Source: Oscillospiraceae bacterium (GTDB taxonomy: Bacteria > Bacillota > Clostridia > Oscillospirales > Oscillospiraceae). From it: a stretch of DNA of 37,955 nucleotides. The notes under the pieces were generated by a model. That model made no database searches. It was not told the DNA's origin and saw nothing but the letters and a program-made list of their open reading frames with translations. The position numbers and the translations under genes were made by a program. This document shows positions 1 through 37,955 of this stretch, one piece after another (the first letter of the stretch is position 1; the number at the start of each line of letters is the position of its first letter). The DNA lies in the NCBI GenBank assembly GCA_017458085.1, contig JAFTGE010000013.1, positions 1 through 37,955 on the forward strand, given 5' to 3'.

Positions 1-671
1 CGGTCATTGATCTCCTGATCAAGGTGATATTCATCCCAGACAGAGTCGGGAACCGGATAGTTCTGCAGGCGCTTTTGGATCTGCATCTCCACCTCGACAT
101 CACGTCGGTTGTATGCTTTGAAGGTTTCCCATTTCTCCATGTCGTGCTCCGGCAGATTCCGCGTGCGACCTCCGTTGGTCTTGGTAGGTGCACAAGGGCT
201 GCAGAAGTACCGGATCAGGTCTTTGCCTTCTGTCATTTTCTGCTCCTCGAGTCCCAGCACTTTACCGACCATTGCAAGGGAGAGCGGCAGGCCAGTGTAG
301 GCTGCCCATACCAGCGTGCATTTCCATGCAGCGGGGGCGAGATAATTCCCGACCGTATCTTCCGGGATGCTATAGCTTCTGAAATACTGCGGATAGTGTC
401 GCTTCAGATAAACGGACAGACAAACTCTCTCGAAGCTGGCATTGTAGGCATATTTCGTGACGGAGTCATCCGAAATAGCTGCCAGTATGTCGTCCGGGAT
501 CACTTCCCCGCAGGCAAGGTCATATATCATAACGCTGCCGCCGTTAACAGACACACCAAATAATAAGATTTCGAAGGCCGGAGATTCTGCATACTTGTAG
601 GCTCCAGCTTTTGTTATATCCACGTCAGAGTAGGTCTCCAGATCGATGGACAGTGTATTTATCTTTTCCAT
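1..671 (-). CDS. DNA polymerase A family, N-terminal exonuclease part (partial)
   Basis: The phage replicative DNA polymerase, running off the left edge of the window; 223 N-terminal residues are visible. It reads as a 3'-5' proofreading exonuclease domain: motif I is SIDLETYSD with acidic pair D10/E12, motif II is NASFE at residues 77-81, and an Exo III-like YNRRDVEVE follows near residue 200. The polymerase palm would lie beyond the window. The start ATG has GGAGG just upstream (GATGGAGGAAGAAC). It is the last visible gene of a leftward operon with the DUF2815 and DUF2800 proteins, as in many clostridial phages. Confidence 0.9.
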   Translation of the reverse strand, partial: MEKINTLSIDLETYSDVDITKAGAYKYAESPAFEILLFGVSVNGGSVMIYDLACGEVIPDDILAAISDDSVTKYAYNASFERVCLSVYLKRHYPQYFRSYSIPEDTVGNYLAPAAWKCTLVWAAYTGLPLSLAMVGKVLGLEEQKMTEGKDLIRYFCSPCAPTKTNGGRTRNLPEHDMEKWETFKAYNRRDVEVEMQIQKRLQNYPVPDSVWDEYHLDQEIND

Positions 672-683
672 GTTCTTCCTCCA

Positions 684-842
684 TCAGAACGGCAGGTCAT
701 CATCCGTGCCTCTGTTATTTGGGCACCACTCTGGCGGGCTGATTCCCTCACCCCAGATGTCATAATGCTTGCCTTCTGCGTGCGGGCATCCGTTCCGGAT
801 CCCGTCTTCACAGGTATCACAGTAATATTCTTCACGTTCCAT
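684..842 (-). CDS. Small acidic Cys-containing protein, 52 aa
   Basis: Short gene not recognised by name. It has four Cys, including a CDTCEDG motif, a further Cys before PHAEG, and PEWCPNN, so it may bind a metal. It ends in an acidic DDDLPF tail, the kind of C-terminus also found on phage ssDNA-binding proteins. The ribosome-binding site GGAGGAATCAGTT is strong. It lies 12 bp upstream of the polymerase start, so the two are probably co-transcribed. Confidence 0.7.
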   Translation of the reverse strand: MEREEYYCDTCEDGIRNGCPHAEGKHYDIWGEGISPPEWCPNNRGTDDDLPF

Positions 843-856
843 AACTGATTCCTCCC

Positions 857-890
857 AAAAAGGCAGGACGATTGTTCCTCCGTCCTGCCT
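857..890 (-). terminator. Hairpin plus T-run directly before a ribosome-binding site
   Basis: A perfect 10-bp stem (AGGCAGGACG / CGTCCTGCCT) with a 10-nt loop is followed, on the minus strand, by TTTTT. The next gene's GGAGG and ATG come immediately after. It looks like an intrinsic terminator or attenuator inside the leftward operon, upstream of the polymerase. Confidence 0.65.
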
Positions 891-896
891 CCATGC

Positions 897-1025
897 TCAT
901 TTCCTTCTGTTTCGTTTTTCGTACCAGTCAGCAATTCGGTTTGCGATGATCCAGATCAGGATCGCAATCCATGTGATGCAGCAGATCAGCCCGATGGAAC
1001 AGTAGAAATAATCCGCCATACTCAT
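897..1025 (-). CDS. Small membrane protein, 42 aa
   Basis: One strongly hydrophobic segment (about residues 9-29, containing SIGLICCITWIAILIWIIA) is followed by a basic tail ending YEKRNRRK. This predicts a single-pass inner-membrane peptide with a cytoplasmic positive end. Its start overlaps the previous gene's stop by 4 bases (ATGA), implying translational coupling. An alternative start is the Met two codons later. Function unknown. Confidence 0.6.
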   Translation of the reverse strand: MSMADYFYCSIGLICCITWIAILIWIIANRIADWYEKRNRRK

Positions 1026-1198
1026 ACCGACTCCTCTGTGTTTTCTTTCTTGCGGTTCCTGATGCGGTCACGAATCTTTTCCCCGATGAATATGACAAAG
1101 CGACCTGCAAGGTTGCCGAGGACGCAGCCGATCAGGGATGCACATCCAAAGACGATGATCAGGTCAGCAAGATAGCTGATAGTGATAGTAGTTTCCAT
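1022..1198 (-). CDS. Small membrane protein, 58 aa
   Basis: The N-terminal half is hydrophobic (ISYLADLIIVFGCASLIGCV and onward), and the C-terminal half is highly basic, then acidic (KIRDRIRNRKKENTEESV). It is predicted to be single-pass or hairpin membrane-anchored. It is coupled to the following 42-aa membrane protein by an ATGA overlap, so the two may act as a pair. GAGGTAAATCAT gives an SD at usable spacing. Not recognised by family. Confidence 0.6.
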   Translation of the reverse strand: METTITISYLADLIIVFGCASLIGCVLGNLAGRFVIFIGEKIRDRIRNRKKENTEESV

Positions 1199-1275
1199 AT
1201 GATTTACCTCATTCTCTCTTTTGTGGGCTGTGGAGGGCAGCCACAGCGGGCTACCCTCCGGGGGTGAACTACCGA

Positions 1276-1839
1276 TTAGGACAGGAAGTCTTCATCGTCA
1301 TCCGCGAAGTCATCCTCCGCACGGCTGTGGCCGCCGAGGGGCTCGCCGTCTGCCAGCTTCTGCAGGTTATTCAGGCCGCAGGCAATGCCGCGATTGCCAT
1401 TCGAATTGAATGCATAGAAGTTGATACTGGCGCGACCGTAGATGCCGGAGTAGAGCTCCGAGGTATCAAGGATCGGCTGACGGTCACCATCAACGACACC
1501 TGGCTTGGTGGTGCTGTTGGCATTGATGAAGTAACTGTTCGCATATGCCTCATCGTCCGGACGCTCGATGTCGCCATCGCGCAGAGGCGTCTTCAGGGTC
1601 GAGAGCGGCGGTACTGACTTGCTGTTTCCTTTCAGCTTGCCCTGGCCCTCCTCGTAGGCTGCCTGAATGGCGGCCTTGATCTTAGCGACCGTCGCAGTGT
1701 CGGACTTCGGTACGATCAGCGAGACGCTGTACTTCGGGGTTCCGCCACCGAGGGGAGCTTTCGGCTCATTCGCATTCAGATAGCTGAAGCGGGTCTTCGG
1801 TCCGGTGATAACTTTCGTGGGATTCATAATCTTTGCCAT
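1276..1839 (-). CDS. DUF2815 family ssDNA-binding protein
   Basis: Recognised as the phage DUF2815 family, thought to be gp2.5-like single-stranded DNA-binding proteins of OB fold. Family features seen: N-terminal MNPTKVITGPKTRFSYLNA, the KYSVSLIVPKSD strand, the GRASINFYAFN strand, and a very acidic tail (DDFADDDEDFLS) typical of SSBs that recruit replication partners. The 187-residue length fits the family. It sits between the DUF2800 nuclease and the polymerase in the leftward operon, as expected for replication or recombination. A hairpin-rich spacer of 77 bp follows. Confidence 0.88.
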   Translation of the reverse strand: MAKIMNPTKVITGPKTRFSYLNANEPKAPLGGGTPKYSVSLIVPKSDTATVAKIKAAIQAAYEEGQGKLKGNSKSVPPLSTLKTPLRDGDIERPDDEAYANSYFINANSTTKPGVVDGDRQPILDTSELYSGIYGRASINFYAFNSNGNRGIACGLNNLQKLADGEPLGGHSRAEDDFADDDEDFLS

Positions 1840-1854
1840 TTTGTTTTTCCTCCA

Positions 1855-2985
1855 TTATTCAAAATCTGTACTTGCTGTATTAAACTCCGGGCGTTTATCA
1901 GACGCGGGGACTAATACCGGTTTACCTTGCGGCTTTACAATCAGGCCGCCAAGAAGCTCATTGAAGCGTTTCTTCCCGAGTGCTGAGGTCATCGCTGTGA
2001 TGCCCAGCAGCTTCCGCTCGTATGGATCAAAGCCTGCCTTGGTGACAATATCCGCAACCGCTGCCTCATCGGAATACTTGCGGTTCGAACGTCCCTCGAC
2101 TACCTTGAAGCCGGGATAGTGTGTGCCGGAAAGTGCCTGCTCTAACGCATACTCCTTGATATCTTGTGCCCATGAGATCAGGCCATCGACCTTCGGCAGT
2201 ATTGCTGCGATATCAAGCTCATCTAACGTGGGAGGCATCTCAAAGTCGTACTTTGCCAGCATCATGTTGTACTCGGCGCGTTTCCGGCAGGTTGCTTTCA
2301 CCTTGCAGAACTGGCAATGGTCACCGGCACAGAATTCGCCTTGGCCTTCATATGCCAGCTTGGCTGTCGGTGCCAGAACTTCATCTGCCCAGCAGAGGAG
2401 ATCCTCCTTTGCCATGCTGAAGGTGTCTTCGTTGTCCCGCCTTGGCTGGTAGATGGAAAGTCGTACCTCGGAGATGTCATATAAGGCATCGAAGGTGTCC
2501 AGCGCACCCAGCGCGTAGCACATCAGCTGTGGGTTTCCGTAGCCGTCTTCGCCGGATGCCGATACCAGAACACCGAGCCCGTACTTGAAATCGATGATGT
2601 GGATCACGCCATCTGCGACGATCACGCAATCCCCGGTGCCAAACCCGTCCGGTACCCAGCGGGAGAAGTCCAGCCGCTGTTCTACGCAGATCAGGGGATC
2701 AGGACAGGTCATCTTTACCTGCGCGATCTGTTCCAGTACGAAATCGCGGTAGCCTTCTGCGGCATTCTGCATTTCGGCATCGTAGTAGGACAGTGACTTG
2801 GTAGGATCTCGCACACGCCTGCCGAGTGCTTTCTCAAGAAGATACTGACAAAGCTCATGGGCATCCGTGCCTTGCTGTGCGTAGGGGCTGCTCTGATCCG
2901 GTTCCTTTGCGTTCAGCTGTGCAGAGGGTGGACAGGCAAGCCACCTGTGGCTTGCTGATGCGGAGAGGAATGCATGCTGTGCCAT
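1855..2985 (-). CDS. DUF2800 family PD-(D/E)XK-type nuclease
   Basis: A 376-residue protein of the DUF2800 family, related to Cas4/RecB-like PD-(D/E)XK exonucleases. It begins with the family signature SASASHRWLACPPSAQL. It has a GTGDCVIVADGVIHIIDFKYG block, in which the D and the DFK are the nuclease core, and a C-terminal Cys cluster (CAGDHCQFCKVKATCRKR) that resembles the iron-sulfur cluster of such nucleases. I chose the Met at 2985, because GGAGGGAATCTGAT precedes it and homologues begin with this AQHAFLS stretch; the frame stays open further upstream. Likely role: end resection together with the adjacent DUF2815 SSB. Confidence 0.85.
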   Translation of the reverse strand: MAQHAFLSASASHRWLACPPSAQLNAKEPDQSSPYAQQGTDAHELCQYLLEKALGRRVRDPTKSLSYYDAEMQNAAEGYRDFVLEQIAQVKMTCPDPLICVEQRLDFSRWVPDGFGTGDCVIVADGVIHIIDFKYGLGVLVSASGEDGYGNPQLMCYALGALDTFDALYDISEVRLSIYQPRRDNEDTFSMAKEDLLCWADEVLAPTAKLAYEGQGEFCAGDHCQFCKVKATCRKRAEYNMMLAKYDFEMPPTLDELDIAAILPKVDGLISWAQDIKEYALEQALSGTHYPGFKVVEGRSNRKYSDEAAVADIVTKAGFDPYERKLLGITAMTSALGKKRFNELLGGLIVKPQGKPVLVPASDKRPEFNTASTDFE

Positions 2986-2986
2986 A

Positions 2987-3358
2987 TCAGATTCCCTCCG
3001 CGTCCGAGACCAGCTCGGCAAGGATACTGGGGCTATCCTTGTAATCGGAAAGCTGCTGGCCACCGTACTTATTGATCAGTGCCTTGACCGCTTCCCTGTG
3101 GCCTGCGCGGGACTTTGCGGCGAGGATGCCGCGTACCTCTTCAAAGGTGTATGTCTTTGCGGGCTCTGCTTCCGGTTCAGGCGCTGTCTCTGTCGCAGGC
3201 TCTTCCTGCTTGGGAGCTTCCTCCGGAGCTTCCACCTTCTCATCGCCGGGTGGCTTTTCCTTCTGCGGTGTTCCTTCCAGTGCATCTGCCATTTCGGCAA
3301 ACTCGGTGCTGAGCTTCCGGTACCACTCAATCAGAAGCTGTGTTTCCTTCTTCTTCAT
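2987..3358 (-). CDS. Hypothetical protein with Pro/Glu-rich linker, 123 aa
   Basis: Residues about 1-28 form a helix with a basic start (MKKKETQLLIEWYRKL). Residues about 30-67 are a low-complexity Pro/Glu/Lys/Ala linker. The C-terminal 55 residues (TFEEVRGILAAKSRAGHREA, then a stretch ending in LVSDAEGI) look like a small helical domain. Such proteins commonly sit just before DUF2800 in clostridial phages; I know of no proven function. The spacing to the DUF2800 start is 1 base. The gene before it overlaps by 32 bases. Confidence 0.7.
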   Translation of the reverse strand: MKKKETQLLIEWYRKLSTEFAEMADALEGTPQKEKPPGDEKVEAPEEAPKQEEPATETAPEPEAEPAKTYTFEEVRGILAAKSRAGHREAVKALINKYGGQQLSDYKDSPSILAELVSDAEGI

Positions 3359-3482
3359 AGGATCCTCCTTCCTTATTTAAGATTTTCAGTGCGCGTCCGA
3401 TGCTCTTTGCGATCATGCTGAGACCGATCAGAAAATCGGCGAGCTCTGCGTGGAGCCTTGCGGACTTATCCTTGTCTGACAT
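3327..3482 (-). CDS. Hypothetical small helical protein, 51 aa
   Basis: First gene of the leftward operon. The start at 3482 was chosen over an upstream in-frame Met because GGAGGTGATTTGCCA immediately precedes it. The sequence is predicted to be mostly helical (SARLHAELADFLIGLSMIAK and on), with a charged tail. Its 3' end overlaps the next gene by 32 bases. No family recognised. Confidence 0.6.
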   Translation of the reverse strand: MSDKDKSARLHAELADFLIGLSMIAKSIGRALKILNKEGGSYEEEGNTASD

Positions 3483-3785
3483 TGGCAAATCACCTCCTTT
3501 TGTCGTCACCCCTCTAACCTCAGCGCTGCCGTGATTGTTCGGGCTATTGCAAAACTTTTTTTCTGCGGTACGTGCTGTATCGCTGTAATCCCCTTACCTC
3601 AGCGGAGAGTCATCCGTTCGGGGTAAGGGGGGATTTTTTTGTTTTCACGCGTGCGCGTATAAAAATCGGAAACGATATTATTTTTGAAATTTTCTGCTGG
3701 GATCACCGAACAAACAGCGTCCGGCTGAGGTTAGAGAATCGACGGCGCAGACCTATTTCTTATGGAAAGGATGGTGGTGATCGAT
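3483..3785. promoter_or_regulatory. Divergent control region between leftward and rightward operons
   Basis: About 300 bp with no convincing gene, separating two divergent operons. It holds a perfect 13-bp inverted repeat: CTCTAACCTCAGC at 3512-3524 and its complement GCTGAGGTTAGAG at 3724-3736. A partial third copy (TTACCTCAG) lies at 3594-3602. It also holds a strong hairpin with T-tract at 3587-3640, a CACGCGTG palindrome near 3645 and an AT-rich stretch at 3660-3700. Promoters for both directions are expected, but I could not assign clean -35/-10 pairs. Confidence 0.55.
3587..3640 (+). terminator. Intrinsic terminator or attenuator before the rightward operon
   Basis: CCCCTTACC pairs with GGTAAGGGG. 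An inner CGGA/TCCG stem lies in the loop and seven T follow on the plus strand. Only intergenic DNA lies upstream on this strand before the minus-strand genes. It therefore acts either on a short leader transcript of the rightward operon or as a barrier against antisense transcription. Confidence 0.65.
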
Positions 3786-4127
3786 ATGGCTGTGTCAGGA
3801 AAAAGCGCAAATGCACTTCCTGTGGTCTACATCTGTTCCCGCTACCGGGGAGATCCGGAGGGAAACACAGAGAAAGCACGTCGGTATTGCCGATTTGCGG
3901 TTGACCACTGCTTTATCCCCATCGCTCCGCACCTGCTTCTTCCTCAGTTCATGAAGGAGCCGGAGGAACGGAAACTGGCGATGGTCATGGATCTTGTGCT
4001 GCTTCGCAAATGCGAGGAGCTCTGGGTCTTCGGCGAGGCCAGTGAAGGGATGAAACAGGAAATTGCATACGCGTCGAAGCTGAAAATGAAAATCAGATAT
4101 TTCAAGGAGGAGGATTCATATGTTTGA
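3786..4127 (+). CDS. DUF4406 family protein (nucleoside deoxyribosyltransferase-like)
   Basis: A 113-residue protein of the DUF4406 type, related in fold to nucleoside 2-deoxyribosyltransferases. Family features seen: PVVYICSRYRGDPEGNTEKA near the N-terminus, FAVDHCFIPIAPHLLLPQF, and CEELWVFGEASEGMKQEI. The start at 3786 was preferred because GGTGGTGATC, close to the anti-SD complement, lies just upstream; two Met codons further upstream lack an SD. Role in the phage unproven, possibly nucleotide salvage or modification. First gene of the rightward early operon. Confidence 0.75.
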   Translation: MAVSGKSANALPVVYICSRYRGDPEGNTEKARRYCRFAVDHCFIPIAPHLLLPQFMKEPEERKLAMVMDLVLLRKCEELWVFGEASEGMKQEIAYASKLKMKIRYFKEEDSYV

Positions 4128-4449
4128 GATTCGTGAAGGATGCACTTGTGTAAACGGAGCCGTATTCCAGACCTTCGAGAGGGATGCCCGTGAGGATGGA
4201 GTTTCTCTTGAGGTGGAAGCCGGTACGACGGGATTCTGCGGTGGAGGCAGAAAGGAAGGCGGTCGTGCCTACCTGCGTATTCAGAATGAAGGCGCGGACT
4301 TTTTTGCCCGTGTGCTCGAGAACGATGACAAGAGACCAGAAGGCGTTGTGCTTGCCGTATGCGGTGACAACGAGATTGTGGCTCTTATCAAGGCTCTGGA
4401 CTTCGCTGCACAGGTCCTTAGGGATCAGGTGGAAGAGATCAACGACTAA
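4120..4449 (+). CDS. Hypothetical protein, 109 aa
   Basis: Overlaps the DUF4406 gene by 8 bases, with AAGGAGGAGG 8 bases before its ATG, so it is translationally linked. It is acidic, with a Gly-rich segment (GTTGFCGGGRKEGGRAYLRI) and a C-terminal helix ending in QVEEIND. Not recognised; small proteins like this are common beside phage DUF4406 and HNH genes. Confidence 0.65.
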   Translation: MFEIREGCTCVNGAVFQTFERDAREDGVSLEVEAGTTGFCGGGRKEGGRAYLRIQNEGADFFARVLENDDKRPEGVVLAVCGDNEIVALIKALDFAAQVLRDQVEEIND

Positions 4450-4503
4450 ACAAATAAGGCAGGCCTGCTTTAGTAGAGGGTCTGCCTTCAGGAGGTTTCA
4501 GAT

Positions 4504-5418
4504 ATGGGTGATCGATTTAAAAAAGGAAATCCGGAGTATGACCGGTATATACACAGCCCAGAATGGCGCAAGAAAGCAGATGAGAGACTAGAAATGGATG
4601 GCCACATCTGTCAGGCCTGCGGGAAGGAAGCAACCGACGTCCATCATCACACCTATGACCGGTTCAAGGAGGAGCGCATGTCCGACCTTGTGAGCCTGTG
4701 CAGGAGGTGCCACCAGAAGGCTGAGGATCTTTACGATCCCGCGATCATCCCGTGGGCGATGGAAGAGGTGAAACCGGAGGGAAACAACTTCATGGCATCC
4801 ATGCGGGTAGACGCAGCTGCGGTTGCTCCGGTCGTCTTTGACTATCTGATGGAGTGCCGTGGCCGCGACTTTGATTCCCTGATGCGGCTTCGGCAGCCGG
4901 ACGATACAGATGGAAAGAAATACTGGGGTGTGCTGAAGCGGGCTGTGGAAGCGTTGTGCCGGAAACGGTACTCCTTCAACTGTGTGGAAGACCGCATGGA
5001 TATGATGCTCGGTGCGATCACGAACCGTGTGACAACCATCTGTCTGCAGCAGATTGAGCACGGAATCCGTAACCACGTGCAGGCAGAGCTCCATGAAGCG
5101 GTGCAGGTGCACTATATGATCTTCGACACGTGGAAGGACGTTGCTTCTGACCTTGGCATATCGAGCGGGACACTGCAAAAGATTAAGAAGGATGACGGGA
5201 CAAGTTATGGCCCATCACTCCGGGAAGCGGTGCTGTATTACTGCGGGAAGGATGCTGCTGCAGGGATCCGTCCGCTGGAGGGGTTTTCGTGTCTGTCAGA
5301 GGAGGATTACCGATGGCTGAACGCCATGGCCGATTACATGGTCTCGGTATCAGGAACCGGTGCGTTTAAGGGTGAATATTCAAATGATCGGGACGAGAGC
5401 CCGGACGATGGGAGGTAA
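4504..5418 (+). CDS. HNH endonuclease-domain protein with long C-terminal extension
   Basis: Residues about 15-75 form an HNH nuclease module: SPEWRKKADERLEMDGHICQ, CQACGKEATDVHHHTYDRF with the catalytic His pair, then CRRCHQKAEDLY. The two CxxC pairs would hold structural zinc. The remaining 230 residues are of unknown fold, mostly helical, and include a possible helix-turn-helix (WKDVASDLGISSGTLQKIKK, about residues 214-233). The protein may therefore bind specific DNA. SD GGAGG precedes the ATG. It lies 5 bp before the primase-helicase gene, which suggests a role in replication initiation or nicking. Confidence 0.75.
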   Translation: MGDRFKKGNPEYDRYIHSPEWRKKADERLEMDGHICQACGKEATDVHHHTYDRFKEERMSDLVSLCRRCHQKAEDLYDPAIIPWAMEEVKPEGNNFMASMRVDAAAVAPVVFDYLMECRGRDFDSLMRLRQPDDTDGKKYWGVLKRAVEALCRKRYSFNCVEDRMDMMLGAITNRVTTICLQQIEHGIRNHVQAELHEAVQVHYMIFDTWKDVASDLGISSGTLQKIKKDDGTSYGPSLREAVLYYCGKDAAAGIRPLEGFSCLSEEDYRWLNAMADYMVSVSGTGAFKGEYSNDRDESPDDGR

Positions 5419-5423
5419 AGGGA

Positions 5424-7751
5424 ATGCGAGAACTGAAGATCGCAGTCGCAAATACCCGGAAAGCCAAGACATGGGTAAACCGGGTTATTACATGGGAAGC
5501 GCTATGTGAGCGTCTTTCCACAACACAAAGAACAGTAGAGAGCCTTGAGGAGTTCCTCGCCATGAAACGCGGCGAGCAGGATGAGATCAAGGATGTGGGC
5601 GGATTTGTCTGCGGGCATTTAAAGGAAGGCAGGCGTAAAGCCGGAAACGTCCTATGCCGCAGCTGCATCACACTGGATATGGATTTTGCCACACCGGGGA
5701 TCATGCCGTATGTCCGGGAGAAGCTCCCTTATAAAGGCTGTGCCTATGGAACGCATAAGTACTCGCCGGATAAGCCGAGGCTGAGACAAATTTTCCCCTT
5801 GTCACGGGATGTCACAGAAGAGGAATACGAGCCGGTTGCAAGGATGCTGGCAAAGCAGGTGGGGCTCGATTATTTCGACGATTCCACCTATGAAGCAAAC
5901 CGGATGATGTACTGGCCGTCCACTCCGTCCAATATTGAATACTACTTCGAGGCTTGGGACGGTGAGCTGGTTGATCCGGACGAGATTCTTGCCAAGTACG
6001 ATGACTGGCGCGACATCTCCACCTGGCCCACCTCATCCCGGCAGTCGACGGTTACCCGCCAGAACGTAAAGCGGCAGGCGGATCCGCTGACGAAAGCCGG
6101 TATCGTGGGCGTGTTTTGTCGCACGTTCAATATCGTGGATGTAATGGATCGCTTCCTCTCCGACGTGTACAGGCCGAGTGTTATGGAAGGCAGGTACGAC
6201 TATATTCCCGGAGAGGGCTCTGCAGGTGTGCAGGTATTCGATGGGAAGTTTGCATTCAGCCATCATGCCACAGACCCGGCATACGGAAAGCTTCTGAACG
6301 CATTTGACCTTGTACGTATGCACCGGTTCCCGGACGAGGACGGTACGTCATCTTATCAGAAGATGTCGGACTTTGCCATGACGTTGGATGAGGTGAAACA
6401 GACCCTTGCTGCAGAGCGCGAGGAAGAAGCCCGCATGGATTTTGATGCGGATGATTGGATGTCGCATCTGCGATACGGGAGAAACAAGCTCTTGGAAAAT
6501 AGCGTCTGGAACCTGCTTCTGATCCTCCGAAACGATCCAGCCTACGCGAACTTTGCCTACAACGAAATGGCAAGGATGGTGGAGATCACCGGGGACGTCC
6601 CGTGGGATCGTCCTGACGGAAACCATTTCTGGCTTGACTCGGATACCGACGGATTAAAGTCGGAGCTGGATGTCCGTTACCTATCGTTCTCAACGAGAAA
6701 TCATGATGTCGCTTTCTCCCGGGTTGCAATGGAGCGCCGGTTTAATCCGCTGCGGGATTATCTTAATTCCCTGCCTGAGTGGGATGGGACAGAGCGTATC
6801 CCGGAGCTTCTGATCCGTTATATGAAGGCGGACGACACTGAGTATGTCCGGGCAGTCACAAAGAAGACGTTTGCGGCAGCGGTTGCCCGTGTATATGAGC
6901 CGGGAATCAAATATGACTGCATGTTAGTTCTGGATGGCGAGCAGGGCATCGGCAAGAGCACGCTGTTTAAGGAGCTCGCAGGAAGCGAGTACTTTTCCGA
7001 TTCCCTTCAGCTTTCCGATATGGACAGCAAGTCTGCTGCAGAGAAGATACAGGGCTTTTGGATCTGTGAGATCGCAGAGCTGGCAGGCATGAAGAAGGCA
7101 GATATCGAAAAGGTGAAATCCTTCCTGTCCTCTTCGGATGATAAGTTCCGACCGAGCTATGGCAGGACTGTGGAAAGCCATCCGAGGCAGGGCATCATGG
7201 TTGCGTCCGTCAATGGCGACCGAGGGTATTTGCGTGATATTACCGGAAACCGGCGTTTCTGGATCGTAAAGCTCCATCAGACTGAGCAGATTAAAACCTT
7301 CAATTTCTCCAAGGAAGATCGCGATCAGATCTGGGCGGAGGCGAAGTATTACTACCTGCATGGGGAGAAGCTGTTTCTGGAGGGTGCCTTGGTCGGCGAG
7401 GCCGCCGAGGTTCAGAAGGAAGCCTTGGAAGAGGATGAACGTCAGGGCATGGTGGAAGTCTACCTTGAGACCCTGCTTCCGGAGAACTGGAACACTATGG
7501 ATCTGTATGCACGCAGGGAATATTTGCGCTGCGATGATGATCCCACCATCACCAGGGGAACGATAAAGCGTGAAACCGTCTCCAATGTGGAGATCTGGTG
7601 CGAATGCTACGGCAAAGCCCTCTCAGACTTAAAGCCTACGGATTCCTATGCCATTACAGCGCTGATGCAGAAGGTGGATGGCTGGACTCGAACCAAGACG
7701 AGGAAGCGCATGCCAATCTATGGACAACAGCGAGTCTACGTCCGAGACTGA
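5424..7751 (+). CDS. VapE-family primase-helicase
   Basis: A 775-residue phage replication protein of the virulence-associated E type. The N-terminal part carries a primase-like acidic motif, ITLDMDF (about residues 82-88), followed by a catalytic-core-like region. The C-terminal half is a P-loop ATPase: Walker A GEQGIGKSTLF (about 505-515), FWICEIAEL as Walker B, SSSDDKFRPSYGR, and GNRRFWIVKL as sensor/arginine finger. The family usually acts as initiator or primase-helicase. Start at 5424 with GGGAGGTAAAGGGA. The gap directly downstream has origin-like features. Confidence 0.92.
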   Translation: MRELKIAVANTRKAKTWVNRVITWEALCERLSTTQRTVESLEEFLAMKRGEQDEIKDVGGFVCGHLKEGRRKAGNVLCRSCITLDMDFATPGIMPYVREKLPYKGCAYGTHKYSPDKPRLRQIFPLSRDVTEEEYEPVARMLAKQVGLDYFDDSTYEANRMMYWPSTPSNIEYYFEAWDGELVDPDEILAKYDDWRDISTWPTSSRQSTVTRQNVKRQADPLTKAGIVGVFCRTFNIVDVMDRFLSDVYRPSVMEGRYDYIPGEGSAGVQVFDGKFAFSHHATDPAYGKLLNAFDLVRMHRFPDEDGTSSYQKMSDFAMTLDEVKQTLAAEREEEARMDFDADDWMSHLRYGRNKLLENSVWNLLLILRNDPAYANFAYNEMARMVEITGDVPWDRPDGNHFWLDSDTDGLKSELDVRYLSFSTRNHDVAFSRVAMERRFNPLRDYLNSLPEWDGTERIPELLIRYMKADDTEYVRAVTKKTFAAAVARVYEPGIKYDCMLVLDGEQGIGKSTLFKELAGSEYFSDSLQLSDMDSKSAAEKIQGFWICEIAELAGMKKADIEKVKSFLSSSDDKFRPSYGRTVESHPRQGIMVASVNGDRGYLRDITGNRRFWIVKLHQTEQIKTFNFSKEDRDQIWAEAKYYYLHGEKLFLEGALVGEAAEVQKEALEEDERQGMVEVYLETLLPENWNTMDLYARREYLRCDDDPTITRGTIKRETVSNVEIWCECYGKALSDLKPTDSYAITALMQKVDGWTRTKTRKRMPIYGQQRVYVRD

Positions 7752-7989
7752 CGATTTCCGTCACATCACGGCAAAAGCGATTCTGTCACCTGTCCCGGGA
7801 TCATCACAGGCCAGTGTCACAACCGGAAAGTCGCATGGTTACTGGCTTTGTGATGCTTCCGAGACAAGTGAGACAACATTTATACAGATAAATTTATTAA
7901 TAATAAAAATAGTGATATCACGCACGGGAGCGCGCATATGCACATACGCGCACGAGGGAAAGTGATGTCACCAGGTCAGGAAGGATGGA
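7752..7989. other. Noncoding gap with origin-like repeats
   Basis: 238 bp between the primase-helicase and VRR-NUC genes without a credible gene. It contains an AT-rich island (about 7876-7912). Two near-identical palindromes, GTGATATCAC (7912-7921) and GTGATGTCAC (7962-7971), are present, as are extra TGTCAC sites near 7784 and 7815. GAGACAA occurs twice at 7861-7877, and there is an alternating CG/CA stretch at 7930-7955. The layout fits a replication origin with iterons beside its initiator gene, but this is inference only. Confidence 0.4.
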
Positions 7990-8280
7990 ATGATGCAGGA
8001 AAAACAGATCGAGCAGAAGCTCGTAAAGATAGTAAAAATGGCAGGCGGTATCTGTCCGAAACTGGTATGCCCGGGGATGGATGGTATGCCGGACAGAATG
8101 GTTTTACTGCCAGATGGGAGGATCGGATTTGTGGAGGTGAAGGCTCCGGGAAAGCTGCCTCGTCCCCTGCAGGTAAAGCGGCATAATACGCTGCAGCAGT
8201 TAGGCTTTTCGGTTTTCATACTGGACGATGCAGAACAGATCCCGATCATCATTGAGGCGGTCAGAAAAGGAGGCGAATGA
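7990..8280 (+). CDS. VRR-NUC domain nuclease
   Basis: A 96-residue stand-alone VRR-NUC protein, a minimal PD-(D/E)XK nuclease typical of phage. Motifs: KLVCPGMDGMPDRMVLLPDG, where G-x-PDR is the hallmark, then GFVEVKAPGKLP containing the catalytic E-x-K, then HNTLQQLGFSVFILDD. Expected role: structure-specific DNA cleavage, such as branched intermediates, during replication or packaging. Two adjacent Met codons (7990, 7993) both sit behind AGGAAGGA. It overlaps the next gene by an ATGA. Confidence 0.9.
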   Translation: MMQEKQIEQKLVKIVKMAGGICPKLVCPGMDGMPDRMVLLPDGRIGFVEVKAPGKLPRPLQVKRHNTLQQLGFSVFILDDAEQIPIIIEAVRKGGE

Positions 8281-8621
8281 TGGGTCATATTATCACACTG
8301 CAGGACGGAAGTAACCACACGTACTTTACGATTCTTGATCTGATGGATCTGGTTGATACCTATATGGGTCTCGAAATGAAGACAGCACTTGTAGAAGAGT
8401 TCAATGAGGTGGAACTTGCCCACGCCGATGACGATGAGTACATCAAGGATCTGGAACAGGAGAACAAAGGACAGCGGGATCACCACAAAGAGGTAATGGA
8501 AAAGCTTCGGAAGCTATCAGAGGATCTGGCATCTGAGATTGGAAAGCCAGTGCAGGATCGAAAGGCGATCTCAAATATTGTCGGTGCCATCGGCATCATC
8601 ACCGGAAGGGAGCTCTGCTGA
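8280..8621 (+). CDS. Hypothetical protein, 113 aa
   Basis: Start at 8280 chosen because AAGGAGG lies 6 bases upstream; a second Met at 8277 also fits. Acidic; residues about 45-85 are probably a coiled coil (DDDEYIKDLEQENKGQRDHH and onward), and a C-terminal segment reads KAISNIVGAIGIITGRE. Present between VRR-NUC and SNF2 helicase genes in similar phages, but without a known role. Ends with a TGATG junction to the next gene. Confidence 0.65.
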   Translation: MGHIITLQDGSNHTYFTILDLMDLVDTYMGLEMKTALVEEFNEVELAHADDDEYIKDLEQENKGQRDHHKEVMEKLRKLSEDLASEIGKPVQDRKAISNIVGAIGIITGRELC

Positions 8622-8866
8622 TGGACGATGGATTGCGGGCAAACTATGAGGCACTTGGAAATGCAGTGGTCATTCGGGCGGTAAAGGATTACCGCATGGC
8701 AGGCAGGCGTCTAATGAGGCATCCCGAGGATAGGCTGGCACTATCCGAGATGGTGAAATTGGAGAAATTCTTTCTGGGTCCTGATTTTTCCATGTTCACG
8801 ACAATGGATGGCAAGTATCTGGTGGATCGGCTCAGGGAAGAGCTCTGGAAAGGAAAAGACAGATGA
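8621..8866 (+). CDS. Hypothetical protein, 81 aa
   Basis: Start codon overlaps the previous stop by one base and its own stop overlaps the helicase start (ATGA), so it is tightly embedded in the replication operon. Predicted helical, with RANYEALGNAVVIRAVKDYR and KLEKFFLGPDFSMFT segments. No family recognised; it may be a small partner of the following helicase. Confidence 0.65.
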   Translation: MDDGLRANYEALGNAVVIRAVKDYRMAGRRLMRHPEDRLALSEMVKLEKFFLGPDFSMFTTMDGKYLVDRLREELWKGKDR

Positions 8867-10236
8867 AGTTTCAACCGCATAAGTATCAGAGCTATGCAAT
8901 TCAGTTTTTAAAGGATCACGAATACAGCATGCTGCTACTCGATATGGGACTTGGCAAGACGGCAATCTCCCTGAATGCGATCCGGGATTTGATGTTTGAC
9001 CGGTTCGAGGTGGGAAAGACCCTGATCGTAGCACCGTTGCGGGTAGCACGGGATGTTTGGCCAGCAGAGGTAAAGAAGTGGGATGGATTCGATTTCCTGA
9101 GACTTTCTGTCGTGGTGGGCGATGCCAAGACAAGACGGGCAGCACTTATGGCAGATGCCGATGTTTATATCGTAAACCGCGAGAACATGAAATGGCTGGT
9201 AGAGCACTTTGAGAAAAATAAGATCCGGTGGCCGTTCGACATGGTAGTGATTGACGAACTGTCCTCCTTCAAAAACCATCAGAGCCAGCGCTGGAAATAT
9301 TTAAAAAAGATGCGGCCATTTATCAGTCGCATGGTGGGTCTGACCGGCACACCGACCAGTAACGGTCTGATGGACTTATGGGCAGAGGTCGGGATCATCG
9401 ACGGTGGTAAGCGGCTTGGACGTTTCATCGGCAGATACCGGGAAGCCTACTTCAAGGCACAGGGCATGAATCCGTACACCGGTGTCGTGTACAACTACGT
9501 GCCGCTGCCGGGAGCAGAGGAAGCGATCTATGAGCGGATTTCGGATATCACGATCTCCATGAAGGCAAAAGACTATCTGGAAATACCGGAGTGCCTGACC
9601 TTAGACCACGAGGTTGTGATGGATCCGTCAGAGCGAAAACTGTACGAGCAGCTGCGGGATCAGCTTGTGGTGCAGGTCGGTACGGAAAGCGTGGATGCCG
9701 CCAATGCTGCAGTCCTTTCAGGAAAACTTCTGCAGATGGCGAACGGATGCCTCTATTCTGAGGATAGAGAGCTGATCCCCATCCACGATAAGAAGCTCCT
9801 GAAACTGGAGGATCTTATCGAGCAGGCAAACGGCCAGAACGTGCTGATCGCCTACTGGTACCAGCATGACCGCACCCGCATCATCGAGCACCTGACGAAG
9901 GTCGGATATGCGGTGCGTGACCTGAAATCCTCCAAGGATATCGAGGATTGGAATGCAGGCAAGATCCCCGTCGGGATCATTTCTCCCGCCAGTGCCGGTC
10001 ATGGTTTGAACATTCAGGACGGCGGCCACATCCTGATCTGGTTTTCACAGGTATGGTCACTGGAAATGGTGCAGCAGACCAATGCGAGACTTTGGCGGCA
10101 GGGGCAGAAAGAGGTCGTCACCATCCACCGGATTATCTGCAAGGATACCGTAGACGAGGATGTCCTGCGGGCGATCGATCATAAGGACGCCACACAGGCA
10201 CGACTGATTGCAGCGGTGAAAGCGCACCTGAAGTAA
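8863..10236 (+). CDS. SNF2-family DEAD/DEAH-box helicase
   Basis: A 457-residue superfamily-2 ATPase. Motif I: DMGLGKTAISL (about 27-37). Ia: TLIVAPLRVARDVWPAE. II: MVVIDELSSFKN, a DELS variant of DEAH. III: VGLTGTPTSNGLMDLWAE. The C-terminal RecA lobe has VLIAYWYQHDR, then motif V SPASAGHGLNIQDG and motif VI QQTNARLWRQGQ. The length is that of compact phage SNF2 helicases. Likely role: remodelling of protein-DNA complexes during phage replication or recombination, with VRR-NUC and VapE in the same operon. Confidence 0.92.
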   Translation: MKFQPHKYQSYAIQFLKDHEYSMLLLDMGLGKTAISLNAIRDLMFDRFEVGKTLIVAPLRVARDVWPAEVKKWDGFDFLRLSVVVGDAKTRRAALMADADVYIVNRENMKWLVEHFEKNKIRWPFDMVVIDELSSFKNHQSQRWKYLKKMRPFISRMVGLTGTPTSNGLMDLWAEVGIIDGGKRLGRFIGRYREAYFKAQGMNPYTGVVYNYVPLPGAEEAIYERISDITISMKAKDYLEIPECLTLDHEVVMDPSERKLYEQLRDQLVVQVGTESVDAANAAVLSGKLLQMANGCLYSEDRELIPIHDKKLLKLEDLIEQANGQNVLIAYWYQHDRTRIIEHLTKVGYAVRDLKSSKDIEDWNAGKIPVGIISPASAGHGLNIQDGGHILIWFSQVWSLEMVQQTNARLWRQGQKEVVTIHRIICKDTVDEDVLRAIDHKDATQARLIAAVKAHLK

Positions 10237-10303
10237 ATGACAAAAACAGCCAATCAGAGTCAATCCGGGAATTTATCAATTTCATTTTCGGAGGTAAAGG
10301 CTC

Positions 10304-10765
10304 ATGAGCATTATCTGGAAGTACCTCGACAAACGTGCGGGTACGATTGCAGCAATTAAGGATTACAGCGCGATGGAGTTTATCATCAACAACACGGATG
10401 AAGAAATCCGTGCTGAGCGGGAAAAGATGATGGGTGTCGGAAGCCCGAACTGGGACGGCTTGCCGCATGTTCATAATCCGCAGGCTAGTGAGGAGCGCAT
10501 CTTAAACGGCATCGAGGAGATTGATGTCTTAAAGGAACGATACCGGCAGGCGGTGGAATACATGGACTGGTTCAAGCCCGCGTGGGATGAGCTGTCGGAG
10601 GAAGAACAGTTCGTGCTGGAGACATTCTTCAGCGAAGACAACGCATACGGCAACAATGCAGTCTACTACATTCAGGAGCACCTGCGGATTGAGCAGAGCA
10701 CGGCTTACAAGAGAAAAAACCGGGCTCTGGATCATCTGACAGTCCTGCTGTTTGGAAAAACGTGA
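10304..10765 (+). CDS. Sigma-like/ArpU-type late transcription regulator
   Basis: A 153-residue protein resembling the DUF1492/ArpU/RinA group of phage late-gene regulators. The C-terminus reads like a sigma-70 region 4 fold: LSEEEQFVLETFFSEDN, then YIQEHLRIEQSTAYKRKNRA as helix-turn-helix, then LDHLTVLLFGKT. Start with CGGAGGTAAAGGCTC. Its stop codon abuts the first of two identical promoter-like elements (10765 and 27771), so it is the best candidate to act on them. Family function is known only by analogy; target binding is inference. Confidence 0.72.
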   Translation: MSIIWKYLDKRAGTIAAIKDYSAMEFIINNTDEEIRAEREKMMGVGSPNWDGLPHVHNPQASEERILNGIEEIDVLKERYRQAVEYMDWFKPAWDELSEEEQFVLETFFSEDNAYGNNAVYYIQEHLRIEQSTAYKRKNRALDHLTVLLFGKT

Positions 10766-10821
10766 TGTCCAAAATCGTGTAAAATGTTTCACCCAAAACA
10801 AGGTATACTAATATCGTGAAA
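10765..10821 (+). promoter_or_regulatory. Late promoter-like element, copy 1
   Basis: Begins ATGTCCAAAATCGTGTAAAA and ends in a TATACT -10-like box within GGTATACTAATATCG. It matches the element at 27771 with identical internal spacing: the first 24 bases are identical and the last 19 nearly so. No TTGACA lies 17 bases before the -10, so an activator is probably needed. It drives the block starting with the PemK-like gene. Confidence 0.7.
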
Positions 10822-10829
10822 GTAGCGAA

Positions 10830-10859
10830 AGCCTTGTGGGGAAACCTGCAGGGCTTTTT
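10830..10859 (+). terminator. Leader terminator after late promoter copy 1
   Basis: AGCCTTGTGG pairs over 10 bp (three G-T pairs) with CTGCAGGGCT around the loop GGAAAC, followed by TTTTC. It sits between the promoter-like element and the GGAGG of the next gene, so a transcript would be only about 40 nt long unless the terminator is overridden. Confidence 0.65.
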
Positions 10860-10881
10860 CTATGCCGGAAAGGAGGCAGTG

Positions 10882-11352
10882 ATGGGACGGACAATCAGGA
10901 AACGCAAGCCGGACGGTATCGCGGATCCGCCTTCCCGAAGAAGCAGGGACATAGAAGTACATCGCATGGATATCTGGTTTGTGGAACTTGGCAAACACCC
11001 GGGAACCAGCGTGCAGGAAGGCACAAGGCCGGTGCTGGTGATCAGCGGGGATAGCAACAATCAGTATTCCCGCGTGGTCACGGTGCTGCCAATGACGTCC
11101 AAGCTGAAGAAAGAATGGATGGAGACACACATACCGCTCTCTGAGGAGGAGATGGAAAAAGCAGAAGACTATGGGTACTTTGATCCATCGATGGTACTGG
11201 CCGAGCAGGTGACGACGGTCGATAAAAGACAGTTCCGATCCTATGTCGGCAGGGTAATAAACGAAGGAAAAGTAAAAGAACTGGAAGAGGCTGCTATGGT
11301 GCAGCTGGGAATGAAGAAGGAGGAGATTTCCAATGAAGATCATCACGTGTGA
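10882..11352 (+). CDS. PemK/MazF-family endoribonuclease-like protein
   Basis: A 156-residue protein. After a basic N-terminal extension of about 27 residues comes the PemK fold: HRMDIWFVELGK, VQEGTRPVLVISGDSNN, RVVTVLPMTSKLKK and SMVLAEQVTTVDKRQF, which match the strands of MazF-type toxins. The ATG at 10882 was chosen over a GTG at 10816 because AAGGAGGCAGTG precedes it. No antitoxin gene lies beside it. It overlaps metK by 20 bases. It may be a phage RNase that targets host mRNA rather than part of a toxin-antitoxin pair. Confidence 0.8.
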   Translation: MGRTIRKRKPDGIADPPSRRSRDIEVHRMDIWFVELGKHPGTSVQEGTRPVLVISGDSNNQYSRVVTVLPMTSKLKKEWMETHIPLSEEEMEKAEDYGYFDPSMVLAEQVTTVDKRQFRSYVGRVINEGKVKELEEAAMVQLGMKKEEISNEDHHV

Positions 11353-12403
11353 GCAGGTCAGTGATGGGCATCCGGATAAGATCTGCGACCAGGTTGCGGA
11401 TGCGATCGTAACGGACTGCCTGCAGCATGACAAAAAGGCAAGGGTGGCAATCGAGTGCCTCATCAAAGACAACCACCTGATTATCGCAGGAGAGCTTACA
11501 AGCTCCCACAAGCCTGATTTCAGAAAACTGGTGGATGAGATGATGGATCGTATCGGATGCGACAGGCTGGGGTATAACAACCTGCTATATGGCGGTCTTG
11601 ATATTGCGGTCCTTGTGAAAGAACAGTCGCCGGATATCGCGATGGGCGTCGATACCGGTGGCGCAGGCGATCAGGGCATGATGTATGGCTATGCTACCAA
11701 TGAAACTCCGGAGCTATTGCCGATTCCGTTTGTAGTGGCGACCAAGTTCCTACAGGTCCTGAAAAAGCATCCGAGCAGGATGTTCCGAGCAGATGCAAAA
11801 GCGCAGGTGTCCTTCGATTACGACACCGGCAGGATCACCACTTTCCTTTGCAGCGTGCAGCACAGCCCGGATGTGGAACCGGACGATTTCCGGCACCTGA
11901 TCAAGGGCATGATGGTACTGGCCGCATCCGAGTATGGCCTGAACACCGATTTTGAGGTGCTGGTTAACCCGACAGGACGGTTTGTGATCGGCGGCAGTTT
12001 TGCCGACTGCGGTGTCACCGGCAGAAAGCTTGCCTGCGATACCTATGGTGGTGTAGGAAGGATCGGCGGAGGTGCCATGAGTGGCAAAGATCCGAGCAAG
12101 GTCGACCGGTCCGGAGCCTATATGGCAAGGAAGATCGCAAGGGATATCGTGCTGGCCGGATACGCAGACCAGTGTGAAGTCCAGATCGCCTATGCGATCG
12201 GTGTCGTAAAGCCGGTATCCATACACGTCGATTGTTTCGGAACGGAGTTCGAGGATCCTGAGGTGATCGCTGCATTTGTCCGTGACACCTATGATCTGAC
12301 GCCAAAGGGTATCATCGACAACCTGCATTTGCTGGAAGTGGACTACAACAAAGTGAGTGCGTATGGGCACTTCGGGAAAAGTGACTTACCTTGGGAAAAG
12401 TGA
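11333..12403 (+). CDS. metK: S-adenosylmethionine synthetase (phage-encoded)
   Basis: A 356-residue methionine adenosyltransferase making SAM from ATP and methionine. Signatures: EQVSDGHPDKICDQVADAI (ATP binding), GAGDQGMMYGYATNETPE (P-loop-like hexapeptide region), NPTGRFVIGG, and GGGAMSGKDPSKVDRSGAY. Key His, Asp and Lys residues are kept, so it looks active. It is about 30-40 residues shorter than typical cellular enzymes. No SAM riboswitch is seen upstream; GGAGG precedes the ATG. Neighbours include two SAM-dependent methyltransferases and the radical-SAM NrdG. Confidence 0.95.
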   Translation: MKIITCEQVSDGHPDKICDQVADAIVTDCLQHDKKARVAIECLIKDNHLIIAGELTSSHKPDFRKLVDEMMDRIGCDRLGYNNLLYGGLDIAVLVKEQSPDIAMGVDTGGAGDQGMMYGYATNETPELLPIPFVVATKFLQVLKKHPSRMFRADAKAQVSFDYDTGRITTFLCSVQHSPDVEPDDFRHLIKGMMVLAASEYGLNTDFEVLVNPTGRFVIGGSFADCGVTGRKLACDTYGGVGRIGGGAMSGKDPSKVDRSGAYMARKIARDIVLAGYADQCEVQIAYAIGVVKPVSIHVDCFGTEFEDPEVIAAFVRDTYDLTPKGIIDNLHLLEVDYNKVSAYGHFGKSDLPWEK

Positions 12404-12666
12404 TGAAAGCTGAAGAAAAGTTGCTGGAAAGTGGCTACGAAGGAGTCAAATACCTGACAAACTACTCCTACGATGATGCACTGATCGGAGTGACAAATGA
12501 TGACCGGGCTGTATACGATTTCGAGCTGATGATTCAGTGGCTTATGGAAAAAGACGGCTTTACTTACGAGGAAGCCGTCGACTGGATTGAATATAACACA
12601 CTGCGGGCGTTTCCTAACATGGGTGAAGGAGCGCCTGTAATTTTGTACAGACTTTTGGAGGAATGA
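12403..12666 (+). CDS. Hypothetical protein, 87 aa
   Basis: Starts at the TGATG junction with metK, so it is translationally coupled. Acidic; the segment TNYSYDDALIGVTNDDRAVY and a helix with MIQWLMEKDGFTYEEAVDWI are characteristic of a small phage protein seen beside metK or methyltransferase genes. Function unknown. Confidence 0.65.
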   Translation: MKAEEKLLESGYEGVKYLTNYSYDDALIGVTNDDRAVYDFELMIQWLMEKDGFTYEEAVDWIEYNTLRAFPNMGEGAPVILYRLLEE

Positions 12667-12669
12667 CCT

Positions 12670-13029
12670 ATGCCTTATAAAGCGAAGGTTCCATGCGGAC
12701 AGGCTGGCTGTGGTGAATTGATCAAACCGGGAAGTAAATATTGTGAAAAGCACCTGCCGTTGCATCCGGAAGTCATCCGATCAGCGGCAGGTCGTGGTTA
12801 TGGGAGCAGATGGCAGAAAGAGAGCAGAAGGTTCCTTCAGGCAAATCCGCTCTGCCGGGAATGCCAGAAAGAAGGCCGGTATGTGAAGGCAACGGTTGTT
12901 GACCACATCATACCGCATAGAGGTGATATGACACTGTTCTGGGATCCTGCCAACTGGCAGCCGCTATGTAAGAAGCACCATGACCAAAAGACCGGACGAG
13001 AAGACTCGAATCCGGTGTACCACTACTAA
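12670..13029 (+). CDS. HNH endonuclease
   Basis: A 119-residue phage HNH nuclease. An N-terminal zinc-ribbon-like CGQAGCGELIKPGSKYCEKH precedes the core ANPLCRECQKEG, then VVDHIIPHRGD (catalytic His), then DPANWQPLCKKHHDQKTGRE. This type usually nicks DNA with the terminase at packaging and normally lies next to the small terminase. Here it is about 12.6 kb upstream, beside a methyltransferase, so a separate role is possible. Confidence 0.9.
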   Translation: MPYKAKVPCGQAGCGELIKPGSKYCEKHLPLHPEVIRSAAGRGYGSRWQKESRRFLQANPLCRECQKEGRYVKATVVDHIIPHRGDMTLFWDPANWQPLCKKHHDQKTGREDSNPVYHY

Positions 13030-13050
13030 GCGAGGAAGGAGGAGCTCTTC

Positions 13051-13845
13051 ATGAATACGAACTATTTTGAATGCGGCGATTGTGCGGAGCTTCTCCGCTT
13101 GCTGCCGGATGCATCCGTGGATCTGGTGATGACAAGCCCGCCTTATGCCGAAAGGCGAAAAGATACCTATGGAGGGATCGCGGAAGCGGACTACCCGGAA
13201 TGGATCGCGGGTATCGCGAAAGAGATACACCGAGTGTTAAAGAATAGCGGTTCCTTTGTACTGAACATCAAGGAAAACGTGGTGGACGGCAGGCGCAGCA
13301 CCTACGTGCTTGAGTCTGTGCTGCGGATCGCACAGATCTTCCGCTGGACGGATACCTACGTGTGGGTAAAGCCTAATCCCTTCCCGACCGGAAACAGGAA
13401 ACGCCTGAAGGATGGCTTTGAATACTGTTTCTGGTTTACGAAGAGCAAGGGCTATAAGTTCTTCCCAGAACAGGTGCTTGTGCCATCCGCCAACAAGGAT
13501 CTGGAGGCAGAGAAGCGCCGGAAGAATAAGGGTGAGCATCCGGTGACGAACGGAAGCGGCATGAACATGTCCCGGAGAGTAGCCACCGATATGGTGCGGC
13601 CATCCAACGTCCTGACACTGCCGGTAGACTCTACCAATCATGAGCACCCGGCATCCTTCCCTGTTGCGCTGCCGACGTTCTTCATCAAGGCGATGACAGA
13701 AGAAGGTGACGTGGTGCTGGATCCTTTTGCAGGGAGTGGAACGACACTGTTTGCTGCCCAGCAGCTCGGAAGAGACTGGATCGGGTTTGAAATCATCCCG
13801 CGTTACACAGAGATTGCGCAGGAGAGACTCGCGGAGATCGTGTGA
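13051..13845 (+). CDS. DNA methyltransferase, N4-cytosine/N6-adenine type
   Basis: A 264-residue beta-order amino-methyltransferase. Catalytic motif IV is TSPPYAERR (about residues 27-35), and the SAM-binding motif I is DPFAGSGTTLFAAQQLGRDW (about 225-244) near the C-terminus. The SPPY form is frequent in N4-cytosine enzymes. No cognate restriction gene is adjacent apart from the HNH protein before it. Likely role: protecting phage DNA against host restriction. Start with AGGAAGGAGGAGCTCTTC. Confidence 0.92.
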   Translation: MNTNYFECGDCAELLRLLPDASVDLVMTSPPYAERRKDTYGGIAEADYPEWIAGIAKEIHRVLKNSGSFVLNIKENVVDGRRSTYVLESVLRIAQIFRWTDTYVWVKPNPFPTGNRKRLKDGFEYCFWFTKSKGYKFFPEQVLVPSANKDLEAEKRRKNKGEHPVTNGSGMNMSRRVATDMVRPSNVLTLPVDSTNHEHPASFPVALPTFFIKAMTEEGDVVLDPFAGSGTTLFAAQQLGRDWIGFEIIPRYTEIAQERLAEIV

Positions 13846-14170
13846 TCACTGCTTTCCTGCATTGTGTAATGTACACAACCCCGGGGGCGGGTTTCTGTCT
13901 ATATTGCCAGGGCCACCAAGACCGCCGCCCCCTCTTCCGTGTAAAATCGCGAAATTGATACCCCGGGGTCAGGCAGTCAGTAATTGATAAGCCAATGTTA
14001 GCCGAAAGTCGCGAAATGTTATGGGAATTAGGGCATTTTCAGGGCAAATCTTATCCTGCAGGAATTCGTAAAGATACAGGAAAATCGTTCATTTTCCGGC
14101 AGTTTTTCCGCAGGGATTTCGTGATGGCCCTGTATGGGGCACCGGAATTTCGTGCCCAAAGGAGGCAGTG
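13846..14170. other. 325-bp noncoding region with short repeats
   Basis: No credible gene. It holds a 7-bp inverted repeat TTGTGTA-ATG-TACACAA (13862-13878) and ACCCCGGGG twice (13878, 13960). GGGGGCGG (from about 13883) faces CCGCCCCC (about 13925) as a possible long hairpin. TCGCGAAAT occurs twice (13947, 14009). Small hairpins are GGAAAAT/ATTTTCC (about 14079-14097) and GGGCAC/GTGCCC (about 14138-14158), the latter just before an SD. It probably ends one transcript and starts another. Confidence 0.4.
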
Positions 14171-14395
14171 ATGGATCAGGAATATCCGGAGATGAACATA
14201 GAAGAATTCATAGAAGACTGCGCAAAACGCTTCTGTCCATACTGCGGGGAAGCGATCGTGCAAAAGCAGCGAGGCCGGAAAAAGAAGTTCTGCTCAGACA
14301 AATGCCGGTGGGCATTTCATAAGCGGAAGAAAAGGAAAGTTCCGTGGGAAATAAAACTATTGGAGGACGGAGTAGATGTTTATCGCCATTTTTAG
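14171..14395 (+). CDS. Small zinc-ribbon protein, 74 aa
   Basis: The central part has CPYCGEAI and then KKFCSDKCRWAFHKRKK, a treble-clef-like zinc site followed by a strongly basic stretch, which suggests nucleic-acid binding. AAAGGAGGCAGTG precedes the ATG. A GTG three bases earlier is less likely. It overlaps the following membrane-protein gene by 20 bases. No specific family role known. Confidence 0.7.
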   Translation: MDQEYPEMNIEEFIEDCAKRFCPYCGEAIVQKQRGRKKKFCSDKCRWAFHKRKKRKVPWEIKLLEDGVDVYRHF

Positions 14396-14558
14396 GTTTA
14401 TCGGGATGATCGCCCTGCTGGTGGTATTCATCCTATGGATCCTAGCTGTATTGGAAAGTGATGGGCATTGCCACTTTGACGATTGTGCCCTGTGCCCGTA
14501 TGACCCGGAGGAGTGTCCGGAGAAGGAGAGAAAGAGGCATGAAGAATCAGATGAATGA
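14376..14558 (+). CDS. Small membrane protein with Cys-rich tail, 60 aa
   Basis: An N-terminal hydrophobic segment (FIAIFRFIGMIALLVVFILW) is followed by a soluble tail with CHFDDCALCPYDPEEC, four Cys that could bind metal or form disulfides. GGAGGACGGAGTAG precedes the ATG. It overlaps both neighbours, so it is part of the same transcript. Function unknown. Confidence 0.65.
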   Translation: MFIAIFRFIGMIALLVVFILWILAVLESDGHCHFDDCALCPYDPEECPEKERKRHEESDE

Positions 14559-14775
14559 CCCGATTAACCATCCGAGCCATTATACCAGCGGCAACATTGA
14601 AGTGATCGACTTCATCGAAGACCAGAAGTTCCCGTATCACCTCGGGAACGCAATGAAATATATCTGTCGCGCCGGTAAAAAGGATCCCAATAAAACAATT
14701 GAAGATTTGTCCAAGGCAGTGTGGTACTTAAACCGGTATATCAAGCTGCTACAGGATGGAAAGGAACACACATGA
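14539..14775 (+). CDS. DUF3310 family protein (nucleotide-kinase-like phage protein)
   Basis: A 78-residue DUF3310 protein. Signatures: NDPINHPSHYTSGNIEVIDF, then FPYHLGNAMKYICRAGKKDP, then LSKAVWYLNRYI. The start at 14539 was chosen because a GGAGAGAAAGAGG SD lies just before it; the frame is open further upstream. The family is sometimes annotated as a nucleotide-kinase-related SaV-like protein, but activity is not established. Next to nrdD, which fits a nucleotide-supply context. Confidence 0.85.
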   Translation: MKNQMNDPINHPSHYTSGNIEVIDFIEDQKFPYHLGNAMKYICRAGKKDPNKTIEDLSKAVWYLNRYIKLLQDGKEHT

Positions 14776-16967
14776 AGATCATAAAGCGAGACGGACGCGA
14801 AGTCCTGTTTAATAGAAAGAAGATCATCGCGGCCATTGAATCAGCGAATGCAGATGTGCCGGATGATGCCATGAAGGATGTAGATATACAGGATGCGGCA
14901 GAAGAGATCGAGCGGCAGTGTGAGGCCACCGGACGCGCCATCCATGTGGAGGAGATACAGGATAAGGTACTCAATGAACTGGCCAGACATGGACATTTCA
15001 GGCTCATGCGGCATTACAGCGAGTATCGCCTGCAACATGACCAGCAAAGACGCCAGAACACGACGGACGGAAAAATCCTGTCGCTGATCGAGCGGAACAA
15101 CGAGGAGGCTAAGCAGGAGAACGCCAATAAGAATCCGGTCATCAATTCCACCCAGCGTGATTATATCGCCGGGGAAGTGAGCCGCGACATTACGCGAAGG
15201 ATCCTGCTGCCGGAGGATGTGGTGAAGGCGCACGATGAAGGAATCATCCATTTCCATGACAGCGATTATTTCATCCAGCACTCCCACAACTGCTGCCTCT
15301 TAAATCTGGAAGATATGCTCCAGAACGGCACAGTGATCTCGGGAACTATGATAGAAAAGCCGCACAGCTTTTATACCGCATGCAATGTCACCACACAGAT
15401 CGTAGCCCAGGTGGCATCAAACCAGTATGGCGGGCAGAGCTTTTCGCTTTCCCACCTTGCACCATTCGTGGATATCTCCCGGCAGAAGATCCGCAGAGAA
15501 ATACTGGAAGATATGAACAGCGATGTTGGTGTGAAGCTTACAGAGGACGAGGTCGATTACCTAACTGAAAAGAAGCTGCGCCGGGAAATTAGGTCGGGCG
15601 TTCAGACGATCCAATATCAGATCATCACGCTCATGACCTGCAACGGGCAGGCTCCGTTCGTGACGATGTTCATGTACTTAAATGAGGTGCCGGAGGGCAG
15701 GCTTCGCGATGACCTTGCGATCGTGATCGAGGAAGTATTAAAGCAGCGGATCGAGGGCGTAAAGAATGAAACCGGTGCATGGATCACACCGGCCTTCCCG
15801 AAACTGATCTATGTGCTTGATGCGGATAACGTATATCCCGGTACAAAGTACTATGCGCTGACCGAGCTTGCCGCAAGGTGTACGGCAAAGCGGATGGTAC
15901 CGGATTATATCAGCGCCAAGGTGATGAAGCGCCTGAAGGGTGAAGTTTACACCTGCATGGGGTGTCGCTCTTTCCTCACTCCGGACACGAAAGGCCTGAA
16001 TTCGGATGGCAGCCATAAGTATTATGGTAGGTTCAATCAAGGCGTGGTCACGATCAATCTAGTGGATGCGGCCTGCAGCAGCGGAGGCGATGAAGAGAAG
16101 TTCTGGGAGCTTATGGAAGAGCGGACAGAGCTTTGTAAAAAGGCACTCCTATGCAGGCACGAGCGCCTCAAAGGTACACCATCGGATGTGGCACCGATCC
16201 TCTGGCAGCATGGAGCGCTGGCGCGTTTGCAAAAGGGTGAAGTGATCGATCCGCTATTGTATGGCAATTACAGCACGATCTCCCTTGGCTATGCCGGTCT
16301 TGCTGAGTGCGTTTGCCGGATGAAAGGCTGCAGCCATACAGAGCCGGAGGGTAAAGAATTTGGTCTTGCAGTGATGCGATTCTTAAATGACAAATGCGCT
16401 GCATGGAGAGCCGAGACAAATATCAGTTTCTCCCTGTATGGCACACCGATGGAGAGCACAACGTATAAGTTTGCCAAGTGCCTGCAGCGTCGGTTTGGGA
16501 TCATCCCGCATGTGACAGATAAGAATTACATCACAAATTCGTATCATGTGCATGTGACAGAAGAGATTGATGCCTTTTCCAAGTTATCGCTGGAAGCAGA
16601 GTTTCAGGAGCTTTCACCCGGTGGCGCGATCAGCTATGTAGAGGTGCCGAACATGAAGGATAACATCCCTGCGGTGTTATCGATCATGCAGCATATCTAC
16701 GAGACGATCCTGTATGCGGAGCTTAACACAAAGAGTGACTACTGTCAGGCCTGCGGATATGACGGGGAGATCCGGATTGTGAATGACGACGGGAAGCTCG
16801 TCTGGGAGTGCCCGAACTGCGGCAATCGGGATGAGCGGAAGATGAATGTCGTAAGACGCGTGTGCGGCTACCTTGGGAGTAACTATTTCAACCAGGGCCG
16901 AACTGCGGAGATTGCTGACCGGGTGATGCATACCTCTGTCAGCCTGCTTAAGGAGGAGGGCATATGA
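14772..16967 (+). CDS. nrdD: Anaerobic ribonucleoside-triphosphate reductase
   Basis: Class III ribonucleotide reductase, 731 residues, reducing NTPs to dNTPs with a glycyl radical. The N-terminal ATP-cone is MKIIKRDGREVLFNRKK and onward. The catalytic barrel has HDSDYF, SHNCCLLNLEDML and TCNGQAPFVT. The C-terminal zinc site is CQACGY (about 658) and CPNCG (about 680), then the glycyl-radical motif RVCGYLG (about 696-702). The start overlaps the DUF3310 stop by ATGA; an upstream in-frame start is rejected. It needs NrdG, encoded next, and works only without oxygen, so the host is an anaerobe. Confidence 0.96.
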   Translation: MKIIKRDGREVLFNRKKIIAAIESANADVPDDAMKDVDIQDAAEEIERQCEATGRAIHVEEIQDKVLNELARHGHFRLMRHYSEYRLQHDQQRRQNTTDGKILSLIERNNEEAKQENANKNPVINSTQRDYIAGEVSRDITRRILLPEDVVKAHDEGIIHFHDSDYFIQHSHNCCLLNLEDMLQNGTVISGTMIEKPHSFYTACNVTTQIVAQVASNQYGGQSFSLSHLAPFVDISRQKIRREILEDMNSDVGVKLTEDEVDYLTEKKLRREIRSGVQTIQYQIITLMTCNGQAPFVTMFMYLNEVPEGRLRDDLAIVIEEVLKQRIEGVKNETGAWITPAFPKLIYVLDADNVYPGTKYYALTELAARCTAKRMVPDYISAKVMKRLKGEVYTCMGCRSFLTPDTKGLNSDGSHKYYGRFNQGVVTINLVDAACSSGGDEEKFWELMEERTELCKKALLCRHERLKGTPSDVAPILWQHGALARLQKGEVIDPLLYGNYSTISLGYAGLAECVCRMKGCSHTEPEGKEFGLAVMRFLNDKCAAWRAETNISFSLYGTPMESTTYKFAKCLQRRFGIIPHVTDKNYITNSYHVHVTEEIDAFSKLSLEAEFQELSPGGAISYVEVPNMKDNIPAVLSIMQHIYETILYAELNTKSDYCQACGYDGEIRIVNDDGKLVWECPNCGNRDERKMNVVRRVCGYLGSNYFNQGRTAEIADRVMHTSVSLLKEEGI

Positions 16968-17479
16968 ACGTGTGCGATATCGTGATCGCGGATCACGCCA
17001 ATGGCCCGGGGATGCGGGTGTCTGTATTTGTTTCCGGCTGCCGGAATCACTGCCCGGGATGCTTTAACCCGGAGACCTGGGACTTTGCTGCTGGAAAGGA
17101 ATACACGTCTTTCATGACGCAGGCGATCATAAATGAACTGAAGAAACCCAGCTATCAGGGACTGACGATTCTTGGCGGGGAGCCCTTCGAGATTGAAAAT
17201 CAGAAAGGCCTGATTGATCTTATTCGGAGAGTCCGGGAGGAACTTCCGGAGAAAGATATCTGGATGTACACCGGATATGACTATGAGGATTTACTGCCGG
17301 GTGGGAAACGCCACACTGATGTTACGGATGAGATTCTGGAAGCCATCGCTGTTCTGGTGGATGGCAGGTTTATCCTTGACGAGAAGGATATCTCTTTACA
17401 GTTCCGGGGATCCAGAAATCAGCGCCTGATCGATATGAAGCGGACGCGCAAGGAAGGACTGGTGATCCTATGCGAGTGA
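16964..17479 (+). CDS. nrdG: Anaerobic ribonucleotide reductase activating protein
   Basis: A 171-residue radical-SAM activase that installs the glycyl radical on NrdD. The cluster motif is CRNHCPGC (Cys 26, 30, 33; CX3CX2C) in VSGCRNHCPGCFNPETWDF. ILGGEPFE is the GGE motif, and WMYTGYDYEDL follows. Start overlaps nrdD by 4 bases with AAGGAGGAGGGCAT. It uses SAM, tying it to the phage metK upstream. Confidence 0.95.
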   Translation: MNVCDIVIADHANGPGMRVSVFVSGCRNHCPGCFNPETWDFAAGKEYTSFMTQAIINELKKPSYQGLTILGGEPFEIENQKGLIDLIRRVREELPEKDIWMYTGYDYEDLLPGGKRHTDVTDEILEAIAVLVDGRFILDEKDISLQFRGSRNQRLIDMKRTRKEGLVILCE

Positions 17480-17676
17480 TCGGTGTGTATCCCCTGACCA
17501 ATACCGGAGGCGTCTGCGTCCATGAGATCGAAGGCGACACGGTACTGGCCAGCATCAACGGGAAAGATCCTATCTGGTGCGATGTAACAGAAAAAGTGAA
17601 TGACGATGATGAATGGGAATCAGGCTTTGTGCTTGGTTCCTTTTTTATTCCGTTCTCGCAGGTCATGCGGGTGTGA
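17470..17676 (+). CDS. Hypothetical protein, 68 aa
   Basis: Overlaps the nrdG end by 10 bases. Mostly beta in appearance (MRVIGVYPLTNTGGVCVHEI, then SGFVLGSFFIPFSQVMRV). A small protein of this type often follows nrdG in phage operons, but I know no function. Confidence 0.65.
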   Translation: MRVIGVYPLTNTGGVCVHEIEGDTVLASINGKDPIWCDVTEKVNDDDEWESGFVLGSFFIPFSQVMRV

Positions 17677-17691
17677 TGAAAGGAGTTCTTT

Positions 17692-18951
17692 ATGAAGACA
17701 GCTGAATTGAAGGTGCTGCCGGTCACTGTATTAAAACCGGCAGAATATAATCCGCGAAAGAAACTGAAAGCGGGCGATAAGGAATACGAGAAGATCAAAG
17801 CCTCTATTGAGGAGTTTGGCTTTGCGGATCCGCTGGTGGTCAATGCCGATATGACGATCATTGGCGGCCATCAGAGACTGACGGTGGCGCAGGATCTGGG
17901 TTACACCGAGGTGCCTTGTGCGGTCGTGAATATCGATAAGGTCAGAGAAAAGGCTCTCAATATCGCGCTGAACAAGATCACCGGTGCATGGGATGAAAAC
18001 CTGCTTGCAGAACTGCTGCAGGATATTCAGGACTCCGACTTTGATCTTGGAAAGACCGGATTTGACCCGCCTGAAATCGAGACCCTGTTCAATAAGGTAC
18101 ACGACAAGAGCGTGGCGGAAGACGACTTCGATGTGGAAAGTGAGCTCTCCCAGCCAGTGTTCTCGAAACTTGGCGACCTGTGGGAGCTTGGGAAGCACAA
18201 GGTGCTGTGCGCCGACTCTACCGATAATGAGAACTACGTCAAGCTTATGGATGGCATGAAAGCCAACCTGATCCTGACGGATCCTCCGTATAACGTAAAC
18301 GTGGAGGAGACCGCAGGCAAGATCATGAATGACAACATGGCCGACGAGGATTTTTACAAATTCCTGCTGGCAGCCTATCAGGCAATGCACGCCAACCTTG
18401 CCGATGACGGCTCCATCTACGTCTTTCATGCTGATACCGAAGGGCTGAATTTCCGTAAGGCATTCCATGACGCGGGATTTTATCTATCCGGATGCTGTAT
18501 CTGGAAAAAGAACGCGCTGGTGCTTGGCAGGAGCCCGTACCAGTGGATCCATGAACCGTGTCTTTTTGGTTGGAAGCAGACTGGGAAGCATCAGTGGTAT
18601 TCTGACCGGAAGCAGACAACCGTCTGGGAGTATGATCGTCCGAAGGCCAGCAAAGATCATCCGACGATGAAGCCGATCGGACTGATGAGCTATCCGATCC
18701 GGAATTCTACTATGACAAATGGCATCGTGCTGGATCCCTTCCTTGGCAGCGGAAGTACGCTCATTGCCTGCTGCGAGACCGACCGGATCTGCAGAGGGAT
18801 TGAACTGGATCCCAAGTTTGTGGACGTAATCGTTAAGCGCTACATCGAGTGGAACGATGGCAGGTATGACGGTGTATTTGTCTGGCGTGATGGGCAGAAG
18901 CTCCGGTTCGATGAAGTGGCGGCCTTCGAACCGCAGGAGGCAACGGAATGA
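17692..18951 (+). CDS. ParB-domain DNA methyltransferase fusion
   Basis: A 419-residue protein. Residues about 1-110 are a ParB/Srx-like domain (KPAEYNPRKKL, then FADPLVVNADMTIIGGHQRL). Residues about 165-400 are a beta-order methyltransferase: motif IV LTDPPYNV (about 195-202) and SAM site LDPFLGSGSTLIACCETDR (about 346-364). The DPPY form is typical of N6-adenine enzymes. ParB-MTase fusions are common in phages; the ParB part may bind DNA or NTP. It complements the SPPY-type methyltransferase at 13051. Confidence 0.93.
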   Translation: MKTAELKVLPVTVLKPAEYNPRKKLKAGDKEYEKIKASIEEFGFADPLVVNADMTIIGGHQRLTVAQDLGYTEVPCAVVNIDKVREKALNIALNKITGAWDENLLAELLQDIQDSDFDLGKTGFDPPEIETLFNKVHDKSVAEDDFDVESELSQPVFSKLGDLWELGKHKVLCADSTDNENYVKLMDGMKANLILTDPPYNVNVEETAGKIMNDNMADEDFYKFLLAAYQAMHANLADDGSIYVFHADTEGLNFRKAFHDAGFYLSGCCIWKKNALVLGRSPYQWIHEPCLFGWKQTGKHQWYSDRKQTTVWEYDRPKASKDHPTMKPIGLMSYPIRNSTMTNGIVLDPFLGSGSTLIACCETDRICRGIELDPKFVDVIVKRYIEWNDGRYDGVFVWRDGQKLRFDEVAAFEPQEATE

Positions 18952-19103
18952 TCATCCTGTGGATTTTATTTATCGTGGTATCTCTCGTCTTCACGCTGCT
19001 TGCGGCAGGGTGGCTTGCCATTAACATTGTCGCCGACGTGTTCAGGCATATGGAGATGAAAGAGGAGTGGGAGAATAGCCAGAAAAGGAATACCGGAAGG
19101 TAA
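18948..19103 (+). CDS. Small membrane protein, 51 aa
   Basis: ATGA overlap with the methyltransferase stop, with CGCAGGAGGCAACGGA as SD. A hydrophobic N-terminal half (IILWILFIVVSLVFTLLAAG) predicts one membrane span, followed by a charged tail. Last gene before a hairpin terminator. Function unknown. Confidence 0.65.
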   Translation: MIILWILFIVVSLVFTLLAAGWLAINIVADVFRHMEMKEEWENSQKRNTGR

Positions 19104-19118
19104 TACACTAAGCACAGG

Positions 19119-19140
19119 GGCACCGAAAGCCGGTGCCTTT
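19119..19140 (+). terminator. Hairpin terminator closing the metabolic block
   Basis: GGCACCG-AAAGC-CGGTGCC stem-loop followed by TTTGTG. The T-run is short, so termination may be partial. It marks the boundary to the cassette array. Confidence 0.5.
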
Positions 19141-19191
19141 GTGACTTCTGACAAAAGTGAGAAATAACAGAAAAAGCCCTTTACTTTTCAG

Positions 19192-19221
19192 GCGTTTAGA
19201 GGGATGTATAGCATACCCAAA
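19192..19221 (+). repeat. Degenerate copy of the cassette leader core
   Basis: GCGTTTAGAGGGATGTATAG followed by CATACCCAAAA aligns without gaps to the CGTTTAGAGTGATTAATAC-ACTACCGAAAG core of the later leaders. It ends about 28 bases before the next ATG, as in the other copies. It lacks the upstream TGTGCACA inverted repeat. Confidence 0.5.
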
Positions 19222-19249
19222 ATTCAGAACGCAGAAAGGAGTGTAAATC

Positions 19250-20164
19250 ATGCTGACATTTGAACTGAACATCAATGACCGCAAGAAGCTCATCAAGAAG
19301 GTATCGGAGATGACCGGACAAGAGGCCATCTACCTGCAGCCGCCGACATATGCCTACCAGATCGGTGATTACAACATCGATCGTGACGGCAACCTGTCCG
19401 TAGAGGAGGATAAAGCTGACCTCATGATGCTAATGCAGCTCATGGGAGAGGGCTTCCTCAAGGAAAAGGCCATTGGAACGGCAGCCGGTGAAGTGATGCC
19501 GGTCTCCGTAAACATCGAGATTCCGCTTTCCGGACACACCGGAGCCAGTCTCAGAAATCTCATCAACCTCGTACACTCCCGGGCATCGCTGATCAACAAG
19601 GCGACCGGGAGTGAGTTTTTTATCGACAAAGGGATCACGGATCTTCTTGCAGATGACGGGAACGTCGGAGCAATCGATGTATTAAAGAAGGTGGTCAAGG
19701 ATTACGTGAAGGAACATCCCGGTGCCATGAAGGGCTTTGAGCTCGCTGATGATCGGATCTGCTTTACCGGCTTCCCCGATTTTACAGACACCCTGACACT
19801 GAAGGCATGGATGGATCTGGCATCGCTCATGAATAAGCAGGCCATCGACCAGCACCGGATTCAGGCAAAGACCGTGAGCGAGGCGAACGAGAAATATTCC
19901 TTTAGGATCTGGCTGATCCGGCTCGGAATGAATGGGGATGAGTACAAGCGCACAAGGAAGATCCTCATGAAGCGTCTCGGTGGCCACTCGGCTTTCCGCA
20001 CACCGGAGGAGATCGAGCGGGCAAAGGAGAAGGCACTAAGGAAACGAAGAGAGTTGAAGGCCGCAAAAGAAGCAGCACTTGCAGAAGGCGCTGAGGAGAT
20101 GGCAGACGAGCAGGCTGAGGTGGCTGAAGAACCTGCTTTAGAAGCTGAAGAAGAGACCGAATAA
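19250..20164 (+). CDS. Protein sharing a C-terminal module with the neighbouring amidoligase, 304 aa
   Basis: Not recognised by a named family. The N-terminal 200 residues are mixed alpha/beta (MLTFELNINDRKKLIKKVSE, then VSVNIEIPLSGHTGASLRNL). Residues 215-250 match residues 276-311 of the amidoligase encoded next, with 17 of 36 identical by my hand alignment, including RxWLIRxGxxGxE and the closing AFR. After this come a basic Arg/Lys helix (EKALRKRRELKAAKEAA) and a very acidic Glu/Ala tail ending in EEETE. The duplicate module and Glu-rich tail make it a candidate partner or substrate of the amidoligase; this is inference. SD AAAGGAG. Confidence 0.7.
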   Translation: MLTFELNINDRKKLIKKVSEMTGQEAIYLQPPTYAYQIGDYNIDRDGNLSVEEDKADLMMLMQLMGEGFLKEKAIGTAAGEVMPVSVNIEIPLSGHTGASLRNLINLVHSRASLINKATGSEFFIDKGITDLLADDGNVGAIDVLKKVVKDYVKEHPGAMKGFELADDRICFTGFPDFTDTLTLKAWMDLASLMNKQAIDQHRIQAKTVSEANEKYSFRIWLIRLGMNGDEYKRTRKILMKRLGGHSAFRTPEEIERAKEKALRKRRELKAAKEAALAEGAEEMADEQAEVAEEPALEAEEETE

Positions 20165-20258
20165 TGCACAGTTTACCGCGAAATCTTTGTGCATTTTACA
20201 GGTCAGAATTAACTGGATAAATGTGCTCTTTAGAGTGATTAATACAGTACCGAAAGGG
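20163..20258 (+). repeat. Cassette leader repeat, copy 1
   Basis: Starts within the previous stop codon. Inverted repeat AATGCACA (20163) / TGTGCATT (20188), then AACTGGATA, then the core TTTAGAGTGATTAATACAGT with ACCGAAAGG, 33 bases before the amidoligase ATG. Confidence 0.75.
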
Positions 20259-20290
20259 AAAAACACACACGCAGGAAGGAGCACACCACC

Positions 20291-21241
20291 ATGAAAGAAG
20301 CCACCAGAATCCAGATCGAAGCCATGAAAAATCAGACCATCGGAGTTGAGGTCGAGATGTACGGAATCAGCCGCAGGGATGCAGCTAAGATTGCCGCCAC
20401 CTACTTCGGAACAGGACGGTTTGAAAACACAGCCTACAGAAACGGATACCAGACCTGGAGCGCTTGGGATGAGCAGGATCGGGAGTGGAAATTCCAAAGA
20501 GACAGCAGCATCATGGCCGCCAAGGACGATGAAAAATGCGAGCTGGTCACCCCGATCCTCACCTACGAGGACATCGAAGGCTTGCAGGAGCTGATCAGAC
20601 AGCTGAGGCATAGCAAAGCCAAGAGCGATCCGGAGCACATGTGCGGAGTCCACATCCACATCGGAGCGGATGGGCATACCGCTAAGACCCTCCGTAACCT
20701 CGCAAACTTGATGGCAAGCCACGAGAACCTCCTGATCAGCGCCCTGCGGCTTGACCGGACACGGATCAACCATTACTGCAGGACGGTCGATGAGAATTTT
20801 CTCACCCTCCTGAACCGGAAAAAGCCCCAGCGCATGAGCCAGCTCGCAGACATCTGGTACAACGGCAATCACGCCAACACATGTCGGAACCACCATTACA
20901 ACGATTCGCGCTACCATATGCTTAACCTGCACGCGACCTTTACGAAGGGCACGATCGAGTTCCGCCTCTTCCAGTTCGCGAACAAAGGAAACGGAAGGCT
21001 CGGCGGCCTGCATGCCGGGGAACTGAAGAGTTACATCCAGCTTTGCCTCGCGCTTTCCGCACAGGCGAAACTTGCCAGCAAGGCCAGCCCGAAACAGCCA
21101 CAGGTCGAGAACCCGAAATTTGCGATGCGCACCTGGCTGATCCGGATGGGATTCATCGGAGCGGAATTCGAGACAGCCCGCGACATCCTGACAAGGAACC
21201 TTGCAGGCGACGCGGCCTTCAGAAACGGCAGAACGGCATAA
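20291..21241 (+). CDS. Amidoligase-family enzyme
   Basis: A 316-residue protein resembling the amidoligase (Amidoligase_2) family, glutamine-synthetase-fold enzymes that form amide bonds with ATP. Seen: GVEVEMYG near the start (acidic metal ligands E20, E22), FQRDSSI, CGVHIHIG (about 117-124), and TIEFRLFQFANKG (about 221-233). These match the GxExE, HIH and ExR motifs of the fold. C-terminal residues 276-311 form a module shared with the preceding 304-aa protein. Next comes a gamma-glutamylcyclotransferase gene, a known pairing for amidoligases. The substrate is unknown: peptide, cell-wall fragment or a partner protein. Its leader is a cassette repeat. Confidence 0.82.
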   Translation: MKEATRIQIEAMKNQTIGVEVEMYGISRRDAAKIAATYFGTGRFENTAYRNGYQTWSAWDEQDREWKFQRDSSIMAAKDDEKCELVTPILTYEDIEGLQELIRQLRHSKAKSDPEHMCGVHIHIGADGHTAKTLRNLANLMASHENLLISALRLDRTRINHYCRTVDENFLTLLNRKKPQRMSQLADIWYNGNHANTCRNHHYNDSRYHMLNLHATFTKGTIEFRLFQFANKGNGRLGGLHAGELKSYIQLCLALSAQAKLASKASPKQPQVENPKFAMRTWLIRMGFIGAEFETARDILTRNLAGDAAFRNGRTA

Positions 21242-21261
21242 ACGATGGAGACAGCCTCCTC

Positions 21262-21298
21262 CTACCGAAACCGCCAGAGAGCGGTCTTTCGGTGGTAG
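21262..21298 (+). other. Intercistronic hairpin
   Basis: CTACC-GAAA-CCGC pairs with GCGG-TTTC-GGTAG, with small bulges, between the amidoligase and cyclotransferase genes. No T-run follows, so it is more likely an RNA processing or stability element than a terminator. Confidence 0.45.
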
Positions 21299-21340
21299 AA
21301 GGGTATCCCCTTCAGAAATAGAGAAAGGATGGTACGACAA

Positions 21341-21853
21341 ATGAAATTCTACTTAGCCTATGGCAGCAACTTATCCGTGGAGCAGATGCGGTATCGGTGC
21401 CCTGATGCTAAACATATCGGGACAGCGGAGATTAAAGATTACCGGCTTCTTTTTAAGGGAAGCAAGACCGGCAGCTACTTAACCATCGAGCCGATGGAAG
21501 GCCGGAAGGTTCCGGTGCTGGTCTGGGAGGTTTCCGATGAGGATGAGGCATCCCTTGACATCTACGAAGGTTATCCGGTCTTTTACCAGAAGCACGAAAT
21601 GGAAGTCGATGTGAAGAGCCTGACAGGCAGTGAACCGATCGGCAAAGTAAACGCATTCGTGTACGCCATGGATCCTGAGAGGCCGCTTGGACAGCCTACG
21701 CTTAGCTACTACAGGGTCTGCTCCAATGGTTATGACCGGTTTGGTTTTGACCAGAAGATCCTTGAGAAGGCTTACGATGAGAGCTGGGGTGAAATCGTAA
21801 AGAGAAGGTTTGACATATCACGGATGAAGCTATTTACAGGAGGGAGCAATTGA
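21341..21853 (+). CDS. Gamma-glutamylcyclotransferase-like protein (AIG2/GGCT fold)
   Basis: A 170-residue GGCT-fold protein: YLAYGSNLSVEQM at the N-terminus (substrate-binding YGSN), and catalytic acid E76 in LDIYEGYPVFYQK. Family members cleave gamma-glutamyl amine or amide bonds by cyclisation. Start at 21341 preferred (AAAGGATGG about 10 bases before) over a Met at 21329, which would sit on the SD. Coupled with the amidoligase, it may reverse or trim the ligase product. This array unit has no leader repeat of its own, so it is probably co-transcribed with the amidoligase. Confidence 0.88.
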   Translation: MKFYLAYGSNLSVEQMRYRCPDAKHIGTAEIKDYRLLFKGSKTGSYLTIEPMEGRKVPVLVWEVSDEDEASLDIYEGYPVFYQKHEMEVDVKSLTGSEPIGKVNAFVYAMDPERPLGQPTLSYYRVCSNGYDRFGFDQKILEKAYDESWGEIVKRRFDISRMKLFTGGSN

Positions 21854-22314
21854 TGAGGTTTGCAACAAGAGAAGAAGTCGAGCTGCTCCGGAGGCACTAC
21901 ATTCCCGGATCACGCATCGTGCTGGATGAGATGGATGACCCGTATACGAAGATCCCAGCAGGGACGCAGGCAGTTGTGACCGGTGTCGATGACGCTGGCA
22001 ATATCCTCTGCCACTGGGATACCGGCAGTTCCCTGTCGGTGGCGTTTGGCGCGGACCGGGCGCACCTTGTGAGATCGGAGGAAGAGATCCGGGTCTCCTT
22101 AAACTGGCTCGGGAAGCGGCAGGAAAAGGCCACAGGCGGCAGCTGTCCGAGGTGCGGAGGACCGCTTGCCAGCTTCAAAGGGCATGTTATCAGCAGACGG
22201 GCAATGATCACGGTGTGTGATGAATGTGGCATGGATGAGGCATTTGAGGATGCTGGACTGCTTCCAAAGATGGAGCTTGAGCGCTGGCACTGCGTCGGCA
22301 TCTGGGAGCCATAA
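21853..22314 (+). CDS. DUF4314 protein with C-terminal zinc ribbon
   Basis: Residues about 15-80 are DUF4314: YIPGSRIVLDEMDDPYTKIP, AGTQAVVTGVDDAGNILCHW and GSSLSVAFGAD, a small beta-barrel resembling SH3 or KOW folds. Residues about 97-130 add CPRCGGPL and VCDECGMDE, a zinc ribbon. Start at the TTGATG junction with the previous gene, with GGAGGG. DUF4314 is common in clostridial conjugative elements and phages, often near amidoligases; function unknown. Confidence 0.82.
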   Translation: MRFATREEVELLRRHYIPGSRIVLDEMDDPYTKIPAGTQAVVTGVDDAGNILCHWDTGSSLSVAFGADRAHLVRSEEEIRVSLNWLGKRQEKATGGSCPRCGGPLASFKGHVISRRAMITVCDECGMDEAFEDAGLLPKMELERWHCVGIWEP

Positions 22315-22420
22315 AGTACACAGTTTCTGCAGCTGATCTTTGTGCAGTAATCCTCTGATAATAAAGCAGAATTGACTTGCTATATGTGCCCGTCAGAGTG
22401 ATTAATACACTACCAAAAGA
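22315..22420 (+). repeat. Cassette leader repeat, copy 2
   Basis: Starts right after the DUF4314 stop. TACACAGTTTCTGC with TTTGTGCA as a weak inverted repeat, then ATTGACTTGCTATATG, then CGTCAGAGTGATTAATAC followed by ACTACCAAAAG, 29 bases before the next ATG. Confidence 0.75.
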
Positions 22421-22448
22421 AAACAGCACCTTAAAGGAGGAACCAGAC

Positions 22449-22919
22449 ATGACAACCAACAACACCTACTTCGCAGAGCTTGACCAGATCGCCAGAGCAT
22501 TTGATGAAAAGCGCAGAGCCCACGAGGCAAAGAAACAGCAGATCCTCGACACCTACGGCTGGGACAGCGAAGAGCTGAATGCCTGGTACCGGGAGAAAGA
22601 GGAGATGGCCTACCCGATCAGCGAAGGAGCCTGCAAGGCATTCAGAGCCTTCCGCATGAGCGAAGAGAGAAACAGCAGCGAGTTCGAGATGGAGGATTTC
22701 CTTTGGGAGCGCGAGGTTGCGGATTTCATTAACGCACTGCGGCAGGCCGGAATCAAGACCTTCGCCTACACCAACCAGAGCACGGCAGTGATGGAAAACA
22801 TCCACGCCTTTGTAGCAGTAGGCTGCACGATGGACGGCCTTTGCACGGTGACAAGGCAGGAGCGCCGCTGGGGCGAGGATGAGACCACCGAGCACATCGG
22901 GATCCGGTTCACGGTTTAA
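22449..22919 (+). CDS. Hypothetical cassette protein, 156 aa
   Basis: N-terminal helix-rich part (FAELDQIARAFDEKRRAHEA and onward), then a C-terminal alpha/beta domain (FINALRQAGIKTFAYTNQST, then AFVAVGCTMDGLCTVTRQE). Strongly charged. The start at 22449 follows AAAGGAGGAACCAGAC; an upstream in-frame start lies inside the leader repeat and is rejected. This domain type recurs in small-gene arrays of clostridial mobile elements, but I cannot name a function. Confidence 0.68.
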   Translation: MTTNNTYFAELDQIARAFDEKRRAHEAKKQQILDTYGWDSEELNAWYREKEEMAYPISEGACKAFRAFRMSEERNSSEFEMEDFLWEREVADFINALRQAGIKTFAYTNQSTAVMENIHAFVAVGCTMDGLCTVTRQERRWGEDETTEHIGIRFTV

Positions 22920-22931
22920 GGGAGGCACCAG

Positions 22932-23135
22932 ATGAACATCGCCGACAAGATGGAAATGGAGGCGAGGCTGATTGCAAACCTCGCCTCTCATATGGAGAAG
23001 AATGGCAGGGTCATTTCCGATAGGAGCCGCAGCAATCCCTACACGTGCGTCCGAATCCAGCGGATTGCATGGAAGGATCGCGTATACGAGATCGTCTGGG
23101 TGGACGGTATGGCCTGCCGGATCGAGCGGCAATAA
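22932..23135 (+). CDS. Hypothetical cassette protein, 67 aa
   Basis: Same cassette as the previous gene, 12 bases downstream with GGGAGGCACCAG. Small basic protein with an N-terminal helix (ADKMEMEARLIANLASHMEK) and C-terminal beta strands (VRIQRIAWKDRVYEIVWVDG). No family recognised. Its stop lies at the edge of the next leader repeat. Confidence 0.65.
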   Translation: MNIADKMEMEARLIANLASHMEKNGRVISDRSRSNPYTCVRIQRIAWKDRVYEIVWVDGMACRIERQ

Positions 23136-23231
23136 TACACACAATTTCTGCCGCCAATCTTTGTGCACATTATGACGCAGATATGAGTTGCTATATATCC
23201 CGTTTAGAGTGATTAATACACTACCGAAAGG
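23134..23231 (+). repeat. Cassette leader repeat, copy 3
   Basis: AATACACACAA pairs imperfectly with TTTGTGCACATT, then GAGTTGCTATATAT, then CGTTTAGAGTGATTAATAC followed by ACTACCGAAAGG, 26 bases before the next ATG. Confidence 0.78.
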
Positions 23232-23257
23232 AAAACACAACAAACGGAGGAACCACC

Positions 23258-23584
23258 ATGAACGCATACGAACTGAGAAACCACTTCAACCTGACCAAAT
23301 GGAACACCGCAATCAGCCGCGAGGATTTCGAACAGCATTTCACCCAGACCGGGGAGCGGATCACTTTCACTTTCGGAGGGTGGGACGGCAAGAGCTACGA
23401 CGGCGAGAGCAGAACAGCACGGGTTTACCGGACGGACATCCTGGGCTACGAAGAGGTCAGGCTGATCAAGGTCGGAAAGCACCTGCATTACATCGAAGAA
23501 GACACCGAGGTGGTGGAGAAGACTACCGGCATCGCCCACAAGAGAGCCAGCTGGCTGGTCGAGGTACTGAGGAAGGAGGCATAA
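23258..23584 (+). CDS. Hypothetical cassette protein, 108 aa
   Basis: Mixed alpha/beta with FGGWDGKSYDGESRTARVYR and YEEVRLIKVGKHLHYIEED in the middle and a helical end (AHKRASWLVEVLRKEA). SD CGGAGGAACCACC. Not recognised. Small, charged and non-conserved, it has the profile of phage accessory or anti-defence proteins, but nothing in the sequence proves this. Confidence 0.66.
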   Translation: MNAYELRNHFNLTKWNTAISREDFEQHFTQTGERITFTFGGWDGKSYDGESRTARVYRTDILGYEEVRLIKVGKHLHYIEEDTEVVEKTTGIAHKRASWLVEVLRKEA

Positions 23585-23588
23585 GGAA

Positions 23589-23837
23589 ATGTGGAGCAAG
23601 GGAAGCATCAAGATCCCAGACCCGGAAGATAAGGAGAAGAACACCATCTGCCAGTACTGGGTCAAGCACTACGATGAGCCAAGTGAGATATGGGGCATCA
23701 ATGGCGGCAGGATCAGCAAGCTGATGATCAAGGTTAATGGTAAGGTCACGGCCAGCTACGACAGAGGCTGGGACGTGGAGCCGGAGGATGAGCCGACGCA
23801 GCTGGCATACTGGATCCTGTTGAAAGACTACAACTAA
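23589..23837 (+). CDS. Hypothetical cassette protein, 82 aa
   Basis: Follows the previous gene by 4 bases, in the same cassette, with GGAGGCATAAGGAA as SD. Beta-rich: CQYWVKHYDEPSEIWGINGG, then KLMIKVNGKVTASYDRGWD, then an acidic patch and YWILLKDYN. Similar small proteins occur in clostridial mobile elements; function unknown. Confidence 0.68.
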   Translation: MWSKGSIKIPDPEDKEKNTICQYWVKHYDEPSEIWGINGGRISKLMIKVNGKVTASYDRGWDVEPEDEPTQLAYWILLKDYN

Positions 23838-23856
23838 AGCAAAGTGGCCGGGAACG

Positions 23857-23880
23857 CAGCCTGCGGGCTGCTTTTCTCGT
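23857..23880 (+). terminator. Cassette terminator (GCAGCC/GGCTGC)
   Basis: GCAGCC-TGCG-GGCTGC stem-loop followed by TTTTCTCG, 20 bases after the stop codon and directly before leader copy 4. Confidence 0.8.
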
Positions 23881-23883
23881 CAT

Positions 23884-23992
23884 AATGTGCACACTTCCTT
23901 CCCCGATTATTTGTGCACATTGTTCCCGGAAATCTTGCAGAATTGACTTGCTATTATCTCCGTTTAGAGTGATTAATACAATACCGAAAGGG
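23884..23992 (+). repeat. Cassette leader repeat, copy 4
   Basis: The clearest copy: perfect 10-bp inverted repeat AATGTGCACA (23884) / TGTGCACATT (23912), then ATTGACTTGCTATTATC, then CGTTTAGAGTGATTAATAC and AATACCGAAAGGG, 25 bases before the next ATG. Confidence 0.8.
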
Positions 23993-24016
23993 AAAACACA
24001 CGCGGGAGGAAACACC

Positions 24017-24187
24017 ATGAACACAACCTACACCTTCAAGAAGAACGGCAAGAGCTACAGCGCAAAAGGCAGCAACCGGTTCGACGCACAGCTTTCCATC
24101 GAGCTTGCCTACCACATCGACTTGACCGGCGCAACCTTCGAAGAAGTTTATAAGCTCCGGGTTGTGAGAACCGGCACGGTGCGATAA
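24017..24187 (+). CDS. Hypothetical cassette protein, 56 aa
   Basis: Small basic protein, beginning TYTFKKNGKSYSAKGSNRFD and ending VYKLRVVRTGTVR. SD GGGAGGAAACACC. It forms one cassette with the next gene. No family recognised. Confidence 0.62.
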   Translation: MNTTYTFKKNGKSYSAKGSNRFDAQLSIELAYHIDLTGATFEEVYKLRVVRTGTVR

Positions 24188-24219
24188 ACCCCACACTACC
24201 CTTTAAGGAGGTACCTACC

Positions 24220-24486
24220 ATGACACTTACCACCAACGCCAAACGCCACCTCGACACCCTGATCCGCCACGGCGCAGCACTCAAGGCTCATGACGGGAGC
24301 AGCCAGAGCCTGACTGAGGCTTTCTGCGAAAAGGCTGCTGCCGACTGCATCAAGGACGGCTACAACGCTATTACCTTCGACCTTCTTCTTCCGGGAATCG
24401 ACGAGCCCATGATGCTTGCCGTTTGGAAGGACGGTCACATCGATTCCGGCAGCGTGATGAGCATCTGCAGGGTGCTCGACCGGTAA
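24220..24486 (+). CDS. Hypothetical cassette protein, 88 aa
   Basis: Second gene of the cassette, 32 bases after the first, with AAGGAGGTACCTACC. N-terminal helices (AKRHLDTLIRHGAALKAHDG) and a beta part (GYNAITFDLLLPGIDEPMML). Followed by a strong terminator. Function unknown. Confidence 0.66.
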   Translation: MTLTTNAKRHLDTLIRHGAALKAHDGSSQSLTEAFCEKAAADCIKDGYNAITFDLLLPGIDEPMMLAVWKDGHIDSGSVMSICRVLDR

Positions 24487-24510
24487 GCCAGCCACATATA
24501 CACAGGAAGA

Positions 24511-24534
24511 GGCAGCCAAGCGGCTGCTTTTTTC
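24511..24534 (+). terminator. Cassette terminator (GCAGCC/GGCTGC)
   Basis: GCAGCC-AAGC-GGCTGC stem-loop followed by six T. Same stem as at 23857 and 25621, with a different loop. Confidence 0.85.
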
Positions 24535-24559
24535 GTGCCTGAAAGCGAACATAAACGGT

Positions 24560-24672
24560 TCTCCTGAGGTTAGAAATATGGACAAGAACACCTGCAAATG
24601 ATTGTGCAGATTATGTCCAGAAATGACTGGATATATATCTGGTTTAGAGTGATTAATAACACTACGAAAAGC
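24560..24672 (+). repeat. Cassette leader repeat, copy 5 (divergent)
   Basis: The 5' part is diverged and carries CTGAGGTTAGA (24564-24574), the motif also found in the 3.5-3.7 kb control region. ATTGTGCAGATT replaces the right arm of the inverted repeat. Then ATGACTGGATATATATC and GTTTAGAGTGATTAATA-ACACTACGAAAAG, 32 bases before the next ATG. It is the only full core with an inserted base. Confidence 0.7.
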
Positions 24673-24703
24673 CAATTCACACAGATCAAAGGAGGATACG
24701 ATC

Positions 24704-25042
24704 ATGGCAAGAAGCGCAGTTAGGACAACGAGAAGTGGCGAGAAGCTGTACCCGTTCAGCTTCCAGAAGCATGGGCACGATATTGAGTTCCGAATCAACC
24801 GGCTTTACCTTACCATCCGGGACATGGAGGATCACGAGACACCATGGGACGGGGCGGCTTACGACCAGATGGTCGCAGAAAAGGAGACCCTCGAGGAAGC
24901 CCTCGGATACTGTGACGGGCCGGTTTCCTTCATTCCTGGAAGACTATACGGGACGGTGAAGGACGCCATCTTCTGGGCAGGCAACACCAGAGCAGAGACA
25001 GCAATCCAGCACGGCAGATACCGTGACCTGATGCATTGCTAA
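24704..25042 (+). CDS. Hypothetical cassette protein, 112 aa
   Basis: Basic N-terminus (MARSAVRTTRSGEKLY), then a helical middle part (EFRINRLYLTIRDMEDHE) and VSFIPGRLYGTVKDAIFWAG. SD AAAGGAGGATACGATC. Not recognised. Single-gene cassette, followed by a weak hairpin terminator. Confidence 0.66.
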   Translation: MARSAVRTTRSGEKLYPFSFQKHGHDIEFRINRLYLTIRDMEDHETPWDGAAYDQMVAEKETLEEALGYCDGPVSFIPGRLYGTVKDAIFWAGNTRAETAIQHGRYRDLMHC

Positions 25043-25066
25043 AGGTCTGAGCCCGGATAGATGGGG

Positions 25067-25088
25067 AGGCAGCGGGAGCCGCTGTCTT
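25067..25088 (+). terminator. Cassette hairpin, weak terminator
   Basis: GGCAGCGG pairs with CCGCTGTC (one G-T pair) around a short loop, followed by a T-poor TTTCCG. It is a diverged relative of the other cassette terminators. Confidence 0.55.
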
Positions 25089-25096
25089 TCCGTCGT

Positions 25097-25195
25097 AATG
25101 TGCACAATATCCTCCTCCGATATTTGTTCAAGATATAAAGAAGAATTCGCTTGCTATTATCAGCGATCAGAGTGATTAATACACTACCAAAAGAA
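25097..25195 (+). repeat. Cassette leader repeat, copy 6
   Basis: AATGTGCACAATATC, then GATATTTGT (inner arms ACAATATC / GATATTTGT), then ATTCGCTTGCTATTATC, then GATCAGAGTGATTAATAC with ACTACCAAAAG, about 30 bases before the next ATG. Confidence 0.76.
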
Positions 25196-25223
25196 AACGC
25201 ACATAAACGGGAGGGCAAAGACC

Positions 25224-25595
25224 ATGACAAGATTTCAGATGGAGATCAGCGGAGCGCTTGGAGCATATTGGATCATCAGCGCACAGGAAGAGATGGAGAA
25301 GGCAGTCAAGTACGCAAGGGAAAACGCCATCGTCGAAGAGGACGGCGCGATCCGCTGGAAATCAAACGGCGCTTACCTGATGGATGACTTTTGCGAGAAG
25401 CTTGAATACGCAGGATTCCCCTTCTCAAGGAAAGCCACACAGGCCGCCAGAGAGGCGCAGGACGCGGCATTCCTGAAAAGGTACCGGGAAACCAACAGGG
25501 GAATGGACGAGGCCACAAAGGCGGAAGCACGGGCGGCATTCGGCGAAGGAACTACGATCGTGGACGTCCTGAGCGGAGAGAAGATCACCCTTTAA
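25224..25595 (+). CDS. Hypothetical cassette protein, 123 aa
   Basis: Last gene of the array. Helical and charged: QMEISGALGAYWIISAQEEM, AVKYARENAIVEEDGAIRWK, then a coiled-coil-like Ala/Glu/Lys part and TTIVDVLSGEKITL. SD GGGAGGGCAAAGACC. No family recognised. Followed by a strong terminator before the packaging genes. Confidence 0.66.
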   Translation: MTRFQMEISGALGAYWIISAQEEMEKAVKYARENAIVEEDGAIRWKSNGAYLMDDFCEKLEYAGFPFSRKATQAAREAQDAAFLKRYRETNRGMDEATKAEARAAFGEGTTIVDVLSGEKITL

Positions 25596-25620
25596 GGAAA
25601 AATATACAGACAACACAAAG

Positions 25621-25642
25621 GCAGCCTTCGGGCTGCTTTTTT
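25621..25642 (+). terminator. Terminator between cassette array and terminase genes
   Basis: GCAGCC-TTCG-GGCTGC stem-loop followed by six T, then CATGGGAAAGGAGG and the terminase start. It ends the array and also sits in the leader of the packaging operon. Confidence 0.85.
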
Positions 25643-25663
25643 CATGGGAAAGGAGGTGCCGAC

Positions 25664-26137
25664 ATGGCAACCAGAGGAAGAAAGCCGACACCGACGGCAC
25701 TAAAGGAACTGGAAGGGAATCCGGGAAAGCGGAAACTAAACGACAAGGAGCCGAAACCCAATAAGAAGGCTCCATCCTGCCCGAAGTGGCTGGAGGAAGA
25801 GGCAAAGAAGGAATGGAAACGTCTCGCTAAAAAGATGGAGGCGATGGGCATCCTGACAGAGGTGGATATGGCAGCTTTTGCCGGATACTGTCAGGCCTAT
25901 GCCAGATGGAAAGAGGCAGAGGAATTTATCACCCAGCACGGTACGATCGTAAAGACGCCATCCGGGTACTGGCAGCAGGTTCCGCAGGTCTCCATTGCGC
26001 AGACCTATCTTAAGGTCATGAACCGTTTTGCTGAACAGTTCGGTCTGACACCGGCATCCAGAAGCCGGATCGTTGCAGACAGCACCAGCAATGCAGGATA
26101 CGACGAAATGGAGGATATCTTGGGAGGTGGTAGCTGA
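25664..26137 (+). CDS. terS: Terminase small subunit, P27 family
   Basis: A 157-residue P27-type small terminase, which recognises the packaging site and loads the large subunit. Family start: ATRGRKPTPTALKELEGNPG and KRKLNDKEPKP. The helical core includes CPKWLEEEAKKEWKRLAKKM, DMAAFAGYCQAYARWKEAEE and NRFAEQFGLTPASRSRI. SD AAAGGAGGTGCCGAC. Stop and terL start share a base (TGATG). Confidence 0.93.
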   Translation: MATRGRKPTPTALKELEGNPGKRKLNDKEPKPNKKAPSCPKWLEEEAKKEWKRLAKKMEAMGILTEVDMAAFAGYCQAYARWKEAEEFITQHGTIVKTPSGYWQQVPQVSIAQTYLKVMNRFAEQFGLTPASRSRIVADSTSNAGYDEMEDILGGGS

Positions 26138-27765
26138 TGGCAGAAATGCGTCCTGCAGATTATCCAAAACTGCAGAATTATACACCCACCCGGTTCATGC
26201 TGGAGACCTCGCATTATGATGAGGAGAAGGCCGACCGGGCGGTGCGCTTTATTGAAAACTTAAAACACACCAAGGGCAAGTGGGCTGGAAAGCGCTTCTG
26301 GCTGCTGCCGTGGCAGGAGCAGATCATCCGGGATATCTTTGGAGTTATCAAGGAAGATGGGAAGCGCCAGTTCCGGACAGCTTACATTGAGATCGGAAAG
26401 AAGAATGGCAAATCCGAGCTTGCTGCAGCGGTGGCGTTGTACCTTCTGTATGCGGATAATGAGCCGTCAGCGGAAGTGTACGGCGCTGCGGCAGACCGGC
26501 AGCAGGCCTCCATCGTTTTTGATGTGGCAAAAAAGATGACAGAGATGACACCGGCGCTCATAAAGCGCTCCAAGATCATGGCGGCAACCAAGCGGATCGT
26601 CAATTACAGCAATGCCGGATTCTATCAGGTACTGTCTGCAGAGGTGGGCACCAAACACGGTCTGAACGTTTCCGGCCTTGTCCTTGACGAGGTTCACGCG
26701 CAGCCAAACCGGCAGCTCTACGATGTCCTGACCAAAGGTTCCGGTGATGCCAGAGAACAGCCACTGTATTTTTTGATCACGACAGCCGGGACGGATAAGG
26801 AATCGATCTGTTATGAGCTGCATACCAAGGCACTGGATATCATGGAAGGGCGGAAGATCGACCACACTTTTTATCCTGTTGTGTATGGGCTGAAGGATGA
26901 TGACGACTGGCATGATGAGGACAACTGGTATAAGGCAAATCCCTCCCTCGGTCAGACGATTCAGATTGACCGCGTCCGGGACATGTATAATGAAGCACTG
27001 GACAATCCTGCAGAGGAGAACGTGTTCAAGCAGCTTAGGCTTAACATGTGGGTCTCTTCCCTCACCCGCTTCATTCCGGAGCATATTTATGATCTTGGGG
27101 ACAAGCCGATCGATCTGGAGGCGCTAAAGGGGCGTGACTGTTATGGCGGCCTTGACCTTTCGAGCACCGGCGACATCACAGCGTTTGTATTGATGTTTCC
27201 TCCACGATCTGAGTATGAAGATTATATTATGCTGCCATTCTTCTGGATCCCGGAGGATACGATCCCGCTACGGGTCAGGAGGGCATCCGTGCCATACGAT
27301 GTCTGGCACCGGCAGGGGTATCTGAATGCGACAGAAGGAAATGTCATCCACTACGGTTTTATCGAAAAGTTTATCGAAGACCTGGGTGAGACCTACCATA
27401 TCCGGGAGATCGCTTTCGACCGCTGGGGTGCAACCCAGATGGTGCAGGATCTGGAGGGCATGGGCTTTACGGTTGTTCCCTTCGGTCAGGGCTACAAGGA
27501 TATGAGCCCGCCGACAAAGGAGTTCTATAAACTCCTGATGGAGGGAAAGATCAACCATGGCGGCAACCCGGTAATGCGGTGGATGTCCGGAAACGTTGTG
27601 GTGGATACAGATCCTGCGGGCAATATCAAATGCACCAAGGCAAAGAGTCCGGAGAAGATCGATGGCATTATTGCCGCCATTATGGCGCTTGACAGGTGTA
27701 TCCGTAACGGTAATGGGTCAGGAAGTATCTATGATGATCCTGATCGTGGCCTGTTGGTGTTCTGA
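26137..27765 (+). CDS. terL: Terminase large subunit
   Basis: A 542-residue packaging motor of the Terminase_1 (HK97-like) group. The ATPase has Walker A GKKNGKSELAAA (about 87-98) and Walker B LVLDEVHAQ with D184/E185. The coupling motif is LITTAGTDKES. The nuclease domain begins at YGGLDLSSTGDITAF, and the C-terminal acidic residue lies in KIDGIIAAIMALDR. Length is typical. It lies directly after terS and 144 bp before the portal gene, with the second late promoter between. Confidence 0.96.
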   Translation: MAEMRPADYPKLQNYTPTRFMLETSHYDEEKADRAVRFIENLKHTKGKWAGKRFWLLPWQEQIIRDIFGVIKEDGKRQFRTAYIEIGKKNGKSELAAAVALYLLYADNEPSAEVYGAAADRQQASIVFDVAKKMTEMTPALIKRSKIMAATKRIVNYSNAGFYQVLSAEVGTKHGLNVSGLVLDEVHAQPNRQLYDVLTKGSGDAREQPLYFLITTAGTDKESICYELHTKALDIMEGRKIDHTFYPVVYGLKDDDDWHDEDNWYKANPSLGQTIQIDRVRDMYNEALDNPAEENVFKQLRLNMWVSSLTRFIPEHIYDLGDKPIDLEALKGRDCYGGLDLSSTGDITAFVLMFPPRSEYEDYIMLPFFWIPEDTIPLRVRRASVPYDVWHRQGYLNATEGNVIHYGFIEKFIEDLGETYHIREIAFDRWGATQMVQDLEGMGFTVVPFGQGYKDMSPPTKEFYKLLMEGKINHGGNPVMRWMSGNVVVDTDPAGNIKCTKAKSPEKIDGIIAAIMALDRCIRNGNGSGSIYDDPDRGLLVF

Positions 27766-27770
27766 TGCAG

Positions 27771-27828
27771 ATGTCCAAAATCGTGTAAAATGTTCTCCGC
27801 AAAGTGTGGTATCCTAATATCGTGAAAG
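27771..27828 (+). promoter_or_regulatory. Late promoter-like element, copy 2
   Basis: Starts ATGTCCAAAATCGTGTAAAA and ends with GGTATCCTAATATCGTGAAA. Identical spacing and near-identical ends to the element at 10765. TGGTATCCT reads as an extended -10. It lies between terL and portal, and should drive the virion genes. Confidence 0.7.
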
Positions 27829-27831
27829 AGC

Positions 27832-27891
27832 GGGCAGCGGGATGGCTGCCCATTTGACTGGGCTTTCCGGGCAACCGGATGGCCCTTTTTT
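27832..27891 (+). terminator. Tandem hairpins and T-run in the portal leader
   Basis: Hairpin 1 is GGGCAGC/GCTGCCC (27832-27851). Hairpin 2 is GGGC-CCGG-GCAA-CCGG-GCCC (27860-27885, with internal loops), followed by six T. Both lie between the late promoter-like element and the portal SD (AAAGGAGG), so read-through must be controlled or inefficiently stopped. Confidence 0.7.
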
Positions 27892-27909
27892 CGTGAAAAG
27901 GAGGTTTTC

Positions 27910-29304
27910 ATGGGCATTCTATCATGGATGGGAATCAGTCCCCGGGATGCACCCAAGAAGGAGCTACCACAGATCACTGACAACGTGCGTGATTCTGGCG
28001 GTGTGTTTGTGTTCGGAGTAGCCGACAGTGGCCAGCGGGTGGACGAGAAAAGCGCGATGCAGATCGCGACGGTGTATGCCTGCGTAAGGCTGTTAGCAGA
28101 GACAGTAGCGGGGCTTCCGCTTCATCTGTACCGGTATCTCGATCAGAATAACGGGAAAGAAAAAGCGATCGACCATCCGCTCTATAAAATCCTGTACCGG
28201 CTGCCAAACCCGGAAATGACATCGTTTTCCTTCCGAGAGGCGATGATGACTCATCTGCTCCTGTGGGGAAACGCCTATGCGCAGATCATCCGGGATGGGA
28301 AAAATCAGGTCTTAGGCCTGTATCCGCTGTTGCCGGAAAACGTCGAACTTGATCGTGATGAGCATGGAGATATCTATTACATCTATCATGCATACACCGA
28401 TGAGGTGCCGGGAGAAAACAACAAGGATATCTACTTCCGAAGGGAAGAGATACTGCATATCCCGGGACTTGGATTTAACGGTCTGGTTGGCTTCTCACCG
28501 ATCGCTATGATGAAAAATGCGCTGGGCACAACGCTGGCGGTGGAGAAATACGGCAGCTCCTTCTTTAAGAACGGGGCACAGCCAAGCGGTGTGTTGGAGC
28601 ATCCGGGTGTCTTGAAGGATCCGCAGAAGATCCGTGACAACTGGACGGACACCTACGGCGGTGCGAACAACGCGCATAAGGTGGCGCTGCTCGAAGAGGG
28701 CATGACCTACAAACCGATCTCCCTGCCACCGGAAGACAGTCAGTTCCTGTCGACGCGGGAGTTTGGCGTGGAGGAGATCTGCCGGATCTTCCGGGTACCT
28801 CCGCATATGGTGCAGGATCTGAAAAGGGCGACCTTTTCGAATATCGAGCATCAGAGCATCGATTTTGTCGTGCATACGCTTACCCCGTGGTTGGTGCGGT
28901 TTGAGCAGGCGATCATCAAGGATGTGCTGCTTCCGGAGGAGCAGGATGAGTACTTCCCGAAATTTAACGTGGATGGACTCCTTCGCGGTGATTACCAGTC
29001 CCGCATGAACGGCTATGCCACCGGGATATCAAACGGCTTTCTTTCTCCGAATGACGTACACCGGCTGGAAAACATGGATCTCATTCCTGCAGAACAGGGC
29101 GGTGATGACTACTACTTAAACGGCGGATACGTGAAGCTTCGTGATGCCGGTGCCTTTGCCAATAACGGCAATCCCGCGCCACAGAAAGCAGTGTCACAGC
29201 CAGAAGAGACGGAAGATCTACCAGAGGAGCAGCCAGAAGAGGAGCACGAAAGCGAAAACCATGCAAAGCAGCATGAACAGCGCAAGAAGCAAAGGAGGCA
29301 GTAA
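27910..29304 (+). CDS. Portal protein, HK97 family
   Basis: A 464-residue portal forming the dodecameric vertex for DNA entry. Family blocks: SAMQIATVYACVRLLAETVA, PLYKILYRLPNPEMTSFSF, LLLWGNAYAQIIRDG, VGFSPIAMMKNALGTTLAVE, FGVEEICRIFRVPPHMVQDL and FSNIEHQSIDFVVHTLTPWL. The C-terminus is an acidic/basic low-complexity tail. SD AAAAGGAGGTTTTC. It overlaps the protease gene by one base. Confidence 0.95.
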   Translation: MGILSWMGISPRDAPKKELPQITDNVRDSGGVFVFGVADSGQRVDEKSAMQIATVYACVRLLAETVAGLPLHLYRYLDQNNGKEKAIDHPLYKILYRLPNPEMTSFSFREAMMTHLLLWGNAYAQIIRDGKNQVLGLYPLLPENVELDRDEHGDIYYIYHAYTDEVPGENNKDIYFRREEILHIPGLGFNGLVGFSPIAMMKNALGTTLAVEKYGSSFFKNGAQPSGVLEHPGVLKDPQKIRDNWTDTYGGANNAHKVALLEEGMTYKPISLPPEDSQFLSTREFGVEEICRIFRVPPHMVQDLKRATFSNIEHQSIDFVVHTLTPWLVRFEQAIIKDVLLPEEQDEYFPKFNVDGLLRGDYQSRMNGYATGISNGFLSPNDVHRLENMDLIPAEQGGDDYYLNGGYVKLRDAGAFANNGNPAPQKAVSQPEETEDLPEEQPEEEHESENHAKQHEQRKKQRRQ

Positions 29305-30215
29305 TGAAGAAGTTTTGGAATTGGATCCGGGATGATACAGGCGGCAGGATCCTCCGCCTTGAAGGGCCGATCGATGATGAGTCCTTCTGGGGCGATGAGG
29401 TAACGCCTAAGGCATTCCGGGAGGAACTGGAATCAGAAGGCGGAGACATCACAGTCTGGATCAATTCACCGGGCGGTAACGTCTTTGCTGCGGCAGAGAT
29501 CTATACCATGCTGAAGGATTATGCAGGCGCGGTGACCGTAAAGATCGCATCGCTTGCGGCATCCGCAGCATCCGTGGTAGCTGTTGCCGGTGACCATGTG
29601 CAGATGTCACCTACGGCAATCCTCATGGTGCATGATCCGTCTACCATCGCGATGGGAAACACCAAGGATATGGAGCGTGCCATCACAACCTTGAATGAAG
29701 TGAAGGAGTGCATCATCAATGCCTACATGGCCAAGACCGGCCTTCGGCATAACAAGATCGCGGAGCTCATGAGCAACGAGACCTGGATGAATGCAAAAAA
29801 GGCCTTGGAGCTCGGTTTTGCGGATGAAATCCTCTATGAGGATACCAAGAAGCCGGTGGAACCGGACAAAGAACCGGAAGAAGGTGACGATCCTGAACCG
29901 AAGGAAGGAGAAAGTAATGGCGAAGAAGAAAAGAAACCCTTCAAGCTCAGCCAGGTCGGGCAGCTTTATTCCACAAGGCTCATGGGACAAACGATCCTTA
30001 ACCGGATCATGGATTCCCTGCCAGAAGGAGAAGCTCCCGCCACAGCCGGTGAAAAAGAGCAGGCATCAGAGGATCCTGCCGAGGAAGGGGTGATCGCTAC
30101 AGAAGATCCTCCCGGTGAGGAGACGGATGCACCGGTAATCGGAATGGACGGCAAGACAAAAGATGGATCTGTGCCGTTCGCAATACTCGAAAAACAGCTG
30201 GAGTTCTTACGATGA
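29304..30215 (+). CDS. ClpP-like prohead protease
   Basis: A 303-residue serine protease for capsid maturation. The first 190 residues have the ClpP fold: ITVWINSPGGNVFAAAEIY, IASLAASAASVVAVAGD (likely active Ser in SAASVV), and ILMVHDPSTIAMG (active His). Residues about 190-303 are an acidic, Pro/Glu-rich extension that could act as a scaffold, since no separate scaffold gene is present. SD AAGGAGGCAGTA. Confidence 0.93.
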   Translation: MKKFWNWIRDDTGGRILRLEGPIDDESFWGDEVTPKAFREELESEGGDITVWINSPGGNVFAAAEIYTMLKDYAGAVTVKIASLAASAASVVAVAGDHVQMSPTAILMVHDPSTIAMGNTKDMERAITTLNEVKECIINAYMAKTGLRHNKIAELMSNETWMNAKKALELGFADEILYEDTKKPVEPDKEPEEGDDPEPKEGESNGEEEKKPFKLSQVGQLYSTRLMGQTILNRIMDSLPEGEAPATAGEKEQASEDPAEEGVIATEDPPGEETDAPVIGMDGKTKDGSVPFAILEKQLEFLR

Positions 30216-30275
30216 GAACCCCGGCTATTTTTATGCAATCAAAACCCATATTTCTAAATTCAGGAGGTAATTACT

Positions 30276-31529
30276 ATGAGTAAAGTTATGGAGCTTCGCA
30301 ATAAGCGTAACACCCTCTGGGAGCAGACAAAGGCTTTCCTTGAGGAGCATCGCGGCGAGAACGGCCTTGTGGAGGCGTCCGCTGTCGAACAGTACGAGAA
30401 GATGGCCGGTGACGTGAAGGCACTTGGTGCCGAGATTGAGCGTCTGGAGAATCAGGCAGCCTTTGAGGCAGAGCTTGCCAAACCGACCAGCAAGCCGGTG
30501 GTGGGGACTCCTTCCGCTGAGATGCCGAAGAAGACGGCAACCAACCCGATGGCGACCGATGAATACACCGGCGCATTCTGGGATATGATGCGTGGCAACT
30601 CCTCTATGGATGTCCGCAATGCCCTGTCCATCGGAGAAGACACCGAAGGCGGTTATACCGTGCCGGATGAGTTCGAGCGTAAGCTCGTGCAGGGTCTGGA
30701 AGAGAACAACATCTTCCGTCAGATGGCACACGTCATCAAGACCGGTTCCGGTACCCGTAAGATCCCGATTGCCAACGATATCATGGAGGCAAGCTGGATC
30801 GACGAGGGCGAGGAGATCCCGGAGACCAACACCAAGTTTGCACAGACCACTCTGTCCGCGTATAAGCTCGGTGCCATGATCAAGGTCTCCAATGAGCTGC
30901 TGAATGATTCTGCGTTTGATATCGCTGCCTACATCTCCGAGCGTTTCGGTGTTGTGATGGGCAATGCGGAGGAGAACGCGTTCATCAACGGCGACGGCGA
31001 TAAAAAGCCGACCGGACTTCTGGCAGACAACGGTGCCGAGATCGGCCTGACTGCTGCTTCCGAAACCGCTCTGACCTTCGACGAAATCTTCCAGCTGTAT
31101 TACAGCCTGAAAGCTCCGTATCGCAGAAAGGCTTCCTTCCTGTGCAACGAGGCGATCCTGCTGCAGTTGATGACGCTGAAGGATAAGAACGACAACTATA
31201 TCTGGAAGCCGTCTCTGGATATCGCGAAACCGGATACCATCCTTGGACGTCCGGTCTACACCAGCTCCTTTATGCCGGTACCGGCTAAGGGTGAGAAGAC
31301 ACTCTGCTTTGGTGACTACAGCTACTATTGGGTTGCCGACAGATCCAACCGCACCTTCCGCAGGCTGAACGAGCTGTATGCCCGCACCGATCAGGTAGGT
31401 TTCCTTACCACCCAGAGGGTAGACGGCAAGCTGATCCTGCCGGAGGCTGTGAAGGTGCTTAAGATGAAAGGCACCAAGGCTGCGACGACCGGTGGCACCA
31501 CTGGTGGCACAACCGGCGGCAACGGCTAA
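30276..31529 (+). CDS. Major capsid protein, HK97 fold
   Basis: A 417-residue capsid protein. Residues about 1-90 are a helical delta domain with coiled-coil character (ELRNKRNTLWEQTKAFLEEH and on), probably removed by the protease. The capsid body includes GGYTVPDEFERKLVQGLEEN, ASWIDEGEEIPETNTKFAQT, LSAYKLGAMIKVSNELLNDS and FINGDGDKKPTGLL. The C-terminus carries a short Gly/Thr repeat (TGGTTGGTTGG). SD CAGGAGGTAATTACT. Confidence 0.95.
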   Translation: MSKVMELRNKRNTLWEQTKAFLEEHRGENGLVEASAVEQYEKMAGDVKALGAEIERLENQAAFEAELAKPTSKPVVGTPSAEMPKKTATNPMATDEYTGAFWDMMRGNSSMDVRNALSIGEDTEGGYTVPDEFERKLVQGLEENNIFRQMAHVIKTGSGTRKIPIANDIMEASWIDEGEEIPETNTKFAQTTLSAYKLGAMIKVSNELLNDSAFDIAAYISERFGVVMGNAEENAFINGDGDKKPTGLLADNGAEIGLTAASETALTFDEIFQLYYSLKAPYRRKASFLCNEAILLQLMTLKDKNDNYIWKPSLDIAKPDTILGRPVYTSSFMPVPAKGEKTLCFGDYSYYWVADRSNRTFRRLNELYARTDQVGFLTTQRVDGKLILPEAVKVLKMKGTKAATTGGTTGGTTGGNG

Positions 31530-31544
31530 TCGTAACGGATTAAC

Positions 31545-31573
31545 GGGCGGGGAATCATAACGGTTCCCTGCCC
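31545..31573 (+). other. Hairpin after the capsid gene
   Basis: GGGCGGGGAA pairs with TTCCCTGCCC (one mismatch) around a 9-nt loop. No T-run follows. Likely an mRNA 3'-stabilising structure or partial stop. Confidence 0.55.
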
Positions 31574-31595
31574 ATAGGAAAAGGAGGATACCAGT

Positions 31596-31928
31596 ATGGC
31601 ACTGATAAGCCTTGATCACGCAAAGGAATACCTGCGCGTGGATTCAGCAGATGAGGATGCCCTGATCGGTATCCTCTTATCATCCGCCGAGCGGCTCTGC
31701 ATCGATGTCGGGAGACTTTCCGAAGAGAAATGGCGGGAGATCAACGATGATGAATCCGAGCCGGTCATCTATTCCGCATTGGAGCTTTCTCAGATCCGGG
31801 AGCTATTAAAGGTGGCGATCCTGTACACCCTCGGATATCTGTATGAGCATCGGGAGGAAGCGGATCATCACGACCTTGTACTGACGCTTAGGAACCTCCT
31901 GTTCTCGATCCGGGAGGGGGTGTTTTGA
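31596..31928 (+). CDS. Head-tail connector protein (gp6-like)
   Basis: A 110-residue helical connector of the phage gp6-like type: LISLDHAKEYLRVDSADEDA, LIGILLSSAERLCIDVGR and LKVAILYTLGYLYEHREEA. It would form the ring that joins portal and tail. SD AAAAGGAGGATACCAGT. Position after the capsid gene fits. Stop overlaps the next start by one base. Confidence 0.88.
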   Translation: MALISLDHAKEYLRVDSADEDALIGILLSSAERLCIDVGRLSEEKWREINDDESEPVIYSALELSQIRELLKVAILYTLGYLYEHREEADHHDLVLTLRNLLFSIREGVF

Positions 31929-32272
31929 TGGAGCGAAAGATCGCAAGGTTCAATGAAAAGATCACCTTCCAGAAGAGCACGGTATACGAAGACCGGTATA
32001 AAAACCATCGGCAGAGCTGGGAGGATTACTTTACCTGCCATGCCTATGCCAACACCTATACCGGTGAAGAAGATGAAGGGGAAGTTACCTATGAGAACAG
32101 GACAGTTACCTTCGAAGTGCGTGCCTGCTCGGAGCTTACCCCGGTCACTTCAACCGGATACCGGATCCTGTTTCGTGATGAGGCATATGACATTGAATAC
32201 GTGGATCATATGAACTACCAGAACAGGACGCTGAAGTTTAAGGCCAGACGGGAGGTGCGGCAGGATGGGTAA
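31928..32272 (+). CDS. Head-tail adaptor / head closure protein
   Basis: A 114-residue beta-barrel protein of the phage head-tail joining family (SPP1 gp16-like). Seen: ARFNEKITFQKSTVYEDRYK, YFTCHAYANTYTGEEDEGEV, STGYRILFRDEAYDIEYVDH and RTLKFKARREVR. Start at 31928, with CGGGAGGGGGTGTTTTG as SD. It overlaps the next gene by 8 bases. Confidence 0.88.
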   Translation: MERKIARFNEKITFQKSTVYEDRYKNHRQSWEDYFTCHAYANTYTGEEDEGEVTYENRTVTFEVRACSELTPVTSTGYRILFRDEAYDIEYVDHMNYQNRTLKFKARREVRQDG

Positions 32273-32648
32273 GAAAGTATCGATCGACCAGATGGCTTCT
32301 GAGATCGAAAAGCAGCTGGAGGAATATAAAGACCTGACAACTATGCAGGTAAAGAAGGCTGTGAAGGATGCCGGGGATACCGTTAAGAAACAGATCAGCG
32401 CGACTGCACCGGTGAAGTCCGGGCGGTACGCAAAGAGCTGGCGGTCAAAGACCACAGCGGAGACCTCGTCAAAGCTGGAGGTGACGGTATATTCCCCGTC
32501 CCGCTACATGCTTGCGCACCTGCTGGAAAATGGCCATGCAAAACGCGGAGGCGGCAGGGTGCGGGCAATCCCGCATATCGCACCTGCAGAGGCAGCTGGC
32601 GAGGAGAAACTGACGGCAGATATTGAGCGGGCACTCAGAAACGGCTAG
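32265..32648 (+). CDS. HK97 gp10-like tail component
   Basis: A 127-residue protein of the HK97 gp10 type: helix MASEIEKQLEEYKDLTTMQV, VKKQISATAPVKSGRYAKSW, then SPSRYMLAHLLENGHAKRGG and IPHIAPAEAAGEEKL. The HLLENGHAKRGG block is the family hallmark. SD CGGGAGGTGCGGCAGG. Likely a tail-terminator-proximal or neck protein. Confidence 0.9.
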   Translation: MGKKVSIDQMASEIEKQLEEYKDLTTMQVKKAVKDAGDTVKKQISATAPVKSGRYAKSWRSKTTAETSSKLEVTVYSPSRYMLAHLLENGHAKRGGGRVRAIPHIAPAEAAGEEKLTADIERALRNG

Positions 32649-32660
32649 AAGGAGGAGCGC

Positions 32661-32987
32661 ATGACGTATCAGGATATCGTGGAAATGGCAGAGGAAGCAA
32701 ATCTTCCCTGCGCCTATGACCACTTTGCAGAAGGCCAGTCACCGGATCCGCCTTTTCTTCTGTTCCTGCTTCCGGGAGATGATAACTTCTCAGCGGATGG
32801 GACGCCTTATCTGAAGGTGACGGTCATTCATTTTGAACTGTACACGGATTTTAAGGATCCGGAACTGGAAAAACGTATCGAAGCCGTGCTGGAGAGGCAT
32901 GGCATTTTTTATGACAAGAGCGAAGTATGGATCGAATCGGAGAAGCTATACGAGGTGCTCTACGAAATGGAGGTAGCTTATGAGTAA
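32661..32987 (+). CDS. Tail terminator-like protein
   Basis: A 108-residue small protein in the position of the tail terminator (HK97 gp11/lambda U position): AEEANLPCAYDHFAEGQSPD, PFLLFLLPGDDNFSADG, LKVTVIHFELYTDFKDPELE and WIESEKLYEVLYEMEVAYE. The PELEKRIE pattern followed by the closing beta segment fits the family. SD AAGGAGGAGCGC. Overlaps the major tail gene by 8 bases. Confidence 0.8.
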   Translation: MTYQDIVEMAEEANLPCAYDHFAEGQSPDPPFLLFLLPGDDNFSADGTPYLKVTVIHFELYTDFKDPELEKRIEAVLERHGIFYDKSEVWIESEKLYEVLYEMEVAYE

Positions 32988-33573
32988 GAATAAGGTCAAA
33001 TACAACCTGAAAAACGTCCATGCTGCCAAGCTCACCAAGAACGGTGACGGGACGTTTTCCTATGCCACTCCGCAGGCGATCCCGGGTGCTGTATCGCTTT
33101 CGCTGGATGCGGAGGGCGAATCTTCTCCGTTCTATGCGGACGGTATTGTGTATTTCCGTACCACATCCAACAACGGATATTCCGGTGACCTGGAGATTGC
33201 CCTGATCCCGGAGTGGTTCCGTACGGAAATTTTGAAGGAGATCAAGGACAGCAAAGGCGTGCTGGTGGAGACCAACACCAATACGGAGTCGGTGTACTTC
33301 GCGCTGCTCTTTGAGTTTGACGGCGACGTGCATGCCATCCGTCACGTGATGTATAACTGCACGGCATCCCGTCCTTCCATCGAGTCCGAGACGAAGGAAG
33401 AGAATATTGAACCGGTAACGGAGACCCTTTCCCTGACCGCTGACCCGAGGGAAGACGGTCTTGTGAAGTCCCGCACCGGCGATGATACGGAATCCGAAAC
33501 CTATCAGAACTGGTACAAGAGCGTTTATGTACCGGAGCTGACAGAGGAAGAGGAATCTGGCGGACAGGGTTAA
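32980..33573 (+). CDS. Major tail tube protein
   Basis: A 197-residue tail tube protein of the phi13/TP901-like type. Hallmarks: NKVKYNLKNVHAAKLTKNGD, TPQAIPGAVSLSLDAEGE, FYADGIVYFRTTSNNGYSGD, LEIALIPEWFRTEIL and TESVYFALLFEFDGDVHAIR. No Ig-like extension. Followed by a hairpin and the tail chaperone gene. Confidence 0.92.
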   Translation: MSKNKVKYNLKNVHAAKLTKNGDGTFSYATPQAIPGAVSLSLDAEGESSPFYADGIVYFRTTSNNGYSGDLEIALIPEWFRTEILKEIKDSKGVLVETNTNTESVYFALLFEFDGDVHAIRHVMYNCTASRPSIESETKEENIEPVTETLSLTADPREDGLVKSRTGDDTESETYQNWYKSVYVPELTEEEESGGQG

Positions 33574-33587
33574 TCGCAATCAACTGG

Positions 33588-33610
33588 GGCGGGAGCATAC
33601 CACTTCCGCC
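33588..33610 (+). other. Hairpin after the major tail gene
   Basis: GGCGGGAG pairs with CTTCCGCC (8 bp, one G-T) around CATACCA. No T-run. It parallels the hairpin that follows the major capsid gene. Confidence 0.55.
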
Positions 33611-33637
33611 TCTTCGTACATTAAGGAGGAGTAAGTC

Positions 33638-34024
33638 ATGTTACAGAAAACGGTAGAGATTTGCGGCAAAGAAGTGAACTTCCGGTCATCTGCGACCGTG
33701 CCGCGTTTATACAGGATGAAGTTCGGGCGCGATATCTTTAAGGATCTGTCCAAACTGGAGAAAGCCTACAAGGCCAAGCAGGATAAGGACGGTGATGGAG
33801 CAGACGGTTTTGAAATCGAGGATCTGGAGATCTTCGAGAACGTAGCTTATATCATGGCCTTCCATGCGGACCCGTCCATCCCAGGCACGATCGAAGAATG
33901 GCTGGAGGAATTTGAGATGTTTTCCATCTATGAAATCCTGCCGGAAATCCTTGAGCTGTGGGGCACCAACCTGATCACGGATGTGACAGCTAAAAAAAAC
34001 TTCAGGCAAGTAGCAGAGAAATGA
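33638..34024 (+). CDS. Tail assembly chaperone, gpG-like
   Basis: A 128-residue tail assembly chaperone: VEICGKEVNFRSSATVPRLY, KFGRDIFKDLSKLEKAYKAK, FENVAYIMAFHADPSIPG and IEEWLEEFEMFSIYEILPEI. Near its 3' end lies an A-rich slip site (33993-34000). A -1 shift there reads on into the 34021 frame, as in lambda G/GT. SD AAGGAGGAGTAAGTC. Confidence 0.88.
   Translation: MLQKTVEICGKEVNFRSSATVPRLYRMKFGRDIFKDLSKLEKAYKAKQDKDGDGADGFEIEDLEIFENVAYIMAFHADPSIPGTIEEWLEEFEMFSIYEILPEILELWGTNLITDVTAKKNFRQVAEK
33993..34000 (+). promoter_or_regulatory. Predicted -1 ribosomal frameshift site
   Basis: The sequence T followed by eight A and C gives zero-frame codons AAA-AAA-AAC, a classic A-AAA-AAC slippery heptamer. 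Slipping back one base gives AAA-CTT-CAG and runs through to 34185. A stop (TAA) in the -1 frame at 33991-33993 lies just upstream, so only ribosomes slipping here enter the frame. A GCGC/GCGC pairing around 34028-34050 could stimulate it. Confidence 0.7.
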
Positions 34025-34185
34025 CGACGGCGCTGTTCCTTTTGCGCTGCGTGGAGATCGGGATTTCGATATCCGATCTCGACCTGCTGACGATCGGAAT
34101 GGTACTCGACGTTTGGACAGAAAAAGGCAATGACTCCGTGAAATACGCACGGGTTGCAGGTCAGTCGGAGTTCGACAAATTTTAA
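34021..34185 (+). CDS. Tail assembly chaperone, T-part (frameshift extension), 54 aa
   Basis: In the -1 frame relative to the gpG-like gene. TTALFLLRCVEIGISISDL is followed by TIGMVLDVWTEKGNDS and QSEFDKF, the typical downstream part of siphovirus chaperones (SDLDLLTIGMVLD pattern). It is probably made as a fusion through the slip site. An ATG at 34021 overlaps the gpG stop but has no good SD, which supports frameshifting over independent start. Confidence 0.78.
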   Translation: MTTALFLLRCVEIGISISDLDLLTIGMVLDVWTEKGNDSVKYARVAGQSEFDKF

Positions 34186-34203
34186 TCGGTTTCCTGCAAA
34201 TAA

Positions 34204-34245
34204 AAGTATCTGCATATAGAGTGTGCACTCTGTATGCAGATACTT
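34204..34245. terminator. Long perfect hairpin between convergent genes
   Basis: A 13-bp perfect arm (AAGTATCTGCATA / TATGCAGATACTT) continues as AGAGTG/CACTCT after one mismatch. On the minus strand TTTTATTT follows, giving a proper terminator for the toxin-antitoxin transcript. On the plus strand only GATTATTCTT follows, so tail-operon read-through is likely. Confidence 0.75.
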
Positions 34246-34247
34246 GA

Positions 34248-34658
34248 TTATTCTTCCTCTGGCATGTATCGGTTGAAGAATTCGGAAACGGTAACGATCT
34301 CCACATCCTTGATTTTTTCAAGGGACAGCAGATCCTTGTCTCCGCTCACAATATAGATGCATTTTCCTTCTACTGCACAGTCGATGAATTTATCGTCGTC
34401 AGGATCCCGGCACACATGAAAATTCTGGGTCGGTGTGACGATCTTGCAGGAAGCAGCGATCTGTAATAGCGGGATGCGTATAGGTTTATCAGGGTATCGT
34501 TTACGGAGTTCATCGAAGGTTTCCGGGTATTCGATCAGGATCTCAGGTGATGCGACTGCGTCGATATGTTTTCTGAAAAGCTCTTCGAGCAGTTGCCTCG
34601 GACGTCCTCCAAAGAAGATGGCTGATGCGACAACATTGGTGTCGATTACTATTTTCAT
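34248..34658 (-). CDS. PIN-domain toxin
   Basis: A 136-residue PIN ribonuclease of a type II toxin-antitoxin pair. Acidic active site: D6 in KIVIDTNVVASAIF, acidic residues in EILIEYPETFDEL, D in CRDPDDDKFIDCAVEG, and D in YIVSGDKDLLSLEKI. Predicted to cut RNA unless held by the AbrB-type antitoxin encoded just upstream (4-base overlap). Opposite in direction to the tail operon that surrounds it. Confidence 0.9.
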   Translation of the reverse strand: MKIVIDTNVVASAIFFGGRPRQLLEELFRKHIDAVASPEILIEYPETFDELRKRYPDKPIRIPLLQIAASCKIVTPTQNFHVCRDPDDDKFIDCAVEGKCIYIVSGDKDLLSLEKIKDVEIVTVSEFFNRYMPEEE

Positions 34659-34936
34659 TTCGTAGCTCTCTTTCGGGCACGGACAGTTTTAATCGCATCC
34701 TCTATGTCAGATTCAGTCAGGCCGACCTCGGTTGCCCATGCATTGGCTGCATCGAACATGGCTTTGACTTCTGAAATATCCGGCTCGATAACAGGACGGA
34801 GCAGAATACTTTCACCATCACTGAAGATCATAAATTTTGCACCGGGCTGGATATTCATTTCGTTTCGGATGGACACCGGAAGGACAACCTGTCCTTTAGA
34901 AGAAACCGACGTAATTTCAGATACGTACTGGGACAT
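34655..34936 (-). CDS. AbrB/MazE-type antitoxin
   Basis: A 93-residue antitoxin. An N-terminal SpoVT-AbrB swapped-hairpin domain (ITSVSSKGQVVLPVSIRNEM, then NIQPGAKFMIFSDGESILL) binds DNA, and the helical C-terminal part should wrap the PIN toxin. Start at 34936 with GAAAGGAGGGCTTGTT; an upstream Met in frame overlaps the SD and is rejected. A 15-bp palindrome between promoter and SD is a natural autoregulation site. Confidence 0.88.
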   Translation of the reverse strand: MSQYVSEITSVSSKGQVVLPVSIRNEMNIQPGAKFMIFSDGESILLRPVIEPDISEVKAMFDAANAWATEVGLTESDIEDAIKTVRARKRATK

Positions 34937-34954
34937 AACAAGCCCTCCTTTCAA

Positions 34955-35002
34955 GTAAGATTATCTTACCTAAAGTATAAACGATAGATCCGAAAATTGC
35001 AA
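34955..35002 (-). promoter_or_regulatory. Promoter and operator of the toxin-antitoxin pair
   Basis: On the minus strand, TTGCAA (35002-34997), a 17-base spacer and TATACT (34979-34974) form a near-consensus vegetative promoter. Immediately downstream the palindrome GTAAGATTATCTTAC (34955-34969) overlaps the expected transcription start, a fitting operator for the AbrB-type antitoxin. Confidence 0.75.
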
Positions 35003-35021
35003 GAGGAAGCAGGAGATCAAA

Positions 35022-35315
35022 ATGAAAACAATTTGTAACGTCTGCAGGAAACGGACGGACATAGGAAAACCGGATATCCGGACAGAGGGTGATCTGGAAA
35101 TACAGTACATTACCTGTCCGTCCTGCGGGCAGGAATACATTGTAGCCGTGACGGATCCAGGCTTAAGAAAACAGATAAAGTCTTATGACCGTCTGCAGCA
35201 GAAGATTAAAAACGGAAATGCTGCGGTTGGCGTCTACCGGAAGGCGGAGGAGCTCCATCAGGAGAACGTCATGCGCTGCCAGCAGCTGATAGCACAGTAT
35301 CTGGGAATCGAATGA
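35022..35315 (+). CDS. Small zinc-ribbon protein before the tape measure, 97 aa
   Basis: Two CxxC pairs, CNVCRKRT at the N-terminus and ITCPSCGQEYIVAV around residue 34, form a zinc ribbon. The rest is a helical, coiled-coil-like tail (KQIKSYDRLQQKIKNGNAAV and onward). SD CAGGAGATCAAA. It sits between the toxin-antitoxin insert and the tape measure; a tail-assembly helper is possible but unproven. Confidence 0.7.
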   Translation: MKTICNVCRKRTDIGKPDIRTEGDLEIQYITCPSCGQEYIVAVTDPGLRKQIKSYDRLQQKIKNGNAAVGVYRKAEELHQENVMRCQQLIAQYLGIE

Positions 35316-35349
35316 TTCATAAAGTAAGCATGGGAAGGAGGTGCTCACA

Positions 35350-37955
35350 TTGGCAGGATCCAGAATAAAAGGTATAACCGTTGAGATCTCGGGCGAAACC
35401 ACCGGTCTCGACAAAGCCTTAAAAAGTGTCAATTCTTCGATCAAGACGACGCAGACCCAGCTTAAGGATGTGGAGCGCCTCTTAAAGCTTGATCCGTCTA
35501 ATACAGAACTGCTCTCACAGAAGCAGAAGCTCCTGAAGGATGCAATTGGCCAGACAAAGGAAAGGCTGGATGCGTTAAAGACGGCGCAGGAGCAGGCAAA
35601 GAAGCAGCTGGAGAGCGGCGATCTCGGACAGGATAAATACGATGCCCTGCAGAGGGAGATCGTTGAGACTGAGCAGGAATTAAAGCGGCTCGAATCACAG
35701 GTTTCTTCTACCTATGCCAAGCTGGAAACGCTGGATGCCGTCGGAAAGAAATGGGAGACGGCAGGCAATACAATCTCCGGTGTGGGAAAGAAACTCATGC
35801 CAGTTACCGGCGCAATCGCAGCGGTCGGCGTGGCAGCGGTGAAGACCACGGCGGATTTTGACTCCTCCATGAGCCAGGTCTCTGCCATCTCCGGCGCAAC
35901 GGGAGATGACTTCGACGCCCTGCGGTCAAAAGCCCGTGAGATGGGTTCGAAGACGAAGTTCTCCGCATCAGAGGCAGCGGACGCTATGACCTACATGGCC
36001 ATGGCAGGCTGGAAGACCGAAGATATGCTGGAAGGTGTCGAGGGCATCATGAATCTTGCGGCTGCATCCGGTGAGGATCTGGCAACGACATCGGACATCG
36101 TGACGGACGCGCTGACAGCCTTCGGTTTGGAGGCAAAAGACTCCGGACACTTTGCTGACGTTCTGGCAGCAGCGAGCTCAAACGCCAATACGAATGTCTC
36201 CATGATGGGTGAGACCTTCAAGTATGCGGCTCCGGTAGCCGGTGCACTGGGGTATAAGGCAGAGGATGTTGCAATCGCCATCGGCCTTATGGGTAACTCC
36301 GGTATTAAGGCATCGCAGGCAGGTACTGCATTGCGTACGCTTCTCACCAACATGGCCAAGCCTACAGATACCGTGGCAGCCGCAATGGACAAGCTGGGTG
36401 TCTCTCTCGATGATGGTCACGGAAACATGAAATCCTTCAAAGAGGTCATGGATGATTTAAGATCCGGATTTGGCGAACTGAAGATGCCCGCTGATGAGCT
36501 GCAGGTCGCGATTGAAAAACTGGACGCGCAGTACGAGTCCGGGGAACTGACGGAGAAACAGTATACCGAGGCCAGTGAAGAACTGATGAAGCAGGCCTAT
36601 GGCGCGGAAGGTGCCCTGAAAGCGGAAGCGGCAGCTTCCCTTGCTGGTAAGATGGGACTTTCCGGTCTTCTGGCAATCGTCAATGCTTCCGATGAAGACT
36701 ATGAGAAGCTGACAGAAGCGATCTATAACTGTGATGGCGTATCAGAGCAGATGGCGGAAACCATGCAGGATAACCTTGCGGGACAGCTGACCATCTTAAA
36801 GTCTCAGCTGCAGGAACTGGCGATCTCCTTTGGTGATATCCTCGTCCCGATCATCCGGAAGGTGGTATCACATGTACAGGCCTTTATCGATAAGCTGAAT
36901 GGCATGAGCGATGCCCAGCGGAAAACAATCCTGAAGGTGCTGGCATTTGTTGCTGCGTTAGGTCCGCTCCTTCTCATTATCGGGAAGACGGTATCGACGG
37001 TCGGTGTGGCCATGCAGGGGATCTCCAAGCTTGGCAAAGGCATCATCGGACTTTCCAATTCAGTGAAGACCGGGACAGGTACGGTCGGAAAACTCGTCAG
37101 TGGCCTTGCTGCCATGCCTCCGATCGTGTGGATCATCATAGCAGTCATTGCGGTATTAACGGCTGCTTTTGTACACCTCTGGAAGAACAACGAGGAATTT
37201 AAGAATAAGATCATTGGCCATTGGGAAAAACTCAAAGAGCGGATTCAGGCGGTCGGGCAGAAAATCACCGATACATTCAACAGCCTCGGCTTTACCTTCG
37301 AGGATATCGGAGAAGTCTTTGACTGGCTGTGCAATGAGGTGTTCGCTCCGCTGCTTGATTTCCTGCTGGGATCGGTGATGGATTGCATCGGGGATATCAT
37401 AGAGGTCTTTGCCGGTGTGGTAGAAGTGATCGTCGGTATCATCAAGGGCTTCAAGGATGGTGACTGGTCGACACTCTGGAAAGGTCTCGGAGATGTAGCT
37501 TCAGGGATCATCAACCTGCTGTGGGAGCCTGTACAATGGTTGTTCCACCTGTTCGGTGTAGAACTGGATGATTTTGATGGCGACTGGTCTGCCCTTTGGA
37601 ATAAGGTGAAGAGCTTCTTCGAAAACATCTGGACGGCCATAAAGAATTTCTTTGTGGGCATCTGGAACGGCATAAAGAATACAGTCACAACGGTGATCGG
37701 TGCGATCAAGACGTTCATAGAGACGGTCTGGAATGGGATCAAAGGCTTCTTTACCACAGTCCTTGACGGTATAAAGAACACGTTCAGTTCCGTCTGGAAT
37801 GCGATAAAGACGGTAGTGACGACAGTGGTGGGGGCTATTCAGACAACAGTCACCACAGTCTGGAACGCCATCAAGACTGCTGTTACAACAGTGATGTCCG
37901 CGATCAGCACGGCGGTATCAACCGCATGGAATGCGATCAAGACAGCAGTCAGCAC
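35350..37955 (+). CDS. Tape measure protein (partial)
   Basis: 868 residues visible; runs off the right edge. TTG start with GGAAGGAGGTGCTCACA. N-terminal coiled coil (about 20-125). The phage-tail TP901-type domain includes DFDSSMSQVSAISGATGDDF, KARE-MGSKTKFSASEAADA, TYMAMAGWKTEDMLEGVEG, and NTNVSMMGETFKYAAPVAGA. A hydrophobic segment (IVWIIIAVIAVLTAAFV, about 592-608) follows, then Trp-anchored repeats to the end. Sets tail length and may reach the host membrane at infection. Confidence 0.95.
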   Translation, partial: MAGSRIKGITVEISGETTGLDKALKSVNSSIKTTQTQLKDVERLLKLDPSNTELLSQKQKLLKDAIGQTKERLDALKTAQEQAKKQLESGDLGQDKYDALQREIVETEQELKRLESQVSSTYAKLETLDAVGKKWETAGNTISGVGKKLMPVTGAIAAVGVAAVKTTADFDSSMSQVSAISGATGDDFDALRSKAREMGSKTKFSASEAADAMTYMAMAGWKTEDMLEGVEGIMNLAAASGEDLATTSDIVTDALTAFGLEAKDSGHFADVLAAASSNANTNVSMMGETFKYAAPVAGALGYKAEDVAIAIGLMGNSGIKASQAGTALRTLLTNMAKPTDTVAAAMDKLGVSLDDGHGNMKSFKEVMDDLRSGFGELKMPADELQVAIEKLDAQYESGELTEKQYTEASEELMKQAYGAEGALKAEAAASLAGKMGLSGLLAIVNASDEDYEKLTEAIYNCDGVSEQMAETMQDNLAGQLTILKSQLQELAISFGDILVPIIRKVVSHVQAFIDKLNGMSDAQRKTILKVLAFVAALGPLLLIIGKTVSTVGVAMQGISKLGKGIIGLSNSVKTGTGTVGKLVSGLAAMPPIVWIIIAVIAVLTAAFVHLWKNNEEFKNKIIGHWEKLKERIQAVGQKITDTFNSLGFTFEDIGEVFDWLCNEVFAPLLDFLLGSVMDCIGDIIEVFAGVVEVIVGIIKGFKDGDWSTLWKGLGDVASGIINLLWEPVQWLFHLFGVELDDFDGDWSALWNKVKSFFENIWTAIKNFFVGIWNGIKNTVTTVIGAIKTFIETVWNGIKGFFTTVLDGIKNTFSSVWNAIKTVVTTVVGAIQTTVTTVWNAIKTAVTTVMSAISTAVSTAWNAIKTAVS
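37630..37955 (+). repeat. 66-bp period repeats in the tape measure gene
   Basis: Trp codons of W-N-x-I-K motifs lie at 37663, 37729, 37795, 37861 and 37927, exactly 66 bp (22 residues) apart, with one at 37630 (33 bp before). This gives an 11/22-residue helical repeat. The array continues past the window. Confidence 0.85.

Follow-up and report, generated by a model that had tools for sequence, protein, structure and literature searches.

Morons of temperate phages are genes that lie, with their own promoter and terminator, between the phage genes and that are absent in some relatives, and the promoters of classical morons are unrelated to each other. The leading regions of conjugative elements offer a similar picture, with small genes behind a common repeat-containing leader. 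In cluster K mycobacteriophages, according to the sections of PMC3203893 and PMC11373665 that deal with ESAS/SAS, a repeat element with putative sigma-A hexamers 17-18 bp apart is followed by the 13-bp start sequence GGGATAGGAGCCC. In phage T4, the late promoter of the genes e, soc, 49 and I-TevI lies within the DNA that specifies the 5' side of a hairpin covering the ribosome site, an arrangement in which only read-through RNA would be locked (as presented in the relevant parts of PMC3014915 and PMC2988022).

Here we describe a leader module in the window, that is the whole stretch of 37,955 nucleotides that was analysed, for which ESAS/SAS and T4 gene e appear to be the nearest precedents. 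As in the ESAS/SAS sections of PMC3203893 and PMC11373665, a repeated element consisting of an imperfect inverted repeat, a promoter-like part and a conserved stretch near the start codon precedes a variety of small genes within one phage group, and a given gene family occurs with or without the element; here, however, there is no conspicuous sigma-A consensus and the position of the repeat varies by helical steps. The 13-bp GGGATAGGAGCCC is not enriched in the window (8 matches at ≤3 mismatches vs 10.7 expected). Like a moron, a cassette lies between the terminase and portal genes in the related loci L306 and L265 and not in L313, but in contrast to classical morons the putative promoters, as judged from their sequence, are common to all cassettes and form one module. 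Unlike in T4 gene e, a lock is predicted in no more than a minority of leaders.

The presence of the same module before many interchangeable genes in related gut phages suggests that these accessory genes are switched on as one set. In gut phages, accessory genes are difficult to locate, and a common control sequence provides a tag for such swappable genes. The module brings dozens of uncharacterised protein families together as one candidate regulon in a very common gut phage group, and the timing and activating factor of this candidate regulon become testable with a single RNA experiment.

Results and discussion

Six leaders precede gene cassettes in a tailed prophage

The array-bearing window is a tailed prophage in which capsid, portal, protease and terminase genes directly follow the array (Table 1). 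The prophage host is a gut-type bacterium. With the left end of the window covered partly, Pfam matched seven of the nine shared genes of Ca. Heliusviridae/Heliusvirales. The nine are DUF2800, DUF2815, DNA polymerase I, VRR-NUC nuclease, SNF2 helicase, terminase large subunit, portal, Clp protease and major capsid. PF10991 is presumably DUF2815 under a newer name. A VRR-NUC nuclease candidate at 7990-8280 was without Pfam match at 0.001, and no DNA polymerase I was identified in the window, the left end of which was scanned partly. These seven genes constitute the likeness to the group as described in PMC9226167, the text of which contains the words 'promoter', 'motif' and 'amidoligase' zero times and does not describe the module. 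Among the phage records listed, the best-placed leader matches were likewise Ca. Heliusviridae/Heliusvirales phages.

An earlier sequence-only reading had proposed six full leaders and a degenerate core further upstream, which both pattern matches and reading of the sequence confirmed. The six full leaders lie at 20163-25223, each of about 100 bases before its own gene unit, and consist, in this order, of an inverted repeat, TTGCTA or TGGATA, 12 variable bases, AGAGYGAWWAT...ACC, a ribosome site and ATG. The pattern TKGMTA-N12-AGAGYGAWWWW has six mismatch-free matches in the window and seven at ≤2 mismatches, compared to 0.29 expected in shuffles. All six copies of the exact core AGAGTGATTAATA in the genome (93.5% complete) are on the + strand and within the window; altered-core copies were searched genome-wide by a TTGCTAT-type pattern only, which recovers just four of the six window leaders. 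The degenerate core AGAGGGATGTATAG is without TTGCTA or TGGATA at -18 and without a clear inverted repeat.

The near-fixed spacing claimed for the leader parts holds for one interval and not for the other. All six leaders have exactly 12 bases between TTGCTA and AGAG, whereas the distance from repeat to unit falls into two classes that differ by about 10 bp, both main registers being present: TTTGTG stands at -46 in the leaders with cores at 20232 and 23206, with like positions around -45 at 24646 and 25169, and at -56 in those with cores at 22395 and 23966. The inverted repeat is weakest in leader 5. By our own count, about 26-34 bases separate the GAAAG-type core end from the ATG, close to the 25-33 given before, and the shared GCAGCC/GGCTGC terminator noted behind several cassettes was seen, with T tails, after three of the six (23856, 24512 and 25621).

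Table 1 Features of the window
Feature	Position	Strand	Remarks
Candidate regulator	10304..10765	+	hits to phrog_248/phrog_36 (phage transcriptional activators); top-scoring family phrog_8834 (function unknown)
Degenerate core AGAGGGATGTATAG	19192..19249	+	precedes first amidoligase-like gene
Amidoligase-like gene after degenerate core	19250-20164	+	phrog_2443
Leader 1	20163..20290	+	inverted repeat TGCACA 20165, TTTGTG 20186; TGGATA 20214-20219, 12-nt spacer, core AGAGTGATTAATAC from 20232
Cassette 1, first gene	20291..21241	+	Amidoligase_2 (PF12224), 316 aa, E 7.4e-54
Cassette 1, further genes	21329..22314	+	gamma-glutamyl cyclotransferase 21329-21853, DUF4314 protein 21850-22314
Leader 2	22313..22448	+	TTTGTG at -56 (repeat ~10 bp farther upstream), TTGCTA 22377, core from 22395
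Cassette 2	22449..23135	+	DUF7698 protein 22449-22919, 67-aa protein 22932-23135
Leader 3	23129..23257	+	TTTGTG at -46, TTGCTA 23188, core from 23206
Cassette 3	23258..23837	+	108-aa 'ELRNHF' family protein 23258-23584, DUF7678 protein 23589-23837
Intrinsic terminator	23856..23876	+	behind cassette 3, few bases ahead of leader 4
Leader 4	23879..24016	+	TTTGTG at -56, TTGCTA 23948, core from 23966
Cassette 4	24017..24486	+	56-aa protein 24017-24187, 88-aa protein 24220-24486
Intrinsic terminator	24512..24534	+	behind cassette 4
Leader 5	24575..24703	+	weaker repeat (TTGTG at -44), TGGATA 24628, core from 24646
Cassette 5	24704..25042	+	112-aa protein
Leader 6	25092..25223	+	repeat TGTGCACA 25099, TTGTTC at -45; TTGCTA 25151, core from 25169
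Cassette 6	25224..25595	+	123-aa protein, recurring family F21 (17 members in loci)
Intrinsic terminator	25621..25643	+	closes array ahead of terminase small subunit

The description of the cassettes as small unrelated genes needs to be restricted, as cassette 1 encodes a gamma-glutamyl cyclotransferase and a DUF4314 protein behind a 316-aa amidoligase. The 88-aa protein of cassette 4 was without match in Pfam and the 112-aa protein of cassette 5 without match in Pfam, PHROGs and NCBIfam. An Nmad4-domain protein is one common cassette; the others encode DUF proteins or proteins that matched nothing in the databases searched. The anti-defence or host-takeover roles proposed earlier for the small proteins are conceivable.

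The module recurs before many protein families in related phages

Searching related phages (Ca. Heliusvirales and kin) gave about 72 protein families behind 407 leaders, 89 of 496 leaders having no ORF called right behind them. For the leader tests, 467 hits were reduced to 337 non-redundant leaders, of which 317 were tested after exclusion of those without start codon or with short flanks, and 308 had a ribosome site. Spacing was assessed in loci picked on the core alone (L007-L200, not de-duplicated), since loci selected with the 12-base gap are unusable for such a claim: the TTGCTA-type block lies exactly 12 from the core in 188 of 205 AGAGTGATTAATACnnTA cores, while one has it at 13 and 15 have none, the 10 entries listed at 17 being TTGACT matches. 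Ahead of the TTGCTA block, the repeat stands at about 16, 26-27 or 37 bp across relatives, in steps of one DNA turn; when TTGTGYA-type half-sites were paired with TTGCTA-type blocks at distances of 15-44 bp, 223 of the 235 pairs (not de-duplicated) fell at 15-17, 26-27 or 37-38 bp. Full repeats number 296 near leaders and 36 elsewhere in 5.4 Mb (both strands), several of the latter preceding leader variants with another core. The repeat was undetected in 99 of 337 leaders by a permissive test and in 200 of 336 by a stricter one. A strict terminator lies just upstream of 25 of 309 leaders; the corresponding figures are 30 of 1058 for other ORFs and 6 of 804 for random places.

The leaders are probable promoters of a phage regulon

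Because one-turn steps of the repeat point to a DNA-bound factor that contacts RNA polymerase, the leaders are read as promoters. They are probably DNA promoter modules, with the cassettes as moron-like accessory genes that form one regulon of a temperate gut phage. A DNA-binding factor from phage or host would occupy the inverted repeat TRCACAA...TTGTGYA and touch RNA polymerase at the rigid unit TTGCTA-N12-AGAGYGAWWAT; such a factor would act as an activator rather than as a repressor and may be the same for all copies. Against this reading stand the many leaders without a detectable repeat and the lack of a good sigma-A promoter: a consensus scan of 19000-26200 gave 3 matches vs 4.6 expected, of which a single one (23943-23970, spacing 16) falls on a leader, and three -10 registers (-14, -1 and +5) score alike over the 317 leaders.

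Leaders of one phage resemble each other. Core identity is 0.75 for 186 pairs from the same phage before different genes and 0.66 for 16,951 pairs from different phages before the same gene, and the core type is concordant in 0.597 of within-phage pairs vs 0.395 ± 0.031 when shuffled. The leaders that stand before the two amidoligase-type genes of one phage are an exception: these 35 pairs, for which the two were treated as a single gene, show no excess likeness (core 0.68).

Predicted pairing between spacer and ribosome site

The spacer is more complementary to its own downstream region than to those of other leaders, a feature that is not explained by a pure DNA promoter. Pairing of the arm at -11 to -1 averages -8.00 kcal/mol with its own downstream region vs -6.90 with others, five other segments differing by 0.14-0.36; with arms swapped within the contig only, the difference is -0.89 ± 0.18, compared to -0.04 to -0.26 in the other segments. 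Inverted complements of at least 7 nt occur in 49 of 317 leaders vs 6.2 ± 1.0% after swapping, and 37 of these include part of the ribosome site; direct repeats amount to 0.9% vs 0.3%. A pair-probability test gave z 5.5 for 241 long and z 3.6 for 76 short leaders. These results would suit a leader that acts mainly in RNA, where translation is controlled by a 5' hairpin (stem of variable spacer arm and Shine-Dalgarno region, loop of conserved core), either as a riboregulator or as a read-through lock of the T4 gene e kind.

We consider such a main role of the RNA unlikely. Across 308 leaders the own arm makes little difference to the predicted hiding of the ribosome site, whose unpaired fraction is 0.342 with the own arm, 0.377 with a foreign arm and 0.372 when the -40..-13 block is foreign, and the lock-like class reaches 24% with own and 13% with foreign arms; only one of the four window leaders in the folding set, leader 3 (core 23206), appears locked. 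Moreover, the TTGCTA block is without pairing excess, a position-by-position pairing map gave no clear hot spot above the control quadrant, no Rfam model matched a leader in the window or in five loci, and the helical repeat steps call for a DNA explanation. The folding predictions indicate a tendency of each spacer to pair with the region around its own ribosome site, with clear hiding in a minority only.

A small chance is left for a two-layer expression standard, in which a promoter with a helix-phased activator is combined with a spacer-encoded hairpin arm over each gene's ribosome site and with leader homology for exchange. If so, a cassette would be silent on read-through RNA and work from its own promoter only, and genes would be pluggable at many places without mis-expression, the common leader being the homology for exchange.

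Turnover of cassettes in related phages

Plug-in cassettes with common control DNA had been postulated from the window, and the families behind the leaders, together with clean single-cassette indels between relatives, support this. Gene set and order are not fixed, with 54 distinct gene orders across 66 loci of related phages, and the leaders extend beyond one lineage, the hosts named for leader-bearing relatives belonging to several Firmicutes families. Base-by-base reading of four indel comparisons showed that whole leaders are part of the gained unit. A cassette is absent, with contiguous flanks in the close relative, when L306 and L265 are compared to L313, L093 to L180 and L117 to L200; these comparisons cover the relatives' cassettes and not the window's own six. 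With an own terminator on several cassettes, gain and loss could proceed as a unit (leader and gene, sometimes with terminator) that leaves the neighbours undisturbed.

The proposed recombination at the leaders is suggested by joins at their edges and not by joins in their interior. Of 45 joins of rearranged pairs, 18 (12 of 34 distinct) lie at a leader edge vs 2.6 expected for random positions, with the qualification that the edge zones were set after the distances had been seen, that pairs are non-independent and that a conserved leader draws alignment ends to its edge; inside the leader there are 2 of 45 joins vs 2.0 expected, which is chance level. Exchange at leaders is thereby suggested as possible, and the common leader sequence may supply the homology.

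Together with the turnover, the edge joins could also fit dedicated recombination sites for a phage serine recombinase, whose place before genes would be secondary, and serine recombinase genes indeed stand directly behind 16 leaders. We regard this as very improbable: plain homologous exchange explains the edge joins equally, joins inside the leader are not in excess, the conserved halves are by eye not palindromic about a centre, and before the serine recombinase genes the unit has a distance and ribosome site like those before other genes. In most of these leaders no repeat was seen by eye.

The kinship with conjugative leading regions, whose single-strand promoters would here serve anti-defence genes, was suggested by the resemblance of small genes behind a common leader and is not supported and very improbable, as the structural genes directly behind the array are those of a tailed prophage, leader 3 as query against 72,556 plasmid records matched one record over 20 bases only, and an amidoligase gene of these phages is present in 23 of 27 genomic loci outside the genome that carries the window.

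A candidate for the leader-binding factor

For the preferred reading of the leaders as activated promoters, the gene at 10304-10765 is the leading suspect for the factor that binds them, although we hold the link to be tentative. Its product is modelled as helical with a C-terminal three-helix unit. As an ArpU-type late regulator it scored 16.9 bits, below the NCBIfam cut-off of 43.1. Among 26 contigs, mostly longer ones, examined from 49 viral relatives of the gene, 22 carry leaders and none were seen in the other four, with 0 control matches. Counting against the link, identity to the genes at the corresponding place in six related phages is only 15-22%, and the repeat is present in five of those six.

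Organization of the leader array

A sequence-only reading had described six leaders, control modules of ~100 bp that each precede one or more genes (a cassette), and a further core that it took to be degenerate; all six are present in the sequence where it placed them, and the seventh core is indeed degenerate. A strict two-block pattern with a 12-base gap has exactly six matches in the window, and allowing up to two mismatches yields 7 matches compared to 0.29 expected. The exact core AGAGTGATTAATA occurs in six copies in the window's genome, on one strand and only within the window. The array sits within a tailed prophage, in which genes for the terminase large subunit, portal, Clp protease and capsid lie beyond the terminase small subunit gene. 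Contig 1 of another genome, G060 (locus L148), matches window 19100-23230 at 100% identity, and its end (55283) falls inside leader 3; leader repeats may break short-read assemblies and thereby conceal cassettes.

Features of the leader array and other genes of the prophage (window coordinates)
Feature	Position	Strand	Remark
Candidate regulator gene	10304-10765		
MazF-like gene and adjoining gene	10816-12403		adjoining gene presumably resembles S-adenosylmethionine synthetase
Anaerobic ribonucleotide reductase genes	14721-17479		small subunit gene downstream of presumed large subunit gene
ParB-domain methylase gene	17692-18951		flanks array on one side
Degenerate core	19192		
Leaders 1-6	20163-25223	+	
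Terminase small subunit gene	25664		flanks array on other side

Anatomy of the leader

At loci chosen on the core alone, 188 of 205 cores have the TTGCTA-type block (TTGCTA or TGGATA) exactly 12 bases ahead of AGAG. An uncommon natural leader with a gap of 13 bases was seen in locus L133 (reverse strand, ~6166). The core variants among leaders are AGAGTGATTAATA, AGAGCGAATATG and AGAGTGATATATA, and the less common forms GACGGTAATATG or AGAGGTAATATC occur downstream of the same inverted repeat (consensus approximately ATAAAnTRCACAA...TTGTGYAnTTTAT), which by a permissive test is absent from 99 of 337 leaders. Of 235 cases, 193 have the right half of the repeat 26-27 bp ahead of the TTGCTA block; in 19 cases the distance is 37-38 bp, and 11 cases show 15-17 bp. 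Two of these three registers are present within the window. Since a step of 10-11 bp corresponds to one helical turn, the registers argue for a repeat-bound protein that would have to face RNA polymerase, and they are our main reason for regarding the leader as a control element in DNA rather than in RNA.

Spacer arm and a possible read-through lock

The 11 bases ahead of AGAG, the spacer arm, are highly variable between leaders. Over all leaders, the arm pairs better with its own downstream region than with those of other leaders (-1.10 ± 0.12 kcal/mol; -0.89 ± 0.18 kcal/mol for swaps within a contig), compared to differences of 0.04-0.36 kcal/mol in control windows of the leader. Inverted complements of at least 7 bases are found in 49 of 317 leaders (15.5%, versus 6.2% when swapped) and overlap the ribosome site in 37 of the 49. 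Such pairing would fit a lock like that of T4 gene e, in which read-through RNA would contain the arm and RNA from the leader's own promoter would lack it. The direct test by predicted ribosome-site access points only weakly to such a lock (0.342 for a leader's own arm, compared to 0.377 once foreign arms are substituted and 0.372 when a block farther upstream is foreign), and only leader 3 appears locked among the four window leaders in this prediction. We keep the read-through lock as the boldest reading that would fit, not as a conclusion.

Cassette families and turnover

That phages carry cassettes of this kind is already known from phage morons. The ORFs behind 407 leaders fall into ~72 families, 38 of them with a single member. 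Amidoligases are the commonest, and DUF7698, DUF7678, Nmad4, the ELRNHF family and serine recombinases recur. Sixteen leaders (in L112, L134, L201, L226, L331 and 11 others), mostly without a clear inverted repeat, place a TTGCTA-N12-AGAG unit directly before serine recombinase (integrase) genes. Amidoligase and gamma-glutamyl cyclotransferase genes co-occur in Clostridium clostridioforme prophages, for which the authors suggest that the amidoligase acts in a surface change against superinfection (PMC11318856).

The 66 loci showing both amidoligase and terminase have 54 distinct gene orders in the interval, with 0 to 4 leaders. Several loci differ by clean indels. L093 has a 349-bp leader-plus-gene unit that L180 lacks (flanks 89 and 96% identical), and L117 has 688 bp, including a single leader, that L200 lacks (flanks 90 and 92% identical). 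The terminase and portal genes are near-contiguous in L313, but in L306 and L265 they are separated by two leaders, their genes and a terminator.

Among all 45 rearranged pairs found, 18 have the join of the shorter locus at a leader edge (12 of 34 when only distinct joins are counted), 2 have it within a leader and 25 have it in other places, compared to 2.6 and 2.0 expected at the edge and inside for random positions, the edge zones having been set after the distances had been seen. Several pairs have the leader in common and differ in the next gene; for instance, alignments of L031, L058, L071 and L165 with L170 end 74-76 bases past the core and, in the longer locus, restart ~280 bases farther on. 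Together these make the previously proposed exchange by homology at leaders plausible, and we do not call it proven because the zones are post hoc and conserved leaders pull alignment ends toward their edges. Leaders within one phage are more alike than same-gene leaders from other phages, as expected if one factor controls them all or if they were copied within the phage.

Candidate regulator

The candidate regulator gene matches the phage transcriptional activator families phrog_248 and phrog_36, has its best match in phrog_8834, a family without function, and is weakly ArpU-like, under the cut-off. Its product is predicted to be helical with a three-helix unit at the C-terminal end (mean pLDDT 82.8); a sequence search against solved structures gave no match (best E 0.14). 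It has 49 viral relatives, and leaders are present on 22 of 26 contigs tested, a co-occurrence that may reflect common descent alone. Positional counterparts in six related phages are only 15-22% identical and five of the six also have the inverted repeat, so that the case for this gene encoding the putative factor acting on the leaders is weak.

Distribution and relation to described systems

Scanning viral contigs with the core pattern matched at least 120 stretches, many by chance, and at least 20 contigs among the matches listed hold two to six leaders. The viral contig L102 carries, ~550 bases upstream of its first leader core, a Twister-sister ribozyme at 8093-8174 (84.2 bits, gathering cut-off 34). 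The 20-base core matched 61 stretches of species genomes, and the TTGCTAT-type pattern gave 37 matches in 19 of 398 genomes sampled from the phylum, including the window's own genome with 4, and none in the reversed control. The genomic loci analysed outside the window's own genome (n=27) contain an amidoligase gene of these phages in 23 cases, a serine recombinase in 2 and neither in 2. Among annotated phages, leader 3 matches 62 records at a permissive limit, and in 18 the match spans 80% or more of the leader; the records examined are labelled Ca. Heliusvirales. The module also occurs in a Terrisporobacter phage and Erysipelothrix phage phi1605, and as one leader ahead of the integrase in Streptococcus phage Javan191; with leader 3 as query, plasmid records gave a single match of 20 bases.

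No Rfam family matches the leaders, and three core strings are absent from the open-licence papers searched. Among described systems, the ESAS/SAS of cluster K mycobacteriophages (PMC3203893, PMC11373665) and the T4 hairpins (gene e; PMC3014915) come nearest. The window fails the ESAS/SAS sequence tests, so the leaders, by analogy, would operate like ESAS/SAS yet are not members of that system.

The window phage also has two methylase genes, and in phi1605 an S-adenosylmethionine synthetase is annotated at the place corresponding to that of the gene beside the MazF-like gene.
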